Shown piece by piece: positions 1 to 64,000 of a stretch of DNA of 64,000 bases. The stretch is from Phyllobacterium zundukense (GTDB lineage: Bacteria; Pseudomonadota; Alphaproteobacteria; Rhizobiales; Rhizobiaceae): NCBI RefSeq assembly GCF_002764115.1, contig NZ_CP017941.1, forward strand, positions 1-64,000, in the 5' to 3' direction. The notes beneath the pieces are model-generated. The model saw only the letters and a list, made by a program, of their open reading frames with translations, was not told where the DNA came from and made no database searches. A program made the translations under genes and the position numbers. The stretch's first letter is position 1; every line of letters starts with the position of its first letter.

Positions 1-102
1 ATTAGACTGGCGTGACTTCAATTCACTTTGAAGCCACTTGCCGACGAATCCGTTGGCGCCGGTTATGAGAATACGATGTTCAAACGACGTGCCTGCTGTC
101 AT
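1..102 (-). CDS. NAD-dependent epimerase/reductase, N-terminus only (rmd-like)
   Basis: Only the first 34 codons lie in the window; the gene runs off the left edge. The translation has a Rossmann dinucleotide motif GANGFVG about 15 residues from the start, typical of extended short-chain reductases. It follows gmd in the same direction with 28 bases between them, so a reductase acting on GDP-4-keto-6-deoxy-mannose is the natural partner. The motif is closer to Rmd-type (GDP-D-rhamnose forming) than to the GHRGMVG motif of GDP-fucose synthase, but 34 residues cannot settle the product. Confidence 0.7.
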   Translation of the reverse strand, partial: MTAGTSFEHRILITGANGFVGKWLQSELKSRQSN

Positions 103-130
103 TTTTTAACACTTTTCGAACAATTTGAGT

Positions 131-2605
<2,475 letters not shown>

Positions 2606-2609
<4 letters not shown>

Positions 2610-3826
2610 CTATTGTCTAACTCCATGACATCTTCTGCGCGTTTCAAAGCCCATTGCAAAAGAAATTCGGCACGTTCGTCATAGTCCGCTTCAGCATAGC
2701 AACGCAATTCTGGTGCGTTGCCAGAGGCACGAAAATGGACTACCTCACCCGTCGCAAGAACGGTCCTGATGCCGTCAATAGCATCATATTCGCTGATCGC
2801 TCCCAACCGCGAAAAGAAATCGTCTCGGTGACGTTCATTGCCCAGGCTCTGCAGGAACGGTCCGCTTACCGTTGCTTCCACATGCTCGATACGTCCGCTA
2901 CGCGTGAAACGCTGTGGCAGGCTGTCCAGCAACTGCGACACAGCAAGGGCCTCTTTTGCCGCCATCCCGAGCACAGCGAGTATGGGCAGTAGGGCATCGC
3001 GTATTGGCAGCGCGTCAACTTGCCTGCCATCCGCAAGGATGGTGGAACCCAATAGTACGCCCCCATTGGCTTCAAAGCCCACGACGCGACGGAAATTGTC
3101 TCGGATCGCCTTCGCCATTCCTTCAATGACATAGGGCGATCCCACCTTCGTCCGATATACTTTCGTAAACAGGCCACTGAGTTCGACAGCTGTATTGGAC
3201 GTTACGGGCGTTACAACAGCATCCGCACCCAAGAAACGGGCTGTCAAAAGGCCAACGCTGTCGCCTCGCAGGAAAGTACCGCGGTCGTCCGCAATAAGCG
3301 GTCTATCTGCATCACCATCGGTTGAGACCAATGCGTCAAGGTGCCATTTTCTGCTCTCTGCAGCGAATGCAACGTCCTCGGGGCGCAATGCCTCGGTATC
3401 GAAAGGGACGAAAACATCCGATCGTCCTAGAGCGATCACATCGGCTCCCAACTCCTCCAAAACACCAACAATTAAATCGCGGGCCACAGAGCTATGCTGA
3501 TAGACGCCGATACGTTTTCCTGCCAAAGCATTTGGCTGAAGCACACCCACACAGCGCTCGGCATAGCCCTCACTCGCGACATGCGCGATCTCGAGTTGAT
3601 TGGCCTGGGAGACGGATTCCGGAGCCTTCATAAGCAACGACGATAGGATACCCGCTTCGTCTGCCTTATCAATCTCGCCGTCAGGCCTATAGAACTTCAG
3701 ACCATTGCGATCTGCCGGAATGTGGCTGCCCGTAACCATTATGGCGGGAGCTTTAAGCTTTAGCGCATCGGACAGTTCAGTCACCAGACCCCGCAGGCCA
3801 CTCGTTCCAAATTTCAATGTACTCAT
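2606..3826 (-). CDS. manB: Phosphomannomutase with N-terminal internal deletion
   Basis: Alpha-D-phosphohexomutase family (ManB/NoeK-like), interconverting mannose-6-P and mannose-1-P. The family N-terminus (KFGTSGLRG) is present, as are the phosphoserine loop TGSHIP at residue 32-37 and the Mg site DGDADR. In relatives about 60-65 residues lie between the N-terminus and the TGSHIP loop; here only about a dozen do, and the protein is 406 aa against roughly 470. Reading frame is kept across the gap. The missing part is most of domain 1, so activity is doubtful although all catalytic motifs remain. First gene of the leftward nucleotide-sugar operon. Confidence 0.85.
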
Positions 3827-4201
3827 TGTGTAACCATATACGGTGCAAGCTTTTTATTGAGTGGCACATATGCTTCACGACATTGGCGCCAACCGGAGAC
3901 ATTACAGCTTGGGCCGTTTATTCTTTTTGAAAGGCCATTACAACCACCACAAGGAAGTTTTGGAGCAGACGGCGCTTGGCGCCGAGCTCAAATTCTCCCT
4001 GTAAGTACCCGCCATCACTCGTATGTCCACAATACGTTTGACCATCCCCGATTGTTCAAGCTGAAATTATGGATCGGTGAAATTGTCCAAAAGGCGCATG
4101 CTATCAGCCGATGTGATGCCCTGGGTTACGGTAGACTCGGCGTTTTCGTTGTGTTCTCCTAGGAGGATAAAAACAAGGCTGTAAAAGCAGAGGAGTCGTT
4201 C
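3827..4201. other. Divergent intergenic region
   Basis: About 375 bases separate manB (leftward) from a small rightward gene. A 10-bp palindrome CTCCTAGGAG is centred near 4160. No convincing protein was found; it probably carries promoters for both directions, but no box is clear enough to name. Confidence 0.4.
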
Positions 4202-4378
4202 ATGGCGAACACCATTGAAATCGAACCCAGTGAAGCGATCACAATCCAACGCGAAAAAGATAGCTGCGCAGTCAAGACTGTAAAACCTGAGAATATGCCA
4301 AAGGAAGATCAAATCAATTATGATTTGGCGCCATTGGATGGTCCTGTGATATATTTGACGCACACGGTCAGCAACTGA
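4202..4378 (+). CDS. Small protein of unknown function (58 aa)
   Basis: An acidic 58-residue frame (begins MANTIEIEPSEAIT, ends VIYLTHTVSN). The support is translational: AGGAG at 4191-4195 sits 6 bases before ATG 4202, much better than the sites of neighbouring genes, and the codons look ordinary. No signal peptide, membrane segment or known motif was recognised. It stands alone upstream of the glycosyltransferase genes and opposite manB, so a link to the polysaccharide locus is only positional. Confidence 0.5.
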   Translation: MANTIEIEPSEAITIQREKDSCAVKTVKPENMPKEDQINYDLAPLDGPVIYLTHTVSN

Positions 4379-4750
4379 TTTAAAACTCTGCCAAACCTGT
4401 CGTGGGGCGATACATGATCGCGCCCCCTGCGCGGACTTTGTTGATAGCCTGTTACTCCAACTATCAAAGCAAGCACTCGCAGAGCACTGCGTGCCGACTT
4501 TTCTAATTGGGAGCTTGCGTCATCGCATTAAAAGACGAGCGATATCCCAAGCGTAATTCTCCGTGCCCTTCCCCGGGCAGACCCCTTGACAGACTGGGTG
4601 CGATTGATCACCTAGCGGACAATCCAGCCAACGACACTCAATTTGCCGACTTGTTTCTGCAGCGTATGTGCCGGAGAATCGAGGCTTTCCGCGAACGTCT
4701 CTCCCATATACCTTTTAGGCCAGCGTTGCGAAAAAGAAGTGTTCCAAAAT
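4379..4750. other. Intergenic region, no gene recognised
   Basis: About 370 bases before the glycosyltransferase start. A 94-codon open frame at 4507-4791 overlaps that gene in another frame and has no family resemblance or good ribosome site, so it is not called. Confidence 0.35.
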
Positions 4751-6019
4751 ATGCTCAAACGATTGGCAAATCTCATTCCCGAAAAACGTGAGCATCGAGG
4801 CAACTGGAATTTGGTAGTTTCCGTCTATTCTCGGTTGTCGCGCATTAAGAAACCAATCGGTCAAATATTCAAAAAGCACTTGCTTGGGCGGCTGAAGCCC
4901 CTTCCACGTCGAAAGGGCATTCTGTTCATAGGGTATGTGCAAGCAGGACTTGGTTTGGCGGAATCATTGCGAGGTATGATTAGAGCGGCCGCCAATCGAG
5001 GATTGGAGTTTGGTATCTATCCATACAGGGTCGGGGTAGAATCGCGCATCGTCGGGGACTTCATGCCTGAGCTATACGATCACAAGCATCGATACGATAT
5101 TAACATTATTGAGTTGGCGGTGGACCAGGTGCCCATGGTGTTCAGGTCAGTCGATCCACGACACCTGGCCGGCAGCTACAATATTCTGCGAACATATTGG
5201 GAGCTTTCTAAGGCTCCTCAAGAATGGGCAGCGATGTTACATGGGATTGATGAAATTTGGGCACCCAATCAATTTGTCTACGATGCTTTCAAGGACATTT
5301 TTACCGGTCCAATTACTATCATTCCTCCGTGTGTTATTATTGAAGATGCAGACTATCCAGATCGCGCTGCATTGGGGATGGATAGTGGGCGGTTTTACTT
5401 CCTTTTTTCATTCGATTACTACTCATCGCCTTATCGAAAGAATCCCCTAGGGGTCCTCGAAGCATTCCAAACGGCCTTTCCCGATCCCAAGGAGAATGTT
5501 GGTTTGATATTAAAATCAACAGGCGCTGAAACTCATCATCCTGAGATAAAAGAGAGAATTCGATTTGCTGCAGAGGCTGATGCAAGAATTAGAGTTATAG
5601 ACAGAACTATGGAACGCAACGAGGTATTAGGCTTGATCCGAGCTTGCGACTGTTATGTCTCTCTGCACCGCGCCGAAGGCTTTGGACTCGGTATGGTAGA
5701 AGCGATGAGCTTCGGAAATGTTGTCATTGCAACAAACTATTCTGGAAGTACGGATTTCCTTTCTGAGGATACAGGCTATCCTGTTGCTTATGAATTGAGA
5801 CCAATCGAGCCAAATGAGTATGTGTGGGCGAAGGATCAATTTTGGGCGGAACCCAACTTGGAGTCTGCTGTTAAGGCGTTTAGACTTGCTTTCACCGATA
5901 CTTGTGTCCGGGAACGTAAAGCCGCCGCCGGCAAAATTCTCGTCGGTCGTAAGTACGGCATGGCGTCGGTAGGCGCAGAAGTAGAAAAACGCCTCAATGA
6001 AATTACTTCGATAAGGTAG
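4751..6019 (+). CDS. Glycosyltransferase, family 4-like
   Basis: Predicted cytoplasmic retaining GT-B glycosyltransferase adding a sugar to the polysaccharide. Seen: acceptor-side segment GIDEIWAPNQF mid-protein, linker ITIIPPCV, and the donor-binding E(x7)E block HRAEGFGLGMVEAMSFG followed by ATNYSGSTDF near the C-terminus. I start at ATG 4751 (MLKRLANL; 422 aa) because the 36 residues encoded upstream are Cys-rich and unlike the family; the ribosome site is weak. Linkage and sugar cannot be read from sequence. Confidence 0.85.
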   Translation: MLKRLANLIPEKREHRGNWNLVVSVYSRLSRIKKPIGQIFKKHLLGRLKPLPRRKGILFIGYVQAGLGLAESLRGMIRAAANRGLEFGIYPYRVGVESRIVGDFMPELYDHKHRYDINIIELAVDQVPMVFRSVDPRHLAGSYNILRTYWELSKAPQEWAAMLHGIDEIWAPNQFVYDAFKDIFTGPITIIPPCVIIEDADYPDRAALGMDSGRFYFLFSFDYYSSPYRKNPLGVLEAFQTAFPDPKENVGLILKSTGAETHHPEIKERIRFAAEADARIRVIDRTMERNEVLGLIRACDCYVSLHRAEGFGLGMVEAMSFGNVVIATNYSGSTDFLSEDTGYPVAYELRPIEPNEYVWAKDQFWAEPNLESAVKAFRLAFTDTCVRERKAAAGKILVGRKYGMASVGAEVEKRLNEITSIR

Positions 6020-6238
6020 TCTCCCTTTGGCTTACAATGGGCGATATTGTTGGCACTGCAGGTGACCCGAACATTATTCTTGAACTCCGACTTTAGAAAT
6101 GGTCGTTAAGCCTAGCAAGCATATATCAAAAGGGAATGACAATCCCACGGAATTAATGGCTGAAACGCCGCAAGTCACTTGCATTGCTCTTGGGAAGTAG
6201 TTAATGCGACCAGCCCGCGTGTCTGCACTGGAGTTCTT

Positions 6239-7339
6239 GTGATCTACAAAGTGATGAACAAAGTGGCGATCCTTCCGCTGCGGAGGTTTGTGCGATTTCT
6301 CTACCACGATTTAAGAGTATTCAAAACCTGGTCGGAGCGTCGATTGTTGTCAAAACACTCGATAATCGAATACCACGTTGGAGAGAAAACAAACGCCGCT
6401 GGAGACGTCTACGCGGTTTACCTTATCTGGCAGCCAAAGCAGTTGCCGTGGTATGTGAAGAACGCATTATCGGCCTTCAATGAACTGGGCATCAATGTGA
6501 TTGCGGTGGTCAATCACACCTTGAACGATGAGCGTTTGGCCGAACTTAAAAAGCACTGTGCCCACCTTCTCATTAGGGACAATGCTGGATTTGACATTGG
6601 GGGTTACAGGGATGCTACGCTCTTTATAAAAGACACCCTGAGACCCAGCCGCGTCTGCTATCTCAACGACAGCATCTATTGTTTCAGAGAAGGTCTCACA
6701 GAATTATTCAAAAAATTGGCAAATTCCACTGCTGATATCGCTGCTCCATTCGAAAACCACGAATACACTTACCATATTCAATCGTTCTGCTTCAGTGTAA
6801 GCAATCGAATTTTCCGTAGTGAAGAATTTCAAACTTTTTGGCAGAACTATCTTCCGGTCAATTCCCGGCTTTGGGCGATCGACAATGGCGAAAAGGGCTT
6901 ATCAAGCGCCATCGTTCCAATAGCCGAGAGCGTCGATGTCGTCTATACGCCCGATCATTTGCGGCCTTATTTGCTTGGCCTATCGCTCGATGAATTGCAA
7001 AGGCTCAATCGTTATCTCCCGAGATTGGTACGCCGAAAAGATGGCGAGTTCGAAAAACTATCGAAGCCGGAGCTTGTGGACGAGCTGTGCAAGTTGGTGG
7101 CAATTCGTTCTCAAATCCATACTGGCGCATTCCTTTATCAGCGCTTTATGGGCTGTCCGTTAATGAAACGAGACCTCTACTATCGACTGCAGTTCGGCCT
7201 TAACGAAATCGAACAGAATCTAAATGACGCTCGAGCCGATGATCATTTCAACGACATCCTTGCCGACATGCAACGCAAAGGCACTGGTCGTGATCTGTCG
7301 TACTGGAATATGGTCAAGTTTGCAGAAGGGCTCCTTTAG
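6239..7339 (+). CDS. Rhamnan synthesis protein F-like (RgpF family)
   Basis: Resembles the RgpF family, found in clusters that build rhamnose-rich polysaccharides. Seen: IWQPKQLPWYVKNALSAF early, the DNAGFDIGGYRDA segment, LNDSIYC (DDS-like) and the QSFCFSVS block, which match the family order. I choose GTG 6239 as start because GGAG at 6230-6233 is 5 bases upstream; the next ATG (6254) lacks a site. Gives 366 aa. Consistent with the GDP-6-deoxyhexose genes to the left; product unproved. Confidence 0.8.
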   Translation: MIYKVMNKVAILPLRRFVRFLYHDLRVFKTWSERRLLSKHSIIEYHVGEKTNAAGDVYAVYLIWQPKQLPWYVKNALSAFNELGINVIAVVNHTLNDERLAELKKHCAHLLIRDNAGFDIGGYRDATLFIKDTLRPSRVCYLNDSIYCFREGLTELFKKLANSTADIAAPFENHEYTYHIQSFCFSVSNRIFRSEEFQTFWQNYLPVNSRLWAIDNGEKGLSSAIVPIAESVDVVYTPDHLRPYLLGLSLDELQRLNRYLPRLVRRKDGEFEKLSKPELVDELCKLVAIRSQIHTGAFLYQRFMGCPLMKRDLYYRLQFGLNEIEQNLNDARADDHFNDILADMQRKGTGRDLSYWNMVKFAEGLL

Positions 7340-7364
7340 AGGCAGCGACAATTGTATTCGTTTC

Positions 7365-8465
7365 GTAAGCGTCCGGTCAGACCTTATGAAAGCTCCCAGA
7401 CACGTTCCACGGCAATAGTTCATCGACCCTATTGATGGGGTGATCGGCAATGCGGGTGAGGACGTCGCGAAGCTAGGCCTCCGGATCGAGACCGTTTAGC
7501 TTTGCCGTTTCGATCAGCGACAGGATGGCGGCAGCCCGTTCCCCGCCCTTGTCCGATCCGGCGAACAACCAGTTTATTCGCCCGAGGGCGATCGGCCGGA
7601 TCGCCCTCTCGGCAGCATTGTTGTCGATCTCGATAGTGCCGTCATCGAGGAAATGGCAGAGCGAGTTCCAACGGGCAATCGCATAGCGGATCGCCTCCGC
7701 CGTGTTGGCCGAACGCGGCAATTCCAGGAGCATCTTGTCCCACCACCGCCTGAGCGCCTCGATCTTCGGCTTGGTTTGCTTCTGACGGACGGTCTTACGC
7801 TGGTCCGGCGGCGCTCCACGAATGGAATTCTCGATGTCGTAGATTTGGCCCATCCGGATCAGCGTTTCCTCGGCAATTGGATGGCTTCCAGAACTGGTGG
7901 TGAGATCGAAGAACTTGCGGCGGACATGCGCCCAGCAAGCCGACTCCTGGATCGACGCGGGTTCGCCGACCTTGGTTGGCTGGTAGAGGTCGCGGAACCC
8001 CACATAGCCATCGGCGTGCAGCGTTCCCGAGAAACTTGCGAGGTGGGCTTTTGGATGCTCGCCTTTGCGATCCGGACTGTAGAAGTAACAGACTGCAGTC
8101 GGATTATCGTCTCCCCAGGGACGGCCGTCGCGAACGTAGGCCCACAATCGCCCGGTCTTCGTCTTGCCCTTGCCAGGTTCCAGCACCGGGACGGGCGTGT
8201 CATCGCCATGCAGGCGGCTGCCGGCGAAGACATGCTCGCGCACCTTGGCGACGAGCGGTTCGAGCAGAGTGCTCACCTTGCCGATCCAGTCCGCCATGGT
8301 CGAACGGGACAGATCGACGCCTTCACGCGCATAAATCTCCGACTGCCGATAGAGCGGAAGATGGTCGCAATATTTGGCGACCAGCACATGCTCGACAAGC
8401 CCTGGTCCTGGCTTGCCGCGCTCGATGGGCAGGGACGGCATCTCTGCTTTGACGCGAGATGGAAT
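7365..8465 (-). mobile_element. IS66-family remnant
   Basis: The left boundary GTAAGCGTCCGGTCAG at 7365-7380 resembles IS66-family terminal repeats. Only the 3' three quarters of tnpC survives; tnpA, tnpB and the other terminus are absent, so the copy cannot move alone. It lies between two glycan genes. Confidence 0.75.
7377..8465 (-). pseudogene. tnpC: IS66 transposase TnpC, 5'-truncated with in-frame amber
   Basis: IS66-type DDE transposase. Recognisable sequence starts near EMPSLPIERGKPGPGL and runs through LPLYRQSEIYAREGVDL, DDTPVPVLEPGKGKTKTGRLW, the HADGY segment and DNNAAERAIRP. The N-terminal zinc-finger half is missing and replaced by unrelated codons. A TAG at 7473-7475 stands where relatives have Trp in PEAWLRDVLT; reading on in frame gives [20 protein letters not shown] and a stop at 7377-7379. 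A decayed copy, doubly damaged. Confidence 0.85.
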
Positions 8466-8647
8466 GGCAATATGCATGGCGGCGTTTGCGGTCTGCTCCG
8501 CATTTTTTCCCCACTCTCTTAATGACAGATCGCAACTCCTTCTCGACACTTCCGTGAGATGAGACGTTAATCATTGGAGGCATCGCGAGGTCGCCCGATC
8601 CAAGCCCAGACTCCGGAAGAGATTCGTCGCGCAAACTGCTGTCGAAC

Positions 8648-8680
8648 GACTCGACTTCTAGGTTGCGGTCGTCTATGCCC
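8648..8680 (+). repeat. 33-bp direct repeat, copy 1
   Basis: Starts GACTCGACTTC and ends GGTCGTCTATGCC plus one base; 28 of 33 positions match the copy at 16478-16510. It lies 49 bases before the start of the methyltransferase at 8730. No other copy was noticed. Confidence 0.65.
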
Positions 8681-8729
8681 GTGGGTAACCTAATGCGAAC
8701 GATTCACACTTTGCTTAGAGACTCAACTC

Positions 8730-9971
8730 ATGTCCCCTACTGGTTACAGAAAACTTGAAACCTGTCGACTTAGCGGCAGCAGAAACTTAATTCCGGTGCT
8801 GAGCCTTGGCCATCAGGCTCTTACGGGTGTATTTCCTACAAATAGAGCCGACGATATTACCAATGGGCCACTGGAGCTTGTTTGGTGTCCCGATAGCGGA
8901 CTCCTTCAGTTGGCCCACTCGTACGACCCGAGTGAAATGTATGGAAAAAACTATGGGTATCGATCCGGTCTGAACCAGTCGATGGTTGAACATTTAACTC
9001 GTAAAATTCGTCACCTCGAGCGGTACGCGGAGTTAACGTCGGGTGATGTGGTTCTGGACATAGGCTCCAACGACGCTACGAGCCTCAAAGCCTACTCGAC
9101 AACAAATCTGCTTAGAATCGGCATAGATCCAACCGGCGCGAAATTTCGCTCCTACTATCCTGATGACATCGTGTTGGTGCCCGATTTCTTTTCAGCGAAG
9201 AGCTTCCGAACCGTCTCAGCGCGTCCGGCGAAACTCGTCACCTCAATTGCAATGTTCTACGACCTTGACGCTCCCGTCGCTTTTGCTCAGGAGATCGAGC
9301 AAATTTTGGCCCCGGACGGCATTTGGCATTTCGAGCAAAGCTACATGCCATCCATGCTTAGGCTCTGTTCTTATGACACGATCTGTCATGAACATTTGGA
9401 ATATTATTCACTCACGGCAGTCCAGGCGATTGTCGAGGCCGCAGGGATGAAAATAGTTGATGTTCATATGAATGCTGTGAATGGTGGCAGCTTCGCAGTC
9501 ACAGCAGCAAAAGCCAACAGCACCGTTAAGGTCAACCGACCGGTAATTGAGTGGATGCTCCAGCAAGAGAACCGTCTCGGCCTAGGAACGCCGAAGCCAT
9601 ACCGCGAGTTCGAAGAGCGAGTCTTTCGACACCGCGAAGATTTGATCAGACTTTTGGATTCGTTGGTCGCAGACGGTAAGAAAGTTATCGGCTATGGAGC
9701 GTCGACCAAAGGGAATGTCGTGCTCCAATTTTGTGGCATTACCGAAAAACAGGTGCCATTTATTGCAGAGGTGAACAGCGAGAAGTTTGGTTGCTTCACG
9801 CCAGGTTCAGGAATTCCTATCATTTCCGAAGCTGAGGCGCGCGCGATGAATCCTGACTATTTTCTTGTTCTTCCTTGGCACTTTAAGGATGGCATTTTGA
9901 GGCGCGAACACGAGTATCTGAACGCTGGAGGAAAATTCATCTTCCCGTTCCCGGAAATCGAGATCATCTGA
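8730..9971 (+). CDS. Class I SAM-dependent C-methyltransferase-like protein
   Basis: Three-part architecture of sugar C-methyltransferases (TylC3/NovU type): an N-terminal putative zinc-binding region, a SAM-binding core with DIGSNDAT at residues 110-117, and a C-terminal C-methyltransferase domain with GYGASTKGN. In the N-terminal region Cys12 and Cys53 remain, but the usual partner Cys of each pair is Ser (CRLSG, CPDSG), so the zinc site is probably altered. 413 aa is normal. Likely role: methylating a nucleotide-linked deoxysugar for the polysaccharide; substrate unknown. Confidence 0.85.
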   Translation: MSPTGYRKLETCRLSGSRNLIPVLSLGHQALTGVFPTNRADDITNGPLELVWCPDSGLLQLAHSYDPSEMYGKNYGYRSGLNQSMVEHLTRKIRHLERYAELTSGDVVLDIGSNDATSLKAYSTTNLLRIGIDPTGAKFRSYYPDDIVLVPDFFSAKSFRTVSARPAKLVTSIAMFYDLDAPVAFAQEIEQILAPDGIWHFEQSYMPSMLRLCSYDTICHEHLEYYSLTAVQAIVEAAGMKIVDVHMNAVNGGSFAVTAAKANSTVKVNRPVIEWMLQQENRLGLGTPKPYREFEERVFRHREDLIRLLDSLVADGKKVIGYGASTKGNVVLQFCGITEKQVPFIAEVNSEKFGCFTPGSGIPIISEAEARAMNPDYFLVLPWHFKDGILRREHEYLNAGGKFIFPFPEIEII

Positions 9972-10026
9972 CTTATGCTCAGTATTCCCGAGCATGCTAT
10001 TTCGAAACGTGTTCTCGTTGATAGCC

Positions 10027-10080
10027 TTCATCACTTATGCGCAAAACTTCGAAGACGTGATTGTCCGCCGTCAGCGCGTG
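10027..10080 (+). pseudogene. FkbM-type methyltransferase, N-terminal scrap
   Basis: Translates to FITYAQNFEDVIVRR, nearly the same as the N-terminus of the intact FkbM gene at 20182 (FVSYAQNFEDVMLWR), then similarity stops about 80 bases before the IS110 element. Reads as the stump of a second FkbM gene whose body was lost when the element arrived. Confidence 0.6.
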
Positions 10081-10157
10081 TGTGACAGAATTGGGTTAAC
10101 TTGGAAGAGAGGATTTCCGGCTCATCGTAGCTCTATTAAAGGAAGCGTAGATGAGAC

Positions 10158-10277
10158 AGATGGGGTATTCGGCTAGAGCCCCATCTTTGGCGATTATGTA
10201 CGGAGGTGCTGCGCGTCGAGCTGATGATAGAACGTGGTCTGTGGAACAGCCACAAGCATCAGAAGGAGAAGCGCAGC
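10158..10277 (+). ncRNA. Structured 5' leader of IS110 copy 1
   Basis: Begins with a perfect 8-bp stem, AGATGGGG (10158-10165) with CCCCATCT (10179-10186). Further on GCTGCGC (10208-10214) can pair with GCGCAGC (10271-10277), which abuts the ATG, so the transposase start may be masked. Copy 2 keeps both pairings, the first with one G-U. IS110 elements are known to encode a bridge RNA in a non-coding end; whether this leader or the 3' region plays that role here is unknown. Confidence 0.45.
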
Positions 10278-11318
10278 ATGAAGTATTATGCCGGATTGGA
10301 CGTTTCGGTGAAAGAGACGTCGGTGTGTATTGTAGACGAAACCGGAGCGGTCTGCCGTGAGGTGAAAGTGCCCAGCCATCCGGACGATCTCGTCCAGGTT
10401 TTGACGAATCCTGCGTGGCAGTTTGCTCGGGTAGGGCTTGAAGCCGGTCCCTTATCGCAATGGTTGTTTAGTGGACTGGTGGCAGCGGGCTTGCCGGCGG
10501 TCTGTATCGAAACCCGTCACACGAAGGCCTTTCTCAAGGCCCAAGTAAACAAGACGGATCGCAACGACGCGCGGGGCATTGCGCAGATGATGCGGGTCAA
10601 TCTGTTTCGGCCGGTTCATGTCAAGACGCTGTTGAGCCAGAAGCGCCGTGTTCTGCTGACCGCCCGGAAGCTGCTGCAGGAGAAGGCGGTCGCCATCGAG
10701 AACGACATTCGCGGACTGCTGCGCAATTTCGGCCTCAAGGTCGGCATTGTTGGGACGGTCGCCTTTGATGATCGTATTCGTGAGCTCATCGACGGACTGT
10801 CCGACCTCAGCGCAATTATAGAACCTTTGCTGTCCGCCCGGAAAATGCTCCGTGAGACTTTCATGGTTCTCCACCGCAAGCTGGTATCACTCGTCCGGGA
10901 CGATGAGGACTGCCGGCGTTTGATGACGGTTCCTGGTGTGGGACCTGTGGTGTCTCTGGCCTTCATCAGCACCATTGATGTTCCTGCCCGCTTCAGGAAC
11001 TCCAGAGCTGTCGGGCCGGCCCTGGGGTTGACCCCAGTGCTCCACCAGTCGGGCGAAAGCCATCGCGTCGGCCGCATCTCGCTGTGCGGTGATGACATGA
11101 TGCGAACGCTTCTCTTCGAGGCGGCTCAGGTCATGTTGACGCGTGTGAAGAAATGGTCGTGGCTGAAGGCCTGGGCGATGAACGTTGCAAAACGGCGTGG
11201 CCTCAGAAAAGCGATCGTCGCGCTCGCCCGCCGACTGGCGGTGATCATGCATCGCATGTGGAGCGATGGCACCGAATTCCGCTGGAAAAGGGAGAACAGC
11301 ATGCCGGCGACCGCCTGA
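10278..11318 (+). CDS. IS110-family transposase (DEDD, intact)
   Basis: 346-aa RuvC-like DEDD recombinase. Seen: GLDVS at residue 6-10 (first Asp), KTDRNDAR around residue 95 (paired Asp), and the C-terminal transposase domain with VPGVGPVVSLAF and QSGESHR, the region bearing the proposed nucleophilic Ser. I start at ATG 10278 (MKYYAGLDVS) with AAGGAG upstream; the longer frame from 10206 only adds leader sequence. No stop or frameshift, so probably functional and able to act on the defective neighbour. Confidence 0.93.
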   Translation: MKYYAGLDVSVKETSVCIVDETGAVCREVKVPSHPDDLVQVLTNPAWQFARVGLEAGPLSQWLFSGLVAAGLPAVCIETRHTKAFLKAQVNKTDRNDARGIAQMMRVNLFRPVHVKTLLSQKRRVLLTARKLLQEKAVAIENDIRGLLRNFGLKVGIVGTVAFDDRIRELIDGLSDLSAIIEPLLSARKMLRETFMVLHRKLVSLVRDDEDCRRLMTVPGVGPVVSLAFISTIDVPARFRNSRAVGPALGLTPVLHQSGESHRVGRISLCGDDMMRTLLFEAAQVMLTRVKKWSWLKAWAMNVAKRRGLRKAIVALARRLAVIMHRMWSDGTEFRWKRENSMPATA

Positions 11319-11361
11319 CCGCTCCGCCGAAATATATAGCCATCAAAAGGAGACAATAAAG

Positions 11362-11459
11362 TTCCGCCAGCCGGTGGAAGACGTCCTTCGCGGGACGGTG
11401 GATGAGGTAAGTTCGCCCGGTTTTCCATACCAGTTGCGGCCTCGCAATTAGGATGCGAG
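11362..11459 (+). ncRNA. Structured 3' non-coding region of IS110 copy 1
   Basis: Three hairpins in series: TTCCGCC/GGTGGAA (11362-11379, one G-U), CGTCC/GGACG (11382-11397) and CTCGCA/TGCGAG (11441-11459). The second element has three hairpins in the same order with different bases in the stems. A bridge-RNA-like guide is a reasonable guess, since related IS1111-group elements keep theirs on this side; transcription is not shown. Confidence 0.45.
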
Positions 11460-11648
11460 ACAGATTGGACCGCCTCATTCCTCTGATCCCATACTGGGAG
11501 GGCCAAACGGCCGATCCCGAAGATGGGATATTCGGCTACGAGCCTCATCTTCGATACCTCGTGAGTTGTGGAGGTGCTGCGCTTCTGGCTGTTGGTAGAA
11601 CGTGATCTTGTTTTGCAAGAGCCACAAACCTCAGAAAAGGAGCGCAGC

Positions 11649-12492
11649 ATGCAATATTACACGGGACTCGACGTATCGGTGAAAGAGACAGCGATCTGTA
11701 TTGTTGATGAGACAGGCAATATTTGCCGGGAAGTGAAAGTCGTCAGCCATCCGGATGACCTGATTGAGGTTCTCAAGGATCCGCAGTGGCAGATTGAGCG
11801 AATTGGCCTTGAAGCTGGCCCGTTGTCGCAATGGCTGTTCGAGGGCCTCGCCCGAGCTGGGCTCCCTGTCATCTGCATTGAAACCAGGCACACGAAGGCG
11901 TTCCTCCGGATTGAAAGTCGGGATGATTGGCACGATCAAGTACGAGGAACGCATCCGCGAACTCATTGACGATATTCCGGACCTGCTAGAGATCATGGAG
12001 CCACTGCTTGACGCGCGCAGGAAGCTGCGTGAACACTTTGCTACTCTCCATCGCAAGCTTCTGACGATCGTGCGCGGCGATACGGTCTGCCGACGGCTCA
12101 TGACAATTCCAGGCGTTGGGCCCGTTGTAGCGCTGGCCTATACGGCGACCATAGACATTCCCGCCCGTTTCAAGAGATCCAAAGCAGTGGGTCCAGTTCT
12201 TGGATTGACGCCTGTACTGAAACAATCCGGGGAAAGTCACCGTGTAGGTCGAACCTCGCTTTGTTGTGATGGCATCATGCGAACCTTGCTCTATGAAGGT
12301 GCTCAGACCTTGCTGACCAACGTGAAGCAATGGTCATGGTTAAAAGCCTGGGCAATGAATGTCGCCAAACGAAGAGGGATGAAAAAGGCCATTGTTGCAC
12401 TTGCACGCAGAATGGCTGTGATCATGCACCGGATGTGGACGAATGAGACAGAATTTTGCTGGACGAGAGAGGAACTGCCGGCAAGGATTTGA
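11649..12492 (+). pseudogene. IS110 transposase with internal deletion and frameshift
   Basis: The first 88 or so codons match copy 1 (YYTGLDVSVKETAICIVDE through RHTKAFL). At about 11910 sequence jumps to the segment matching GLKVGIVGTV in another frame, losing roughly 65 residues including the KTDRNDAR active-site Asp pair. The rest, to the stop at 12490-12492, is intact in its own frame. ATG 11649 follows AAAGGAG. Cannot encode an active recombinase. Confidence 0.88.
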
Positions 12493-12516
12493 CAATACCG
12501 CCGTTATATTAAGTGA

Positions 12517-12602
12517 ATTCCGCCAACAGCGGAATGATGTCCCACACGGGACGGAGAACAAGTGAGTTCGTTTGCTTCTCAGTTCTGCTGCCAACACGGC
12601 AG
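12517..12602 (+). ncRNA. Structured 3' non-coding region of IS110 copy 2
   Basis: Hairpins ATTCCGC/GCGGAAT (12517-12535, perfect), GTCCC/GGGAC (12539-12552) and CTGCC/GGCAG (12588-12602). They occupy the same order as in copy 1 but with changed stem bases that still pair, the pattern expected of a selected RNA structure. Confidence 0.45.
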
Positions 12603-12754
12603 TAAGAACGCCCCGAAGATTGTTCCACTTGTTTCATCTGAACCCATCATGGAAGGGCCAAAGTGCCGATTCCGGAGAGAAGAGCGAGCCCGTCGGGATA
12701 TCTAAAGTTGTTGGAAACGGTTGCCAGAAGAAGCTCTTGACCTTTGCCAGCGAC

Positions 12755-13279
12755 GATGAAAGTCGGAGATGTCACCGGAACGCTCAACCTTGCCCTAACA
12801 GCATCCGGCTGCGACAGCGCGAGGGTCGAGCACAAGCCGAGGCTGCTTTCAGACAATGGTCCGTGTTACGTCGCTGGAGAACTGGGCGAATGGCTGGAAA
12901 AGCGGTCTATCAAACAGGTTCACGGCGCTCCGGGACACCCAGACCCAGGGCAAGATCGAGCGCTGGCACCAAACATTGAAGAACCGCATCCTGCTCGAGA
13001 ACTACTTCTTCTCGGAAGACCTCGAAGCGCAGATCGCCGCCTTCGTCAATCATTACAACCACCGCCGATATCATGAGAGCATTGGCAATCTCACTCCTGC
13101 CGACGTTTACTTCGGGCGTGGTCAAACCATCCTGTTACAGAGAGAAAGGATCAAACGCGACACCATCAAGCTCAGACGCTTGCAACACAGACGGCAAGCC
13201 GCTTAAATCCACAACCAGACGAGCCAGAAACTCCAATCTTCCCAGACCAATCTGGTCTCAAATCATTTGATGACGGACA
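12755..13279 (+). pseudogene. IS3-family transposase orfB fragment (copy 1)
   Basis: C-terminal integrase part of an IS3-family transposase: LTASGCDSARVEHKPRLL, LSDNGPCYV (second Asp) and, after a shift, QGKIERWHQTLKNR (catalytic Glu) and HYNHRRYHESIGNLTPADV. Two bases present in the copy at 33954 are missing near 12943, breaking the frame. The intact right end is ACGGACA at 13273-13279, matching TGTCCGT at 33881 in inverse orientation. The 5' half is absent. Confidence 0.85.
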
Positions 13280-13312
13280 GCCCATGGCATCCGCATGGTT
13301 TCTCAAAACGGA

Positions 13313-14059
13313 CTACTGATGGCCGAAATAAGCGTTGGCAACCGTTTCAGCCTCCCCGTCCATTTTTATCTTTCCATGCTCAAGCCAAACGATACGAGTG
13401 CAATTCTTTACGAGAAGTTCTTTCGAGTGGCTCGCGATGATGAGGATTTTGGTCTCGTTCACTAGATCATGAAGCCGCTGATTTGCTTTATTTTGAAAGG
13501 ATTCATCACCTGCAGCGAGCCATTCGTCCATAATAAGAATTTCAGGCCGAATTACAGTCGAGATTGAAAACGCCAATCGAAGCTGCATACCAGTAGAATA
13601 GGTTCTAACTGGCATGTCGAGAAAGTTTCCCAGTTCTGAAAACTCTTCAATTTCGACTTGTCTCTCTGCCATCTCGCGCTTCGAAAACCCCAATAGAGCG
13701 CCACGTATGCCAATATTCTCTCGGCCTGTTGCCTCAGGATCGATTCCGAGCGAAATGTTGATAAGGGACGTACATTTCCCATTAATCGCTATACGCCCGC
13801 CTGATGGATAGTACACGCCGCTCATGACTCGCAGAAGTGTAGTTTTTCCGGACCCATTGTGTCCTATCAATCCAAGCCTGTCCCCCTCATTTAGACTGAG
13901 ATTGATGTCCTCGAGGCCGCGAATAACTACATGCCCTTCCGCGTTCGAGCCAATGGTACCGCCTGTCGCCAGGCTCATCACCTGGTTCTTAAGGGATCTG
14001 CTTTTTGCGTTGTAGATAGGAAAATCTACAGTGACATTTTCGAGTGCCATTGAAGTCAT
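13313..14059 (-). CDS. wzt: Polysaccharide ABC exporter, ATP-binding subunit (Wzt/KpsT-like)
   Basis: Energises export of a lipid-linked glycan across the inner membrane with the permease upstream. Seen: Walker A GHNGSGKTT at residues 66-74, signature YSTGMQLRL near 160, Walker B EILIMDEW near 183. Length 248 aa lacks the extra C-terminal carbohydrate-binding domain of long Wzt proteins, so it may not read chain-end modification. Start ATG 14059 is preceded by AAAGG. It lies 30 bases after the permease gene in the same direction. Confidence 0.9.
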   Translation of the reverse strand: MTSMALENVTVDFPIYNAKSRSLKNQVMSLATGGTIGSNAEGHVVIRGLEDINLSLNEGDRLGLIGHNGSGKTTLLRVMSGVYYPSGGRIAINGKCTSLINISLGIDPEATGRENIGIRGALLGFSKREMAERQVEIEEFSELGNFLDMPVRTYSTGMQLRLAFSISTVIRPEILIMDEWLAAGDESFQNKANQRLHDLVNETKILIIASHSKELLVKNCTRIVWLEHGKIKMDGEAETVANAYFGHQ

Positions 14060-14089
14060 GTCGAACCTTTGCGGATTAAAAAGGTGCTT

Positions 14090-14896
14090 TTACAACCAGT
14101 AGGTAACGCGTGAGCGAAAGCGGTTGAGGAAGAGCAGGGCGATTCCCCACCCGATAATTGCCATTGCGACCACTACCCCCCAATTGAGTAGTGTACCTGT
14201 CCCACCGAGCAATGGATCCCTGATTATACTGACCAGGTGATAAAACGGATTGAAATCCAGTATGAGAATTGATTTGTCAGCCGGCAGTTGGTGTGGTTGC
14301 CACATGATAGGCGTAATGTACATGCCGACCTGCATGATATTCTGTATGATCTGGGTTAGATCACGATATCGAGTGCATACAATCGATAGTATAACCATCA
14401 TCCAGAGCAAATTGAGAGATACGAGAAAGAAGGCAGGTATTACCAACAATGCGGTGAAGCCGACGAATTTGCCAAAAATAAGCAAAATAACAGGAAATAT
14501 TATGATGTTATGAAATAGAATTATCGAATTTCTCCACCAAGTTCTTAATATATAGGTAAAAAATGGTAGCGGAAGTTGAAGCATTGTATCAGAGTTAGAT
14601 ATAAAACTAGTGCAACCCTCATTTATCAGTTGAGAGTAATATCCCCACATAATGATACCAACGCAAATGAAAGGTAGAAACTCCGACATGGGCGTTCGAA
14701 AAATTGTTCCGAAAATCAGCCCCATAGCGCCAATGAGTACACCCATATTGATTGTTAGCCAAAACGCTCCAACACTGGAACGCCTATAACGCTGCGCTAC
14801 GTCCTGCCAGCCCAACAGTGCCGCTAAACGAAAGTTGCGTACCGCACCAGTTACGTCTTCCCAAGCGGTTATTTTTTTTGAGTTCGCTATGGTCAT
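14090..14896 (-). CDS. wzm: Polysaccharide ABC exporter, permease (Wzm/KpsM-like)
   Basis: ABC-2 type inner-membrane permease, about six hydrophobic segments between residues 45 and 265, with the family N-terminal amphipathic stretch DVAQRYRRSSVGAFW. I start at ATG 14896 (MTIANSKK; 268 aa); the longer frame to 15025 adds 43 charged residues not typical of the family. First gene of a two-gene leftward operon with wzt. Together they define an ABC-transporter-dependent O-antigen or capsule route rather than Wzx/Wzy. Confidence 0.88.
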   Translation of the reverse strand: MTIANSKKITAWEDVTGAVRNFRLAALLGWQDVAQRYRRSSVGAFWLTINMGVLIGAMGLIFGTIFRTPMSEFLPFICVGIIMWGYYSQLINEGCTSFISNSDTMLQLPLPFFTYILRTWWRNSIILFHNIIIFPVILLIFGKFVGFTALLVIPAFFLVSLNLLWMMVILSIVCTRYRDLTQIIQNIMQVGMYITPIMWQPHQLPADKSILILDFNPFYHLVSIIRDPLLGGTGTLLNWGVVVAMAIIGWGIALLFLNRFRSRVTYWL

Positions 14897-15437
14897 TGAA
14901 TACAGTCTTTCTATAGATACGTTCGTAACAGCTCTCGTATTGAGCGGTGGGCTATATACCCGTTGTCGTTGCGCTTCTATGCGGCATTGAGCTCCATCAA
15001 CAGCATAGGAAGCTGGCGGTAGCATGAAGAGATAGTCTATGAAAGCCCTTAGAAAATCCCGCGAGCAACGATTGCACCGCCTATTGCAAGGAAGATCAGC
15101 GCGGCGAAGATGCCATGCTGGGTGGGAGAACGCCGTCGAGTAACTGCAACACGTCCTCTACTGCATACGGCAGCTGGCAAGCAGCATCAAGCGCACTAAC
15201 CACGCTTTGCGCAGTACAGTTCGCCAATTGGCGATTGGTTTCACTCTCAGATTGTGGGGGATATGCGAGCAAACTAAAAACTATGACGATTCAAAGCGTT
15301 AACCGTGGCATCGCCGTGCGAATAATTGGAGCGGACGATGGGGGATATGGACGGGTTCGGTTGACTATTCCTGATGCTCGTGTTGAGTAGCGCACCGATG
15401 TGCCTGTCTATCCCTTTCTCAATTCTGGAATGTCCAA
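14897..15437. other. Divergent intergenic region between wzm and the rightward glycan operon
   Basis: About 540 bases. Short open frames (for example 15115-15390) have no ribosome site or family resemblance. The stretch probably holds promoters in both directions; I see no clear operator. It could also contain the eroded end of a lost gene. Confidence 0.35.
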
Positions 15438-16463
15438 ATGCTCAAAACCCTCTGGCGCCGCTTCCTAGCCGATCGCGTATCTTCTTCGATTGAGGCAAGG
15501 TTGATGAGCGGCCCTCATGCTGTATCGGTGCAACAAAGTATTGCCGAGACAGCATCTCTCCGTGAAAGACTCGAGCAACTTGAATCAAAGATGGCCGTTG
15601 CCCTCGATCCCAAACCCTGGAAGCGAAATCTTCATATTCCAGATTTAGGCAATCACCCTCCGATGAATGACGCCTTCATGGATTACTCCACAGTCAGCGC
15701 CTCGGATTTTTATCATCCAACTTTCCGCGAGCTCTGTTTGCAACTCGGATTAACGCCACTGCTTCATCGCAAATACTGGGAGTGGGCTTACGTTCTACAC
15801 CACGCTAGACGGTTGGGGGTCGTTGGAGAGGGTCGGCGCGCACTTGGCTTTGCGGTTGGCCAAGAGCCCTTACCTTCCGCTTTTGCAGCTTTAGGAACAC
15901 AAGTAGTTGCAACGGATGCGCCGCCGGACGTGGGTGAAGAGAAGGGATGGCGCAAGTCGAACGAACACGCGTCTGGACTTGCAGAAACGCACAAGCCGGA
16001 TCTAATCGATTGGGACAGTTATCAGAAACTGGCCTCAGCCCAAGCTTGCGATATGACCAATATTGATCCGACGCTAACCGGGTTTGATCTTTGCTGGTCA
16101 TGTTGTTCATTTGAGCATCTGGGTGACATTGAAGCTGGCCTTCGCTTTGTTGAGGAGAGTGTCGAACGGACACTCGCGCCTGGCGGTATCGCGATCCACA
16201 CTACGGAGTTCAATCTCTCATCTAACGATGCGACGATCGAGAGCGGCGCGACTGTGCTCTATCGATTGAAAGATATGGTCGCCTTCGCGGAACGTTTACG
16301 TTTGCGGGGACATCATGTCGAAGCGATAAAGGTCGCACCAGACGCGCATGTTCTGGATTTCTTCGTGGACACCCCACCGTTTGAAGCACCCGTTCACCTC
16401 AAACTCCAATTGTTGGGCTACACCAGCACATCCGTTGCTTTGATCATAAGACGCGGAGTATGA
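15438..16463 (+). CDS. SAM-dependent methyltransferase-like protein
   Basis: 341 aa. Residues 1-50 form a short coiled-coil-prone region (ASLRERLEQLESK), followed by a class I methyltransferase-type core: LGFAVGQEPLPSAFAALG as motif I, VVATD ending beta-2, FDLCWSCCSFEHLGD as the motif IV/V region. Motif I is unusual, lacking the classic GxGxG, so SAM binding is inferred from fold order. First gene of a rightward set with the large glycosyltransferase and two further methyltransferases; likely modifies the glycan. Confidence 0.7.
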   Translation: MLKTLWRRFLADRVSSSIEARLMSGPHAVSVQQSIAETASLRERLEQLESKMAVALDPKPWKRNLHIPDLGNHPPMNDAFMDYSTVSASDFYHPTFRELCLQLGLTPLLHRKYWEWAYVLHHARRLGVVGEGRRALGFAVGQEPLPSAFAALGTQVVATDAPPDVGEEKGWRKSNEHASGLAETHKPDLIDWDSYQKLASAQACDMTNIDPTLTGFDLCWSCCSFEHLGDIEAGLRFVEESVERTLAPGGIAIHTTEFNLSSNDATIESGATVLYRLKDMVAFAERLRLRGHHVEAIKVAPDAHVLDFFVDTPPFEAPVHLKLQLLGYTSTSVALIIRRGV

Positions 16464-16477
16464 CGATTGAACCGCAA

Positions 16478-16510
16478 GACTCGACTTCCAGTTTAGGGTC
16501 GTCTATGCCG
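16478..16510 (+). repeat. 33-bp direct repeat, copy 2
   Basis: Matches the copy at 8648-8680 at 28 of 33 positions. It sits 46 bases before the large glycosyltransferase start, the same distance and orientation relative to a glycan gene as copy 1. Confidence 0.65.
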
Positions 16511-16556
16511 TGTGGGTTTTCACAGCTTGTCTTTTAGGAATCGAGATCGTCTAGAT

Positions 16557-18983
16557 ATGCCCGAGCATCAGCCTGCCCCCAAGCGCGTTTTGGTCGATGG
16601 CCGAGTATTTTCGTCATCGGCATTCGACCGAGGAATGGGCCGTTATGTAACCCACATTATGGAGCAATTGGAAGCAGCAGGGTGTCTAGTGACCATCTTG
16701 CTATACAGAGATTGCGAACTCAGCACAGATTCAAAGCTATTGACTGACTACGCGATCCGTTTTGCAAACTATTCGCCACTCGAAAATTTATATGCCCACG
16801 AATTCACTGCGTATCTATCTGCTCTGCTCGAGAGTGAATCTTACGATTCTTACGTCGATACAACGCCGTTTCTGGCCCCACGCCGCTTCGACATTTTTTC
16901 GTGTCCTGTCATTGCAGTTTGCTACGATTTCATTCCGCTGAGGTATCCTGATTTCTATTTGCGCAATTACCAAGGCGCACCTCAAATTTACTATAACGGT
17001 TTGGCCCGTTTGGTGAAGGCTGACCATATCATATCCATTTCAACAACAGTCCGCGATCAGGTAGTTCGATATCTGGGCGTTCCAAATCAAAATGTTACGG
17101 TGATGTGCCCTACACTCGAAGAGCGATATCTTTCGGTGCAGCAATTTCCAGATGCCGACCCGTCCAACTACGTTTTTACTATCCTTGGATCGCATAAATC
17201 AAAAAACCCGGAAGGGTCTCTTGAGATATACAAGCAACTGCTGGCATCAGATCTGGTTGAGGTTCGCCTAAATGCTCCAAAGCAGGACCAACTAGATAGC
17301 CTACGCAACGCAAAACTGATCCCAAACGACGCATTTGTCTCTGCCGATATCACAGACGAGCAGAAATTCGAGCTGCAGTCCGGCGCCGGCGTTGTCGCGC
17401 ATTTGTCAATAGAAGAGGGGTTTGGCATTCCACTCTTAGAGGCAGTTTTCTTGGGTAGAAAAGTACTTGCCTTGGATATTCCCATAAACCGCGAACTCCT
17501 TGAGGCGGCCAAAGTCGGCCGAGAGTCTGCAGTATTTTGGCTTCCACCGCAGAACCAAACTCTGAATCTCCCCGCATTCAAGCGCTTTTTAGAGGCACCT
17601 GTCGATACGCAATTCCACGATGCTATTCGCCAAGCCTATCTCGCACATTGGGGAGCATCGGCACAGCTAATTGCCGATGCGTTGCGAAAAGCTGAAGCTG
17701 GATATGCAGCTTGGTGGGAACGCATTCAAGCGAAAATCTTCTCCTCAATTCCAGGTACGTCATGCGGCGTCGCCGACTACTCAGTGGCGTATGTTCGAAG
17801 CGCCGCTGGGAACATTGCGTTTTTCTTCTCAGAAGGTGAACAGGAGAACATTTCGTACCTTACGAATGTGAAGCTATTTACGCACTATGATTTTCAGCGA
17901 TTCACAGCCAAGTTTAAGGATGTAAAAGGTCTTTTCAACTTTGCATTTTCGACGGCCTTGCATCCCGGCCTCGATTTAGCACGCAAGGCGTCGCGAGCCG
18001 GCGATGTACTTCTTTTACATGAGCGTCGCTATTTCGATGGCTTTCGCTACATCCATATGTGGGCAAATGGTGTCAATGAACTACTGTTGGATGTGGCCGG
18101 AGCTGGAACAGAGGAAGATCGAACTAAACTGGCGATAGATTTCGTTTTTCGTCCGGAGTTTAACCGATACAAACACGTCCGAAACGAAAGGGCGCCGATA
18201 TCAGCGCAATGGTTGAGATCTCTGCCAGTTCGGACCGTTTCCCACTTGCCACCCGCTGTGATCGAACAGCTGGATCGGCAGGAATCCATAAACCCAGGTT
18301 CAATCATCAATGATATGGAGGCGATTGAGGACGATATTGACTTTGTTCCTCTCGGCATTGATGACCGCCGCAATCCTGCAGTCGATCGTGCATCACGGTT
18401 ATTGCGAGTCCATCGGGGTGTGCAGATGGACGATATTGTTATCGGCCACTATGGGCTCATCCTAAACGACTTGAAGCGGCTTTGGGACGTAACCCAAGCG
18501 GTGGTCGCTGCTGCCTCACATCGAGAGCGTGACAGGCGAGACAGCAGGCGGGTCTTCTTCTTTCTGGTAGGAAAGGTCATTGACAAAGACTTGTTTGAAA
18601 GGATCAGAGCCGAATTCCGCAACGCGGGACTGGCAGATCGACTGATCCATAGCAATCCTGCGTTCGAGAACGACTTCGATGCCGAGATCGCAGCATGTGA
18701 TGCAGTCGCATGTTTCCGAGTACAGACTCGCGGTCAGCTCTCGCACATATTTGTCCGCGCCTTGTCGCTCGGTACACCCGTGCTCGTAAATGAACGCAGT
18801 GGTTATGGTTATGATCCCCGGACGACAATCAAGGAAGACGACGTTATAAATGGTGTTAGCGCAGCAATCGACCTGATAGCGGATAAATCCAAGCTGCTTG
18901 AAATGCGCCGCCATGCCAGACAGCACTACGAGTCTAGCCATCGTGGTGACAAAAGTTTTGATGAAATGCTTCGCGACAGGTGA
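16557..18983 (+). CDS. Two-domain glycosyltransferase
   Basis: An 808-aa protein with two GT-B halves. The N-terminal half carries GRVFSSSAFDRGMGRYVTHI and the E(x7)E block EEGFGIPLLEAVFLG followed by LALDIPINREL. The C-terminal half has SIPGTSCGVADYS as a new domain start, then VIGHYGLILNDLKRL and a donor-site-like region FVRALSLGTPVLVNE without a clear second E(x7)E. It may add two different sugars, or the second half may be a partner domain. I start at ATG 16557 (MPEHQPAP); 45 upstream bases are also open. Stop overlaps the next gene by 4 bases. Confidence 0.82.
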   Translation: MPEHQPAPKRVLVDGRVFSSSAFDRGMGRYVTHIMEQLEAAGCLVTILLYRDCELSTDSKLLTDYAIRFANYSPLENLYAHEFTAYLSALLESESYDSYVDTTPFLAPRRFDIFSCPVIAVCYDFIPLRYPDFYLRNYQGAPQIYYNGLARLVKADHIISISTTVRDQVVRYLGVPNQNVTVMCPTLEERYLSVQQFPDADPSNYVFTILGSHKSKNPEGSLEIYKQLLASDLVEVRLNAPKQDQLDSLRNAKLIPNDAFVSADITDEQKFELQSGAGVVAHLSIEEGFGIPLLEAVFLGRKVLALDIPINRELLEAAKVGRESAVFWLPPQNQTLNLPAFKRFLEAPVDTQFHDAIRQAYLAHWGASAQLIADALRKAEAGYAAWWERIQAKIFSSIPGTSCGVADYSVAYVRSAAGNIAFFFSEGEQENISYLTNVKLFTHYDFQRFTAKFKDVKGLFNFAFSTALHPGLDLARKASRAGDVLLLHERRYFDGFRYIHMWANGVNELLLDVAGAGTEEDRTKLAIDFVFRPEFNRYKHVRNERAPISAQWLRSLPVRTVSHLPPAVIEQLDRQESINPGSIINDMEAIEDDIDFVPLGIDDRRNPAVDRASRLLRVHRGVQMDDIVIGHYGLILNDLKRLWDVTQAVVAAASHRERDRRDSRRVFFFLVGKVIDKDLFERIRAEFRNAGLADRLIHSNPAFENDFDAEIAACDAVACFRVQTRGQLSHIFVRALSLGTPVLVNERSGYGYDPRTTIKEDDVINGVSAAIDLIADKSKLLEMRRHARQHYESSHRGDKSFDEMLRDR

Positions 18984-20185
18984 ATATGAACAATCTTCCA
19001 TACACAAAAATCATTGATATCGCCGACTTCAGTAACCCCGTCTTGTTACCGCACTTGCAGGACATTGCTCGGGGTGAAATGCTTCGCTTTGGGTTGGATA
19101 AGGCAGAGATAATTCCAGATTCCAAACAGTGGGAATGCGCAATGATGCTGCGCACCCTGAGTGATCACGGCCTTATTCGTCCGGGAGCGCTCCTTGCAGG
19201 CATTGGGGCTGGTACCGAAGAAACGACGTTCGCGTTGGCTGCCAAGGGTTGTGTCGTATTTCCGACCGATCGCTACCTTGAGAACACACCTTGGTCGGAT
19301 GTAGCGCCGGCCGGCATGATGGTTCGCCCTGCCCAGTTTTCTCAGTATGACTACCCACGTGGTTCGGTAATTCCCGTTCATACAGACGCGCGTGTTCTCT
19401 CACTCCCAACGGATTTTTTCGACGGCGTTTACTCTGCGGGGTCTATTGAGCATTTTGGCTCACTGGAAGCAGTGGCAGCATCGGCAGAAGAGATTGGCAG
19501 GATCTTGAAGCCCGGTGGAGTTGCGGTGATCAGTACCGAGTTTCGCTTGGACGGCCCAATGGATAAGCGATGGTTTACTGACGATTGCATCTTGTTTACG
19601 CCATCATTATTGCAAGAATTCATTATCGGGCCGTCAGGTTTAGAAGTCATTGGAACTCCCGAATACACGACGTCGGATGCGACATATGACAGTCGTGTGG
19701 TTCTAATAGATTTCCTGGACAAGGCCAAAAAAGTGTCGTCGCTGGCTGACAAGCGAAATGCCTATCCCAATTTGGTTCTTTTTCACGACGGATATCTCTT
19801 CTGCTCTGTTCATTTGGCGTTAAAAAAGCCAGTGACAGCGAGCTCCCAGAGCAACGGAAGATCGGCTGTATTTAAGAACGTGGTTGAGAAGGAATCAACT
19901 CGTGCAAGCGCGATTCTGACGAGCCAAATTGTAGAATGGACAGGTTCTTACGGAAATCAGAAAGCTGATGTTCTCATGGAGGAGCTTAATGAACAAGCCA
20001 GCAGGTATGAACGTGAGTTGGCCGCCCTCCGCAACTCTCGCTCGCTTCGTTACACTCAACCGTTTCGAGAGGCTGCGAATGCAATTCGTCGTAACCCTGC
20101 CGCTTTAGCAACTGCTCTCTTTGTACTCCGATGCCTGAGAGGCATTAGAAATTTGGTCACAAAGCGCAAGCATGGTGCTGCATGA
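18980..20185 (+). CDS. SAM-dependent methyltransferase with C-terminal coiled coil
   Basis: 401 aa. Core motifs: AGIGAGTEETTFALAAKG (motif I), VVFPTD, then FDGVYSAGSIEHFG and GGVAVISTEF. Related in layout to the protein at 15438. The C-terminus adds an acidic helix and LNEQASRYERELAALRNSRSLRYTQP, resembling the tail of the FkbM protein that follows. GTG 18980 overlaps the upstream stop (GTGA); ATG 18986 is an alternative. Couples to the next gene by an ATGA overlap, so three genes are read as one unit. Confidence 0.8.
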   Translation: MNMNNLPYTKIIDIADFSNPVLLPHLQDIARGEMLRFGLDKAEIIPDSKQWECAMMLRTLSDHGLIRPGALLAGIGAGTEETTFALAAKGCVVFPTDRYLENTPWSDVAPAGMMVRPAQFSQYDYPRGSVIPVHTDARVLSLPTDFFDGVYSAGSIEHFGSLEAVAASAEEIGRILKPGGVAVISTEFRLDGPMDKRWFTDDCILFTPSLLQEFIIGPSGLEVIGTPEYTTSDATYDSRVVLIDFLDKAKKVSSLADKRNAYPNLVLFHDGYLFCSVHLALKKPVTASSQSNGRSAVFKNVVEKESTRASAILTSQIVEWTGSYGNQKADVLMEELNEQASRYERELAALRNSRSLRYTQPFREAANAIRRNPAALATALFVLRCLRGIRNLVTKRKHGAA

Positions 20186-21150
20186 CCTTTGTTTCCTACG
20201 CTCAGAACTTCGAAGATGTAATGCTTTGGCGGGCATTAAAGCACATCGAAGCTGGCTTCTACATCGATGTCGGAGCCGCTCACCCCGACGAAGAATCCGT
20301 AACGCGTGCGTTCTATGACCGGGGTTGGCGCGGCATTAATATTGAACCCGAGCCAGACTATGCTGCAGCACTTAGGGCGAGCCGGCCGCGTGATATCAAC
20401 TTAGAACTAGCGATTGGGTCGCACAAAGGCAAAGCTGTCATTCATCGAATTGCCGGCACTGGTTTGTCTACCTTTGATGCCAAGATTGCAGCAGAACATG
20501 AGAAGGCAGGATTTCCATCGCCGCAGGATATGGAAATCGAAGTCACAACAATCGAGAGCATATGGCGTAAATACGCTCTCGATACCGTTCATTTTATGAA
20601 GATAGATGTCGAGGGCGCTGAACTGGAAGTGATCAAGGGCGCCAACCTCAGCCATTGCCGACCCTGGGTAGTCATTGTCGAGGCGACTCGCCCTTCTACT
20701 CCAGAACGCAGTTCTCACAGATTTCAGAAGGTGATCAAGGACGCTGGCTACAAGCTGCGGTGGTTCGATGGGCTCAATGAATGGTACGTTGCTGAAGAAC
20801 ACGACAGCAGTCTTAAGAGTGTGTTTCGCTTGCCACCCAATATTTTCGATAATTTTGTGATGGCGAATTTTTTGGCTCAGGCAGGCAGAGCCGATAACGC
20901 TGAACGAGAGTTAGAACTCGTCAGAAGTGAATTGCATCGCATCGAAGGGTCTCTTCATTCCGCCCAAGAGCAGGCAGAACGATCCCACGCAGAATTCTTG
21001 GCGGCAGAAGCCAGGGCTATTATTGCCGAAGAGAAATCGAGGGAGAGAGAAGGCAAGGTAACTGCCGTGCAAGCCGAGTTAGACTTAATGCGGTCAAGCA
21101 AGTCATGGAAGATAACGTCACCGCTACGGATGGTCCGTTCCAAATTCTAA
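20182..21150 (+). CDS. FkbM-family methyltransferase with coiled-coil tail
   Basis: 322 aa. FkbM core: SYAQNFEDVMLWRAL, YIDVGAAHPDEESVT (motif I), NIEPEP, then HFMKIDVEGAELEVIKG, all diagnostic. Probably O-methylates a sugar. From about residue 240 it becomes a charged coiled coil (ELELVRSELHRIEGS) ending SSKSWKITSPLR, a tail seen in polysaccharide-assembly proteins, perhaps for docking or length control. Last gene of the rightward glycan operon. Confidence 0.9.
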   Translation: MTFVSYAQNFEDVMLWRALKHIEAGFYIDVGAAHPDEESVTRAFYDRGWRGINIEPEPDYAAALRASRPRDINLELAIGSHKGKAVIHRIAGTGLSTFDAKIAAEHEKAGFPSPQDMEIEVTTIESIWRKYALDTVHFMKIDVEGAELEVIKGANLSHCRPWVVIVEATRPSTPERSSHRFQKVIKDAGYKLRWFDGLNEWYVAEEHDSSLKSVFRLPPNIFDNFVMANFLAQAGRADNAERELELVRSELHRIEGSLHSAQEQAERSHAEFLAAEARAIIAEEKSREREGKVTAVQAELDLMRSSKSWKITSPLRMVRSKF

Positions 21151-21683
21151 AACTCTAATTCGGTCGAACGGCAAACCTATGTATCAAAGTTTAAAACGGT
21201 TGTTGCAACATGTTCTTGGCCACCCTCGGGCACAGACCAGCGTAACGCTCTGCGAAATGTCCTTCGCCGCAACGCGTTTTTTTTTGGAAAGGTTACTAAT
21301 CAAGCGATTTCATAGGTGAACTGTATCGAGAACGAGCGGCCATCGGCGTCGGGATAAGTGTTGTTGCTGTACGCACACCCGGTGTGGTTTCGACACTGGT
21401 GCGAACGTGAGTGGCTTCGCGAAGCAGATACCGAGGCTGGAAAAGCTTTCGAAGGAAACCGGCCCGCCTTCAGCGCCTACATCGATAATCACGTCCTCTG
21501 TCCGGCACGCGGTTAAGCATATGGAGACAGGTTCGTAGGAACTGACCTCGATGCGAATACCGTAAGGCGGGCCTTTGCGAGATCGTGTTGGACACGTTCC
21601 GAATGCTGTCGGCGTTGTGCTTTATAGTACGCATGCGCTGAAGGCCGCAGGATTTTCGATCGCGGGCATGTTATTTTAGCGGC
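21151..21683. other. Non-coding or eroded region after the glycan operon
   Basis: About 530 bases without a convincing gene. A run of nine T at 21280-21288 follows a weak hairpin-prone stretch and might end transcription. The remainder leads into IS scraps and is probably decayed coding DNA. Confidence 0.35.
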
Positions 21684-21767
21684 ATGGAGATCGACGAGGA
21701 CAAGATCGACGACGCTGTCCTGGCGCTTTTATGGCTGACGCTGCATGACGGGCATGAGAGCGTATGA
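21684..21767 (+). pseudogene. DUF6429-type protein, N-terminal scrap
   Basis: ATG 21684 begins MEIDEDKIDDAVLALLWLTL, a sequence I recognise from small IS-associated DUF6429 proteins, but it stops after 27 codons where relatives continue past 60. Directly followed by an IS6 fragment. Confidence 0.5.
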
Positions 21768-21789
21768 TTTGGAACAGTCTTGTCGTCGC

Positions 21790-22083
21790 CCCAAGTTGCG
21801 CTCATACGGAGCGGCAAAGCGTCAGGTCATGCCGGGTGTCGAACATCGCTCCCACAAGGGTCTTAACAACCGGGCGGAGAATTCGCATGTGCCGTTGCGA
21901 AAGCGAGAACGAATGATGCAGGGCTTTCGATCGCCAGGATCACTACAACGCTTCGTCGAGCTCTTTTCGGCCCTCAGAAATCTCTTCGTTCCGCCGCACT
22001 CCAAACGGTCAGCATTCGCAGTCCACCTCCACCGCCTGCGCGCCATGACGGAGTGGAAAGCTGTGACTGGAACGCTTGCTTGA
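21790..22083 (+). pseudogene. IS6-family transposase, C-terminal fragment
   Basis: Translates to SYGAAKRQVMPGVEHRSH, NNRAENSHVPLRKRERMM and FRSPGSLQRFVELFSALRN, the C-terminal signature of IS6-family DDE transposases including the catalytic Glu in RAENS. The N-terminal two thirds are absent. Truncated on the right by the IS5 element at 22099. Confidence 0.75.
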
Positions 22084-22098
22084 TTTCTGCAGCAGCAG

Positions 22099-23211
22099 GG
22101 CATTGGTGCATCGATCCTTTGTCAACGGTTTGGCGATAGGCAGGCAGGATCGAAATCAGCTTGATCCGGGTGCCATGCCGTACAACACAACGCAGATCGT
22201 CGTCATCACATCGGAAAGATGAAATTCAGGGTGACGAACTGGGCGGTTTATGAGGCTGGTCTGCGCCGGCGTGGTAGCCTGACACTATGGGTAACGCCGG
22301 AAGCACTGGCCGGGTGGCGCGCTCCCCGACGCAAGACCCGGGGAGGCCAAGCCCGGTATTCCGATCTTGCCATCGAAACGGCGCTGACACTGGGCTGCGT
22401 CTTCGGAATGCGGCTGCGCCAGATCGAGGGGTTTATGAGCTCGGTGCTTGATCTCATGGGACTTGACCTGCCAGTTCCCGATCATACGACATTGAGCCGC
22501 CGGGCACGGACGTGGGAGTTGCCAGCCAGACGAAACCGGCCTCTGCCGGACGGCCCGCTGCATGTGCTGGTCGACAGCACGGGATTGAAAGTCTACGGCG
22601 CCGGGCAATGGCTGGAGGAGAAACATGGCGCCAGATCACGCCGCAACTGGCGCAAACTCCACCTGGCAGTGGATGCCAATCGTGGCGAAATCATTGCTCA
22701 TAGACTGACAGACCAGAACACGGATGATCCTTCACAGATGGAGCCGTTGCTTAGCCAGATCGACGGCGAGATTGACCGGTTCACAGCCGATGGAGCCTAT
22801 GATGGCAAGCCGGCCTATCAGACGATTCTGCGGCATAGCAGCACCGCGATCGTCGTTATTCCACCCCGTTCGACGGCAGTGGAAAGCGGTGACACTGGAC
22901 CACCCGGTCAACGGGACAAGCACATCGCGGCGATAGCAAGAAATGGTCGGCTGAAATGGCAGGCGGCCACTGGTTATGGCAAGCGTGCTCTGATCGAAAC
23001 CGCCATCGGACGATACAAGGGACTGATCGGATCGCGCTTGCGGGCTCGTTCGTTCGCCGCTCAGCAGACCGAAGTTGCCATCGGTTGCATCGTTCTCAAC
23101 CGCATGCTGGCGTGTGGACGCCCGGAGTCTGTCCGGCATCAAGTCAGGCAGGCATAACCGACAACATCAAAGGCCGAAATGCGTTCGATTTCATATCCGC
23201 GCACCAACGCC
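22099..23211 (+). mobile_element. IS5-family element
   Basis: Imperfect terminal repeats: GGCATTGGTGCATCGAT (22099-22115) and, on the other strand, GGCGTTGGTGCGCGGAT ending at 23211 (13 of 17 identical). The right end interrupts an SDR gene exactly. The flanks belong to different genes (IS6 scrap left, SDR right), so DNA next to the element was lost after insertion. Confidence 0.75.
22219..23157 (+). CDS. IS5-family transposase (intact)
   Basis: 312 aa, full length for the IS903-like group. Seen: HVLVDSTGLKVYG (first Asp), FTADGAYDG (second Asp) and IETAIGRYKGLIGSRLRAR (Glu in the Y(2)R(3)E(6)K-type region). No internal stop. Probably active; a candidate agent of the deletion beside the hydroxyproline operon. 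Confidence 0.93.
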   Translation: MKFRVTNWAVYEAGLRRRGSLTLWVTPEALAGWRAPRRKTRGGQARYSDLAIETALTLGCVFGMRLRQIEGFMSSVLDLMGLDLPVPDHTTLSRRARTWELPARRNRPLPDGPLHVLVDSTGLKVYGAGQWLEEKHGARSRRNWRKLHLAVDANRGEIIAHRLTDQNTDDPSQMEPLLSQIDGEIDRFTADGAYDGKPAYQTILRHSSTAIVVIPPRSTAVESGDTGPPGQRDKHIAAIARNGRLKWQAATGYGKRALIETAIGRYKGLIGSRLRARSFAAQQTEVAIGCIVLNRMLACGRPESVRHQVRQA

Positions 23212-23704
23212 GGTCTGCAATGGTCTTTCCAGCGCGCATGACTCCAGCTTCCAGCATCGGGGTGTGAATCTCACCGGGGCAAACTGCGTTGACGCGTATC
23301 TTGTGTGGGGCATAATCCCGCGCGAGGTTCTGGGTGAACGATGCGACTGCCGCTTTGGTAGCATTATAGGCGATGTGGTTGGGAGCCGGGTAAAGACCCC
23401 ATTGCGAAGCAGTGTTGACAATTGCCCCGCCTCCCGCCTCGATCATGTGTGGAATGACCGCCCTGCACAGATAGAACATCGAATTCAGGTTGACGGCGAA
23501 GCTGGCATGCCAATCATCCTCCGTAAGTGCGAGCAGATTGCCACGACGATTGATGCCGGCATTGTTGGCCAGGATGTCGATACGACCTTGTCTGTTCATT
23601 ACTTTGGATTTGAGATCGGCGCATGATCGGCTGTCGGATATATCCGCGCCTATCCCCCCGGATGCACCGGTTACGAGTATCGTTTGCCCCGCAAGTTCTT
23701 TCAT
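23212..23704 (-). pseudogene. SDR-family oxidoreductase, truncated by IS5 and internally deleted
   Basis: Short-chain dehydrogenase: cofactor motif TGASGGIG at the N-terminus, NNAG, catalytic Ser in NTASQW and YNATK. Between GGIG and NNAG only about 28 residues remain where relatives have about 65, so most of the early Rossmann fold is gone. After MRAGKTIAD the IS5 end replaces the last 60 or so residues. I start at ATG 23704 (GGAG 7 bases upstream). It was the last gene of the hydroxyproline operon. Confidence 0.85.
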
Positions 23705-23716
23705 CGGCATTCTCCG

Positions 23717-24751
23717 TCACTTAAGCTCCTCGACCTGAGGACCCCAAGTATCCGAAAGGGCGAAGCCTGATGGGAAGGGATCGCTTTCATCGACACGCAG
23801 TTCCTCGGCACCGTAGATCCAGGCTTGTCCAGTGATACGTGGCAGTACTGCCGGGTGCCCGCCAACGGTGGTTTCGCCGATCGCTTCAGCCAGAAACTCA
23901 CCGCCGATGATCGACCGGGATATGCGGCTGTCCCCGACCGCGATTTCGCCACGGGCATGTAACACCGCGAGGTTTGCCGAGCTGCCCGTACCGCAAGGGG
24001 ATCGATCGACCCGGCCAGGCTTCAATGTCGTGCATGTGCGAACAGCACCATCCGCTTCGCGTCCCCGGAACATCACGTAAGCAATTTCATTGATCGTGCT
24101 GATCTCGGGATGCTGCACCGAGACCTGTTCTGCGAGAAGGGATTTCAACTCGATTCCCGCCTCGGCGAGTTCACGTGCATTGCGCGGAGCGATATCCAGC
24201 TGGATCTGCTCGACGTCGACAATCGCATAATAGACGCCTCCAAAAGCAATGTCGGTTTTGATCGTACCCCAGCGCGGCGTCTCGATAATTTGGTCAAGCA
24301 CTTCGACGAAGCATGGCACATTGTCGAGACTTACCGACACGCACCTGCCATTCGAGCAGCGAGCCCGCGCAACGATCAACCCTACGGGGGTATCGAGACG
24401 AACCATCGTATCAGGCTCGGTCATCGCCACGCGGCCGCTCTCCAGAAGTGCAGTGACAACGCAGATGCAATTACTGCCGGACATGGGATGCGCCCTGTCA
24501 GCTTGCAGAACGATAAATCCCGCGTCAGCGCCCGGCCTGGTGGGTGGAAGCAAAAGGTTTACCGACATCGCAACGTTGGCACGCGGTTCGAATGTGACAA
24601 AGCGCCGAAGACTATCGTCGACTTCGTTGATATGATTCATCTTTTCGAGGATCGTAGCGCCAGGGATCTCCGAAGCACCATCCACGATCACCTTGCCGAT
24701 CTCACCTTGGCAATGGACCTGGAGAAGTTTGATTGATCTGTTCCAGTTCAT
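23717..24751 (-). CDS. Proline racemase-family enzyme, Ser/Cys type (hydroxyproline epimerase or dehydratase)
   Basis: 344 aa. Members either epimerise 4-hydroxy-L-proline, racemise proline, or dehydrate trans-3-hydroxyproline, according to the two active-site residues. Here the first site reads HPMSGSNC, Ser replacing the usual Cys of MCGHG, while the second is Cys in DRSPCGTGSSA. Ser/Cys members are reported with epimerase and/or dehydratase activity, so exact chemistry is open. The neighbours complete a 4-hydroxyproline pathway, favouring epimerase. Start ATG 24751 follows GGAGG; a GTG 12 bases earlier is possible. Confidence 0.88.
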   Translation of the reverse strand: MNWNRSIKLLQVHCQGEIGKVIVDGASEIPGATILEKMNHINEVDDSLRRFVTFEPRANVAMSVNLLLPPTRPGADAGFIVLQADRAHPMSGSNCICVVTALLESGRVAMTEPDTMVRLDTPVGLIVARARCSNGRCVSVSLDNVPCFVEVLDQIIETPRWGTIKTDIAFGGVYYAIVDVEQIQLDIAPRNARELAEAGIELKSLLAEQVSVQHPEISTINEIAYVMFRGREADGAVRTCTTLKPGRVDRSPCGTGSSANLAVLHARGEIAVGDSRISRSIIGGEFLAEAIGETTVGGHPAVLPRITGQAWIYGAEELRVDESDPFPSGFALSDTWGPQVEELK

Positions 24752-24763
24752 GCGATCCTCCAC

Positions 24764-26239
24764 CTATTTGATGTACCATCCCCAAGGCTCGTCGCTCGTG
24801 AACCGGGTGATCTGTTTGGTCTCAAGATAGTTGTCGAGGCCCCACCGTCCGAGCTCGCGACCGATGCCCGATTGCTTGTAACCGCCCCATGGTGCCTCGG
24901 TGAAGGTGGGCTGCGAGCAGTTAATCCAAACAATCCCGGCGCGGAACGCTGCGGCGACGCGTTCGGCTCTGACCTCGTCCTTCGACATAACCGCAGCGGC
25001 AAGACCGAAGCGAGAATCGTTCGCAAGCTCGATAGCCTCGTTCTCGTCGGAGAAGGGTTGGATGCAGACAACCGGGCCGAAGATCTCCTCGCGCCAGGCC
25101 TCGCTGTCGAGGGGCGCGCCGGTCAACACGGTCGGCTCGAGATAGTAGCCCTTCTCGAAACCCTCAGGACGTCGCCCTCCGCAGGCAACGGTCGCACCTG
25201 CCACCTTCGCCGCTTCGATCGCTGCTATGACCTGCTCGTACTGGCGCTTGGAGACCAGTGGGCCAAGAAGGATTCCCTCGTCAAGTCCGTTGCCGATGGT
25301 GATGCGTTTTGTCTCTTCGATCAAGCGATGAAGAAGGCGATCGTAGATCCCCTCCTGGACGAGAACCCTCGACGTCGCAGAGCAGACCTGACCCTGGTTC
25401 CAGAAAATACCGAACATGATCCATTCGACCGCCTGCTCGATGTCGGCATCTTCGAAGACCACGAAAGGAGACTTGCCACCAAGCTCAAGGCTGATGCGCT
25501 TTATGTCTCTAGAAGCCGTCGCCATGATCTTGGAACCGACAGGGCCCGAACCGGTGAATGCGAGCTTGTCGACGCCCTTATGATCGATGATCGCCTGACC
25601 GGCAACAGAACCGGAGCCGGTGACGATGTTGAGTACGCCCGGCGGCAACTTTGCCTCCTCGGCGATGGCACCGAGTTCGAGCGCTGTCAGTGACGTAAGT
25701 TCCGCTGGTTTGAGCACGATGGTGCAGCCCGCAGCAAGTGCCGGAGCCACCTTCCAGGCTGCCATCAACAGCGGATAGTTCCAGGGTATAATTGCACCGG
25801 CGACGCCGATCGGTTCCTTGACCGCTTTGGAGGTGAATCGGGAATCGGACAGGGCGATCGGCTCTTCCGGATTGTCGTCGAGCTGCTCTGCGAGGCCTGC
25901 GTAAAAGTCGAAGCAACCAGCTGCGTCTGCGACGTCCCAGTCGGCTTCCGGAAATGGCTTGCCGTTGTCGAGTACTTCGAGACGTGCGAGTTCCTGTTGG
26001 CGCGTTCGAATGCCTTCAGCGATAGCACGAAGATGGACGGCACGCTGGCTGCCGGTTTTCTGGGGCCAACCATCGATATCGAAGGCCCTACGGGCTGCCT
26101 TGACTGCGATGTCGACGTCTTCGGCTGTCCCGGCCGGGGCGCGGTGAATGACCTCCTCGGTCGCGGGATTGATGACCTCGAAACTGCCGCCTTTCACAGG
26201 CTTCACCCATTGGCCATCTATATACAGCTCACTTTGCAT
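24764..26239 (-). CDS. Aldehyde dehydrogenase (candidate 2-oxoglutarate semialdehyde dehydrogenase)
   Basis: 491 aa NAD(P)-dependent ALDH, betaine-aldehyde-dehydrogenase-like. Seen: PWNYPLLMAAWK, FTGSGPVGSKI, general-base Glu in ELGGKSP and catalytic Cys in GQVCSATSR near residue 290. In this operon the likely job is oxidising 2-oxoglutarate semialdehyde, the last step from hydroxyproline to 2-oxoglutarate. SD GGAGAT before ATG. It lies 12 bases ahead of the racemase-family gene. Confidence 0.9.
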   Translation of the reverse strand: MQSELYIDGQWVKPVKGGSFEVINPATEEVIHRAPAGTAEDVDIAVKAARRAFDIDGWPQKTGSQRAVHLRAIAEGIRTRQQELARLEVLDNGKPFPEADWDVADAAGCFDFYAGLAEQLDDNPEEPIALSDSRFTSKAVKEPIGVAGAIIPWNYPLLMAAWKVAPALAAGCTIVLKPAELTSLTALELGAIAEEAKLPPGVLNIVTGSGSVAGQAIIDHKGVDKLAFTGSGPVGSKIMATASRDIKRISLELGGKSPFVVFEDADIEQAVEWIMFGIFWNQGQVCSATSRVLVQEGIYDRLLHRLIEETKRITIGNGLDEGILLGPLVSKRQYEQVIAAIEAAKVAGATVACGGRRPEGFEKGYYLEPTVLTGAPLDSEAWREEIFGPVVCIQPFSDENEAIELANDSRFGLAAAVMSKDEVRAERVAAAFRAGIVWINCSQPTFTEAPWGGYKQSGIGRELGRWGLDNYLETKQITRFTSDEPWGWYIK

Positions 26240-26305
26240 TGCTATCTCCAGTACTCAGAGGTGGGGGCTTGTGCCCGGCAGATGAAACAATCGTTGCGCT
26301 TCCTG

Positions 26306-27562
26306 TTAAAACCGATCGACCCGGTAGGGCACAAGATCAATGGGCGGCGTACGTTGTGTTACCAGGTCTGCAATCAGCCGTGAGGTCGTGGCAGCGTAAG
26401 TCAGGCCAAGATGTCCATGCCCGGTGGCATAGAAGACACCGCGCGTCTTCGCGGATGGACTTATGATCGGAACCGTGTCCGGCAGCGCCGGTCGGTGACC
26501 CATCCATTCACTGGTCTCTTTTACCTGGAGATCGGGAAGCGCTTCTTTGGCTCGACTGACCAGCACCCGGGCACGCCGGTAATCAGGGAGTGCATCCAGT
26601 CCAGCGATTTCCACCGTCCCGCCGACTCTTATGCCACCTGCCGTCGGCGTCACCATGAACGCGCGGGCCGGCCAAATGATGGAGTGGCGCATGGAAATAC
26701 CAGGAGCCATAATCTGGGTATGATAGCCCCGCTCTGTTTCAAGCGGTATCCGCTCCCCTAACCGTTCGGAGAGCCGGCCGGTATAAGCACCTGCACACAA
26801 TACGGCCTCGGCGACAGCGACTTGCCGTCCGTCATTGAACCTCAACGCGGACAAGGTTCCGTCAACCTTTTCGAATCCGACGACCTCCCCGCTCTCGAAC
26901 TGGCCGCCAAGCGCGCGGTACCGATCGAACAATGACGTGACGAGACGAAATGGGTCCCGCACCGAACGGTTCTGCGGGAACAGAACCGCCCGGCCAATCT
27001 TTGTCGAGATAGCCGGTTCAAGCTCACGAATTGCGTTGCCACCCAAAAACTCATGAGCAAATCCGAAGCGTTTCAGCACTTCGATATGTTCGCGATCGGC
27101 GTTGAACTCTCTCTCGTCGGTGTAGAGACTGAGGCAGCCTTCCTGGCTCAGCGCGCTTGAAAGGCCAGCCGCATCAAGTAGTGGCAGCAGGTCTTCGTAA
27201 ACGCGATGGCAAAGGACAGCTCCCGCCGCTTCAAGTTCCCTCACGCGCGAAGGGCGGCTGGCCTCAAGGAAGCGAAGAAACCAGGGCGTAAGTTTGGGCA
27301 GATAGCCTGGCCTGACCCGCACAGGTCCTTGCGGGTCGAGCAACCATTTCGGCATTTGCGCCCAGACAGAAGGACGCGATGCGGGCATGAACTCGGTTAC
27401 GGCAATGCTTGCCATGTTACCGAAAGACGCTCCACGCCCCGGCTCATCGCGGTCGATAAGGACGACTGGCTTGCCGCGTCGTTGCAGTTCAAATGCAATG
27501 GCGACGCCGATAATACCCGCGCCCACCACTGCAATTTTGTTCGAATGCCCTCTGTCCGACAT
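26306..27562 (-). CDS. FAD-dependent D-amino-acid dehydrogenase (candidate D-hydroxyproline dehydrogenase)
   Basis: 418 aa DadA-like flavoprotein. FAD-binding VVGAGIIGVAIAFELQRRG near the N-terminus, RGASFGNMA, and C-terminal ATGHGHLGLTYA. Expected to oxidise cis-4-hydroxy-D-proline, the epimerase product, to a pyrroline carboxylate, passing electrons to the membrane chain. Its stop lies 66 bases before the aldehyde dehydrogenase start, and it begins 5 bases after the deaminase gene. Confidence 0.88.
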   Translation of the reverse strand: MSDRGHSNKIAVVGAGIIGVAIAFELQRRGKPVVLIDRDEPGRGASFGNMASIAVTEFMPASRPSVWAQMPKWLLDPQGPVRVRPGYLPKLTPWFLRFLEASRPSRVRELEAAGAVLCHRVYEDLLPLLDAAGLSSALSQEGCLSLYTDEREFNADREHIEVLKRFGFAHEFLGGNAIRELEPAISTKIGRAVLFPQNRSVRDPFRLVTSLFDRYRALGGQFESGEVVGFEKVDGTLSALRFNDGRQVAVAEAVLCAGAYTGRLSERLGERIPLETERGYHTQIMAPGISMRHSIIWPARAFMVTPTAGGIRVGGTVEIAGLDALPDYRRARVLVSRAKEALPDLQVKETSEWMGHRPALPDTVPIISPSAKTRGVFYATGHGHLGLTYAATTSRLIADLVTQRTPPIDLVPYRVDRF

Positions 27563-27567
27563 GATGG

Positions 27568-28443
27568 TTAACCGAGAACCGGCTCCATTGCTTGTCTGAA
27601 GGCGGCTTTCTCGTCGGCGCTCAATTCGAGCAGCGGCTGGCGGCCGAACCCGACCGGCGTACCAGCGAGTTCACAGCCGTACTTGACCTTCTGCACAAAC
27701 TTTCCACTCTCGAGGCTCGACATCGCATCATAGATCACCTGCATTTTGTCACGTGCCGCCAGCCAGTCGCCAGCCTCGATCGTATTGACGAGATCGACAC
27801 AGGCCCTGGCCATGCAGTTTGCCGGACCGCAGATCCACGACGTCGCGCCCCAGAGGTAGAAGTCGAGTGTCTGGTCGTCGGAGCCGTTGGTGACCTGGTA
27901 ACGATCACCGTAGCGAGAACGGATGTCGATCGCGCGCAGCAGGTTGCCGCTCGATTCCTTGATGCCGATCACCCGTGGATTGTCCACAAACGCATCGAGT
28001 ACGTCGAGGCCCACTTCAACGCCGACCTTGGGGGGATAGTTGTAAAGGATGATATCAACATCGACTGCGTCGAGAACAGACTGATAGTGTGCGATGAGTT
28101 CGTTTGGCGCGGGAGTGGCGTAAAAAGGCGCTGACAATAGAACGGTGTCGTAACCAACGTCCCGCGCGCGCTTGGTGTGCTCAATTACCTCCCACGTCGA
28201 TCCGGCATTGGTGCCGGCGATGAGCAGTTCATCCTTGTTGGCAAATTCCGCTACGAACTTCAGGACGGATACACGCTCATTAGAGGTCATAGCATTGTAT
28301 TCGCCGGTCGAACCACATGGAACCCAGCCCTTGACCCCATCATCCCGCAATTTGCTGAGCAACCTTTCAAACGAATTGAAATCTATCTTTCCGTTGCTGT
28401 CGAACGGCGTGACGAGAGCCGGCATAACGCCTGTGAGTTTCAT
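27568..28443 (-). CDS. DHDPS-family lyase (candidate pyrroline-4-hydroxy-2-carboxylate deaminase)
   Basis: 291 aa class I aldolase-type TIM barrel. Seen: GSTGEYNAMT (GSTGE motif), YNYPPK with the catalytic Tyr, and Schiff-base Lys in VIGIKESSGN near residue 162. The fold covers DapA, NanA and the hydroxyproline-pathway deaminase; the operon points to the last, making 2-oxoglutarate semialdehyde. AAGGAG precedes the ATG. Confidence 0.88.
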   Translation of the reverse strand: MKLTGVMPALVTPFDSNGKIDFNSFERLLSKLRDDGVKGWVPCGSTGEYNAMTSNERVSVLKFVAEFANKDELLIAGTNAGSTWEVIEHTKRARDVGYDTVLLSAPFYATPAPNELIAHYQSVLDAVDVDIILYNYPPKVGVEVGLDVLDAFVDNPRVIGIKESSGNLLRAIDIRSRYGDRYQVTNGSDDQTLDFYLWGATSWICGPANCMARACVDLVNTIEAGDWLAARDKMQVIYDAMSSLESGKFVQKVKYGCELAGTPVGFGRQPLLELSADEKAAFRQAMEPVLG

Positions 28444-28475
28444 GGGGTATCTCCTTTTTTATGTAATAGATCGTG

Positions 28476-29141
28476 TCAGACCGCGAGCTTGGTGAGGATA
28501 CGTCGCTCGATGAGCGTGACCGCGCGTGTGAGCGGAAAGGCTATGGCGAAATACATCAGCGCGACGACTGTCAGTACTTCGACGGGCCGTGCGGTGTTGT
28601 TTGAGATGTTCTGGCCAACGAACATCAGATCGGCCATGCCGACCGCAGAAACCAGCGCGCTTTCTTTGAAGAGGCTTACGCAGTTGGAAAGCAGGGTCGG
28701 CACAGCTCTCAGGATGGCCTGAGGCAGAACGACACTTGTCACCTGCGTCCAGCGTGGAAGGCCTAAAGCGACACACGCGTCGAGCTGTTCCGGACCGACG
28801 GATTTGAGCGATGCCCGAAACGTCTCACTCGCAATTGCGCCCATGTAGAGGGTCAGCGCAATGATGCCGGACGCCAGATTCGAAAGTTCAAATCCCAGCA
28901 GCAGCGGAAGGCAAAAGAATATCCAGAACAGCTGGATCAGAACCGGAGTGCCCCTGAAGAACTCCACATAAACGCTGGAGATACCCCTCAGAAATATGCT
29001 CTTTGACGTTCGGGCGAGCCCGACCAAAAACCCCAGGGTACACCCAAGCACAATGCAGATTAGGGTCAGTTTGACGGTCATCCAGAGGCCGAGCAGAAGT
29101 GCGTCCTTGAAGCGAAAGAGAATGCTGAAGTCGAGTTCCAT
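28476..29141 (-). CDS. Amino-acid ABC transporter permease (HisM/GlnP type), subunit 2
   Basis: 221 aa inner-membrane permease with four to five hydrophobic segments. The family EAA loop reads EQLDACVALGLPRWTQVTSVVLPQA mid-protein (residues about 115-139), where the ATPase docks; GTPVLIQLFW lies earlier. Pairs with the homologous permease 13 bases upstream to form a heteromeric pore for hydroxyproline or a similar amino acid. Confidence 0.92.
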   Translation of the reverse strand: MELDFSILFRFKDALLLGLWMTVKLTLICIVLGCTLGFLVGLARTSKSIFLRGISSVYVEFFRGTPVLIQLFWIFFCLPLLLGFELSNLASGIIALTLYMGAIASETFRASLKSVGPEQLDACVALGLPRWTQVTSVVLPQAILRAVPTLLSNCVSLFKESALVSAVGMADLMFVGQNISNNTARPVEVLTVVALMYFAIAFPLTRAVTLIERRILTKLAV

Positions 29142-29154
29142 AGCTGTTTTCCCT

Positions 29155-29823
29155 TCAGCTCGTCAGAAGCTGACGGCGGCGTTCGAGATAACCGACGATT
29201 TGCGTGACAGGAAATGAAACCGCGAAATAGATCAGCGCGATGATCGTGAATGTCTCGATCGGCCGATAGGTTTCGGTTGCGAGTGTCTTGCCCTGATACA
29301 TCAGATCCTGGACGGCAACGATTGCGACGAGCGCGCTTTGCTGAAAGATGACAATACCGTTGGTCAGCAGAACAGGAATTGATGCGCGGAAGGCCGTCGG
29401 CAGAATGATATAAAGGATCCGCTGGAGCGGATTGAGGCCGAGGGCGATACCCGCATCCAGTTGCTCGCGGGGAACATTCTGAATGGCCGCGCGATACGCT
29501 TCAGCGTTGAATGCTGTCAGGTTGAATCCGAGGGCAAGTATCCCCATCGTCATCGAACCGAGGAACACATTAAAGAGCATCGGCACGCAGTAGAAAAACC
29601 AGACAATTTGAACGATCGCCGGCGTGCAGCGAAAAAACTCGACGAACAGCATCGCCGGAAGCCGTATGACCGACCAGCGGCTCATGATCAAAAGCGCTAA
29701 GATAAATCCGAGTGTCAGCCCCATCAGATTCGCTGCTGCCGTCAGCTGGAGCGTAACAACGAGGCCCTTGAGCAGCGGGCCAAGATTGTTGGTAACGGAC
29801 GCGAAGTCGAAAGAATAGTTCAT
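29155..29823 (-). CDS. Amino-acid ABC transporter permease (HisM/GlnP type), subunit 1
   Basis: 222 aa. EAA loop EQLDAGIALGLNPLQRILYI, and CTPAIVQIVWFF earlier. I start at ATG 29823 (MNYSFDF) because GAGGAGG stands 5 bases upstream; the open frame to 29931 overlaps the ATPase gene and is unlike the family. Similar to the second permease, indicating an old duplication. Confidence 0.92.
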   Translation of the reverse strand: MNYSFDFASVTNNLGPLLKGLVVTLQLTAAANLMGLTLGFILALLIMSRWSVIRLPAMLFVEFFRCTPAIVQIVWFFYCVPMLFNVFLGSMTMGILALGFNLTAFNAEAYRAAIQNVPREQLDAGIALGLNPLQRILYIILPTAFRASIPVLLTNGIVIFQQSALVAIVAVQDLMYQGKTLATETYRPIETFTIIALIYFAVSFPVTQIVGYLERRRQLLTS

Positions 29824-29833
29824 GCCGACCTCC

Positions 29834-30613
29834 TCATTGGCGTATGTGGAACACACGGTCGATGAAGTCCTTCGTTCTCTCTTCCTTGGGTGAGCCCAAA
29901 ACCTGCTCAGGTGGACCGTCCTCAACCACAAGGCCGCCAGCGCAAAAGATCACCCGTGACGCGATATTCTTCGCAAACCACATGTCGTGTGTAACGATCA
30001 TCATCGGCATGTCCTGTTTGGCGAGCTGAAGAATTACCTGTTCAACTTCGCCTACGAGTTCTGGATCGAGCGCGGACGTCACTTCGTCGAAAAGCATGAG
30101 TTTCGGATCCAGCATCAGCGCTCGTGCGATTGCAACGCGCTGTTTTTGCCCGCCAGAAAGCTGTGCGGGATAAGCATTGGCCTTCGCATCCAGGCCGAAC
30201 CGTTTGAGTAACGATTGGGCACGCTCGATGGCATCGGCCTTCTTGTCGCCCCGCACTTTGCACGGTGCGAGGATAAGATTCTGCACGACGTTGAGATGCG
30301 GGAAAAGCGTGTAGTGCTGGAAGACCATGCCGATGGATCGGCGCACACTGTTATCGATCAGCGTCTTCCGATCGTAGCCGTCTGACGAAATATAGGGTTT
30401 TCCGCCAAAGGTGATCGAGCCACTGTCGATTTTTTCGAGCCCCATCATCACTCGCAGCAAAGTACTTTTCCCGCCACCGCTGGGGCCGATGACCACGAGC
30501 CGTTCGCCGGGTTTCATTTCGATATCGAGGCCTTTAAGCACCGGAATAAGCGGGCCGTAGCTCTTGTGCAGGCCGTCGACTTTTACCAGCGGTGTCATCA
30601 TCGGAAGCGTCAT
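29834..30613 (-). CDS. Amino-acid ABC transporter ATP-binding protein
   Basis: 259 aa. Walker A GPSGGGKST near residue 47, Q-loop, signature LSGGQKQRVAIARAL, Walker B LMLFDEVTSALDPE and His switch VTHDMW. Start ATG 30613 with AAGGA upstream; the frame to 30676 is open but unsupported. Directly follows the binding-protein gene and precedes the permeases. Confidence 0.93.
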   Translation of the reverse strand: MTLPMMTPLVKVDGLHKSYGPLIPVLKGLDIEMKPGERLVVIGPSGGGKSTLLRVMMGLEKIDSGSITFGGKPYISSDGYDRKTLIDNSVRRSIGMVFQHYTLFPHLNVVQNLILAPCKVRGDKKADAIERAQSLLKRFGLDAKANAYPAQLSGGQKQRVAIARALMLDPKLMLFDEVTSALDPELVGEVEQVILQLAKQDMPMMIVTHDMWFAKNIASRVIFCAGGLVVEDGPPEQVLGSPKEERTKDFIDRVFHIRQ

Positions 30614-30682
30614 GGCGAGGTTCCTTGCAACGTCGGAAAGGAAATGCGGGCCGCCACGATCTGCATCGGCCCGCACAAGGCC

Positions 30683-31516
30683 TTATTTCGAACCTTTGAG
30701 GACTTCGTCGACAGCTTTCTTGATCATGTTGTCCACTTCACCCGTGGCCACCTTCTCTTCGAGGAAAATGTTTACAACTTCGACGTCGGAGAACGAAAGC
30801 TGGTGAGGCAAACCGAACGCCACACCCTGTTTCGCAAGCGCTGGCGTCGGATTGAGTGCGACAGCCCATTCCGGATTCGACTGCGTGAACAGTTGGTTGG
30901 TATCGGAGGCGTCGACCAGGATGTCAGCGCGCCTTGACGTTACGGCAAGGCGGGTCTCGTCATTACCTGGCAAGCGGAGAATTTGTGCAGTCTTGACGGC
31001 AGCGGATATTGCCTTGTCCTGAGCGGTGCCCGACATCACGGCAAGCGTGACGCCCTCTTTGTCGATATCGGCTACCGATGTTGCACCCGCTGGAATCTTG
31101 GGGTTTTCCTTATTGTAGGCCAGTGAAATTTGGTACTCCATCGCCGGGATGGAGAAGTTCACTGCCATGGCACGGGCCGGAGTGCGGTTAAGCGCGAGCG
31201 AAACGTCCCACTTCCCTGCCTGAAGTCCGGCGACAATATTATCCCAGGTCGTGTCCACAAACTCCGGCTTTACTTTGAGCGACTCAGCAAAGCCGCGGCA
31301 AAGATCGGCGAAGAACCCCGTATATTCGCCAGTAGCCGGGTCACGCATAACGTAAGGCGGAGCGACTGCGGCACCGCAACGCAATACCCCAGCTTTTTGC
31401 ACGCCTTGCCAATAACCTTCGGGCGTCTGCGCCTGGGCAGCCGAGGTCGAAAGTCCTGCCACTACCGCCAATACGGGTACAGTCCGCAGTGCGGACGAAA
31501 ACAATCTCGAGAACAT
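30683..31516 (-). CDS. Amino-acid ABC transporter substrate-binding protein
   Basis: 277 aa periplasmic binding protein (SBP family 3). Signal peptide in residues 1-29 (charged start, hydrophobic core, cleavage at SAAQAQ). The mature part has GEYTGFFADLCRGFA, FVDTTWDNIVAGLQAGKWDVSLA and the late DEVLKG, as in polar amino-acid binders. Probable ligand hydroxyproline. First gene of the catabolic operon, facing the GntR regulator across the GTCGAC repeats. Confidence 0.93.
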   Translation of the reverse strand: MFSRLFSSALRTVPVLAVVAGLSTSAAQAQTPEGYWQGVQKAGVLRCGAAVAPPYVMRDPATGEYTGFFADLCRGFAESLKVKPEFVDTTWDNIVAGLQAGKWDVSLALNRTPARAMAVNFSIPAMEYQISLAYNKENPKIPAGATSVADIDKEGVTLAVMSGTAQDKAISAAVKTAQILRLPGNDETRLAVTSRRADILVDASDTNQLFTQSNPEWAVALNPTPALAKQGVAFGLPHQLSFSDVEVVNIFLEEKVATGEVDNMIKKAVDEVLKGSK

Positions 31517-31584
31517 CGAACATCCTTTTGTTTAGCGCTAAGCGCGGTTCCACCTGTCGGCTTTGGCCGATCTTTCTAATTTAT

Positions 31585-31657
31585 GTCGACTGTGTGTCGA
31601 CGCTATCTAATGTCGTCTTTGTGTCGACAATGTCAAGTAAAAAAATCATGTGTCGAC
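31585..31657. promoter_or_regulatory. Four GTCGAC repeats between binding protein and GntR regulator
   Basis: GTCGAC occurs at 31585-31590, 31596-31601, 31623-31628 and 31652-31657, each inside a TGTCGAC context; the first two are 11 bp apart, about one helical turn, and the last two 29 bp. Located between divergent genes, they are good candidates for the GntR/FCD protein's binding sites controlling both directions. Confidence 0.6.
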
Positions 31658-31712
31658 AACGCACGACGCAGAGCGTATGACTAAATTCACTGGATTGACT
31701 GGAGAATTGAGC

Positions 31713-32432
31713 GTGACAGACGAGCATGAAGTGAGGCGCACCAAGGGTGCCAGCTGGAAGAGCGTCTATGAAACGCTGCGCAACGAGATCCTGTCTCTCG
31801 TGCTGCAACCGGGTCAACTATTGGACGAGACCACGCTCGCAGAAAGATTTGATCTGTCACGCTCGCCCGTCCGCGAAGCCCTGATACGCCTCTCCGGAGA
31901 CGACCTGGTCGTAACGCTTGCCAATAGAAGCACAATCGTTGCGCCAATAGAGGTCGCCATCTTCCCGAAATATGTTGAAGCACTGGATATAGCCCAGCGC
32001 ATGAACACGCGACTGGCGGCAGAACTTCGGACCGATGCTGATCTGAAAATCATCGCTCGCCGCCAGAAAGAATTTGAGGCAGCGGTGAAATCCGGCAATC
32101 ACCTCGTCATGTCGGAAGCCAACAAGCAGTTTCACATGGCAATCGCCGCAGCTGGCAGAAATCCCTATCTTGCAAGCTTTTATGAACGCCTGCTCAATCA
32201 GGGCCAAAGAATGCTCCATCTGCATTTCGAGTATCTCGAACGCACCCATGACGGGTACCTTTTGACGGATGAGCATCAACTCATGCTTGAAGCGATCAGG
32301 GCGAAGGATGTCCAGCGTGCGGATGAATTGGCTCATGCACATACACGCCAGTTCCGCGACAATTTTATCGACTTCATGCGCGAGAACTATACAACCGATG
32401 TCGAATTGGGGCTGACACAGGCAGCCGAGTAG
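31713..32432 (+). CDS. GntR-family transcriptional regulator, FCD domain
   Basis: Winged-helix N-terminus (VYETLRNEILSLVLQPGQLL, then LAERFDLSRSPVREALIRL) followed by an all-helical FCD ligand domain with metal-type His positions (NKQFHMAIAAAG, DEHQLMLEAI). Likely senses a pathway intermediate and controls the divergent hydroxyproline genes. Start is uncertain: GTG 31713 has GGAG 8 bases upstream and is preferred; ATG 31677 and GTG 31650 are in frame, the last overlapping a GTCGAC site. Confidence 0.88.
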   Translation: MTDEHEVRRTKGASWKSVYETLRNEILSLVLQPGQLLDETTLAERFDLSRSPVREALIRLSGDDLVVTLANRSTIVAPIEVAIFPKYVEALDIAQRMNTRLAAELRTDADLKIIARRQKEFEAAVKSGNHLVMSEANKQFHMAIAAAGRNPYLASFYERLLNQGQRMLHLHFEYLERTHDGYLLTDEHQLMLEAIRAKDVQRADELAHAHTRQFRDNFIDFMRENYTTDVELGLTQAAE

Positions 32433-32709
32433 GTCACTTGGCGAGTCCTGCTCAATGTGGGATTCGGCGCTTCAGACGTTGCGCGCGCCACATCGTCTAT
32501 CGCGGCACTCTCAGCTCGTGCCCTGCGGGCTTACACAAAGGGGCGCTGCTCTCTGGACTCCCACCCCTGTTCCTTGCCATCAGTGGCTGAGACGCAAAAC
32601 CAGCCGCGAAGGACCGCTTTGCAGCGCAGGCAGAGTTTGCAAAATGCGCAGCACAGGCACGCTAAGATTGCCTCTGCGTCAGGCAGGCCCACAAATTTCA
32701 GGAGAACTC

Positions 32710-33018
32710 ATGTTCGACCACGTCAAATTCGGAGTCAGCGACTATGAAGCGAGCAAAGCGTTCTTCCTCACGGCACTCGAACCACTCGGCGTAGCTGTTG
32801 TATCGGAGGGGCCGCCGACATACGGCGTCGAGCTTAGTCCAAAGGGCAAGGCTTCATTGTGCCTGTACCAAACCGAGGAGAAGCCGGCGCATCTTCACTT
32901 GGCGTTCACGGCCGAGAATCGCCAGCAAGTCGAAGCCTTCTATCGCGCGGCTCTGGAGGCGGGTGGCAAAGATAATGGTGCGCCTGGTCTGCGCCCGCAC
33001 TACCACGCGAACTACTAG
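32710..33018 (+). pseudogene. VOC-family (glyoxalase-like) protein, 3'-truncated
   Basis: Begins MFDHVKFGVSDYEASKAFF with GGAGA upstream and reads to RPHYHANY, then TAG. Relatives continue with about 20 more residues (an YGAFVLDPDGHN-type segment bearing a metal ligand), and the DNA after the stop does not encode them. Truncated by loss of the 3' end, so probably inactive. Confidence 0.75.
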
Positions 33019-33084
33019 GGGCCATGACGAGAACACCGCGAAATCGTACGGGACTTTGGACGAACCGTGAACAGGTACGAACGT

Positions 33085-33880
33085 CGGCTCATGCTGCTCG
33101 ATGAAGTAACGTGTCTGTTTCACGCAATGGCCGCAAATCGCCGGGTTCCGGGGTATCGCCTGTCCATGAATAGATGCCTGTCAGATTAATATGCTACCAA
33201 GTCAACGGCGACACATGGCGAAGAAGGTTGTCTGGTATGTCGCGGCCCTGAGCCTTGAGATGAACGGCGGCTTTGGCAAGGTAGACTGTATTCCAATGAA
33301 TAATGGCGCTGACGACGAGATTGAGACCGGAAGCACGAAATGATTGGCTGTCGAGTGAACGATCGCGAATCTCACCACGCTCATGAAAGTAGACGGCGCG
33401 TTTAAGCTTGTGGGCGGCTTCACCTTTATTGAGGCCAGCTTGGCAACGACGGCGTAGCACCGGATCGGAATACCACTCGATCATGAAAAGAGTGCGCTCA
33501 ATACGACCGATTTCACGCAGAGCACGTGCAAGCTGACTTGGTCTTTTTGATGCGGCCAGTTTCTTCAAAATCGTGGATGGAGCGACGACACGCTCATTCA
33601 TAGAAACGCCAAGCCGCAGGATCTCATCCCAACATTCCCGGATGAGTGCGGTATTGATGGACGGGCCGATGTGCTTTTTGAGGAGAGGATAATTGTCCCC
33701 CCTGTCGATGGTATGGAAGCTCCTGGATTTCAGATTGCGCAGCCGTGGAGCTATTTTCGCCTCGTCTGGCAAGCACACGATCAATATCCTCGCCGCTTAG
33801 TGTAAAATGCCGGATCAACCCTTCTTCGTCGGACGGAATACCTATCAAGTCGGACCAATGGGGCACTTTCAGCAAAGGAC
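33085..33880 (-). pseudogene. tnpA: Tn3-family transposase relic, internally deleted
   Basis: The upstream part encodes IPSDEEGLIRHFTLSGEDID, the start of a Tn3 TnpA (DUF4158). It then jumps to the C-terminal DDE domain: LPLLKKHIGPSIN-like text, ERTLFMIEWYSDPVLRRR, LNKGEAAHKLKRAVYFHERG and GLNLVVSAIIHWNT. Several hundred residues are missing and the two parts are out of frame. A TAG at 33194-33196 replaces the usual Glu of WEHINLTG; similarity resumes beyond it (HINLTG, then RPLR). IS3 sits against its 5' side. Confidence 0.82.
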
Positions 33881-34860
33881 TGTCCGTGATCAAATGATTT
33901 GAGACCAGATGGCTTTGGGAAGATTGGAGTTTCTGGCTCGCCTGGTTGTGGATTTAAGCGGCTTGCCGTCTGTGTTGCAAGCGCCGCTGTTTGATTGTGT
34001 CGCGTTTGATCCTTTCTCGCTGTAGCAGGATGGTGTGGCCACGGCCGAAGTAGACATCAGCAGGGGTGAGATTGCTGATGCTCTCATGATATCGGTGGTG
34101 GTTGTAGTGATCAACGAATGCGGCGCTCTGAGCTTCGAGGTCTTCCGAGAAGAAGTAGTTTTCCAGAAGGATGCGGTTCTTCAATGTTTGGTGCCGCTCG
34201 ATCTTGCCTTGGGTCTGTGGGTGTCCCGGAGCGCCGTGAACCTGTTTGATAGACCGCTTTTCCAGCCATTCGCCCAGTTCTCCAGCGACGTAACACGGAC
34301 CATTGTCTGAAAGCAGCCTCGGCTTGTGCTCGACCCTCGCACTGTCGCAGCCGGATGCTGTTAGGGCAAGGTCGAGCGTTTCGGTGACATCCCCGACTTT
34401 CATCGTGGTGCACAGCTTCCAGGCAATGATATATCGCGAGAAGTCGTCCAGCACGGTCGACAGATAAAACCAGCCCCAGCCAGTGACCTTCAGATAGGTG
34501 AAGTCGGTTTGCCAGAGCTGGTTGGGCGCGGTGGTCTTGTCCGTGAACTCCTCGCCAGCCTTGATGACGATAAAGGCTGGCGAGGTGATCAGATCATGGG
34601 CCTTGAGCAGCCGGTAGACCGAAGCCTCTGAGACAAAATACTTTTCCGTGTCGGTAAAACATACGGCCAGCTCGCGTGGAGACAGCTCGGTCTTCTCCAG
34701 CGCCATGGTGCTTGCCTTCGACGTCTGACTTTCCACATTTAGCTTCGCTAGGAGTTGCAACGTGGTGAGTTGCCTGTCATTAACCGTATCGACATTCGCG
34801 GTTTGAAAGCTGCCCGACCGCAAAGTCCCCAATCTCACCATCGAGAGCAATGATCACGAC
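33881..34860 (-). mobile_element. IS3-family element (copy 2), 5'-truncated
   Basis: One terminus, TGTCCGTGATCAAATGATTT at 33881-33900, matches the inverse end of the fragment ending at 13279. The opposite terminus and orfA were not found near 34860. The two copies are inverted relative to each other, with their intact ends facing the 20.6-kb block between them. Confidence 0.75.
33954..34850 (-). pseudogene. IS3-family transposase OrfB (copy 2), damaged
   Basis: Long open frame with rve integrase motifs: LWQTDFTYLKV (first Asp), RLLSDNGPCYV (second Asp), QGKIER (Glu) and HYNHHRYHESISNLTPADV. A 3-base deletion removes the Trp following GKIER that copy 1 keeps. The first 45 or so residues do not resemble the family, so the true 5' end is lost. 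Probably inactive despite its length. Confidence 0.8.
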
Positions 34861-34996
34861 CGACGATCCGGCCTTTATGCGCACCGACGATCAAGGTGCT
34901 AGCGAAGCGTTCGCAGTAGCCCGACTACTATTCCGTGCTATCGATAGGAAAAACCTACGCCACAGCATCCTACGCTATCCGAAACTATCCCCTGTT

Positions 34997-35232
34997 ACTC
35001 CCACTCGATTATTTAAATAACATATAACGCATTGAAATCGCTGGCAAATTTATTCTGGCAGCGAGCAAACTCCGACGCAGAGGCCGTCAAAAATTTAAGC
35101 TTTTGATTTTAAATGGAAAATCGGCACAAAAATTTTTCTGTGGTTTCAGCAACTATCGGGGTCAATCGACTCTCTGGACAGAATTTTCCTGCGAGCCTTC
35201 GCCTTGGCGTTGGCGATGAAAAGTACCGTCAC
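34997..35232 (+). repeat. 236-bp dispersed non-coding repeat, copy A
   Basis: Aligns over its whole length with 63503-63738 in the same orientation and with the same total length, roughly three quarters identical. Best blocks: CATATAACGCATTGAAATC, CTGGCAAATTTATTCTG, GCAAACTCCGAC, GAGGCCGTCAAAAA, TTGATTTTAAA, AACTATCGGG and the final AAAAGTACCGTCAC. AT-rich, with no shared open frame. The surrounding 34861-35422 otherwise holds no gene. Confidence 0.8.
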
Positions 35233-35422
35233 CCCATGTAGCAGTCCCCCCGCGCCAAGGCTAGGCACGGATGAGTTAGTGTCCTCGGATCTTCGTCCAA
35301 TGTTATCAGCCACAAGTCGCCCGCCCACAAGTAGGGATTGACACTCTACTCGCGAATCTCCGGCCGCCGAGCCGGGGCCGCCAGTCGTCATTACCCCTCT
35401 CACCAAGCCATGGGAGTTTGGC

Positions 35423-36688
35423 TCACTTTTCGGCGCAGGAGTTCAGTATCGGTGTCATCGCTTTCACATGCTCATCGATCCGATCGAGCACTTTCGCCGG
35501 AACAACGTCGCGCTCAGGCAGATGCCACCAGTGCTCGTTGACGAGTTCGACTGTCTCGACCACTACCTTCAGGACGGCCGGCTCCGGAAGCCTTGCACGG
35601 TTCGCAAATGCCTTCCATCGTGCCGCCGTCAGCGCCTTGAACGAACGCTCCCCTCCAAGGGAAAGTGCCATGGCGTCGGCGGGAATATATGGCACGGTCG
35701 ACAGGACGTCGTAGATTGGTGCTAGCGCCGGCTTGTCGCCATTTCCGGGATAGATCAACGACCAGTTTTTCAGGTGCATGTCGCCATTGCCGGTGATGAC
35801 GGTCAACGCCAGGCGGCGGACGAATTCGAGTGCCGCCGTAGGCGACACGGCCACGCCAAGCGCCGAGGCAATGTCGTGATAAGCGGCGCCCTCATATTTG
35901 CGCGAGGGATAGACGCCGAAGACCTGCGCGAAATCCTCGATGTGAATCCTATCGCCCTCAGCGCCGCGATCGAAGCGTTTGACGAGAAGCACCTTGCCCT
36001 CCGACAACGTGTCGAATTCCTCGGGAATGCCGTCGAAATCGGACTTCTCGACCAGTTCGCGTTCAGGAACCTCCATGCCGATCGCTGCGGCCAGCGCGAG
36101 GTTAGCAAATTCGTTCTCGGAAACGCCCGGAAACTCCGTGGAAGGAAACTTGGCGATGTACCGGCCCTGCTCGTCGTCCATCGGCAAGGTCAGGCCGCCG
36201 CCTTTTCCAGTGTTCTTCATGACCGACAGCTTCATCTGCACGCCAGCAAGTGAAAACCGAGCCTTGGGCTTGTCCTTTGAAGCATCCTGCGGAACCGCTA
36301 TCGCTCCGTCACTGGGCAATACCCGCACTGCCCCCGGCAGATCGGCGCCGAGCACCGCCAGCAGATCGAAATCATTGCCCGGCCGTACATTGCCTTCGTG
36401 ATGCTTTTCCATCGCCTCGCGCAACTTCTCCTCCGGCAGGAGGTTCGCGAAGAATGCCGGCAAGGCGCCGGCAGAAGGCTTCGGATCTTTCCGCAATCCT
36501 CCTGCCGCTGCCCGGAACGACAGGCTGAGAACCGGGAAACCGCCTGTCGCACGGTAGGTCCCATCGAAGCTGAACGCATTGAAATCGCCTGGTGTCCTGA
36601 CGATCGTTCCGATCTTCAGCGTGTTCAGAAGGACGTCCAGCGATGGGATCGTGCTAAGTGCGTGGAAGACTGGAGCCATGATCGTCAT
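35423..36688 (-). CDS. hipA: HipA-family toxin (serine/threonine kinase)
   Basis: Type II toxin of the HipA kinase fold; E. coli HipA phosphorylates a glutamyl-tRNA synthetase, target here unknown. Seen: N-terminal lobe, ATP-loop segment FSLAGVQMKLSV, catalytic TGNGDMHLKNWSL and metal-site PIYDVLST. I start at ATG 36688 (MTIMAPVF; 421 aa), overlapping hipB by 35 bases; the frame is open to 36730. All catalytic residues are present, so a live toxin is plausible. Confidence 0.88.
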   Translation of the reverse strand: MTIMAPVFHALSTIPSLDVLLNTLKIGTIVRTPGDFNAFSFDGTYRATGGFPVLSLSFRAAAGGLRKDPKPSAGALPAFFANLLPEEKLREAMEKHHEGNVRPGNDFDLLAVLGADLPGAVRVLPSDGAIAVPQDASKDKPKARFSLAGVQMKLSVMKNTGKGGGLTLPMDDEQGRYIAKFPSTEFPGVSENEFANLALAAAIGMEVPERELVEKSDFDGIPEEFDTLSEGKVLLVKRFDRGAEGDRIHIEDFAQVFGVYPSRKYEGAAYHDIASALGVAVSPTAALEFVRRLALTVITGNGDMHLKNWSLIYPGNGDKPALAPIYDVLSTVPYIPADAMALSLGGERSFKALTAARWKAFANRARLPEPAVLKVVVETVELVNEHWWHLPERDVVPAKVLDRIDEHVKAMTPILNSCAEK

Positions 36689-36980
36689 CGTCAGGTTGAG
36701 AAACAAAGGCGGGCAGGTCGTCGTCATCATGCGGACGCAATAGAGCCTGGACAGCCGGCACCATGGCTTGCGGAACCAGCATCATTTCCAGACCGAGCGC
36801 GCGAGCGACATTCATGAGCGTCGTCGCCCGCGCGGCTGCGGTTCCCTTTTCGATGTCGCGATAGCGGGGACGGGATATGCCTGCCAAATCAGCGACCTGC
36901 TCCTGAGTCATGGCAGCAGCGAGCCTCGCATACCTGAGGCGTTCACCGATTTCGTGCAGCGTTCCGGATTCAGACTTCAT
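36654..36980 (-). CDS. hipB: HipB-family antitoxin (XRE helix-turn-helix)
   Basis: 108 aa from ATG 36980 (MKSESGTLHEIGERL). XRE HTH at about residues 9-65 with AAMTQEQVADLAGISRPRY. The C-terminal tail is Asp-rich (PHDDDD, PDDDDHG), perhaps the HipA-binding part. Expected to repress its own promoter through the GATAC repeats upstream and to neutralise HipA. Further upstream codons to 37043 are open but cover the operator. Confidence 0.88.
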   Translation of the reverse strand: MKSESGTLHEIGERLRYARLAAAMTQEQVADLAGISRPRYRDIEKGTAAARATTLMNVARALGLEMMLVPQAMVPAVQALLRPHDDDDLPAFVSQPDDDDHGSSLPRT

Positions 36981-37014
36981 CGTGATACCTATACGATTCA
37001 CTACCATATGCAAT

Positions 37015-37095
37015 GATACGCAAAGGTATCTCATCCAGCGCAAATGTCAACCCTTTATTGATCTGTTTGAGTATCATTTTGTGATGATATGATAC
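37015..37095. promoter_or_regulatory. hipBA operator repeats
   Basis: Two inverted repeats with GATAC/GTATC arms: GATACGCAAAGGTATC at 37015-37030 (arms 5, spacer 6) and GTATCA...TGATAC at 37071-37095 (arms 6, spacer 13). A further TGATAC at 36983-36988 abuts the hipB start. HipB proteins bind TATCC/GGATA-type palindromes, so these are likely autoregulatory sites. Confidence 0.65.
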
Positions 37096-37104
37096 GTAAG
37101 AAGA

Positions 37105-37374
37105 TCATTTCAGCCCCTTCTGATGCACATGGATCGATACCAGCCGTAACATGGTGCCGTACGCGCGTATCGTCTGGGCCATGTCCTTGACTTCCCAGAG
37201 CCAGAAGCCGGCGACCAGCTCGCGGGTCTCGGCGAAAGGCCCGTCAATGACCGTACGGCCGGGACCATCGAACGCAATACGCTTGCCCGCCGAGGAGGGC
37301 TTGAGGCCGTCGGCGGCGAGCAAGATGCCGGCATCGCGAAGCTCGTCATTAAATCTGCCCATCGCCTCCATCAT
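37105..37374 (-). pseudogene. YCII-family (DGPF) protein, N-terminally truncated
   Basis: 89 codons from EAMGRFNDELRDAG through DGPGRTVIDGPFAETRELVAGFWLW, the hallmark of YCII-related proteins of about 120 residues. The first strand is missing: upstream codons in frame (FFPTAETNEMMEAMG) look native, but a TGA lies just before them. Either truncated or frameshifted near 37410. Confidence 0.65.
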
Positions 37375-37514
37375 CTCGTTCGTCTCGGCCGTTGGGAAAA
37401 AGCCCTTGCGTGGTCACCGGCCGGGAGGACAGCACCACCGATGCATCGCCCTCCAGCAGGTTTTTGAATATCACAATCGCCAAATTCGGCTTGGCGGTGC
37501 GGACAGAGAGAGCT

Positions 37515-37919
37515 TTACTTCTCCTTTGAAAGAGGATCAGCGTGTCTGTGGATCAAGCGCCACTCACCCTCCTCCTTGCGGAAAATTTCTGTAACTCTCA
37601 AACGCATCGGGATTGTCTCGGTCCTTCCCTTCAGCCGCGCTTTGGCATTCTGAAAGCCCGCCCAGTAACCGATTTCGCCCTTAGCGGACATGTGCACAAT
37701 CTCCAGGTCACTCCCGCTGCCAGTATCGAAAGAGCGGGCGTCGCTTTCATACCGCGACATAACTTCGGCCGCGCCTTCGACTACACCGCCCATTGGACCG
37801 AAAAAGGTCGCGGCAGAATTTTTGATAGCGATTTTCGCCAGCGGTTCGGCATCTCCGTTGACATAGGCCTGCGCAATGATCTTGCGCCTTTCAATGAACG
37901 TCCTGAAGTCATCGATCAT
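37515..37919 (-). CDS. NTF2/SnoaL-like protein
   Basis: 134 aa small cone-shaped fold predicted (DUF4440-like): FIERRKIIAQAYVNGDAEPL helix, then GGVVEGAAEVMSRY and a closing WRLIHRHADPL strand. ATG 37919 follows GAGG. Such proteins are enzymes or accessory proteins; function unassigned. It may form a transcription unit with the truncated YCII gene. Confidence 0.75.
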   Translation of the reverse strand: MIDDFRTFIERRKIIAQAYVNGDAEPLAKIAIKNSAATFFGPMGGVVEGAAEVMSRYESDARSFDTGSGSDLEIVHMSAKGEIGYWAGFQNAKARLKGRTETIPMRLRVTEIFRKEEGEWRLIHRHADPLSKEK

Positions 37920-37986
37920 GGTCCACCTCACTTTGCATGGTCCGGGGCTCGCCCGTTTCGATCATCGGCCAATCGTGCTTCCAGCA

Positions 37987-38496
37987 TCATCTCTTGGCAG
38001 CGGCAGAACCCTGAGCCTCTCGCGTGAGGTACGTATCGACGACACTGTCGGCGTGTTCAGCAAGCCACTGCGCCATCGCTTCCTCTTCCGCCAAGATCCC
38101 TTCACAGACACGTTGCGTGTTTTGATCACCGACATGCTTTGATGCTGCTATCAGCATGCGATAGCTGGCGGCTTCGAAGTGTTCAAACGCGTAACTGACA
38201 AGCGAGCCTTTGACGACTTCGTCGCTCAAAAAGATTCCGCCCAGCGCCTGAGCCAGTGCCATCAAGCGACCCCCAGTATCTTTCACCGCACTGATGTCCT
38301 CGCCCCGGGTCTTCAGGCAGCCTCGGATGAGTTCAGCTTGGCGTTCGGTTTCCCCGATATGTTCGGTGATTCTTTTGCGCACCTCCGGATAGTTTTCGAG
38401 CCGGCTTTGCTGCGCCTTCAACATTGTCAAGGCTTGCTGCTCCATTGCGTGTGCGTCACGCAACCAGTCGTTCAAAGTATTGTCGGCGGCGGTCAT
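37987..38496 (-). CDS. Ferritin-like DUF892 (YciE/YciF type) protein
   Basis: 169 aa, mostly helical. Seen: LNDWLRDAHAMEQQALTML, RITEHIGETERQAELI and AEEEAMAQWLAEH, giving the Glu/His pattern of the diiron four-helix bundle. Family members are stress-induced. Start ATG 38496 has AAGGAGG upstream. Lies downstream of groEL on the same strand. Confidence 0.85.
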   Translation of the reverse strand: MTAADNTLNDWLRDAHAMEQQALTMLKAQQSRLENYPEVRKRITEHIGETERQAELIRGCLKTRGEDISAVKDTGGRLMALAQALGGIFLSDEVVKGSLVSYAFEHFEAASYRMLIAASKHVGDQNTQRVCEGILAEEEAMAQWLAEHADSVVDTYLTREAQGSAAAKR

Positions 38497-38611
38497 TGGT
38501 TCCTCCTTCGGTAACGTCGATGATGAAACCCTGTGTCTGATCAATTGTTCCAGCGGGCTTGGCGCGGCGATCCAACCCGGACACTTCTGCTATTCCGCCG
38601 CCGCAAGACGC

Positions 38612-40258
38612 TCAGAAATCCATGTCGTGATGATGATCGTGATCGTGATCGTGACCAGGAAGCGTTGGCGGCGGTGGGCCCGGCAGTTCCGCCACCATGG
38701 CTTCCGTCATGATGAGGAGGCCCGCCACCGAGGCCGCGCCCTGGAGCGTCGTACGCACCACCTTGGCCGGGTCGATGATGCCCTTCGACACCAGATCCCC
38801 GTACTCGCCAGATTGGGCATCGTAGCCATAGGCCATGTTGTCGTTTTCGAGGATGTTGGCGATGACGACCGAGCCTTCAACGCCGGCATTGTTCGCGATC
38901 TGCCGGGCCGGCCAGGTGATTGCCTTCCTGACGATCGCGATGCCGGCGTTCTGGTCAGAGTTGCCGCCCTCGAGCTTCTTGAGCGCCTTGCCGGCGCGCA
39001 ACAAGGCGACCCCACCGCCCGGGAGAATGCCCTCCTCGACCGCGGCTCTGGTCGCATTCATCGCGTCATCGATGCGATCCTTCTTCTCCCTGACCTCGAC
39101 TTCGGTGGCGCCGCCGACGCGGATCACGGCGACGCCGCCAGCGAGCCTCGCCAGCCGCTCCTGGAGCTTCTCGCGGTCGTAATCGGAGGTGGTTTCCGCA
39201 AGTTGGAGCTTAATCTCGGCGATGCGGGCCTCGATGCTTGCCTTCTTGCCGGCGCCGCCGACGATCGTGGTGTTTCCCTTGTCGATCATCACCTTCTTGG
39301 TGCGCCCGAGCGCATCGAGGGAAACGTTCTCGAGCTTGAGGCCGAGATCCTCGGAGATCACCGTTCCGCCCGTCATCAGCGCCATGTCCTGCAGCATCGC
39401 CTTGCGGCTGTCTCCGTAGGCCGGTGCCTTCACGGCGGCAACCTTGAGACTGCCGCGCAACTTGTTGACCACCAGCGCCGCCATCACCTCGCCCTCGACA
39501 TCCTCGGCAATGATGAGCAGTGGCTTGGCGGCCTGAACCACCTTATCGAGCAGCGGCAGTATTTCGTTCAGGCTGGACAATTTCTTCTCGCTGATGAGAA
39601 TATAGGCATCCTGCATGTCGACCCGCATCTTGGCGCGGTTGGTAATGAAGTAAGGGGAAATGTAGCCGCGGTCGAACTGCATGCCCTCGACGACCTCGAG
39701 TTCGGTCTCGAGCGACGTCCCGTCCTCGACGGTGATCACGCCGTCGCTGCCGACCCTCTTCATGGCTTCGGCAAGGTGGCGGCCGATCTCAGTGTCGCCG
39801 TTAGCCGAGATGGTGCCGACTTGTGCAATCTCGACGTTCGAGATGACTTTCCTGGCGTTCTTCTTGAGCTCCGCGACGACGGCTTCGACCGCAAGATCGA
39901 TGCCGCGCTTCAAGTCCATGGGATTCATGCCGGCGGCCACCGCCTTGGCACCCTCCCTGACGATCGCATGAGCGAGCACGATCGCGGTCGTCGTGCCGTC
40001 GCCAGCCTGATAAGAGGTCTTGGAGGCGATCTCGCGCACCAGTTGGGCGCCCATATTCTCGTATCTGTTGTCGAGTTCGATTTCTTTGGCGACGGTCACG
40101 CCATCCTTGCTGACCCGCGGTGTAACGAACGACCTTTCGATTGCGACGTTGCGTCCCCTGGGGCCAAGTGTGACCCTCACCGCACTCGCTAGGGTGTCGA
40201 TACCACGCAACATTCTGTCGCGAGCATCGAACGAGAATTTGATTTCCTTGGCAGCCAT
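38612..40258 (-). CDS. groEL: Chaperonin GroEL paralogue with His/Asp-rich tail
   Basis: 548 aa 60-kDa chaperonin. Intact ATP-site and hinge segments: [55 protein letters not shown], and GGGVALLRA late. Differences from housekeeping Gro[13 protein letters not shown] for the usual TNDIAGDG, and a C-terminus [14 protein letters not shown] in place of the Gly-Gly-Met repeat. No groES nearby. It follows hemA and sco1 on the same strand (56-base gap), pointing to folding of metalloenzymes, with a possible metal-binding tail. Confidence 0.93.
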
Positions 40259-40314
40259 TTCTTTGATCCTTAAGGTTCAATCTTCGAGGAACCGTATGGG
40301 GCGACGACACGGCT

Positions 40315-41583
40315 TCATTCGGCCACGTAAGCGAGATTGTCGCGTGGCAGCCCGAGCCGATTCCAGACATCGACCAGAGCCGCGGCAAGCCGATCGATCA
40401 TGATGTCCTCATGGCAGGGTGTCGGCGTGATGCGCAGCCGCTCGGTTCCCTTCGCCACGGTCGGATAATTGATCGGCTGGATATAGATACCGTACTCGCT
40501 CAGCAGAAGGTCGCTTGCCGCCTTGCACTGCGTCGGATCGCCGACCGCCACCGGAATGATATGGGTGTCGCTGAGCATGACCGGCAGGCCCGCCGCGCCC
40601 AGCACCGCCCTAACTCGTCGGGCGCGATCCTGCTGGCGCTTGCGCTCCTCCTCAGAGGTTTTCAGATGCCGGATCGCCGCCGTGGCGGCGGCGCAGATCG
40701 CCGGTGGCAATGCGGTCGTGAAGATGAAACCCGGAGCATAGGAACGGACCGCATCGATCAGCACAGCGCTTGCTGTGATATAGCCGCCGAGGCAGCCGAA
40801 GGCCTTGGCGAGCGTGCCTTCAATCACGTCAATCCGGTTCATGGCGCCGTCGCGCGCGGCCAGTCCGGCGCCCCGAGGGCCGTACATGCCCACCGCATGG
40901 ACCTCGTCGAGATAGGTCATGGCGCCGTAACGGTCGGCAATATCGCAAATGCGATTGATTGGCGCAATGTCGCCGCCCATCGAATAGAGACTTTCGAAGA
41001 CGATGAGTTTCGGCCGATCCGGATCCGCCGTCTTCAACAATTCCTCAAGATGATCGGCATCGTTGTGGCGGAAGATGCATTTCTCCATGCCGGACTGGCG
41101 GATGCCCTCGATCATCGAATTGTGGTTGAGAGCATCGGACAGGATCAAACAATCGGGGACCAGCCTGGCGATGGTCGAGATGCCGGTCTGGTTCGAAACA
41201 TAGCCGGACGTGAAGACCAGCGCCGCCTCCTTGCCGTGGAGATCGGCAAGCTCTCCCTCGAGTTCGACCAGCGGATGATTGGTGCCGGCAATGTTGCGCG
41301 TACCGCCGGCCCCGGTCCCCATCCGGGTCGCCGCTTCGACCATGGCCGCGACGACTTTCGGGTGCTGTCCCATCCCAAGATAGTCGTTGGAGCACCAGAT
41401 GACGACGTCCTTCGGTCCTTGCGGGGAGTGCCACACGGCGTAGGGAAAGCGGCCTGCGATCCGCTCGAGGTCCGCGAAGACCCGGTAGCGCCGCTCCTCC
41501 TGCAGCTGCGCGATGGCGTCGGCGAAGAACCTATCATAACCCGGGAGGCCGGCCTCCCGGGAGTGCCATCGGCTATCGCTCAT
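40315..41583 (-). CDS. hemA: 5-aminolevulinate synthase
   Basis: 422 aa PLP enzyme condensing glycine and succinyl-CoA to 5-aminolevulinate, the first haem step in alphaproteobacteria. Seen: [43 protein letters not shown] and PLP Lys in [14 protein letters not shown]. Probably a second copy supplying haem for the oxidase cluster, since the chromosomal gene would lie elsewhere. A start with GGGGGGAG close upstream. Confidence 0.93.
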
Positions 41584-41691
41584 GCTCCCCCCAATTTCCA
41601 GTCGCCGCAGATCTCGAACTCTCCCATCGCGCCGACCTTTGGTTACACCTCACACAATTTGTCCTATGTGCAATTCCAGCTATGGCTTCCT

Positions 41692-42309
41692 TCATTCATC
41701 GGACTGCGCCATGATTTTGCGCAGCGTGTCGGCAATGCGACCAGCCGGCGTGTCGGAATCCAAGCCTCGCACGAATTTGCCCTGAATATCCATGATGTAA
41801 ATGTAAGTACTGTGGTCGACGGTGTAATCTTCAACGCCGGCTCCCGTTTTGTGGCGCGCGCTGTAGGCGCCATATTCCCGCGCAACCGCGGCGATCTGCT
41901 GCGGGCTGCCGGTGAGTCCGATGATCCGTGGATCGAACGCCCCGGTGTATTTGCCCATCACTTCGGGCGTGTCGCGTTCAGGATCGACGGTGATGAAGAT
42001 CGGTTGTAGTCTTGCGGCGTCGGGGCCAAGTTCCTCAAGCGCCGCGTCAATTTCGTACAGTGTCGTCGGACAGATGTCGGGACAAGAAGTATAGCCGAAG
42101 AAAACCAGCAGCCATTTGCCGCGATACGTCGCATCGGTGACGGTCGTTCCGTCCGGCGCCGTGAGCGTGAATGGGCCGCCGACCGTCACAGGCGCCGTGC
42201 CAGCCCACGCCGGCGGTTGGAAAACCGACAAGGCCGCGGCAACTATGAGGCAGAAGAGGGCATGGGGACAATGAGCCCAGGGGCGGAGGAGTCCATACCG
42301 TCGCTTCAT
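41692..42309 (-). CDS. SCO1/SenC copper chaperone
   Basis: 205 aa with an N-terminal hydrophobic export/anchor segment. Thioredoxin-like fold with copper ligands CPDIC in GYTSCPDICPTTL and the distal His in VDHSTYIYI. Delivers copper to, or reduces, the CuB/CuA site of haem-copper oxidases in the periplasm. ATG 42309 is preceded by GGAGG; longer upstream frames overlap the divergent gene. First of a leftward set with hemA and groEL. Confidence 0.93.
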   Translation of the reverse strand: MKRRYGLLRPWAHCPHALFCLIVAAALSVFQPPAWAGTAPVTVGGPFTLTAPDGTTVTDATYRGKWLLVFFGYTSCPDICPTTLYEIDAALEELGPDAARLQPIFITVDPERDTPEVMGKYTGAFDPRIIGLTGSPQQIAAVAREYGAYSARHKTGAGVEDYTVDHSTYIYIMDIQGKFVRGLDSDTPAGRIADTLRKIMAQSDE

Positions 42310-42442
42310 CAGGTACCTCCGGTGTATCGAGAGATGCGCCTCACGTTCCCGAGCACGACGTTTATCCAAGTAACCTTCGGCCGGGTGTGCCGATCTTGTC
42401 GTATTTAGTTGTTCACACCCTAGACATGATAGCTCATTTCGC

Positions 42443-42474
42443 CTTATGATCCATAAGTTTATTCCACGCGGAAT
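42443..42474. promoter_or_regulatory. Two inverted repeats in the sco1/cupredoxin divergent promoter
   Basis: CTTATG-ATC-CATAAG at 42443-42457 (perfect 6-bp arms) and ATTCC-ACGC-GGAAT at 42461-42474 (perfect 5-bp arms), 3 bp apart, 28 bases before the cupredoxin-like gene. No FNR/FixK box (TTGAT-N4-ATCAA) was seen. They suggest a dimeric regulator of the respiratory cluster. Confidence 0.5.
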
Positions 42475-42501
42475 ATGATCCCCTCGGAGGAGGTGTCGTC
42501 G

Positions 42502-43218
42502 ATGAAGACGATCAATTGGATCAGCGGGCTCGCGGTGATCGTTTTCGCTGCAACGATGTCTGCGCCTGCGCAAGCCTACGAAGTGAGTCCGGTCACAGGA
42601 GGCGGAACGATCGAGGGTACGATCGTCTACCGCGGCGATGTACCGACAACAAAGATCATCCCCACCAAGGATGTCGAAGTGTGCGGAGCACCCCGCGAAG
42701 ACCCACTGATCCGGGTCGGCACCGATCAAGCCGTTGAGAGTGCAGTCGTGTATTTGGTCGAGGTGGCCAAGGGAAAGGCCTGGGCAGAGCCCGGCAAGCC
42801 GCCTGAGCTTAACAACATCAAATGCCGCTTCGACCCTCAGGTTCAGGTGATACCGGCCGGTTCGCTGGTGGTTGTCAACAGCGATCCAATGCTCCACAAC
42901 ACCCACGGATATTATGGCAAGCGCACTGCCTTCAACCTGGCGCTGCCCAACCAGGGACAGCGCATACCCGTCGAATTGAATCGTGCCGGCGCTGTCCGCA
43001 TCGACTGCGACGCGCATGGGTGGATGGAAGGCTGGGTCTATGTGGTGGACAATCCTTACTACGCGATCACCGGCGCCGATGGCAAGTTCAGTATCCCCGA
43101 TGTACCGCCCGGCAATTACACGCTCGTGGCGATCCACCCCCTGACCGGACCCATCGAGCAGCCCGTAACGGTAGCGGAAAGTCAGCCCACCAGTCTGACA
43201 ATTGAACTGAAAAAATAA
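42502..43218 (+). CDS. Periplasmic cupredoxin-like / carboxypeptidase regulatory-like protein
   Basis: 238 aa. Signal peptide in residues 1-26 (cleavage after APAQA). Middle domain has a plastocyanin-like copper pattern: NSDPMLHNTHGYYG, then DCDAHGWMEGWVYV, offering His, Cys, His and Met. The C-terminal 55 residues form a transthyretin-like carboxypeptidase regulatory domain (DGKFSIPDVPPGNYTL). ATG 42502 follows GGAGGAGG. Likely a copper electron carrier for the adjoining oxidase. Confidence 0.75.
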   Translation: MKTINWISGLAVIVFAATMSAPAQAYEVSPVTGGGTIEGTIVYRGDVPTTKIIPTKDVEVCGAPREDPLIRVGTDQAVESAVVYLVEVAKGKAWAEPGKPPELNNIKCRFDPQVQVIPAGSLVVVNSDPMLHNTHGYYGKRTAFNLALPNQGQRIPVELNRAGAVRIDCDAHGWMEGWVYVVDNPYYAITGADGKFSIPDVPPGNYTLVAIHPLTGPIEQPVTVAESQPTSLTIELKK

Positions 43219-43226
43219 GAAAATGG

Positions 43227-43252
43227 GCGACCCACTGACCCAACAGGGTCGC
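43227..43252 (+). other. Intergenic hairpin
   Basis: GCGACCC and GGGTCGC form a perfect 7-bp stem with a 12-base loop between the cupredoxin-like and metallophosphoesterase genes. No T-run follows, so it more likely affects mRNA processing or stability than termination. Confidence 0.4.
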
Positions 43253-43308
43253 GTTCCTATGAAAAGACCGACGCTTTAAGAAACGGTCTGCACTGAGGAG
43301 GAACTCTG

Positions 43309-44445
43309 ATGTCCGACGAGCTTGACCGCATTCGGCGCGAAATGCATGCGGTGCTGCAGCAACCTGGGGTACGCCCCGACGACTCGCTCAAACTCACCCG
43401 TCGCACCTTCATTCACAGATCGCTGCTGTTCGGCGCCGTTTCCGTCGGCCAGACCTTCGCGTGGTGGCCGCTGCTCAACACCATCGACGTCGCTCACGCC
43501 GCCGAAGCGCCCTTCAAGTTTGCCTGGATTTCGGACACCCACCTTTACGAGAGATCCCTCAATACGCGCTTCGTCGACAAGGTGGTGCGCGCCGTGCAAG
43601 AGGTCCAGGCCATGGATCCACCTGCCGACTTTTTGATCTTTGGTGGCGACCTGGCCCAGCTCGGAAAGATTGAGGAACTCGAGCTCGGCGTCGAGCTCCT
43701 CAAGGATCTGTCGATCAAGAAGTATTACATTCCGGGTGAGCACGACTGGTATCTGGATATGGGCAAGAAGTGGGGCGAGCTGTTCGGCCAGCCCAACTGG
43801 ACCTTCGACCACAAGGGCGTGCGCTTCATCGGGCTCGATACGGTCAGCCGGGGTCCGGACTACTGGACAGTGAAGAAGATGACACCGGAGGAGCGCATGG
43901 GCCATATGGCGACCCTCGACGGCACGGTTGCCGGCGCGTGGGCCGGCGTCGGCCGCGACCAGCTCGACTGGATGCAGAAGACACTCGCCGACTGGGATAA
44001 GTCCAAACCGATCGTCATCTTCAGCCATAATCCGCTCTACGAGTACTACCCGCCCTGGAACTTCTGGGTGCGCGACTGGCGCGAAGTGAACGAGGTGCTG
44101 AAGCCATATACCAAGGTCACCAACATCCACGGTCACGTCCACCAGGTGCTCTATAACGAGATCGGCAGCATGCGCTCGATCGGCATGCTGGCGACCTCCT
44201 GGCCGTGGCCCTATGCCCCGGAAGGCGTACCCAAGCTGACCAAGCCGATGATCCGGGTCGACCCCGGCGATCACTTCGATGGGGTCGGCTGGGAAACCGT
44301 GAACGTGAACGCCGACGACAGGGTCGACGTCGAGTACATCATGTGGGGGCGCAAGGAGGTTTTCGTTCAATCGGACCCGGATTCCTCGTTGAGTCAACCT
44401 GAGAAGTTGCGGCCGCGCATGGCGGACAATATGTGGCCATACTAA
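43309..44445 (+). CDS. Tat-exported metallophosphoesterase
   Basis: 378 aa. Twin-arginine signal TRRTFIHRSLLFG within residues 30-55. Calcineurin-like motifs in order: DTHLYE, FGGDLAQ, GEHDWY (where most relatives have GNHD), FSHNPLY and HGHVHQ. Glu replacing the metal-bridging Asn is a notable change. Exported folded, probably to the periplasm. Its place between a cupredoxin and a cytochrome c, rather than phosphate genes, suggests an unexpected role in the respiratory cluster. Confidence 0.82.
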   Translation: MSDELDRIRREMHAVLQQPGVRPDDSLKLTRRTFIHRSLLFGAVSVGQTFAWWPLLNTIDVAHAAEAPFKFAWISDTHLYERSLNTRFVDKVVRAVQEVQAMDPPADFLIFGGDLAQLGKIEELELGVELLKDLSIKKYYIPGEHDWYLDMGKKWGELFGQPNWTFDHKGVRFIGLDTVSRGPDYWTVKKMTPEERMGHMATLDGTVAGAWAGVGRDQLDWMQKTLADWDKSKPIVIFSHNPLYEYYPPWNFWVRDWREVNEVLKPYTKVTNIHGHVHQVLYNEIGSMRSIGMLATSWPWPYAPEGVPKLTKPMIRVDPGDHFDGVGWETVNVNADDRVDVEYIMWGRKEVFVQSDPDSSLSQPEKLRPRMADNMWPY

Positions 44446-44458
44446 GGGAGGAATGGCT

Positions 44459-44923
44459 ATGACAATCAGAGCGACATTTCTCGGCGTTTTGTGCCGTCCG
44501 TCCCTCGCCGGTGCGATTGCGACGGTCGCCGTCCTCGTCGGCCCCACCAGTGCCCACAAGGCACCGCACAAACCGGAGCAGTTGAAACTGTACGAAGATG
44601 TGTTCATGGAGGAGGTCAGGAAGGGCGACCTCTTGTTCCACGGCGATGCAGCAACCGCCAAACAGATGAACGTCGTCCTCTCCACCACGGGAATGGCCTG
44701 CGCAATGTGCCATCCCATGGCCTCCGACACCCACCCGCAGTCCTACCCGAAATTCCAGATAGAAATAAGCAAATTTTCGACGCTACGCGACATGATCAAC
44801 TGGTGCATCGAGAAACCCAATCAGGGCGAAAAGATCGATCTCGATTCGGAAGCGATGAAGGCTTTGGAAGCGTACATCCACTGGTCAAACGCCGGCTCGG
44901 TATTGGTCCCTGGCAAGCATTAG
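44459..44923 (+). CDS. Periplasmic monohaem c-type cytochrome
   Basis: 154 aa from ATG 44459 (GGGAGG 6 bases upstream; an ATG at 44453 is too close to it). Signal peptide to about residue 33. One haem motif CAMCH followed by P and M, with surrounding IHWSNAG near the C-terminus. The layout resembles sulfur-oxidation type cytochromes, but no subgroup is certain. Likely shuttles electrons to the CcoN/CcoO oxidase encoded next. Confidence 0.82.
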   Translation: MTIRATFLGVLCRPSLAGAIATVAVLVGPTSAHKAPHKPEQLKLYEDVFMEEVRKGDLLFHGDAATAKQMNVVLSTTGMACAMCHPMASDTHPQSYPKFQIEISKFSTLRDMINWCIEKPNQGEKIDLDSEAMKALEAYIHWSNAGSVLVPGKH

Positions 44924-45080
44924 TTTTTTTCGGTTTGGCGCGGCTGCATAGAAGACGACTTGCGCCGGAAGCAATCTGAAACCGGCGACTGGCATTGGGT
45001 GGTTCCCGGTGCCGGTGAAGTTTGGAGTTGAGTGCTGAAGAGTCGCGCGGCTCAAGCGCGCGTGATGGGAGGGGCACGCC

Positions 45081-46514
45081 GTGGCAGAAACATTGCGTGG
45101 CAGATTCGCCGGCGTCGACCTAGATGATCTGGTCGATTGGCCGGTCGTGCGAACTTGGCTTTATTGGGGCATGTTCTGGCTCCTGGTCGCACCTTCCGTC
45201 GGCGTGGCGCTGTCGGGACTTTTCAACTATCCCGATTACCTCGGCACCACCTTGGGATTGACCTTCGGCAGGTTGCGCCCGGTCCACGTCAACGGCGTCA
45301 TCTTTGGCGCCTTTTCCTCCCTCTTCATCGGCGAATGCTATTACCTGGTGCCGCGCCTTTGCGGTGTGCGGGTGCCATGGCCGCAATGGGGGGTACCGTT
45401 GGCCTGGCTGTGGAATGTCACCGTGGCGGCTGCGCTTATCGCATTGCCGTTCGGCGCAAATCACGGCCTCGAAGCGGGCGAGTTCCCGCTGTTCGCCAAA
45501 ATCCCGATCTTTCTCGTTGTTGCCGTGGCGACCGCACAATTCCTGATAGCCATCTCCCGGCGCCTCGAGGCGCCGCTCTATGTCGCACTCTGGTACCTGA
45601 TCGGGGCTTTCGTGTGGACGACGATGAATCTCGTACTGGGCATCATCCTGCCCTACACGATCTCAGGCATCAACAGCGCGGCCTTCCACGGCCTCTACAT
45701 TCACTACATCGTCGGACTGTGGATCACGCCGGCGGGCTACGTGCTCATCTACTACTTCTTGCCGATCAGCGTGCGCAATCCGATCTATGGCCACAAGCTC
45801 TCGCTCGTCGGCTTCTGGTCCCTCGCCCTGTTCTACCCCTTCGTCGGCATCCATCATTATCTCTACAGCCCGATCGCCGATTGGGCCGAGACAATCGCGA
45901 TCGTCACGTCCATGCTGCTGATCATTCCGGTGTGGACGGTGCTGGTGAACTTCTTCGGCACCGTGAAGGGCCGCTGGGACGCCTTCGGAAAGAACCTCCC
46001 GGCCAAGTTTCTGATCATGGGCTCGCTCATGTATCTGGTGGGATGTTTCCAGGGCTCGACCGAGGCCTTGCGCTCGATCCAGCAACCGACCCATTTCACG
46101 GATTTCGTCATCTCGCACTCGCACCTCACAGTGTTCGGAACGTTCGTGGTCTGGGCAATGGGCGGCCTGGTTTATGTCTGGCCGCGGGCCTGCGGGCGCG
46201 AGCTTTGGTCGTTCACGATGGGCAATTGGGCATTTTGGCTGATCACCGTCGGTATCTCCACCATGGGCCTGGTGCTGACTGCCGCTGGACTGCAGCAAGG
46301 CTTCCAGTGGATGGCCGGCACCGAATGGCTCGACACGGTGCTCTCGATGCGACCCTATTGGTTGGTGCGTACCGTCGGCGGCATCAGTATGGACATTGGA
46401 ATGTCGCTTCTCGTCATTGATCTGATGATGACGGCGCTGACCCGGCCCGCCGAAACTGTGGGCGGTCGGGCATTCGGTGCGCCAGCGGTTCCAGCTGGTA
46501 GGGCAGCCCGATGA
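45081..46514 (+). CDS. ccoN: cbb3-like cytochrome c oxidase subunit I
   Basis: 477 aa, about twelve hydrophobic segments. Haem/copper ligands: LRPVHVNGV (low-spin haem His), AFHGLYIHY (CuB His), VGIHHYLYSP (His pair) and ISHSHLTVFG (haem His pair). Family placement as cbb3-like rests on these and on the CcoO partner; spacing differs from standard FixN, so it is probably a divergent subfamily. GTG start with GGAGGGG 6 bases upstream. Overlaps the next gene by 4 bases. Confidence 0.88.
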   Translation: MAETLRGRFAGVDLDDLVDWPVVRTWLYWGMFWLLVAPSVGVALSGLFNYPDYLGTTLGLTFGRLRPVHVNGVIFGAFSSLFIGECYYLVPRLCGVRVPWPQWGVPLAWLWNVTVAAALIALPFGANHGLEAGEFPLFAKIPIFLVVAVATAQFLIAISRRLEAPLYVALWYLIGAFVWTTMNLVLGIILPYTISGINSAAFHGLYIHYIVGLWITPAGYVLIYYFLPISVRNPIYGHKLSLVGFWSLALFYPFVGIHHYLYSPIADWAETIAIVTSMLLIIPVWTVLVNFFGTVKGRWDAFGKNLPAKFLIMGSLMYLVGCFQGSTEALRSIQQPTHFTDFVISHSHLTVFGTFVVWAMGGLVYVWPRACGRELWSFTMGNWAFWLITVGISTMGLVLTAAGLQQGFQWMAGTEWLDTVLSMRPYWLVRTVGGISMDIGMSLLVIDLMMTALTRPAETVGGRAFGAPAVPAGRAAR

Positions 46515-48196
46515 GCGCGCGATTCGTTACCCTGGTGGCCGGCATCTTTTTCTTCTTCGCCGCGGTCGTCACCCAGGGCTTCCTGCCATTTTTCGAACCT
46601 TCGGCGCGAACAAGCCGGGTGACCGCCGTGGTCCGCACCGATTTCGGCCAGCTCAAATGGATGATGACCGAGGCCACCGATTACACGCCGCTGCAACAGC
46701 TCGGTCGCGACGTGTATCTGCGAGAAGGTTGCTGGTATTGTCATTCCCAGTACGTGCGTCCGGTGACCGGCGAGACGCGCCGCTGGGGTCCGGTGACCGA
46801 GTCAGGCGAGTTCGCTTACGACGTGCCGCACTTGTTCGGCACACGGCGCATCGGACCGGATCTGATGCGGGTCGGACTTAAGTTCAGCGACGAGTGGCAT
46901 CTTGCCCATTTCTGGAATCCACGCATGCTCTCCCCGGATTCGATCATGGCGCCGTATCGCGGACTGTTCGAGGAGCCGGCGCAGCCGGTCGCAATCATCG
47001 ACGACGGAGCCGGCAATCGTACGCTGGAAAGAACGCAGGTCACCGAACGGCTGTTCGACTTCGCCAGTCAGGAACGGATCCAGCTTACGCCGAACGCTGA
47101 CGGGCTCCTGTTCGTCCCGCTGGAGGCGAGCAGCAAGGTTCCAGTCATTGTCATCCCGAACGAGGAATACAAAGGCGGCGCGGTCAAGATCGCCGCCGAG
47201 ACGAAAGACCTGGAAGGTCTCATCGCCTATGTCCAGAAGCTCGGCATGAATCGCGGCAAGTGGCGCGACCTGTTCGAGCCGCAGCAACTTGAAGTCATGG
47301 ACGCGACGATGCCGCGCTCAAGCGAATGGATCGCGCGTGGCAAGGAGGTCTATGAGCGGCGGTGCCTCGGCTGCCACGGGATAGCGGGCGACGGCAACGG
47401 GCCCGCGGCGACCTTCATGTTCAATCAGCGCCCGCGAAGTTTCGCTGCGGCGGTGTTCAAGTTCCGGCTGACCAAGGAGCCGCTGCCGACTGACGGTGAC
47501 CTCTTGCGCACGATCACTCGCGGAGTTCGCGGCACGGCGATGCCCGCTTGGTACGACCTGCCGCTCAACGATAGGCTCGCGGTCATTCAATACATCAAGT
47601 ATGAGCTGGCGGTGGACCGCTCCGACCCGGCCGAGCCCTATGCGTTCTTCGTCGAGGAGCCGCCCGGTGCTCCTTTGTACATCGCAAAACCGCCCGAGGC
47701 TTCCCAGCAAATCCTCGACCGCGGCAAGGAAGTCTGGCAGGTCGCCAAATGCTGGGAGTGCCATGGCATGACCGGAAAGGGCGACGGCGAGAAAGCCGCC
47801 GGGCTGAAGGATGATCTCGGTTTTGGCATTGTGCCGGCCGACCTCACTAGTGGCCAGTTCAAGTCAGGGGCAACGGTCGAAGACATTTTTCGGACCATGA
47901 CGACTGGGATGAGCGGCACGCCCATGCCCTCCTACCGAGACTCGTTGCCCGAGGAGGACCGCTGGGCGCTCTCCTATTACGTTCTCGCACTTTCCGCCTA
48001 CAAAGACCCGCTCACATTGCAAACGCTGACGATCAGCGACACGGATCGCGCGGCGCTTAATGATCTGACGCTGGAGGCAGATTCCCCGGCGAAGGCCTAT
48101 GTTCCAGGCACGGACCCGGCGCAGAAGGCTTCCGAACTCGATGAAGGTAACGGGGGGCCGGTGACCGGCAAACGAAATACTACCGAAGGAGGCTGA
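46511..48196 (+). CDS. ccoO: Fused CcoO with two extra cytochrome c domains
   Basis: 561 aa, membrane-anchored by an N-terminal helix (FVTLVAGIFFFFAAVV). Residues 60-150 are a CcoO domain with haem motif CWYCH in EGCWYCHSQYVRPV. Two further cytochrome c domains follow with CLGCH (near 288) and CWECH (near 415), each with a late Met-type region (TAMPAW, GTPMPSY). Standard cbb3 keeps the one-haem CcoO and two-haem CcoP separate; here the likely equivalents are joined, so the operon lacks a separate ccoP. Confidence 0.9.
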   Translation: MSARFVTLVAGIFFFFAAVVTQGFLPFFEPSARTSRVTAVVRTDFGQLKWMMTEATDYTPLQQLGRDVYLREGCWYCHSQYVRPVTGETRRWGPVTESGEFAYDVPHLFGTRRIGPDLMRVGLKFSDEWHLAHFWNPRMLSPDSIMAPYRGLFEEPAQPVAIIDDGAGNRTLERTQVTERLFDFASQERIQLTPNADGLLFVPLEASSKVPVIVIPNEEYKGGAVKIAAETKDLEGLIAYVQKLGMNRGKWRDLFEPQQLEVMDATMPRSSEWIARGKEVYERRCLGCHGIAGDGNGPAATFMFNQRPRSFAAAVFKFRLTKEPLPTDGDLLRTITRGVRGTAMPAWYDLPLNDRLAVIQYIKYELAVDRSDPAEPYAFFVEEPPGAPLYIAKPPEASQQILDRGKEVWQVAKCWECHGMTGKGDGEKAAGLKDDLGFGIVPADLTSGQFKSGATVEDIFRTMTTGMSGTPMPSYRDSLPEEDRWALSYYVLALSAYKDPLTLQTLTISDTDRAALNDLTLEADSPAKAYVPGTDPAQKASELDEGNGGPVTGKRNTTEGG

Positions 48197-48199
48197 GTT

Positions 48200-48376
48200 A
48201 TGCTCGGATTTGAGATCACCGGACCTTATGCGGGCGCCATGTTGATGAGCCTTGGTGCGCTTTGCGTCTTCGTTTGGGGCGTGCTCTCAGGCGCCTTCCA
48301 CGGCGCCGATGACGCGGCCATCAGATTCTACGAAAGGGAAGTGGAAAATGACAACGCCAAGCACACCGGAGAATGA
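48200..48376 (+). CDS. CcoS-like small membrane protein
   Basis: 58 aa. One membrane helix (AMLMSLGALCVFVWGVLSG) followed by FHGADDAAIRFYE, matching the layout of cbb3 assembly protein CcoS (helix, then Gly-x-x-Asp-Asp and an aromatic segment). AAGGAGG precedes ATG 48200. Overlaps the next small gene by 29 bases. CcoS is linked to cofactor insertion into cbb3 oxidase. Confidence 0.7.
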   Translation: MLGFEITGPYAGAMLMSLGALCVFVWGVLSGAFHGADDAAIRFYEREVENDNAKHTGE

Positions 48377-48557
48377 CGGCTCGGATCAAGGTTCGGACCA
48401 CGACCACGAGCTGGAGGAGTATGCCGGCGGTACCATCCAGGCTCGACACGGGTATCTCCCGGTATGGCTCCTGGTCGTCTACGCGGTTCTTTTCATCTGG
48501 GGGCTCTATTACGCCTACCATTATTGGGGCGGGGTCGGGCCGGGACGGATCGGTTAG
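48348..48557 (+). CDS. Small single-pass membrane protein, oxidase-associated
   Basis: 69 aa from ATG 48348. A soluble acidic/His N-terminus (DQGSDHDHELEEYAGG) leads to one helix WLLVVYAVLFIWGLYYAYH. Resembles the membrane anchor that begins CcoP, so it may supply the anchor lacking in the fused CcoO. The HDHE segment could bind metal. Confidence 0.65.
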   Translation: MTTPSTPENDGSDQGSDHDHELEEYAGGTIQARHGYLPVWLLVVYAVLFIWGLYYAYHYWGGVGPGRIG

Positions 48558-48611
48558 GAAGCACAGTCGCGCACGCTAGGATGGCTGACGAGTTGAGAGA
48601 GGAAGCAGGAG

Positions 48612-48710
48612 ATGCTGGTAGCTAAGATACTAATGGGAGTTGCGATTCTGAATCTTTTCCTGCTGCTCGCCGCGCTCGCCATGAACGTTGCCCTTGTTTA
48701 TTTCGGCTGA
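48612..48710 (+). CDS. Tiny membrane peptide (32 aa)
   Basis: Almost entirely one hydrophobic helix (ILMGVAILNLFLLLAALAM) with a short N-terminus. AGGA lies upstream of ATG 48612. Oxidase operons often contain such subunits (CcoQ-like). Called from position, ribosome site and composition; no family recognised. Confidence 0.55.
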   Translation: MLVAKILMGVAILNLFLLLAALAMNVALVYFG

Positions 48711-48724
48711 CCAGGAGGAGGCCT

Positions 48725-48847
48725 ATGCTTGAGGATACCGTTTTCTCGTTCGCAAATGCGAGTCCGTACCAAACGATCGCCTTTATCGGCGGCGCGATAG
48801 CGCACATCGCCTTCTTCGTATGGGTGGCTTACCTCGTGCGCAAATAG
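48725..48847 (+). CDS. Tiny membrane peptide (40 aa)
   Basis: AGGAGG starts 10-11 bases before ATG 48725. Sequence runs from MLEDTVFSFANASPYQ into a single helix AFIGGAIAHIAFFVWVAYL ending in RK. No family recognised; probably an oxidase accessory subunit, translated with its neighbours. Confidence 0.55.
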   Translation: MLEDTVFSFANASPYQTIAFIGGAIAHIAFFVWVAYLVRK

Positions 48848-48903
48848 CGGCGCGGAACAACACTTTTCGTTGAATGAGCGGCGCATCGACAGGAGGTCTG
48901 CCT

Positions 48904-49632
48904 ATGACCTATTACCTCATGATCTTCGCCGCTGGGTTCGCGGGCAGCTTTCACTGCATCGGCATGTGCGGCGGCTTTGCCTGCGCGCTTGGCCGCGATC
49001 AGCAAGGGGGCGGCGCAACCGTACTTCGCCACCTATTCTATAATACCGGCCGATTGACAACGTATTGCTTTGTGGGCGGGCTCGCGGGCGCCCTCGGTCA
49101 GGTCATCTGCACCACGCAAGATTCAATGGCCGCGCCGCTCTTGGACGGCTCCCTCGACATCGCCCAGCGAATTCTCGCGATTGTCGCTGGCCTGCTCATG
49201 ATTGCCATGGCGTTGCAGTTCTTCGGCTTGCTGCAGGTCTTTCATCGCCTGGCGATCGGATTCGGCGGCAGCACGTTTGCGATGTCCCTGCGCAGTCTGA
49301 TGACAGCCCGAAGCAGCACTGCGCCGCTCGCCTTTGGCGTGTTCAACGGCTTCCTGCCATGTCCGCTGGTCTATGCCTTCGCCGCCCAGGCGGCAAGCAC
49401 CGCCGGAGCGCTTCCCGGCTTTCTCGTCATGGCGTCGTTCGGACTGGGAACCTTTCCCGCAATGTTGATGATGGGCGGCGTCGGCCAGGTTCTTCGGCCA
49501 GCCTGGCGGCAGCGCGGCGTCCGGTTGGCCGGCGGCTTTATTCTTTTGCTCGGCCTCATCACGCTCGGCCGTGGTCTGCTGCCCTCGGACGTTCATATCG
49601 GCCATGCCTGGCTGGGAGGACTTCCCGCATGA
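48904..49632 (+). CDS. Sulfite exporter TauE/SafE-type (DsbD-like) membrane protein
   Basis: 242 aa, six or more hydrophobic segments. Paired motifs FHCIGMCGGFACALG near the start and FNGFLPCPLVYAF mid-protein give Cys/Pro pairs as in the CcoH-type copper/thiol transporters found beside cbb3 operons. Annotated as sulfite exporter by family, but here copper handling or thiol transfer for oxidase assembly is likelier. ATG 48904 follows AGGAGG; the stop overlaps the ATPase start (ATGA). Confidence 0.82.
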   Translation: MTYYLMIFAAGFAGSFHCIGMCGGFACALGRDQQGGGATVLRHLFYNTGRLTTYCFVGGLAGALGQVICTTQDSMAAPLLDGSLDIAQRILAIVAGLLMIAMALQFFGLLQVFHRLAIGFGGSTFAMSLRSLMTARSSTAPLAFGVFNGFLPCPLVYAFAAQAASTAGALPGFLVMASFGLGTFPAMLMMGGVGQVLRPAWRQRGVRLAGGFILLLGLITLGRGLLPSDVHIGHAWLGGLPA

Positions 49633-51815
49633 CCGCGTGTGACAATATCCTGTGCAGCCATTGTCTGTTGCCCATCGGCCTGCGCCCGATGGAGCGCAGG
49701 ATCAACGGCGAGGCTTGCGCGTTCTGCTGCTATGGCTGTTGTATCGCCTTTCAGGTGAAGAACGGCAGACACGAAGAGTGGGAGGCCGCCTGGCTTCTGA
49801 TTCAGCTCGGCGTGGGCGGCTTTCTCTCCATGAATATCATGATGTTCAGCCTCCTTCTCTATTCGGACGCATTCACCGGCGTCGATGCGGGCGTGCTGCC
49901 GTGGATTCACCTTTTGCTCTGGATCTTCGCGACGCCAGCGGTGGTGATCCTCGGCGGACCCTATCTGCGCGAAATGTGGCTCAATGGCATTCAGGGACGC
50001 GTGACATCGTCAGCCCTCATCGTGCTTGGCGTCGCTGCCTCCTATCTCTATTCGGCATTTGCCGCGTTCGAGGGCAGCACGCACGTCTATTTCGACACCG
50101 CCGTGATGGTGCTGATGCTGTTCACCGTTGGCCGCTATCTCGAGGCTGTTGGCCGCGCCAGGGCGGCGCGCGACCTCGAACCGCTCCTGGCCGCCGAAAG
50201 CGAGAGCGCAACTGTTGTCGATGGCGCGGCAGAGACTCTCCGCCCGGTGCGGGAGGTGAAGGCGGGCATGCTGGTGCGGGTCCGGCCCGGCGACCGCATT
50301 CCGGTCGACGGCGTGGTTGTCGAGGGAGAATCGGACACCGATGAAGCCGTGATCACCGGAGAAAGCCGGCAAGTGACAAAGGGCGCCGGCTCCACGGTGA
50401 TTGCCGGCAGTATCAATATCGACGGCCCGCTCCTGATCCAGAGCAGCGGTGATGGAACCGCAACGCGCTGGGCACAGATTTGCCGGTCGGTGCGCGAAGC
50501 GCTGGGCCGTCGCAGTCCAACCCAGCGCCTTGCCGACCGCGTCGTTGGCGTGTCCGTGCCCCTCGTTCTCGCCCTCGGCGGGCTGACAATCGTTTACTGG
50601 GCGCAGTCATTGCCGTTCGATCGGGCGTTGCTGATTGGCCTCTCGGTGCTGGTGGTTGCCTGTCCTTGCGCCGCCGGCCTCGCCGCTCCAATGGCGACAT
50701 CGCTCGGCATCGGCCGGCTGGCGCGGCACGGCTGCCTCGTCCGCGACCCCGGCGTGCTCGAGAGCCTCGCGCATGTGCGGTTGCTCGCCTTCGACAAGAC
50801 CGGCACTTTGACGGCGGGCAAAGCGCGTCTCGTCGGCATCGACCGCGACGGGGTCGGCATCGACGATGTGCTGGCACGCGCCGCCGGTCTGGAGCGCCAT
50901 TCCGAACATGGATTAGCGCTGGCAATCGCAGCGGCAGCCGCTGCGCGCGGCATCACCCCGCTCGCGACCCGTGATGTCCGGACGGTTCCCGGCCGTGGCA
51001 TCCGCGGCAGCGCAAACGACGAGCCCGTGGCCGCGGGGAGCGTGAGATTGATGAATGATCTGGGCTGGCCGCTTCCCTCGGCGCTGGTTGAGCGTGCGCG
51101 GTCGCGCGAGGCGAGCGGTCATTCGCTGGTCTATGTCGCTTGGGGCGAGCGGGTCCGTGCCATGCTGTCGCTTGACGATTCGCCGCTTCCCGAGGCGCAG
51201 GCGACCATTGCGGCACTTCGTGAGCGCGGGCTCGACGTTGCGCTATTGACCGGCGACCTGGCACCGGCGGCGGAGCGGATCGCGGCCATGGTCGGGATCC
51301 AGGCCGTGCATGCGGGTCTTTCGCCCGAGGCCAAATGGGAGGTCCTCGGCGGACTCCGGCACGGCCACGATGTAGTGGCGATGGTCGGCGATGGCCTCAA
51401 TGACGGGCCGGTGCTCGGCGCCGCCGATGTCGGCATCGCCGTCGGCTCGGCCACCGATCTCGCCCGCGAGACTGCGGCAATCGTGCTGCCCGCGGACGGA
51501 TTGTGGATGCTGCCCTGGGTCGTCGACGTGGCCCGCGCGGTCCGCAGGACCATTTTAACCAACCTCATGTGGGCGTTCGGCTACAACCTCGTCGCGCTCA
51601 CTTTCGCGGCCCTCGGATTGCTACAGCCGATCCTGGCGGCGGCAGTCATGGCCGGATCGAGCATCCTCGTGGTGATGAATTCGCTGAGACTGGAACGGCT
51701 GCCTGATCCAGTTCCATCGCCGATCGCGCAACAGCAATCCGGCGCCGAGGCGGACAGCGCCCGCCAGGGCGCCGGCACTTCCGTCTTGGCCGGCCCGGCC
51801 GTCGAGCGGAGTTGA
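49629..51815 (+). CDS. ccoI: Copper-translocating P1B-type ATPase (CcoI-like)
   Basis: 728 aa. Cys-rich N-terminal metal site (LCSHC and FCCYGCC), then eight-helix layout. Phosphorylation DKTGT in LLAFDKTGTLTAG, ion-pathway CPCAAGLA, TGES and GDGLNDGPVLG hinge. The classic cbb3 copper supplier CcoI has CPCALALA-type text; CPCAAGLA is a close variant. Delivers copper outward for CuB assembly. Long upstream frame in the same phase (from 49065) is unrelated to the family. Convergent with soxF, 8 bases away. Confidence 0.93.
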   Translation: MTACDNILCSHCLLPIGLRPMERRINGEACAFCCYGCCIAFQVKNGRHEEWEAAWLLIQLGVGGFLSMNIMMFSLLLYSDAFTGVDAGVLPWIHLLLWIFATPAVVILGGPYLREMWLNGIQGRVTSSALIVLGVAASYLYSAFAAFEGSTHVYFDTAVMVLMLFTVGRYLEAVGRARAARDLEPLLAAESESATVVDGAAETLRPVREVKAGMLVRVRPGDRIPVDGVVVEGESDTDEAVITGESRQVTKGAGSTVIAGSINIDGPLLIQSSGDGTATRWAQICRSVREALGRRSPTQRLADRVVGVSVPLVLALGGLTIVYWAQSLPFDRALLIGLSVLVVACPCAAGLAAPMATSLGIGRLARHGCLVRDPGVLESLAHVRLLAFDKTGTLTAGKARLVGIDRDGVGIDDVLARAAGLERHSEHGLALAIAAAAAARGITPLATRDVRTVPGRGIRGSANDEPVAAGSVRLMNDLGWPLPSALVERARSREASGHSLVYVAWGERVRAMLSLDDSPLPEAQATIAALRERGLDVALLTGDLAPAAERIAAMVGIQAVHAGLSPEAKWEVLGGLRHGHDVVAMVGDGLNDGPVLGAADVGIAVGSATDLARETAAIVLPADGLWMLPWVVDVARAVRRTILTNLMWAFGYNLVALTFAALGLLQPILAAAVMAGSSILVVMNSLRLERLPDPVPSPIAQQQSGAEADSARQGAGTSVLAGPAVERS

Positions 51816-51823
51816 GTTTCGCT

Positions 51824-53092
51824 TCAGCCAAACACGTCGTGCGTGAAGGCGTCATACCAGCCTTCCGCCGCGCGCGCCGCCTGGCGGCGGATCTCGGCGC
51901 TTTCCTCGACCTTGCTGACGAAGCTCAGGACGCTCTTGAGCTTCCCTTCCACAGGCTTGAAGCTGATGGCGTTGCTGAACGCATCGTCGGGGGCGAGATA
52001 AGTGTAGCAAGTGTTGAATAAATGCGCCGGAAATTGTGCTGATCCGGTGAGATCGGCCGCGATGGCAAAGGCGCAGGCTTTGGCCTGGCTGTTGGCGCAG
52101 AAGGCGGATTTCGGCATATCTCCGCCGATGATCGCGTCGCCGACCAGATGGACGCCGGGCTGCAGCGCCGATTCGAAGGTGACCGGATCGACCGGACACC
52201 AGCCCGACTGGTTATCGAGGCCTGCCTGCTGCGCCAGGCGCCCGGCCATTTGCGCCGGGATGACATTGGCGACCGCGGCCTTGAATGTTTCGCCCGCGGT
52301 GATCACTGATCGGGTCTTCGCGTCGACCGCTTTGACCCCACCGGTGAATTGGGCCGGCAGCCACTCGATCATTCCCGGATAGTGGCGGTTCCAGGCGTCC
52401 TGGAACAGGTCCTGCGCAGTGAAGCTGTCCTTCGCATCGAGGATCAGAATCTTGGCCTTGGGTTTGCTGCGCTGGAAATAGGACGCGATGAGCGAAGCGC
52501 GCTCGTAGGGGGCGGGCGGACAGCGAAGCGGATTCGGCGGAACGACGAGCACGAAAAGCCCGCCGTCCTCCATGCTTTCCAGTTGCTGGCGCAACAGCCT
52601 GGTTTGCGGCCCTGCATTCCAGGCGTGCGGCATGATCTCCATCGCCACTTCATCATAGCCCTCAAGCGCCCGATCCCTGAATGCGATGCCCGGCGCAACA
52701 ACCAGACGGTCGTAGCTAAGCTTCGAACCGTTGTTCAGCGCCACGGTCTTCGCCGCCGGGTCAATCGCTTCGGCGGACTCATGAACGACGGTGATGCCGT
52801 ATTGTTTTGTCAGCGCATCATAACCATGGTTGAGCGATTCGAGCGAGCGAAGCCCGGCGAGATAAAGGTTGCTGAAGAAGCAGGTCGTGTAGATCCGCCG
52901 CGGCTCGACCAGGGTCACGTCGATGGCCGTGGCGCTGGCGGCGAGATATCTGGCGACCGTTGCGCCGCCGATGCCGCCGCCGATCACAACGACACGCGCC
53001 TTGGCCTGGCCCAGCGCCGCCGGCGGTCCGAGCGCTGTCAGCAACGCTGCTCCAGTCAAGCAGCCGAACTCGCGACGCGTCCAGGATTTCAT
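51824..53092 (-). CDS. soxF: Flavocytochrome c sulfide dehydrogenase flavoprotein (SoxF/FccB)
   Basis: 422 aa. Tat signal RREFGCLTGAALL, then FAD fold VVIGGGIGGATVARYL. Covalent-flavin Cys in TCFFSNLY near residue 70, and the redox disulfide pair in PLRCPPAPYE and SAFCANSQAK. Oxidises sulfide and passes electrons to the cytochrome partner encoded just upstream in the same direction. With SoxYZ beside it, SoxF is the better name than a free-standing FccB. Confidence 0.9.
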   Translation of the reverse strand: MKSWTRREFGCLTGAALLTALGPPAALGQAKARVVVIGGGIGGATVARYLAASATAIDVTLVEPRRIYTTCFFSNLYLAGLRSLESLNHGYDALTKQYGITVVHESAEAIDPAAKTVALNNGSKLSYDRLVVAPGIAFRDRALEGYDEVAMEIMPHAWNAGPQTRLLRQQLESMEDGGLFVLVVPPNPLRCPPAPYERASLIASYFQRSKPKAKILILDAKDSFTAQDLFQDAWNRHYPGMIEWLPAQFTGGVKAVDAKTRSVITAGETFKAAVANVIPAQMAGRLAQQAGLDNQSGWCPVDPVTFESALQPGVHLVGDAIIGGDMPKSAFCANSQAKACAFAIAADLTGSAQFPAHLFNTCYTYLAPDDAFSNAISFKPVEGKLKSVLSFVSKVEESAEIRRQAARAAEGWYDAFTHDVFG

Positions 53093-53098
53093 GGCGAG

Positions 53099-53449
53099 TT
53101 ACTTTCCCTGCGCTGCGACATAGCGCGCGACGCTCGCGATCTCCTCGTCGCTGAGCGAGAGCGCGATAGCGTGCATGATGTGATTTGGACTCTCGCTCGC
53201 CCGGTAGGCAAGCAGGGCACTCGTGAGCTTCTCCTCACCGAGCCCGATTATGGTGGGGATACCCGTGCCGGCGCCGTCGAGGCGATGGCAGGAAGCGCAG
53301 GTCGCGGCGAGCTGCGCCCCTCGGTCGATGTCTTGCGCGCTGCTACGATCCGCACCGAGACCGGCCAAGGTCGCGGTGATCGCCAGCGCAATAATCTGGC
53401 GCATCCGCTGCGCGCCAAGGAAACTGAGAGGTGTCCGTCGCACAGCCAT
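53099..53449 (-). CDS. soxE: Cytochrome c subunit of sulfide dehydrogenase (SoxE/FccA)
   Basis: Small cytochrome c with haem motif CASCH in CASCHRLDGAGTG and a signal peptide cleaved about SSAQD. Electron acceptor for SoxF. ATG 53449 lies right at the soxZ stop (53452); a later ATG (53404, MRQIIALAIT) also gives a normal signal peptide and may be the real start. The gene lies between soxZ and soxF. Confidence 0.85.
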   Translation of the reverse strand: MAVRRTPLSFLGAQRMRQIIALAITATLAGLGADRSSAQDIDRGAQLAATCASCHRLDGAGTGIPTIIGLGEEKLTSALLAYRASESPNHIMHAIALSLSDEEIASVARYVAAQGK

Positions 53450-53451
53450 GA

Positions 53452-53778
53452 TCAAGTGACCGTGAGCTGGTGCGATAACGCATAGATGGCGCCGCCATCT
53501 TCTTCCCAGAGGAAATCGAGCCGGCCGCTCTCCGTCGCCCGCAGGGAGAATTCGATGAACGGATTGGCGGCAATTGCCTCGTGAAGATCGACGCTGAACA
53601 CCACGGCATCGTTACAGCGGCAGACAAACTTGTTGATGATTTTGCGCGGAATCACATCGCCTTGATCATCGCGGCGCAGCCCTGTTTCCATCTCATGGCT
53701 GATGATGGTCTTGACCTGAAAAACGTCGCCCTTCGCCGCAGCGCTTGGTACGACCACGCGTGGTGTGGGGGTGATCAC
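53452..53778 (-). CDS. soxZ: Thiosulfate-oxidation carrier subunit SoxZ
   Basis: 108 aa all-beta partner of SoxY. Seen: KTIISHEMETGLRRD (the family HxMETG motif), IPRKIINKFVC and ISFSLRATESG-like text near the C-terminus (EFSLRATESGRLDF). Length is normal. Forms the SoxYZ heterodimer that holds the sulfur substrate. Confidence 0.92.
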   Translation of the reverse strand: MITPTPRVVVPSAAAKGDVFQVKTIISHEMETGLRRDDQGDVIPRKIINKFVCRCNDAVVFSVDLHEAIAANPFIEFSLRATESGRLDFLWEEDGGAIYALSHQLTVT

Positions 53779-53799
53779 TGTCCGCCTCCCTCCCGGATG

Positions 53800-54258
53800 T
53801 CAGGCGCAGCCATTGGTGGCGACGTGGACCCAGGTCTTTGTCATGAGCAATGTGCCATCATTCATCTCGGCAACCGCCACGACGTATTGTGGTTTGGCAA
53901 GGCGGATGCGCGTCGACACGCGAGCTAGACTGCGTTGCGGAACGAAATGGAAACTGGCGACTTCGATAAGCGGGTTCTGCGGCGCGAACACACGGATTTG
54001 CCTCACATGGTCGGTCTCGGTCATGGGGCTGTCGATGTCAAGGCTCATGGGCACGGTGTATCCGGTTGGGAAGACCGCCGGCATTATTAGGTGAAGGCGA
54101 TCCGACTCCGTGGCCGTCCGCCCGGTGAGCTGTTTGACGAGTTCCAGCGCTTCATCGCTCGGACGCGCGGCCTGCGGCGAAAGGAGCACGACACCGGCAA
54201 ATCCTGCACTCCCCGCATAGCCGGCGGCGATCAATACATCGCGGCGCGTCAAGCTCAT
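53800..54258 (-). CDS. soxY: Sulfur-carrier subunit SoxY with non-standard C-terminus
   Basis: 152 aa. Tat signal LTRRDVLIAAGYAGS. Fold segments PMSLDIDSPMTETDHVR and ALLMTKTW-like (GTLLMTKTWVHV). Most SoxY proteins end GGCGG, the Cys being the sulfur attachment point; this one ends TNGCA, so a Cys is third... second from the end but without the flexible Gly tail. ATG 54258 follows AGGA. First gene of the leftward sox set. Confidence 0.85.
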   Translation of the reverse strand: MSLTRRDVLIAAGYAGSAGFAGVVLLSPQAARPSDEALELVKQLTGRTATESDRLHLIMPAVFPTGYTVPMSLDIDSPMTETDHVRQIRVFAPQNPLIEVASFHFVPQRSLARVSTRIRLAKPQYVVAVAEMNDGTLLMTKTWVHVATNGCA

Positions 54259-54762
54259 TGTTCCTGTCTCCCAAACCATGCCACCTTTTTGCCCCATTCC
54301 AACGACGCATCGGCGGCAGCAGGCGGCACATTCGGACACACCAGTGTGGCAGCTTCCTAGAAGGGAGGCTTCGGCGACAACGGCTGGGTGCAATCTCAAG
54401 GAAACGCCCAAGGCTCCAGATTGCCCTCGGAACCTCACACTAGCGCATTCGGTTCGCAACGAGATCAAGCTTACACAGCAGTGTTCGCGACGTAAAGCGT
54501 TCAAAGGATGAATTTTTTCCTGATGAGCAGCAAGGGCGAGTTTACCATTGTTGCTGGCGTCGATTCCCGCAGGTCCACGGGCTGCGAATGGGCCCGTCGC
54601 AGAGAGCGAGACCAGCTGCATTGGCGATTGCACGCGGTGGATTGCCCAACCGAAGGTAGCGCCATCGCCCACAATCACCTTGCCAAACGGGCGCCAATGG
54701 TATGGACCCCGCCCTCCCATTGAGGTGGAATCTTGACCATCAACGCGATGAAGGAGGATGCC
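54259..54762. other. Region between soxY and IS fragments
   Basis: About 500 bases. It should contain the promoter of the sox set. Open frames on either strand look like chance frames; no family text or good ribosome site. The right part probably belongs to the eroded IS110-type element that begins at 54763. Confidence 0.35.
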
Positions 54763-54888
54763 ATGCAAATTGTTCGGATAGGTCTGGATCTAGCGAAATA
54801 TGTCTTTGAAGTTCACGGCGTAGACGTGCAAGGAAAGGTGATCATGCGAAAAACGCTGCGTTCTTCGCCAATCTGCCCGCGTGCCTAG
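54763..54888 (+). pseudogene. IS110/IS1111-type transposase, N-terminal fragment
   Basis: AAGGAGG then ATG; translation MQIVRIGLDLAKYVFEVHGV matches N-termini of IS1111-group transposases, which begin with the first DEDD Asp. After RKTLR a shift brings FFANLP-type text into another frame and a stop follows. Not closely related to the pair at 10158-12678. Confidence 0.7.
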
Positions 54889-54889
54889 C

Positions 54890-55105
54890 TAGGCGTCGAC
54901 TCATAAACTCTGACACCAGATCCTTGCCGCGACGTGTTGACAGCAGCGAGATAGTTTTCTGGACGCTTGTCGTAGCGTGTAGCGATGCCTCGAAACTGTT
55001 TGATCTTGTTGAAGAATCTCTCCACGAGATTTCGTTGCCTATAAACCCAGCGCGAGAATGAGAAAGAGCCCTTGCGGTTTGCCTTCGGCGGGATGTTGGC
55101 CCAGG
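54890..55105 (-). pseudogene. IS5-family transposase, C-terminal fragment
   Basis: Reads KAWANIPPKANRKGS, RWVYRQRNLVERFFNKIKQF and RGIATRYDKRPENYL, then VRVYESTPS: the C-terminal signature (YxxRxxxE) of IS5-family IS1031-like OrfB. Only about 75 codons remain. A different subgroup from the IS5 at 22099. Confidence 0.72.
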
Positions 55106-55129
55106 CTTTGCGCTCGGCCGCCTTGGGAC

Positions 55130-55385
55130 ATCGCATCACCGGACGGCAAACGGGCGTTGTCAACCGCCATCTGGGGATCGGCTGGGAGTTCGTTCACGTC
55201 TGCATTGATGACGCTTCGCGAGTCGCTTTTGTGCAGGTCATGTCAGATGAGCGCAAAGAGAGCGCCGTTGCCTTCCTGGAGGCCGCCGTCGCCTACTATG
55301 CGAGGCTGGGTATCTGTATCGAGCGCGTAATGACCGACAACGGGTCATGCTACCGGTCAAAGGCTTTCCGCACTGGCTTTAAGAT
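55130..55385 (+). pseudogene. IS481-family transposase, internal fragment
   Basis: Encodes GVVNRHLGIGWEFVHVCIDD, ASRVAFVQVMSDERKESAV and VMTDNGSCYRSKAF, the DDE core (first and second Asp) of IS481-type transposases. N- and C-terminal parts are absent. Confidence 0.72.
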
Positions 55386-55597
55386 CATGCTGATCGCACA
55401 TGTCTAGCCTCCACGATATTTTGTACTGTAAACGTTCTATTCGCTCTTACAGTTCCCGGCTATCATATGCGACGTAATCAACCGATGCAGATCACCCGAA
55501 CGTGCGCCAAATTTCCGGTATCGCCTTTTATTCGTTCTAGGGACGATTAGATCAGTCGTTAAGAAATCTGCGTGGTGCCCTGACCACGAAGGAGCCA

Positions 55598-56254
55598 ATG
55601 CTCATCGCGCTTCAAAAAGTGAGTAAATCCTATCGGACAGCAGAAGGGCCGTTGGAGGTCCTGCGCGAGGTTGATCTCGGGCTGGAAGTCGGCCGAACCC
55701 TTGCTTTGACCGGAGAGTCAGGCAGCGGCAAAAGCACACTTTTGCACCTGGCGGCAGGGCTGGACCATCCGGACTCCGGCCGCATCGAAATCGCCGGTCA
55801 GGATATCTCGCAGCTGAACGACGTCGGCCGCGCCGCATTGCGGCGCGGCGTGGTCGGACTGGTGTTTCAACAATTCAACCTGATCCCTTCGCTTGATGTA
55901 GGAGCCAATCTTTCCTTCCATGCGCGCCTTGCGGGACGCTACGATTCGGCTTGGCAATCGGAATTGGTCGAGAAGCTTGGGCTTGAAGCCCTGTTGAAGC
56001 GCTACCCCGAACAGCTCTCCGTCGGCCAGCAGCAAAGGGTGGCGATCGGGCGGACGCTGGCTGCGCGTCCAAAGCTGGTGCTCGCCGACGAGCCGACGGG
56101 CAATCTGGACGAGGCGACCGGTGATGCGGTGCTGGCGCTGATGCTGGAACTGGTGGTGCAGACCGGGGCAGCTCTATTAATGGTGACGCATTCGACGCGG
56201 CTTGCCGAACGGCTCGATGCACGGGTGCACCTTCGGGCCGGGCGGATCGCCTGA
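55598..56254 (+). CDS. ABC transporter ATP-binding protein (AttE/LolD-like)
   Basis: 218 aa. Walker A GESGSGKST near residue 43, signature LSVGQQQRVAIGRTL, Walker B LVLADEPTGNLDE, His switch MVTHSTRLAE. MacB/LolD-type ATPase working with an FtsX-like permease. GAAGGAG stands 4 bases before the ATG. Overlaps the permease by one base. The order ATPase, permease, AttH matches attE-FG-H of Agrobacterium. Confidence 0.9.
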   Translation: MLIALQKVSKSYRTAEGPLEVLREVDLGLEVGRTLALTGESGSGKSTLLHLAAGLDHPDSGRIEIAGQDISQLNDVGRAALRRGVVGLVFQQFNLIPSLDVGANLSFHARLAGRYDSAWQSELVEKLGLEALLKRYPEQLSVGQQQRVAIGRTLAARPKLVLADEPTGNLDEATGDAVLALMLELVVQTGAALLMVTHSTRLAERLDARVHLRAGRIA

Positions 56255-58661
56255 TGTTTTATGCGAGCATGTCCGCCTTGCTTTCCCATTGGCGCCGGCA
56301 GCCGATGCAACTGGCGATGCTGCTCATGGGTCTCTCACTGGCGACCGCCCTCTGGTCGGGTGTTCAGGCAATCAATGCTGAGGCGCGCGCCAGCTACAAT
56401 CGTGCAGCGTCGATGCTGGGACAGGATCGCCTCGAACAATTGGTATCGGCAGACGGGACAACAATCCCGCAGCAGGTCTTTGTCGATCTCAGCCGGGCTG
56501 GCTGGCGGGTGTCTCCAGTCCTGGAGGGTCAGCTGCGTCTCGGCGCCGCGCGGCTGCACGTCCTCGGCATCGATCCTGTGAGCTTGCCGCGCGAAGCGCA
56601 GCAGGTGGATCTGGCGGGAGGCGATAGTCTTCTGCCGTTCATCACCCCACCGGGGCTGCTCTACGTTTCGCCAGCCACGGTAGAACAGCTGGCAGGTCAG
56701 CAAACGCCGCCATTGCGGATCGCAAAAGACCTGCTGCCGGGAATTGCAATCACCGATATCGGGATAGCCCAGTCAATGCTCGGAAAGCCCGGCCAGATCA
56801 GCCGCCTGATCGTCTCGCCGGATCAGCCTGTCGATCGTGCCACGCTTGCGACGACTGCGCCGCAACTGACGCTGAAGAAACCGGACTCCCAGGGCGATTT
56901 GGCGAGACTGACCGACAGCTTCCACTTGAACCTGACTGCGTTCGGCTTTCTGGCCTTCGCGGTCGGGTTGTTCATCGTCTATTCCGCAATCGGGCTAGCC
57001 TTCGAACAGCGCCGCTCAACCTTCCGGACGCTGCGTTCGCTCGGTGTGTCGGCGCGATCGCTGACGGGTCTTTTGCTGACGGAACTGATCATGCTGGCGC
57101 TGGCGGCAGGCGTCGCCGGGGTGGCGCTCGGCTATCTCGTCGCATCGCTTCTTCTGCCGGGAGTCGCCGCAACCCTGCAAAGTCTCTATGGCGCCAGTAT
57201 TCCGGGGGCGCTGACGTTGCGCCCGACATGGTGGGCGACGGGACTGGGCATTGCGGTTTTCGGAACACTTTTGTCGGCCGCGCAAAGTCTCTGGCGCATT
57301 TGGCGCATGCCTCTGCTGGCACCGGCCCAACCGCGTGCATGGGCGCGGGCGTCGGAACGTGCGTTTCGCATCCAGGCGATAGCCGCGGTTGCGCTTTTTG
57401 CTTTGACGCTTGCGCTCGCTCGTTGGGGTACGGGGCTGATCGCCGGGTTTTCCATCCTCGGCGGCCTGCTTCTGGGAGCGGCGCTAATGTTGCCGGTCCT
57501 CCTCGCGCTGTTCCTGCTCGTCATGCAGCGCTGGTCGGCGAGACCCGTGACGGCGTGGTTCTGGGCGGACACACGCCAGCAATTGCCCGGCCTTTCGCTG
57601 GCGCTGATGGCACTCTTGCTGGCATTTTCCGCAAATGTCGGCGTGGGAACGATGGTGTCAAGCTTCCGCTTGACGTTTACCGGCTGGCTCGATCAGCGAC
57701 TGGCTGCCGAACTCTACGTCACGGCACGAACCGAGACTGAGGCTACCGCCCTTCGCGAATGGCTCACACCTCGGGTAGACGCCATCCTCCCGGTCTGGAA
57801 TGTCGAAGGCGACGTCCAAGGACAGCCAGTGCAGATCTTCGGCGTAGCGGATGATGCGACCTATCGCGACAACTGGCCCCTGTTGCAGGCGGCGTCCGAC
57901 GTTTGGGATCGTGTGGCCCGCGGCAAGGCCGCTTTGGTCAATGAGCAGCTGTCGCGCCGCCATCATCTGAACATCGGCGATCCTCTCATCCTGCCCGGCG
58001 GCTGGACGACAGTGATCGCGGGAGTTTATTCGGACTATGGCAATCCGACGGACAGGTCATCGTCGGCATAGTTGCCTTGACATCGCACTATCCGGGCGTC
58101 TCCCGGCTTCGCTACGGTCTGCGCTTGGCCCACGCAAAGGTCGCCGGAGTGGGCAGCGAGCTGCGCAAGCAGTTCGATCTTCCTGAGCAGAACGTGGTTG
58201 ATCAGGCGAGTCTCAAACGCCGGTCGATTCAAATTTTCGAACAGACCTTTGCTGTGACGGCGGCGCTGAATGTGCTGACCCTTGCGGTTGCGGGCCTGGC
58301 GATGTTTGCAAGCCTGATGACCCTGTCGGGGATGCGGCTGCCGCAGTTGGCACCAGCTTGGGCAATGGGATTGACGCGGCGGCAATTGGTCCTTCTTGAA
58401 TTGGCACGAGCCATGGTGCTCGTCGTCATTACCCTGCTTGCTGCGCTACCGGTCGGCATCGGGCTTGCCTGGGTACTGCTCGCGATCGTCAATGTCGAGG
58501 CATTCGGATGGCGACTGCCGATGCATCTGTTCCCGGCCGACTGGCTGCGGCTTGGGGCGATCGCGCTTGCCGCCGCGCTGCTGTCGGCGCTGATCCCCCT
58601 GAGGCGTCTCGCGCGGGTCACGCCCACCGATCTTCTGAAGGTCTTCGCCAATGAACGCTAG
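56254..58661 (+). pseudogene. FtsX-like ABC permease, frameshifted (AttF/AttG-like)
   Basis: Together about 800 codons with two FtsX modules. The first part (to TAG at 58069-58071) contains the N-terminal and middle helices, including LTGLLLTELIMLALAAG and ALMALLLAFSANVGVG. Near 58048 one base appears missing: the text shifts to GQVIVGIVALTSHYPGVSRL in another frame and runs to 58661 through the last three helices ending RVTPTDLLKVF. Could be a true lesion or a sequencing error. Confidence 0.82.
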
Positions 58662-59730
58662 ATCTGTGCTGTCGACATTCTCTGCCGTGATTATGCTCTG
58701 CAACGCTTTCGGCGGCACGGCTAGTGCCCAGGGCTTTGCCGGCCTTGGTACGACCGCGGAGGGATTTGCGGTTCCTCAGCCCGGGATCGCGTTGAACTTT
58801 TCGGTCGATCATGGGTCGCATCCGAATTATCGGATCGAGTGGTGGTATCTGACGGCAAACCTGAAATCCGCCGACGGCACGGAGTATGGCGTACAATGGA
58901 CGCTCTTTCGCTCAGCACTTGCACCGGGCGAGAAGACCGGCTGGTCGAGCCCGCAGGTCTGGATGGGCCACGCGGCGATGACGACGCAAAGGCAGCAGTA
59001 TGTTGCCGAGCGCCTTGCCCGTGGTGGAGTCGGCCAGGCCGGCGTGACCGCCTCGCCCTTTGCGGCCTGGATCGACGATTGGCAGATGCAAAGCTTGGTG
59101 GGCGGCAGCCAACAAGACGGGCTGTCGGATATCGAAATCAAGGCCGCTGGTGCGAAGTTTCGCTACGATCTACGGCTTCACGCAACCGGTCCTCTCGTTC
59201 TGCAGGGCCAGAACGGCTACTCCGTGAAATCCGCAAAAGGGCAGGCAAGCTATTATTACTCGCAGCCTTTCTACTCCGTCGAGGGCAAGCTTGTTCTGCC
59301 GGAAGGCGAGGTTGCCGTCACAGGGCAAGCGTGGCTAGACCGGGAATGGTCGTCACAGCCATTGGCAGCAGATCAGACCGGATGGGACTGGTTCTCTTTG
59401 CATCTCGACAGCGGTGAAAAGCTGATGGGCTTTCGCCTGCGGGATGGCGGTAGCGGATTTACATCCACAACATGGATTTCCGCAGAAGGAAAGCCGACGC
59501 CGCTACCTCCAGGGACACTGAAGCTGACGCCGCTCGACACCGCGCGTGTGGCCGGTCGCGATATCCCGGTTGCATGGCGCATCGAATTGCCGTCTCGCAA
59601 TCTCAATATTACCACGACCGCGCTCAACCGCGAGGCGTGGATGGCGACGCGGACGCCCTATTGGGAAGGTCCAATAAGCTTCAAAGGCTCCCATACAGGG
59701 CGGGGATACCTCGAAATGACCGGTTACTGA
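58651..59730 (+). CDS. attH: AttH-like lipocalin-type protein
   Basis: 359 aa with a signal peptide (cleavage around TASAQG). Two lipocalin-like halves: HPNYRIEWWYLTANL in the first, VTGQAWLDREWSSQPL and GWDWFSLHLDSGEKLMGF in the second, as in the AttH/CrtC-like family. Exported substrate-binding or hydratase role is suggested, none proved. Overlaps the permease end by 11 bases. Confidence 0.85.
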   Translation: MNARSVLSTFSAVIMLCNAFGGTASAQGFAGLGTTAEGFAVPQPGIALNFSVDHGSHPNYRIEWWYLTANLKSADGTEYGVQWTLFRSALAPGEKTGWSSPQVWMGHAAMTTQRQQYVAERLARGGVGQAGVTASPFAAWIDDWQMQSLVGGSQQDGLSDIEIKAAGAKFRYDLRLHATGPLVLQGQNGYSVKSAKGQASYYYSQPFYSVEGKLVLPEGEVAVTGQAWLDREWSSQPLAADQTGWDWFSLHLDSGEKLMGFRLRDGGSGFTSTTWISAEGKPTPLPPGTLKLTPLDTARVAGRDIPVAWRIELPSRNLNITTTALNREAWMATRTPYWEGPISFKGSHTGRGYLEMTGY

Positions 59731-60344
59731 TTGTATTCAGCCGCAACGACTTTGCCGTAAGATATTGTTCGAAAGACCGGGCGTCATCCAACCGTTTCCT
59801 CCATGGCGGATGAAACTGCACCCTGATTCCTGCCGTGGATCTGACGGACGGCGCAGATGAGGTGTGGGATGTCGGTTTGAAGCACGGCAACATCAAACTG
59901 CTAGGAGGGATGGCGTTTTTCATACCAATGATTTCAGCAATCCTTCTGATTGTTGCAGGGGCATATTGGATTGGCGTATTGCAACAGCTGCCGTTCTAAT
60001 CACCGGCGGTGCACTCGTTGGTGCGAAGAATGAAATCGCGGCTCTTGTGCGAAGCCTCAGACGGGTTCCTGCAGCTGCTTTTCCACTGCAACCATAACAT
60101 CTGCCGTATCAAGGGGGAAAACAGTTCCTGCATATGCAATGATCCAGCGAACTCTTCCTCAGTACGTCAGCACTGGAGGCCGTCGTCCCATTTTACAATT
60201 GCGGCACGGGGTTCACTTCCATAAGTTAAAATTGATCGCAACACGCACCGGTGGCAAGCGCGAATGATCAGGTTTCAGATCCCGATAGGGATCACCGACC
60301 TATATCTATACGGGCCATGATCCCGGCGTTTGCTGCCGGAATTT
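59731..60344. other. Decayed or non-coding region after attH
   Basis: About 600 bases with no sure gene. A 29-codon frame at 59910-59999 is a single hydrophobic helix but its AGGAGG touches the ATG, leaving no spacer. An overlapping frame gives hydrophobic ATAAVLITGGALVGAKNEI, perhaps the end of a lost membrane protein. Confidence 0.35.
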
Positions 60345-60850
60345 CTCTGCTCTGATGCTCTGCATACGCGGCTATCCGGATCAGTCTCTTGCGCGCGGCC
60401 GAGAGGCGATGGCTCTGGCTGAGCGAGAGTCTCATTCCGTTACCTTGGCCACGGTCCAGGCGAACTTGGCAATTGTCCATCTTACGCGGCGGGAACCTGA
60501 GGTAGGTCGTGAGTGGGCCGAAAAGCAGCGTGATGAATCAATTAGGTTTGGTTTGCCACAGGACGCTTTTACTTCGGTTGGGCACTCGGGCAGTTGGGAC
60601 ATATGGACGAAGGCATCAAGAACATGCGCGAGGGCGTCGCGGGAATTGCCGCGACCGGAGCGGACATGGGCATGAATTTCTATCTTGCCGCACTGACATT
60701 GCTGAGAGCGGTCATGAACCTCGCGCGCCTCCACCTCGGGCGTTACGAAGAGGGCAGAGCCTGCTTGCGCCCGTCTACGCCTGGTTTACCGAAGGCTTTG
60801 ATACCCCGACCTCATCGAGGCCAAACAGTTGATCGATCGCCTCGGTTACG
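60345..60850 (+). pseudogene. TPR-domain regulator/ATPase C-terminus, frameshifted
   Basis: Recognisable tetratricopeptide text: IRGYPDQSLARGREAMALAE, then HLTRREPEVGREWAEK, GHMDEGIKNMREGVAGI, and DLIEAKQLIDRLG. Such repeats end the AAA-type adenylate cyclase/transcription regulators of rhizobia. They fall in at least three frames, so the gene is dead; its N-terminal part is missing. Confidence 0.65.
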
Positions 60851-61141
60851 TCGGTCGTGGTTCATAACGGGCAAGCTCAGTGTATTCGCGGCACGGATCA
60901 TAGTGGCAATGGAGGCCGGAAGGGAGTATTTTATGGATTGGTATCCGACCCACTCGATATCTGATCGGCTTGGCCGCAAATGCATTGTTTGGCAGAAGCA
61001 CGGGTATCGACGCGCTATTGTTTGAACAGCGGATGGGGAACTGAATGTCCTTTCTTGTTGGCGCGGGGACCGAAGCATTCGCAACCGTCTCGTCGAGTCC
61101 GATATCCAGGTCGACACACGTCGACCAGGAGGGGGCCTGCC

Positions 61142-62503
61142 ATGATCCGTTCATTATTCACCGTTTTTGCAGCCGTGCTATGTTTGTTCAACATCGCCTT
61201 GGCGGAGCCTGGCCTGATTGAGCCGAACGCCGGAAACTGGAAGACCTGGGTGATTTCATCGGGTAAGGATTTTCGGGTCCCTCCGCCCCCCGATGCCGCC
61301 GCTGCGGCAGCGGAACTGGCGCAGGTCCGGGATCTCTTGGCCAAGAAGGATGCGAAGTCGGCCGAGAGGATCATCTTCTGGGATGCCGGTTCGCCCGGTT
61401 ATCGATGGATCGACCTCGTTAACAGCCGCTACCTGACGGGCCAGACGCTGCCACCCTATCCGCACCGCATCTACACCTATATGACGATGGCGATCTATGA
61501 CGCGACCATCGCCGCGTGGGAGTCGAAGGCCTTTTACAGTCGTCCGCGACCCACCGAAATGGATCCAACGCTTAAGGCCGTCCTACCCACGCCGCGAAGC
61601 CCCTCCTATCCCTCCGAGCATGCTGCAGCAGCCGGTGCCGCCGCTGCGGTGCTTTCCTATTTCTTCCCGGACGAGGCTTCGTCGTTCCAGTCCATGGCCG
61701 AGGAAGCCGCGGGCTCGCGTGTGATGGCCGGTCTCCAGTTTCCGAGCGACGCATCCGCCGGTCTGGCGTTGGGAAAGCGCGTGGCTGACCAGGTGATTGC
61801 AAAAGCAAAAACCGACGGCTCCGACGCAGTCTGGACCGGCACGGTTCCAACCGGGCCTTGCAAGTGGATCGGCGAAAAACCCGGCAATGTGACCATGCCA
61901 GGTTGGAAGCCGATCCTGTTGGCCTCTGCCGATGAATTCAGGCCGCCGGCCCCTCCCGACTGCCACTCGGCAACGGTGAAGGCGGAAGCCGATGCGGTTC
62001 AACAGTTTGAGCGAAAATTCCTGAGCAACTACAAAGCATTCTACTGGCAGAGCCCAGCAGGGTTGATGACCAGCTGGTATGACTATGCCAGCAAGTGGAT
62101 GTTTGAAGACAAGACGGATTACGATCCTCCGCGCGCCGCACGCGCTTATGCGATGCTGGCATCGGTTTATCATGACGCGTTCATCGCAAGCAACGATGGC
62201 AAATACGCATACTGGTATCTGCGGCCGCACCAGCTTGACCCGAACATTACCCCGCTGTTCCCAGCGCCGAACTTTCCCAGCTATCCCTCGAACCACTCCA
62301 CGCTCTCGACCGCGCGATGCGAAGTTCTGGCCTCTCTGTTCCCGAACCACGCCGAGTTCATCCGCGCGATTGGCAAAGAGGCAGGCGACTCCCGCATCTG
62401 GGCCGGAATCCACTACGAAATGGACAACCAGACTGGTGTGGTACTCGGCAAGGCAGTCGCGGGGAAATTCATCGAGCGCGCAAAGACCGACGGAGCAGAC
62501 TAG
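61142..62503 (+). CDS. PAP2-type vanadium haloperoxidase-like protein
   Basis: 453 aa with a signal peptide ending about NIALAEP. Two homologous halves each contain the haloperoxidase/phosphatase order: RPRP, PSYPSEH and SRVMAGLQFPSD in the first, RPHQ, PSYPSNH and SRIWAGIHYEMD in the second. The second has the catalytic His in AGIHYEMD; the first has Gln there. Thus one site may be structural. GGAGGGGG precedes ATG 61142 by 7 bases. Substrate unknown. Confidence 0.82.
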   Translation: MIRSLFTVFAAVLCLFNIALAEPGLIEPNAGNWKTWVISSGKDFRVPPPPDAAAAAAELAQVRDLLAKKDAKSAERIIFWDAGSPGYRWIDLVNSRYLTGQTLPPYPHRIYTYMTMAIYDATIAAWESKAFYSRPRPTEMDPTLKAVLPTPRSPSYPSEHAAAAGAAAAVLSYFFPDEASSFQSMAEEAAGSRVMAGLQFPSDASAGLALGKRVADQVIAKAKTDGSDAVWTGTVPTGPCKWIGEKPGNVTMPGWKPILLASADEFRPPAPPDCHSATVKAEADAVQQFERKFLSNYKAFYWQSPAGLMTSWYDYASKWMFEDKTDYDPPRAARAYAMLASVYHDAFIASNDGKYAYWYLRPHQLDPNITPLFPAPNFPSYPSNHSTLSTARCEVLASLFPNHAEFIRAIGKEAGDSRIWAGIHYEMDNQTGVVLGKAVAGKFIERAKTDGAD

Positions 62504-62535
62504 CTGGGTTGCAGCCGAATGGCCCCTGGTTCCAA

Positions 62536-63182
62536 GGATCTGTTGCACCGTTTTGGTTACTGGCAGCATGGCAAGGAAACCGTCGAATATTTTCAGAGGG
62601 TTTCGATGTTCAAGGGCCGCCAGTTCGACCAATCTGTGATCCTGCTCTGCGTACGCTGGTATCTTGCCTACAATCTGAGCCTGCGCGATCTTGAGGAAAT
62701 GATGGCCGAACGCGGCATTCTGGTCGATCACACGACCATCCACCGCTGGGCCGTTCGTTATTCGCCCTTGTTGCTGGAGCGCTTCAACCGGCGCAAACGT
62801 TGCGTCACCGGCAAATGGTACTTCGGCCTGCCCGCCATGCGTGCTCCCGACACGCCAATCCCGGTAGACGGATCGTACTCAATTCATCCATCTCAGGAAA
62901 TGCGGATTGGCGCGTCGCGCCTATTCATGCCTGATAACAATCGCATCGAACAGGATCATCGGCGCATCAAGCGCCGTGTGCGGACAATGCTCGGCTTCAA
63001 ATCGGAGACGACCGCCCGTATCATCCTCTCCGGCATCGAAATGGTCCACATGATGCGCAAACGACAGGCGAGGTACGCCTTCAATCCGAATCCATCCTTG
63101 GCTGAGCAGTTCGCGATCCTCACTGCATAGCTGTTATCGTATCAGCCTTCGTCAACCCAACTCAGCCGTTGCAACAGAACCC
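62536..63182 (+). mobile_element. IS6-family element, internal deletion derivative
   Basis: Terminal repeats sharing TCTGTTGCA: left at 62536-62550 (GGATCTGTTGCACCG), right as the reverse complement of 63166-63182. Length about 650 bases against some 800-900 for full elements. The transposase core is missing, but both ends remain, so it could be moved by a relative in trans. Confidence 0.72.
62606..63130 (+). pseudogene. IS6 transposase lacking the catalytic core
   Basis: From ATG 62606: FKGRQFDQSVILLCVRWYLA, LRDLEEMMAERGI and HTTIHRWAVRYSPLLLERFN are the HTH region; then after TGKWYF it passes to NNRIEQDHRRIKRRVRTML, the Glu end of the DDE domain. Roughly 90 residues with two active-site Asp are replaced by about 40 unrelated ones. 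Open reading is maintained, but it cannot catalyse. Confidence 0.82.
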
Positions 63183-63502
63183 GGCATTCTCGCATCGTCT
63201 GAATCCGTCGATTAGGGTCGCGGAGCGCCGCGGCGGCTAATCGAGAGTTCGGCTTCGAAAGCTAGCGATAGCTGGGTTCAGTTCGGTGTATTCCAGTGAT
63301 CGACCCCGCCGAATTGCACGCCAGACTACGCTATGGTGCTCCAGCTACCTAAATGAACTTTACGGCCTGCTTCGACCGCGCTCTAATCCACAGACGGCGT
63401 TGGATACATGGCGGAAGAACCGGACGGAGGCCAAAAGCGGCGCGAAATCAGGTGGTAGTGAACACCGCCAAATCTACGCTATCGCCGCCGATGATATCGG
63501 TC
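63183..63502. other. Non-coding region upstream of repeat B
   Basis: About 320 bases, no gene seen. Short matches such as TCTACGCTATC recur near the corresponding flank of copy A (around 34970), hinting that the repeat's left flank once extended further. Confidence 0.35.
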
Positions 63503-63738
63503 ACTCCCACTCGTTTGTTTAAGCAGCATATAACGCATTGAAATCACTGGCAAATTTATTCTGACCGCGCGCAAACTCCGACACCGAGGCCGTCAAAAAG
63601 TTACGCTGTTGATTTTAAAGGGAAAATCGTCACAAAATTTATTTTGTGGTTTCGCTAACTATCGGGACCAGTCGGACGATTTTTTGCCGTCAGATCATTC
63701 GGCGGTGCACCTGCCTCTGCCTCGAAAAGTACCGTCAC
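63503..63738 (+). repeat. 236-bp dispersed non-coding repeat, copy B
   Basis: Same length and orientation as copy A at 34997-35232, about three quarters identical. Flanks differ: an IS6 derivative on the left here, IS3 on the left of copy A. No open frame is shared, so the element acts as DNA or RNA rather than protein. Confidence 0.8.
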
Positions 63739-63847
63739 TTCGATCATATCACGCTTAGAATACCGATGCCATCGTCTCGGCACCGCCTTGATAGTTGCGC
63801 ATAGACTGCCGTAGTGGCGCGTAGAGTTCTATGCTCAACCTTGAAAT

Positions 63848-64000
63848 CTATCCGTCGATCCAGGGACCGCCTGCCGCCCAACGCGCATTGAAAGGCGCAG
63901 CCTCATTCGTTGCAATCGTCGGCGGCATAACGAGTTCGGCGATGCGCGCCTGAATTTCCGGAAGCGGTTCAGGTGCGAGGGCGATCTCGGTTCGCCTCAG
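63848..64000 (-). CDS. Unknown protein, C-terminal part only
   Basis: Open on the minus strand from the right edge to TAG at 63848-63850 (50 codons). The end is Pro/Ala-rich (EPLPEIQARIAELVMPP, then FNARWAAGGPWIDG). Codon usage looks real and no stop occurs, but no family was recognised and the start is outside the window. Confidence 0.45.
   Translation of the reverse strand: MRRTEIALAPEPLPEIQARIAELVMPPTIATNEAAPFNARWAAGGPWIDG

Follow-up and report, generated by a model that had tools for sequence, protein, structure and literature searches.

Sulfide acts around roots as both a signal and a toxin, and flavocytochrome c sulfide dehydrogenase (FCSD) oxidises it. In rhizobia, soxYZEF-like genes have been listed for 7 of 33 Sinorhizobium meliloti and both S. 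fredii (2/2), and in another table of the same paper the S. meliloti with hemA2 total seven (3+4) (Sugawara et al. 2013, PMC4053727); a hemA homologue also appears in Galardini et al. 2011 (PMC3164228). In the available part of PMC4053727 the two are listed apart, under sulfur oxidation and haem biosynthesis, with no mention of an oxidase or a shared module; no word of the main text there begins with "oxidase". These soxYZEF-like and hemA2 genes are very probably the same as those of the module described here. Literature searches directed at the unit turned up such separately listed pieces ("soxYZEF-like", "hemA2") and no account of the whole.

The window, a stretch of 64,000 nucleotides of Phyllobacterium zundukense DNA, contains a unit extending from about 38612 to 54258, wider than the 42502..54258 delimited by an earlier sequence-only reading. 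The parts named in that reading are all present: a divergent CcoN, a CcoO with two extra cytochrome c domains, four miniature membrane proteins, Sco, a CcoI-like ATPase and a DsbD_2/SafE-like protein, with SoxY, SoxZ, a monohaem cytochrome and an FCSD flavoprotein on the opposite strand (51824-54258). Conserved members that it had not included are HemA and GroEL, which lie beyond Sco, and three in the interval from Sco to CcoN: a cupredoxin, a metallophosphoesterase and a SoxA-like cytochrome. The features are as follows, with linkage given for 32 compared loci, which were chosen on the oxidase pair and are not independent (six Mesorhizobium and four S. meliloti are included).

38612..40258, minus strand: GroEL paralogue with a Pro/His-rich C-terminal tail; linked in 22/32 loci
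40315..41583, minus strand: HemA-type 5-aminolevulinate synthase (haem precursor supply); Pfam Aminotran_1_2, 6.1e-74; linked in 21/32
41692..42309, minus strand: Sco1/SenC copper chaperone; PF02630, 3e-51; linked in 24/32
42475..43218, plus strand: cupredoxin (Cup), amicyanin-like, predicted type-1 copper, with a carboxypeptidase-regulatory-like domain; 31/32
43309..44445, plus strand: Tat-type secreted metallophosphoesterase (MPE), GEHD instead of GNHD; PF00149, 5.2e-13; 29/32, partial in L029
44453..44923, plus strand: small monohaem cytochrome of SoxA/TsdA type (cytA); PF21342, 5.4e-10; 28/32
45081..46514, plus strand: divergent CcoN, C-family haem-copper oxidase subunit I; Pfam COX1, 3e-67; TIGR00780, 211 bits
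46511..48196, plus strand: CcoO fused to a dihaem cytochrome c; FixO domain and two cytochrome c domains; three CxxCH
48200..48376, plus strand: miniature membrane protein m1, 58 aa; 30/32
48348..48557, plus strand: miniature membrane protein m2, 69 aa, C-terminal GGVGPGRIG; 31/32
48612..48710, plus strand: miniature membrane protein m3, 32 aa; of the 24 loci with m4 at E 1e-3, 22 have a similar ORF
48725..48847, plus strand: miniature membrane protein m4, 40 aa; matched in 24 loci with a threshold of E 1e-3 and in 22/32 with E 1e-4
48874..49632, plus strand: DsbD_2/TauE-SafE-like membrane protein; PF13386, 1.3e-44; 31/32
49629..51815, plus strand: CcoI/CopA2-type copper P-type ATPase; PF00122, 5e-45; 31/32
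51824..53092, minus strand: FccB/SoxF, FCSD flavoprotein; FCSD 5n1t, 4.5e-117; 24/32
53099..53455, minus strand: FccA/SoxE-like monohaem cytochrome c; PF00034, 9.1e-9; 23/32
53452..53778, minus strand: SoxZ; TIGR04490 (SoxZ_true), 88 bits vs. cut-off 76; 25/32
53800..54258, minus strand: SoxY variant, C-terminal arm ending TNGCA; PF13501, 3.3e-28

The module shares with canonical cbb3 oxidases (ccoNOQP/fixNOQP) the histidine ligands, the position of the cross-link tyrosine, the CcoO domain and a cluster that includes a CcoI-type ATPase, a SafE-like protein and Sco. It differs in that its CcoN sequences (23 rows) group in a clade of their own, with support 100/99, to the exclusion of 15 canonical CcoN, and in that the NCBIfam cut-offs for ccoN, ccoO and ccoP are all missed (211 vs. 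583, 131 vs. 201 and 48 vs. 180 bits), so that it is not filed as canonical cbb3; the first of these scores, against the equivalog TIGR00780, is far enough under its cut-off for the subunit to be called divergent. Further differences are the dihaem cytochrome fused to CcoO, the four miniature subunits, and a cluster that also holds HemA, GroEL, the cupredoxin, MPE and Sox genes. The sequence comparisons suggest a distinct subfamily of C-family (cbb3-like) oxygen reductases.

In the CcoO fusion the CxxCH motifs lie at residues 74, 285 and 414; profile positions 57-157 match 3mk7_B and positions 272-495 match the two-haem domain of 6h5l_B (E 2.9e-56), a stronger match than to CcoP, although in the module this domain is joined to CcoO. 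Of 29 other copies, 27 have all three CxxCH motifs; those of L020 and L038 do not, and these are short or broken frames. The three-haem CcoO that headed the sequence-only reading is present but is not peculiar to the module, as it also occurs in Scalindua (L031) and in a more distant cluster (L090). The 6h5l_B entry is itself listed as a "Conserved hypothetical cytochrome protein".

The set recurs in six or more gene arrangements, and many genomes keep both its proteins and their neighbourhood, which argues that it is a module and not a chance assembly. In S. meliloti the Sox block lies on the other side of the oxidase, still inside the cluster, and in a SAR324 bacterium SoxY, SoxZ, Sco, FccB and CcoI fall within about 10 kb of the oxidase (the CcoI copy, 51 % identical, lies just outside the stretch compared). 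Sox genes unlinked in all relatives had been named beforehand as an outcome speaking against the pairing of fused oxidase and reduced Sox set; instead, SoxZ adjoins the oxidase in 25 of the 32 loci, and the pairing, suggested earlier as a little-described module, is recurrent. It is not obligatory, however, since six loci (L020, L025, L027, L029, L031 and L092, Thiocapsa and Scalindua among them) have the oxidase without linked SoxYZ, and two (L023 and L024) have SoxYZ but no FccAB within the stretch. The module is rare and patchy (1/20 genomes in the genus, 4/297 drawn from the order and 2/398 drawn from the phylum, each count including the window's genome), and horizontal movement is therefore likely. 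It is found on Sinorhizobium megaplasmids, including pSymA of S. meliloti Rm41. An exact FixK/FNR-type box was absent upstream of the genes checked, which leaves microaerobic regulation unsupported; the one exception is in SAR324, where such a box precedes FccB by about 220 bp.

We consider it reasonably probable that the island is a horizontally transferred, self-provisioned C-family oxygen reductase, fed by sulfide or carrier-bound sulfur in most of the carriers compared. At its heart, CcoN, the three-haem CcoO-dihaem fusion and the four tiny membrane subunits would reduce oxygen, and electrons would enter in the periplasm through the amicyanin-like cupredoxin and small cytochromes. For SAR324 and the majority of the Rhizobiales carriers compared, these donors may include FCSD and a SoxYZ with a short NGC/DGC arm; sulfide or SoxY-bound sulfur would be oxidised, with electrons passing to FccA, the cupredoxin and cytA, on to the CcoO haems and finally to oxygen. 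If so, a mobile lithotrophic add-on, borne on large plasmids or on chromosomes, would be present in some nodule bacteria, for which sulfide could be an energy source. Because S. meliloti Rm41, a laboratory strain, carries the module, gene removal is feasible, and the oxidase offers a testable subfamily whose donors may have been swapped in evolution.

A general low-oxygen oxidase, likewise of a new C-family subfamily but with interchangeable donors, for which SoxYZ-FccAB would be an optional cassette or hitch-hiker and sulfur not the purpose, is an unlikely alternative. In L020, L031 and L092 the core Cup-CcoN-CcoO3-DsbD2-CcoI occurs with none of MPE, cytA and SoxYZ. Cytochromes c are present upstream in L020 and L031 (the L020 contig stops 3.4 kb upstream of CcoN, so its gene list is incomplete), and in L092 a Cox11/CtaG-like copper protein separates Cup from CcoN. 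No second ccoN (TIGR00780) was matched in the window's genome at E 1e-40, which counts for the preferred reading as well, and the six loci lacking linked SoxYZ indicate that sulfur is not the only possible donor. Against this, the linkage of SoxZ persists through rearrangements and as far as SAR324, and SoxZ is confined to loci with MPE (25/29 with, 0/3 without).

The preferred reading calls the module self-provisioned on account of a kit that would supply copper (Sco, CcoI and the DsbD/SafE-like protein), a haem precursor (HemA) and a His-tailed GroEL that presumably binds metal; both HemA and GroEL probably serve the module's oxidase. The annotated S. meliloti copies of the synthase carry the name hemA, and three of the 21 linked copies (L019, L030 and L038) are fragmentary or have a broken frame. 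In the module GroEL a tail of the form PPPP..PGH-D-H... replaces the GGM repeats. The C-terminus can be read in 20 of the 21 copies outside the window, and each of these 20 carries 3-6 His within its last 20 residues. In a control of five genomes the module copies have 4-6 His (5/5), compared with 0-1 in the other readable tails (15/15), three of the 23 loci being unreadable. A folding tail would have turned into a probable metal tail in an oxidase-linked chaperonin. It is quite unlikely that the island instead serves copper handling or sulfide detoxification, with copper binding and sulfide removal first and energy conservation secondary. The many copper pieces (Sco, CcoI, SafE-like protein, cupredoxin, His-tailed GroEL) and the sulfide-oxidising FCSD would suit such a role, but the first three are what the assembly of a cbb3 oxidase would be expected to need, and all 32 loci have the oxidase pair, though they were chosen on it. 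The His tail of mycobacterial GroEL1, studied as peptides, binds Cu(II) (Rola et al. 2023, PMC10170517, in the part available), a further point for that alternative; it too stands where a GGM tail stood, whereas the module GroEL lies in an oxidase module and has a PPPPxLPGH-type tail with putative metal binding.

On the sulfur side, likeness to the Sox system and FccAB/SoxEF extends to a true SoxZ, a SoxY domain and a full FCSD flavoprotein, in which the RCPP..YE and TCY cysteines align with the FCSD redox cysteines (PF21706 and PF09242 matched). SoxY falls below the cut-offs of both NCBIfam SoxY models (88.7 bits vs. 125 for the GGCGG-arm model), and its arm is neither GGCGG nor AACTE; among 23 other copies it reads NGC+1 in 18, DGC+1 in four and is a broken frame in one. 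SAR324, whose SoxY ends in LNGCKED, belongs to the same clade (support 82/80). The window's genome (G000) has no SoxB, SoxA or SoxC above cut-off, the best scores being 143.5 bits vs. 550, 29.3 vs. 110 (the module's own small cytochrome) and 47.5 vs. 420; SoxB, SoxA and SoxC were the proteins covered by this search. The same holds for G161 and G677, so that in no fewer than three genomes SoxYZ would have to do without SoxB. In the SAR324 genome a second SoxY has a SoxB-like gene next to it, which at 413 bits is below cut-off. The earlier statement that SoxB, XA and CD are absent is borne out for SoxB, SoxA and SoxC, with the qualification that a SoxA/TsdA-type cytochrome lies on the oxidase side. 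Sulfur oxidation would proceed without SoxB, SoxXA or SoxCD, and complete thiosulfate oxidation is hence not expected. A bolder version of the preferred reading is possible but doubtful: a mobile, self-contained sulfide-to-oxygen machine comprising a new C-family subfamily, its own ALA synthase, a metal-binding chaperonin, a copper kit, and NGC-armed SoxYZ with FCSD turning over SoxY-bound sulfur without SoxB. Were it true, some rhizobia, including the model S. meliloti Rm41, could use sulfide from plants or soil for respiration when oxygen is low, by means of an oxidase that tolerates sulfide.

Cup has an invariant His141 and Cys178-x2-His181-x2-Met184 (18/18 rows aligned), and its AF2 model (pLDDT 89.3) best matches amicyanin 1id2 (Foldseek E 3.8e-6); with this quartet in a cupredoxin fold it is a predicted type-1 copper protein. 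In cytA the CxxCH and Cys118, aligned with the SoxA/TsdA haem-ligand position and a predicted ligand, are invariant (17/17 rows). It shares the cytochrome domain and this cysteine position with the Cys-ligated SoxA/TsdA cytochromes (Grabarczyk et al. 2015, PMC4423706, in the part available) but has one haem, Met114 (17/17) in place of the catalytic arginine (Arg119 in TsdA, four before the Cys; 0/17 rows) and no conserved Arg equivalent to Arg109. MPE residues D76, H78, D114, E144, H145, H240, H276 and H278 and the motif RRxFxHxS are invariant (17/17 rows aligned). Its modelled fold, of low confidence (pLDDT 58.8), resembles GpdQ and Rv0805, and SoxB, at rank 42 (E 0.018), was rejected as the nearest fold. 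An alternative complete thiosulfate pathway, with MPE for SoxB and cytA for SoxXA around the NGC-type SoxYZ, would draw on the common superfamily of MPE and SoxB, the SoxA-type domain and Cys of cytA, the confinement of SoxZ to loci with MPE and the three genomes lacking SoxB, SoxA and SoxC above cut-off. It is nonetheless very unlikely, given the nearer likeness of MPE to GpdQ, the missing catalytic Arg, and Thiocapsa (G674), which has MPE and cytA but only GGCGG-type SoxY, plus a true SoxB.

As to what the preferred oxidase reduces, CcoN residues H69, H208, Y252, H258, H259, H346 and H348 are invariant (20/20 rows) and aligned with 3mk7; we take them to be the CuB and haem histidines and the cross-link tyrosine. 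In cNOR the FeB-ligand Glu sits four residues past the helix VI His. The corresponding position in CcoN, four after His208, is an invariant Gly212, the NO-reductase Glu being absent, and Tyr252 aligns with the oxygen-reductase Tyr (both 20/20), so that an NO-reducing CcoN, the other outcome named beforehand as adverse, is not indicated. A nitric oxide reductase or NO-detoxifying enzyme with the Sox part as reductant is accordingly the least probable reading, for although CcoN is divergent, matches NorB 4xyd weakly and adjoins a dihaem like 6h5l_B (presumably the redox partner of a Kuenenia HAO-like protein), these residues speak against it and CcoN scores 170.8 bits with cbb3 compared with 31.1 with NorB.

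The oxidase and sulfur genes of the window form a module that is real, conserved and patchily spread, and apparently undescribed so far. The window is the beginning of contig C2 in a genome of 6.2 Mb and six contigs. All genes named in the sequence-only reading, which had placed a divergent CcoN, a fused CcoO and SoxY-Z-E-F at 42502..54258, are present there; the extent it reported was too narrow, as the conserved unit reaches a GroEL gene at 38612:

38612-40258, minus strand, GroEL
40315-41583, minus strand, HemA
41692-42309, minus strand, Sco
from 42475, plus strand, Cup (amicyanin-like cupredoxin protein), divergent from Sco
43309-44445, plus strand, MPE (Tat-type metallophosphoesterase)
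from 44453, plus strand, cytA (small SoxA/TsdA-type cytochrome)
from 45081, plus strand, CcoN
from 46511, plus strand, CcoO3 (CcoO with two cytochrome c domains)
48200-48847, plus strand, four miniature membrane proteins (m1-m4)
up to 51815, plus strand, DsbD_2/SafE-like protein (DsbD2), then CcoI-type ATPase
51824-54258, convergent with the plus-strand run, FccB, FccA, SoxZ and SoxY

Four-base overlaps, operon-like, join CcoN to CcoO and DsbD2 to CcoI.

A CcoN scan of genome contigs yielded 23 loci from Mesorhizobium, Bradyrhizobium, Microvirga, Sinorhizobium, Rhizobium, MAGs, Thiocapsa, an Ectothiorhodospiraceae MAG, SAR324 and Scalindua. The fused CcoO was found in 38 of 72,556 plasmid records (34 Sinorhizobium, 4 Rhizobium), including S. 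meliloti Rm41 pSymA as well as plasmids from strains BL225C and SM11. Genome searches were positive for 1 of 20 within the genus, for 4 of 297 sampled across the order and for 2 of 398 sampled across the phylum, the window's genome being counted each time. Such a rare and patchy distribution fits horizontal transfer.

Gene content was compared across 32 loci (the 23, six plasmid loci and three genome stretches), selected on CcoN or CcoO similarity, so that 32/32 for these two genes is uninformative. Cup, m2, DsbD2 and CcoI were each found in 31 loci, m1 in 30, MPE in 29, cytA in 28, SoxZ in 25, Sco, FccB and SoxY in 24 each, FccA in 23, GroEL and m4 in 22 each and HemA in 21, with identity floors set by hand (GroEL 60, HemA 50, FccA 40, Sco 33, Cup 30, others 28%), in stretches that end at differing distances. 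These loci include six Mesorhizobium and four S. meliloti and cannot be counted as independent. Fragments were scored as present (HemA in L019, L030 and L038, MPE in L029, Sco in L016), and L094, which ends just short of its separately shown SoxY, is outside the 25 SoxZ loci. Gene order is variable: GroEL follows SoxY in Bradyrhizobium, in Microvirga Cup-MPE-cytA is inverted and Sco and HemA have exchanged places, in S. meliloti the Sox block is shifted upstream, Cup-MPE is inverted in L014, and SAR324 has CcoI-SoxY-SoxZ-Sco-FccB with transhydrogenase genes (AlaDh_PNT, PNTB) between these and the oxidase. With the window's own this makes six orders, in addition to which L023 and L024 are without FccAB. 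Its staying together through six arrangements argues strongly that the set functions jointly. The pSymA copy of S. meliloti R11 (L038) has several module genes in broken frames, possibly a sequencing error.

The CcoN protein scores 170.8 bits against cbb3 CcoN vs. 31.1 bits against NorB. In an alignment of the window with 19 of 29 copies, Tyr252 and the histidines for haem and copper are invariant (20/20); Tyr252 aligns with the cross-link tyrosine of 3mk7, and Gly212 occupies, also in 20/20, the site of the FeB glutamate in cNOR. A CcoN that reduces NO, a possibility named in the sequence-only reading, is rejected on these motifs. In a tree of 43 proteins, which included 15 out of 30 canonical loci and was rooted by midpoint only because two A-family sequences gave no match and were left out, module CcoN forms one clade of 23 rows (support 100/99), apart from the 15 canonical CcoN (100/100). 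Another divergent CcoN group, with 226-249 bits to TIGR00780 and 17 matches besides genome G112, is represented in the tree by L088, L089, L091 and L095, which form a separate clade, and the singleton L090 attaches to the module side on a long branch. At 8529-14286, L090 encodes a divergent CcoN (34% to the window's) with its own three-domain CcoO fusion, adjoining hemC- and hemE-type genes, so that an oxidase again lies beside haem-synthesis genes.

CcoN, CcoO and CcoP scores are all under the NCBIfam cut-offs. The CcoO part of CcoO3 matches cbb3 CcoO and the remainder matches the dihaem cytochrome 6h5l_B (2.9e-56), which makes a plain CcoP fusion the weaker reading, as the whole protein matches CcoP at 8.4e-13. 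Three CxxCH motifs are present in 27 of the 29 other CcoO3 copies, the exceptions L020 and L038 being short or broken frames; 17 of the 29 were aligned with the window. FixO with two cytochrome c domains also occurs outside the module, in Scalindua and L090. The window's genome has no second TIGR00780 match at E 1e-40, and two higher-scoring COX1-family genes lie elsewhere in it.

Several module proteins are candidate electron donors. In Cup the type-1 copper quartet is invariant across 18/18 rows (window plus 17 of 28 copies), and the Cup model (pLDDT 89.3) has amicyanin as first structural match (E 3.8e-6). The match of FccB to 5n1t (4.5e-117, cysteines aligned) makes it a full FCSD flavoprotein. 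SoxZ is above its model's cut-off and SoxY below both SoxY models; the window's SoxY arm ends in NGC and one further residue, as do those of 18 of 23 other copies, while four copies (Mesorhizobium) end in DGC and one further residue and the L038 copy is unreadable. By comparison, Bradyrhizobium-type genomes have paralogues with GGCGG and AACTE arms, and the Thiocapsa arm is GGCGG. SAR324 SoxY ends in LNGCKED and groups with the module SoxY clade (support 82/80, long branches) in a tree that excluded two fused SoxYZ. A second SoxY-family gene in the window's genome, at 278636-278962 of contig C3, is apparently of the fused SoxYZ type.

The cytochrome cytA has CxxCH and Cys118 in 17/17 rows (window plus 16 of 26 copies), Cys118 aligning with the haem-ligand cysteine of SoxA/TsdA; in the PDB, cytA matches the first domain of SoxA 1h31 best. 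A catalytic SoxA has nevertheless a low probability, since methionine replaces the arginine invariant in TsdA and SoxA; a role in carrying electrons is likelier for cytA than one in conjugating thiosulfate. MPE, among the best-conserved module proteins, shows the pattern of a dinuclear site in which Glu takes the place of the usual Asn, GEHD being invariant in 17/17 rows (window plus 16 of 27 copies), and a near-invariant YEYYPPWNFWVRDW stretch. GNHD is the usual form of this metallophosphoesterase motif. The idea that MPE is a SoxB failed the structural test, the low-confidence model being nearest to GpdQ, and is improbable.

SoxB, SoxA and SoxC, which the sequence-only reading had listed as absent from the island, are all under cut-off in the window's genome. 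Among eight other carriers searched, SoxB is above cut-off in three (G194, G676 and Thiocapsa, G674), and SAR324 has a match of 413 bits, under cut-off, beside a second SoxY. Two carriers, G161 and G677, have none of the three above cut-off, and the only SoxY match in each genome is the module's own. On these searches for SoxB, SoxA and SoxC, there are at least three genomes (the window's, G161 and G677) in which module SoxYZ has to function without SoxB.

The proposed pairing of oxidase and reduced Sox set holds for the 25 loci with linked SoxZ, found by the neighbourhood search that had been suggested, and fails in six of the 32, L020, L025, L027, L029, L031 and L092, which have no linked SoxYZ. 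Three of these (L020, whose contig extends only 3.4 kb upstream of CcoN, L031 and L092) are also without MPE and cytA; other cytochromes c lie upstream in L020 and L031, and L092 has a Cox11/CtaG-like protein (6816-7748) between Cup and CcoN in their place. SoxZ accompanies MPE in 25 of 29 loci and occurs in none of the three without it (L094, ending early, being scored as without SoxZ). As SoxYZ, MPE and cytA are missing from some loci while Cup stays in 31/32, the sole exception being L029, whose stretch begins 0.9 kb upstream of CcoN, the oxidase and cupredoxin look like a core onto which donor cassettes are fitted. The module combines a C-family oxidase with truncated sulfur oxidation, and electron flow from sulfur to oxygen is our best reading of it.

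In the window, and in all 20 readable of 21 copies (L009 being truncated), the module GroEL tail reads PPPP or like, then PGH, then a stretch rich in His and Asp, and 3-6 of the last 20 residues are His. In five control genomes the five module copies have 4-6 His vs. 0-1 in 15 other readable copies (three of 23 loci were unreadable). The window thus has a His-rich-tailed paralogue tied to the oxidase cluster. Peptides from the His-rich tail of mycobacterial GroEL1 bind Cu(II) (PMC10170517). Taken together with HemA, Sco, CcoI and the SafE-like protein, the GroEL tail suggests a dedicated haem-copper assembly kit.

Control by FixK/FNR is unsupported: the window has one exact TTGA-N6-TCAA box (at 14987) vs. 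1.07 expected and 20 TTGATN4ATCAA boxes with up to two mismatches vs. 25.6 expected, and no exact box lies upstream of Cup, Sco, CcoN, SoxY, cytA, GroEL or HemA in the window and 27 further loci. L093 has no such box and L094 one, within MPE. SAR324 (L026) has two boxes, of which the exact one at 20314 lies about 220 bp upstream of FccB, a gene beyond the seven listed.

Among the matches listed in searches of the CC-licensed PMC literature we found no description of the module as a unit, in line with its having been called little-described, and the available text of PMC6431628 and PMC4287430 has nothing on this oxidase. In Sugawara et al. 2013 (PMC4053727), soxYZEF-like genes are listed for 7/33 S. 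meliloti and 2/2 S. fredii and, in a different table, hemA2 for 3 and 4 S. meliloti strains; Galardini et al. 2011 (PMC3164228) give a hemA homologue for AK83 and BL225C. In all likelihood these genes belong to the module and were listed apart.

Transposase and integrase-core genes (22219-23157, 33954-34850 and 54733-55500) flank the module, as do frames resembling, by eye, broken transposase pieces, and G+C rises from about 48-59% in the left half of the window to about 59-68% over the module. Directly outside it are a HipA-type protein (35423-36730) and a DUF892 protein (37987-38499). Adjoining SoxY is an operon (55598-59730) of an ABC ATPase, an FtsX-type permease and an AttH-like protein, the last two named by eye, with homologues near the module also in Sinorhizobium (L017, L019, L039). 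Polysaccharide and sugar-nucleotide genes occupy 131-21150 (GDP-mannose dehydratase, glycosyltransferases, C-methyltransferase and ABC-2 exporter).
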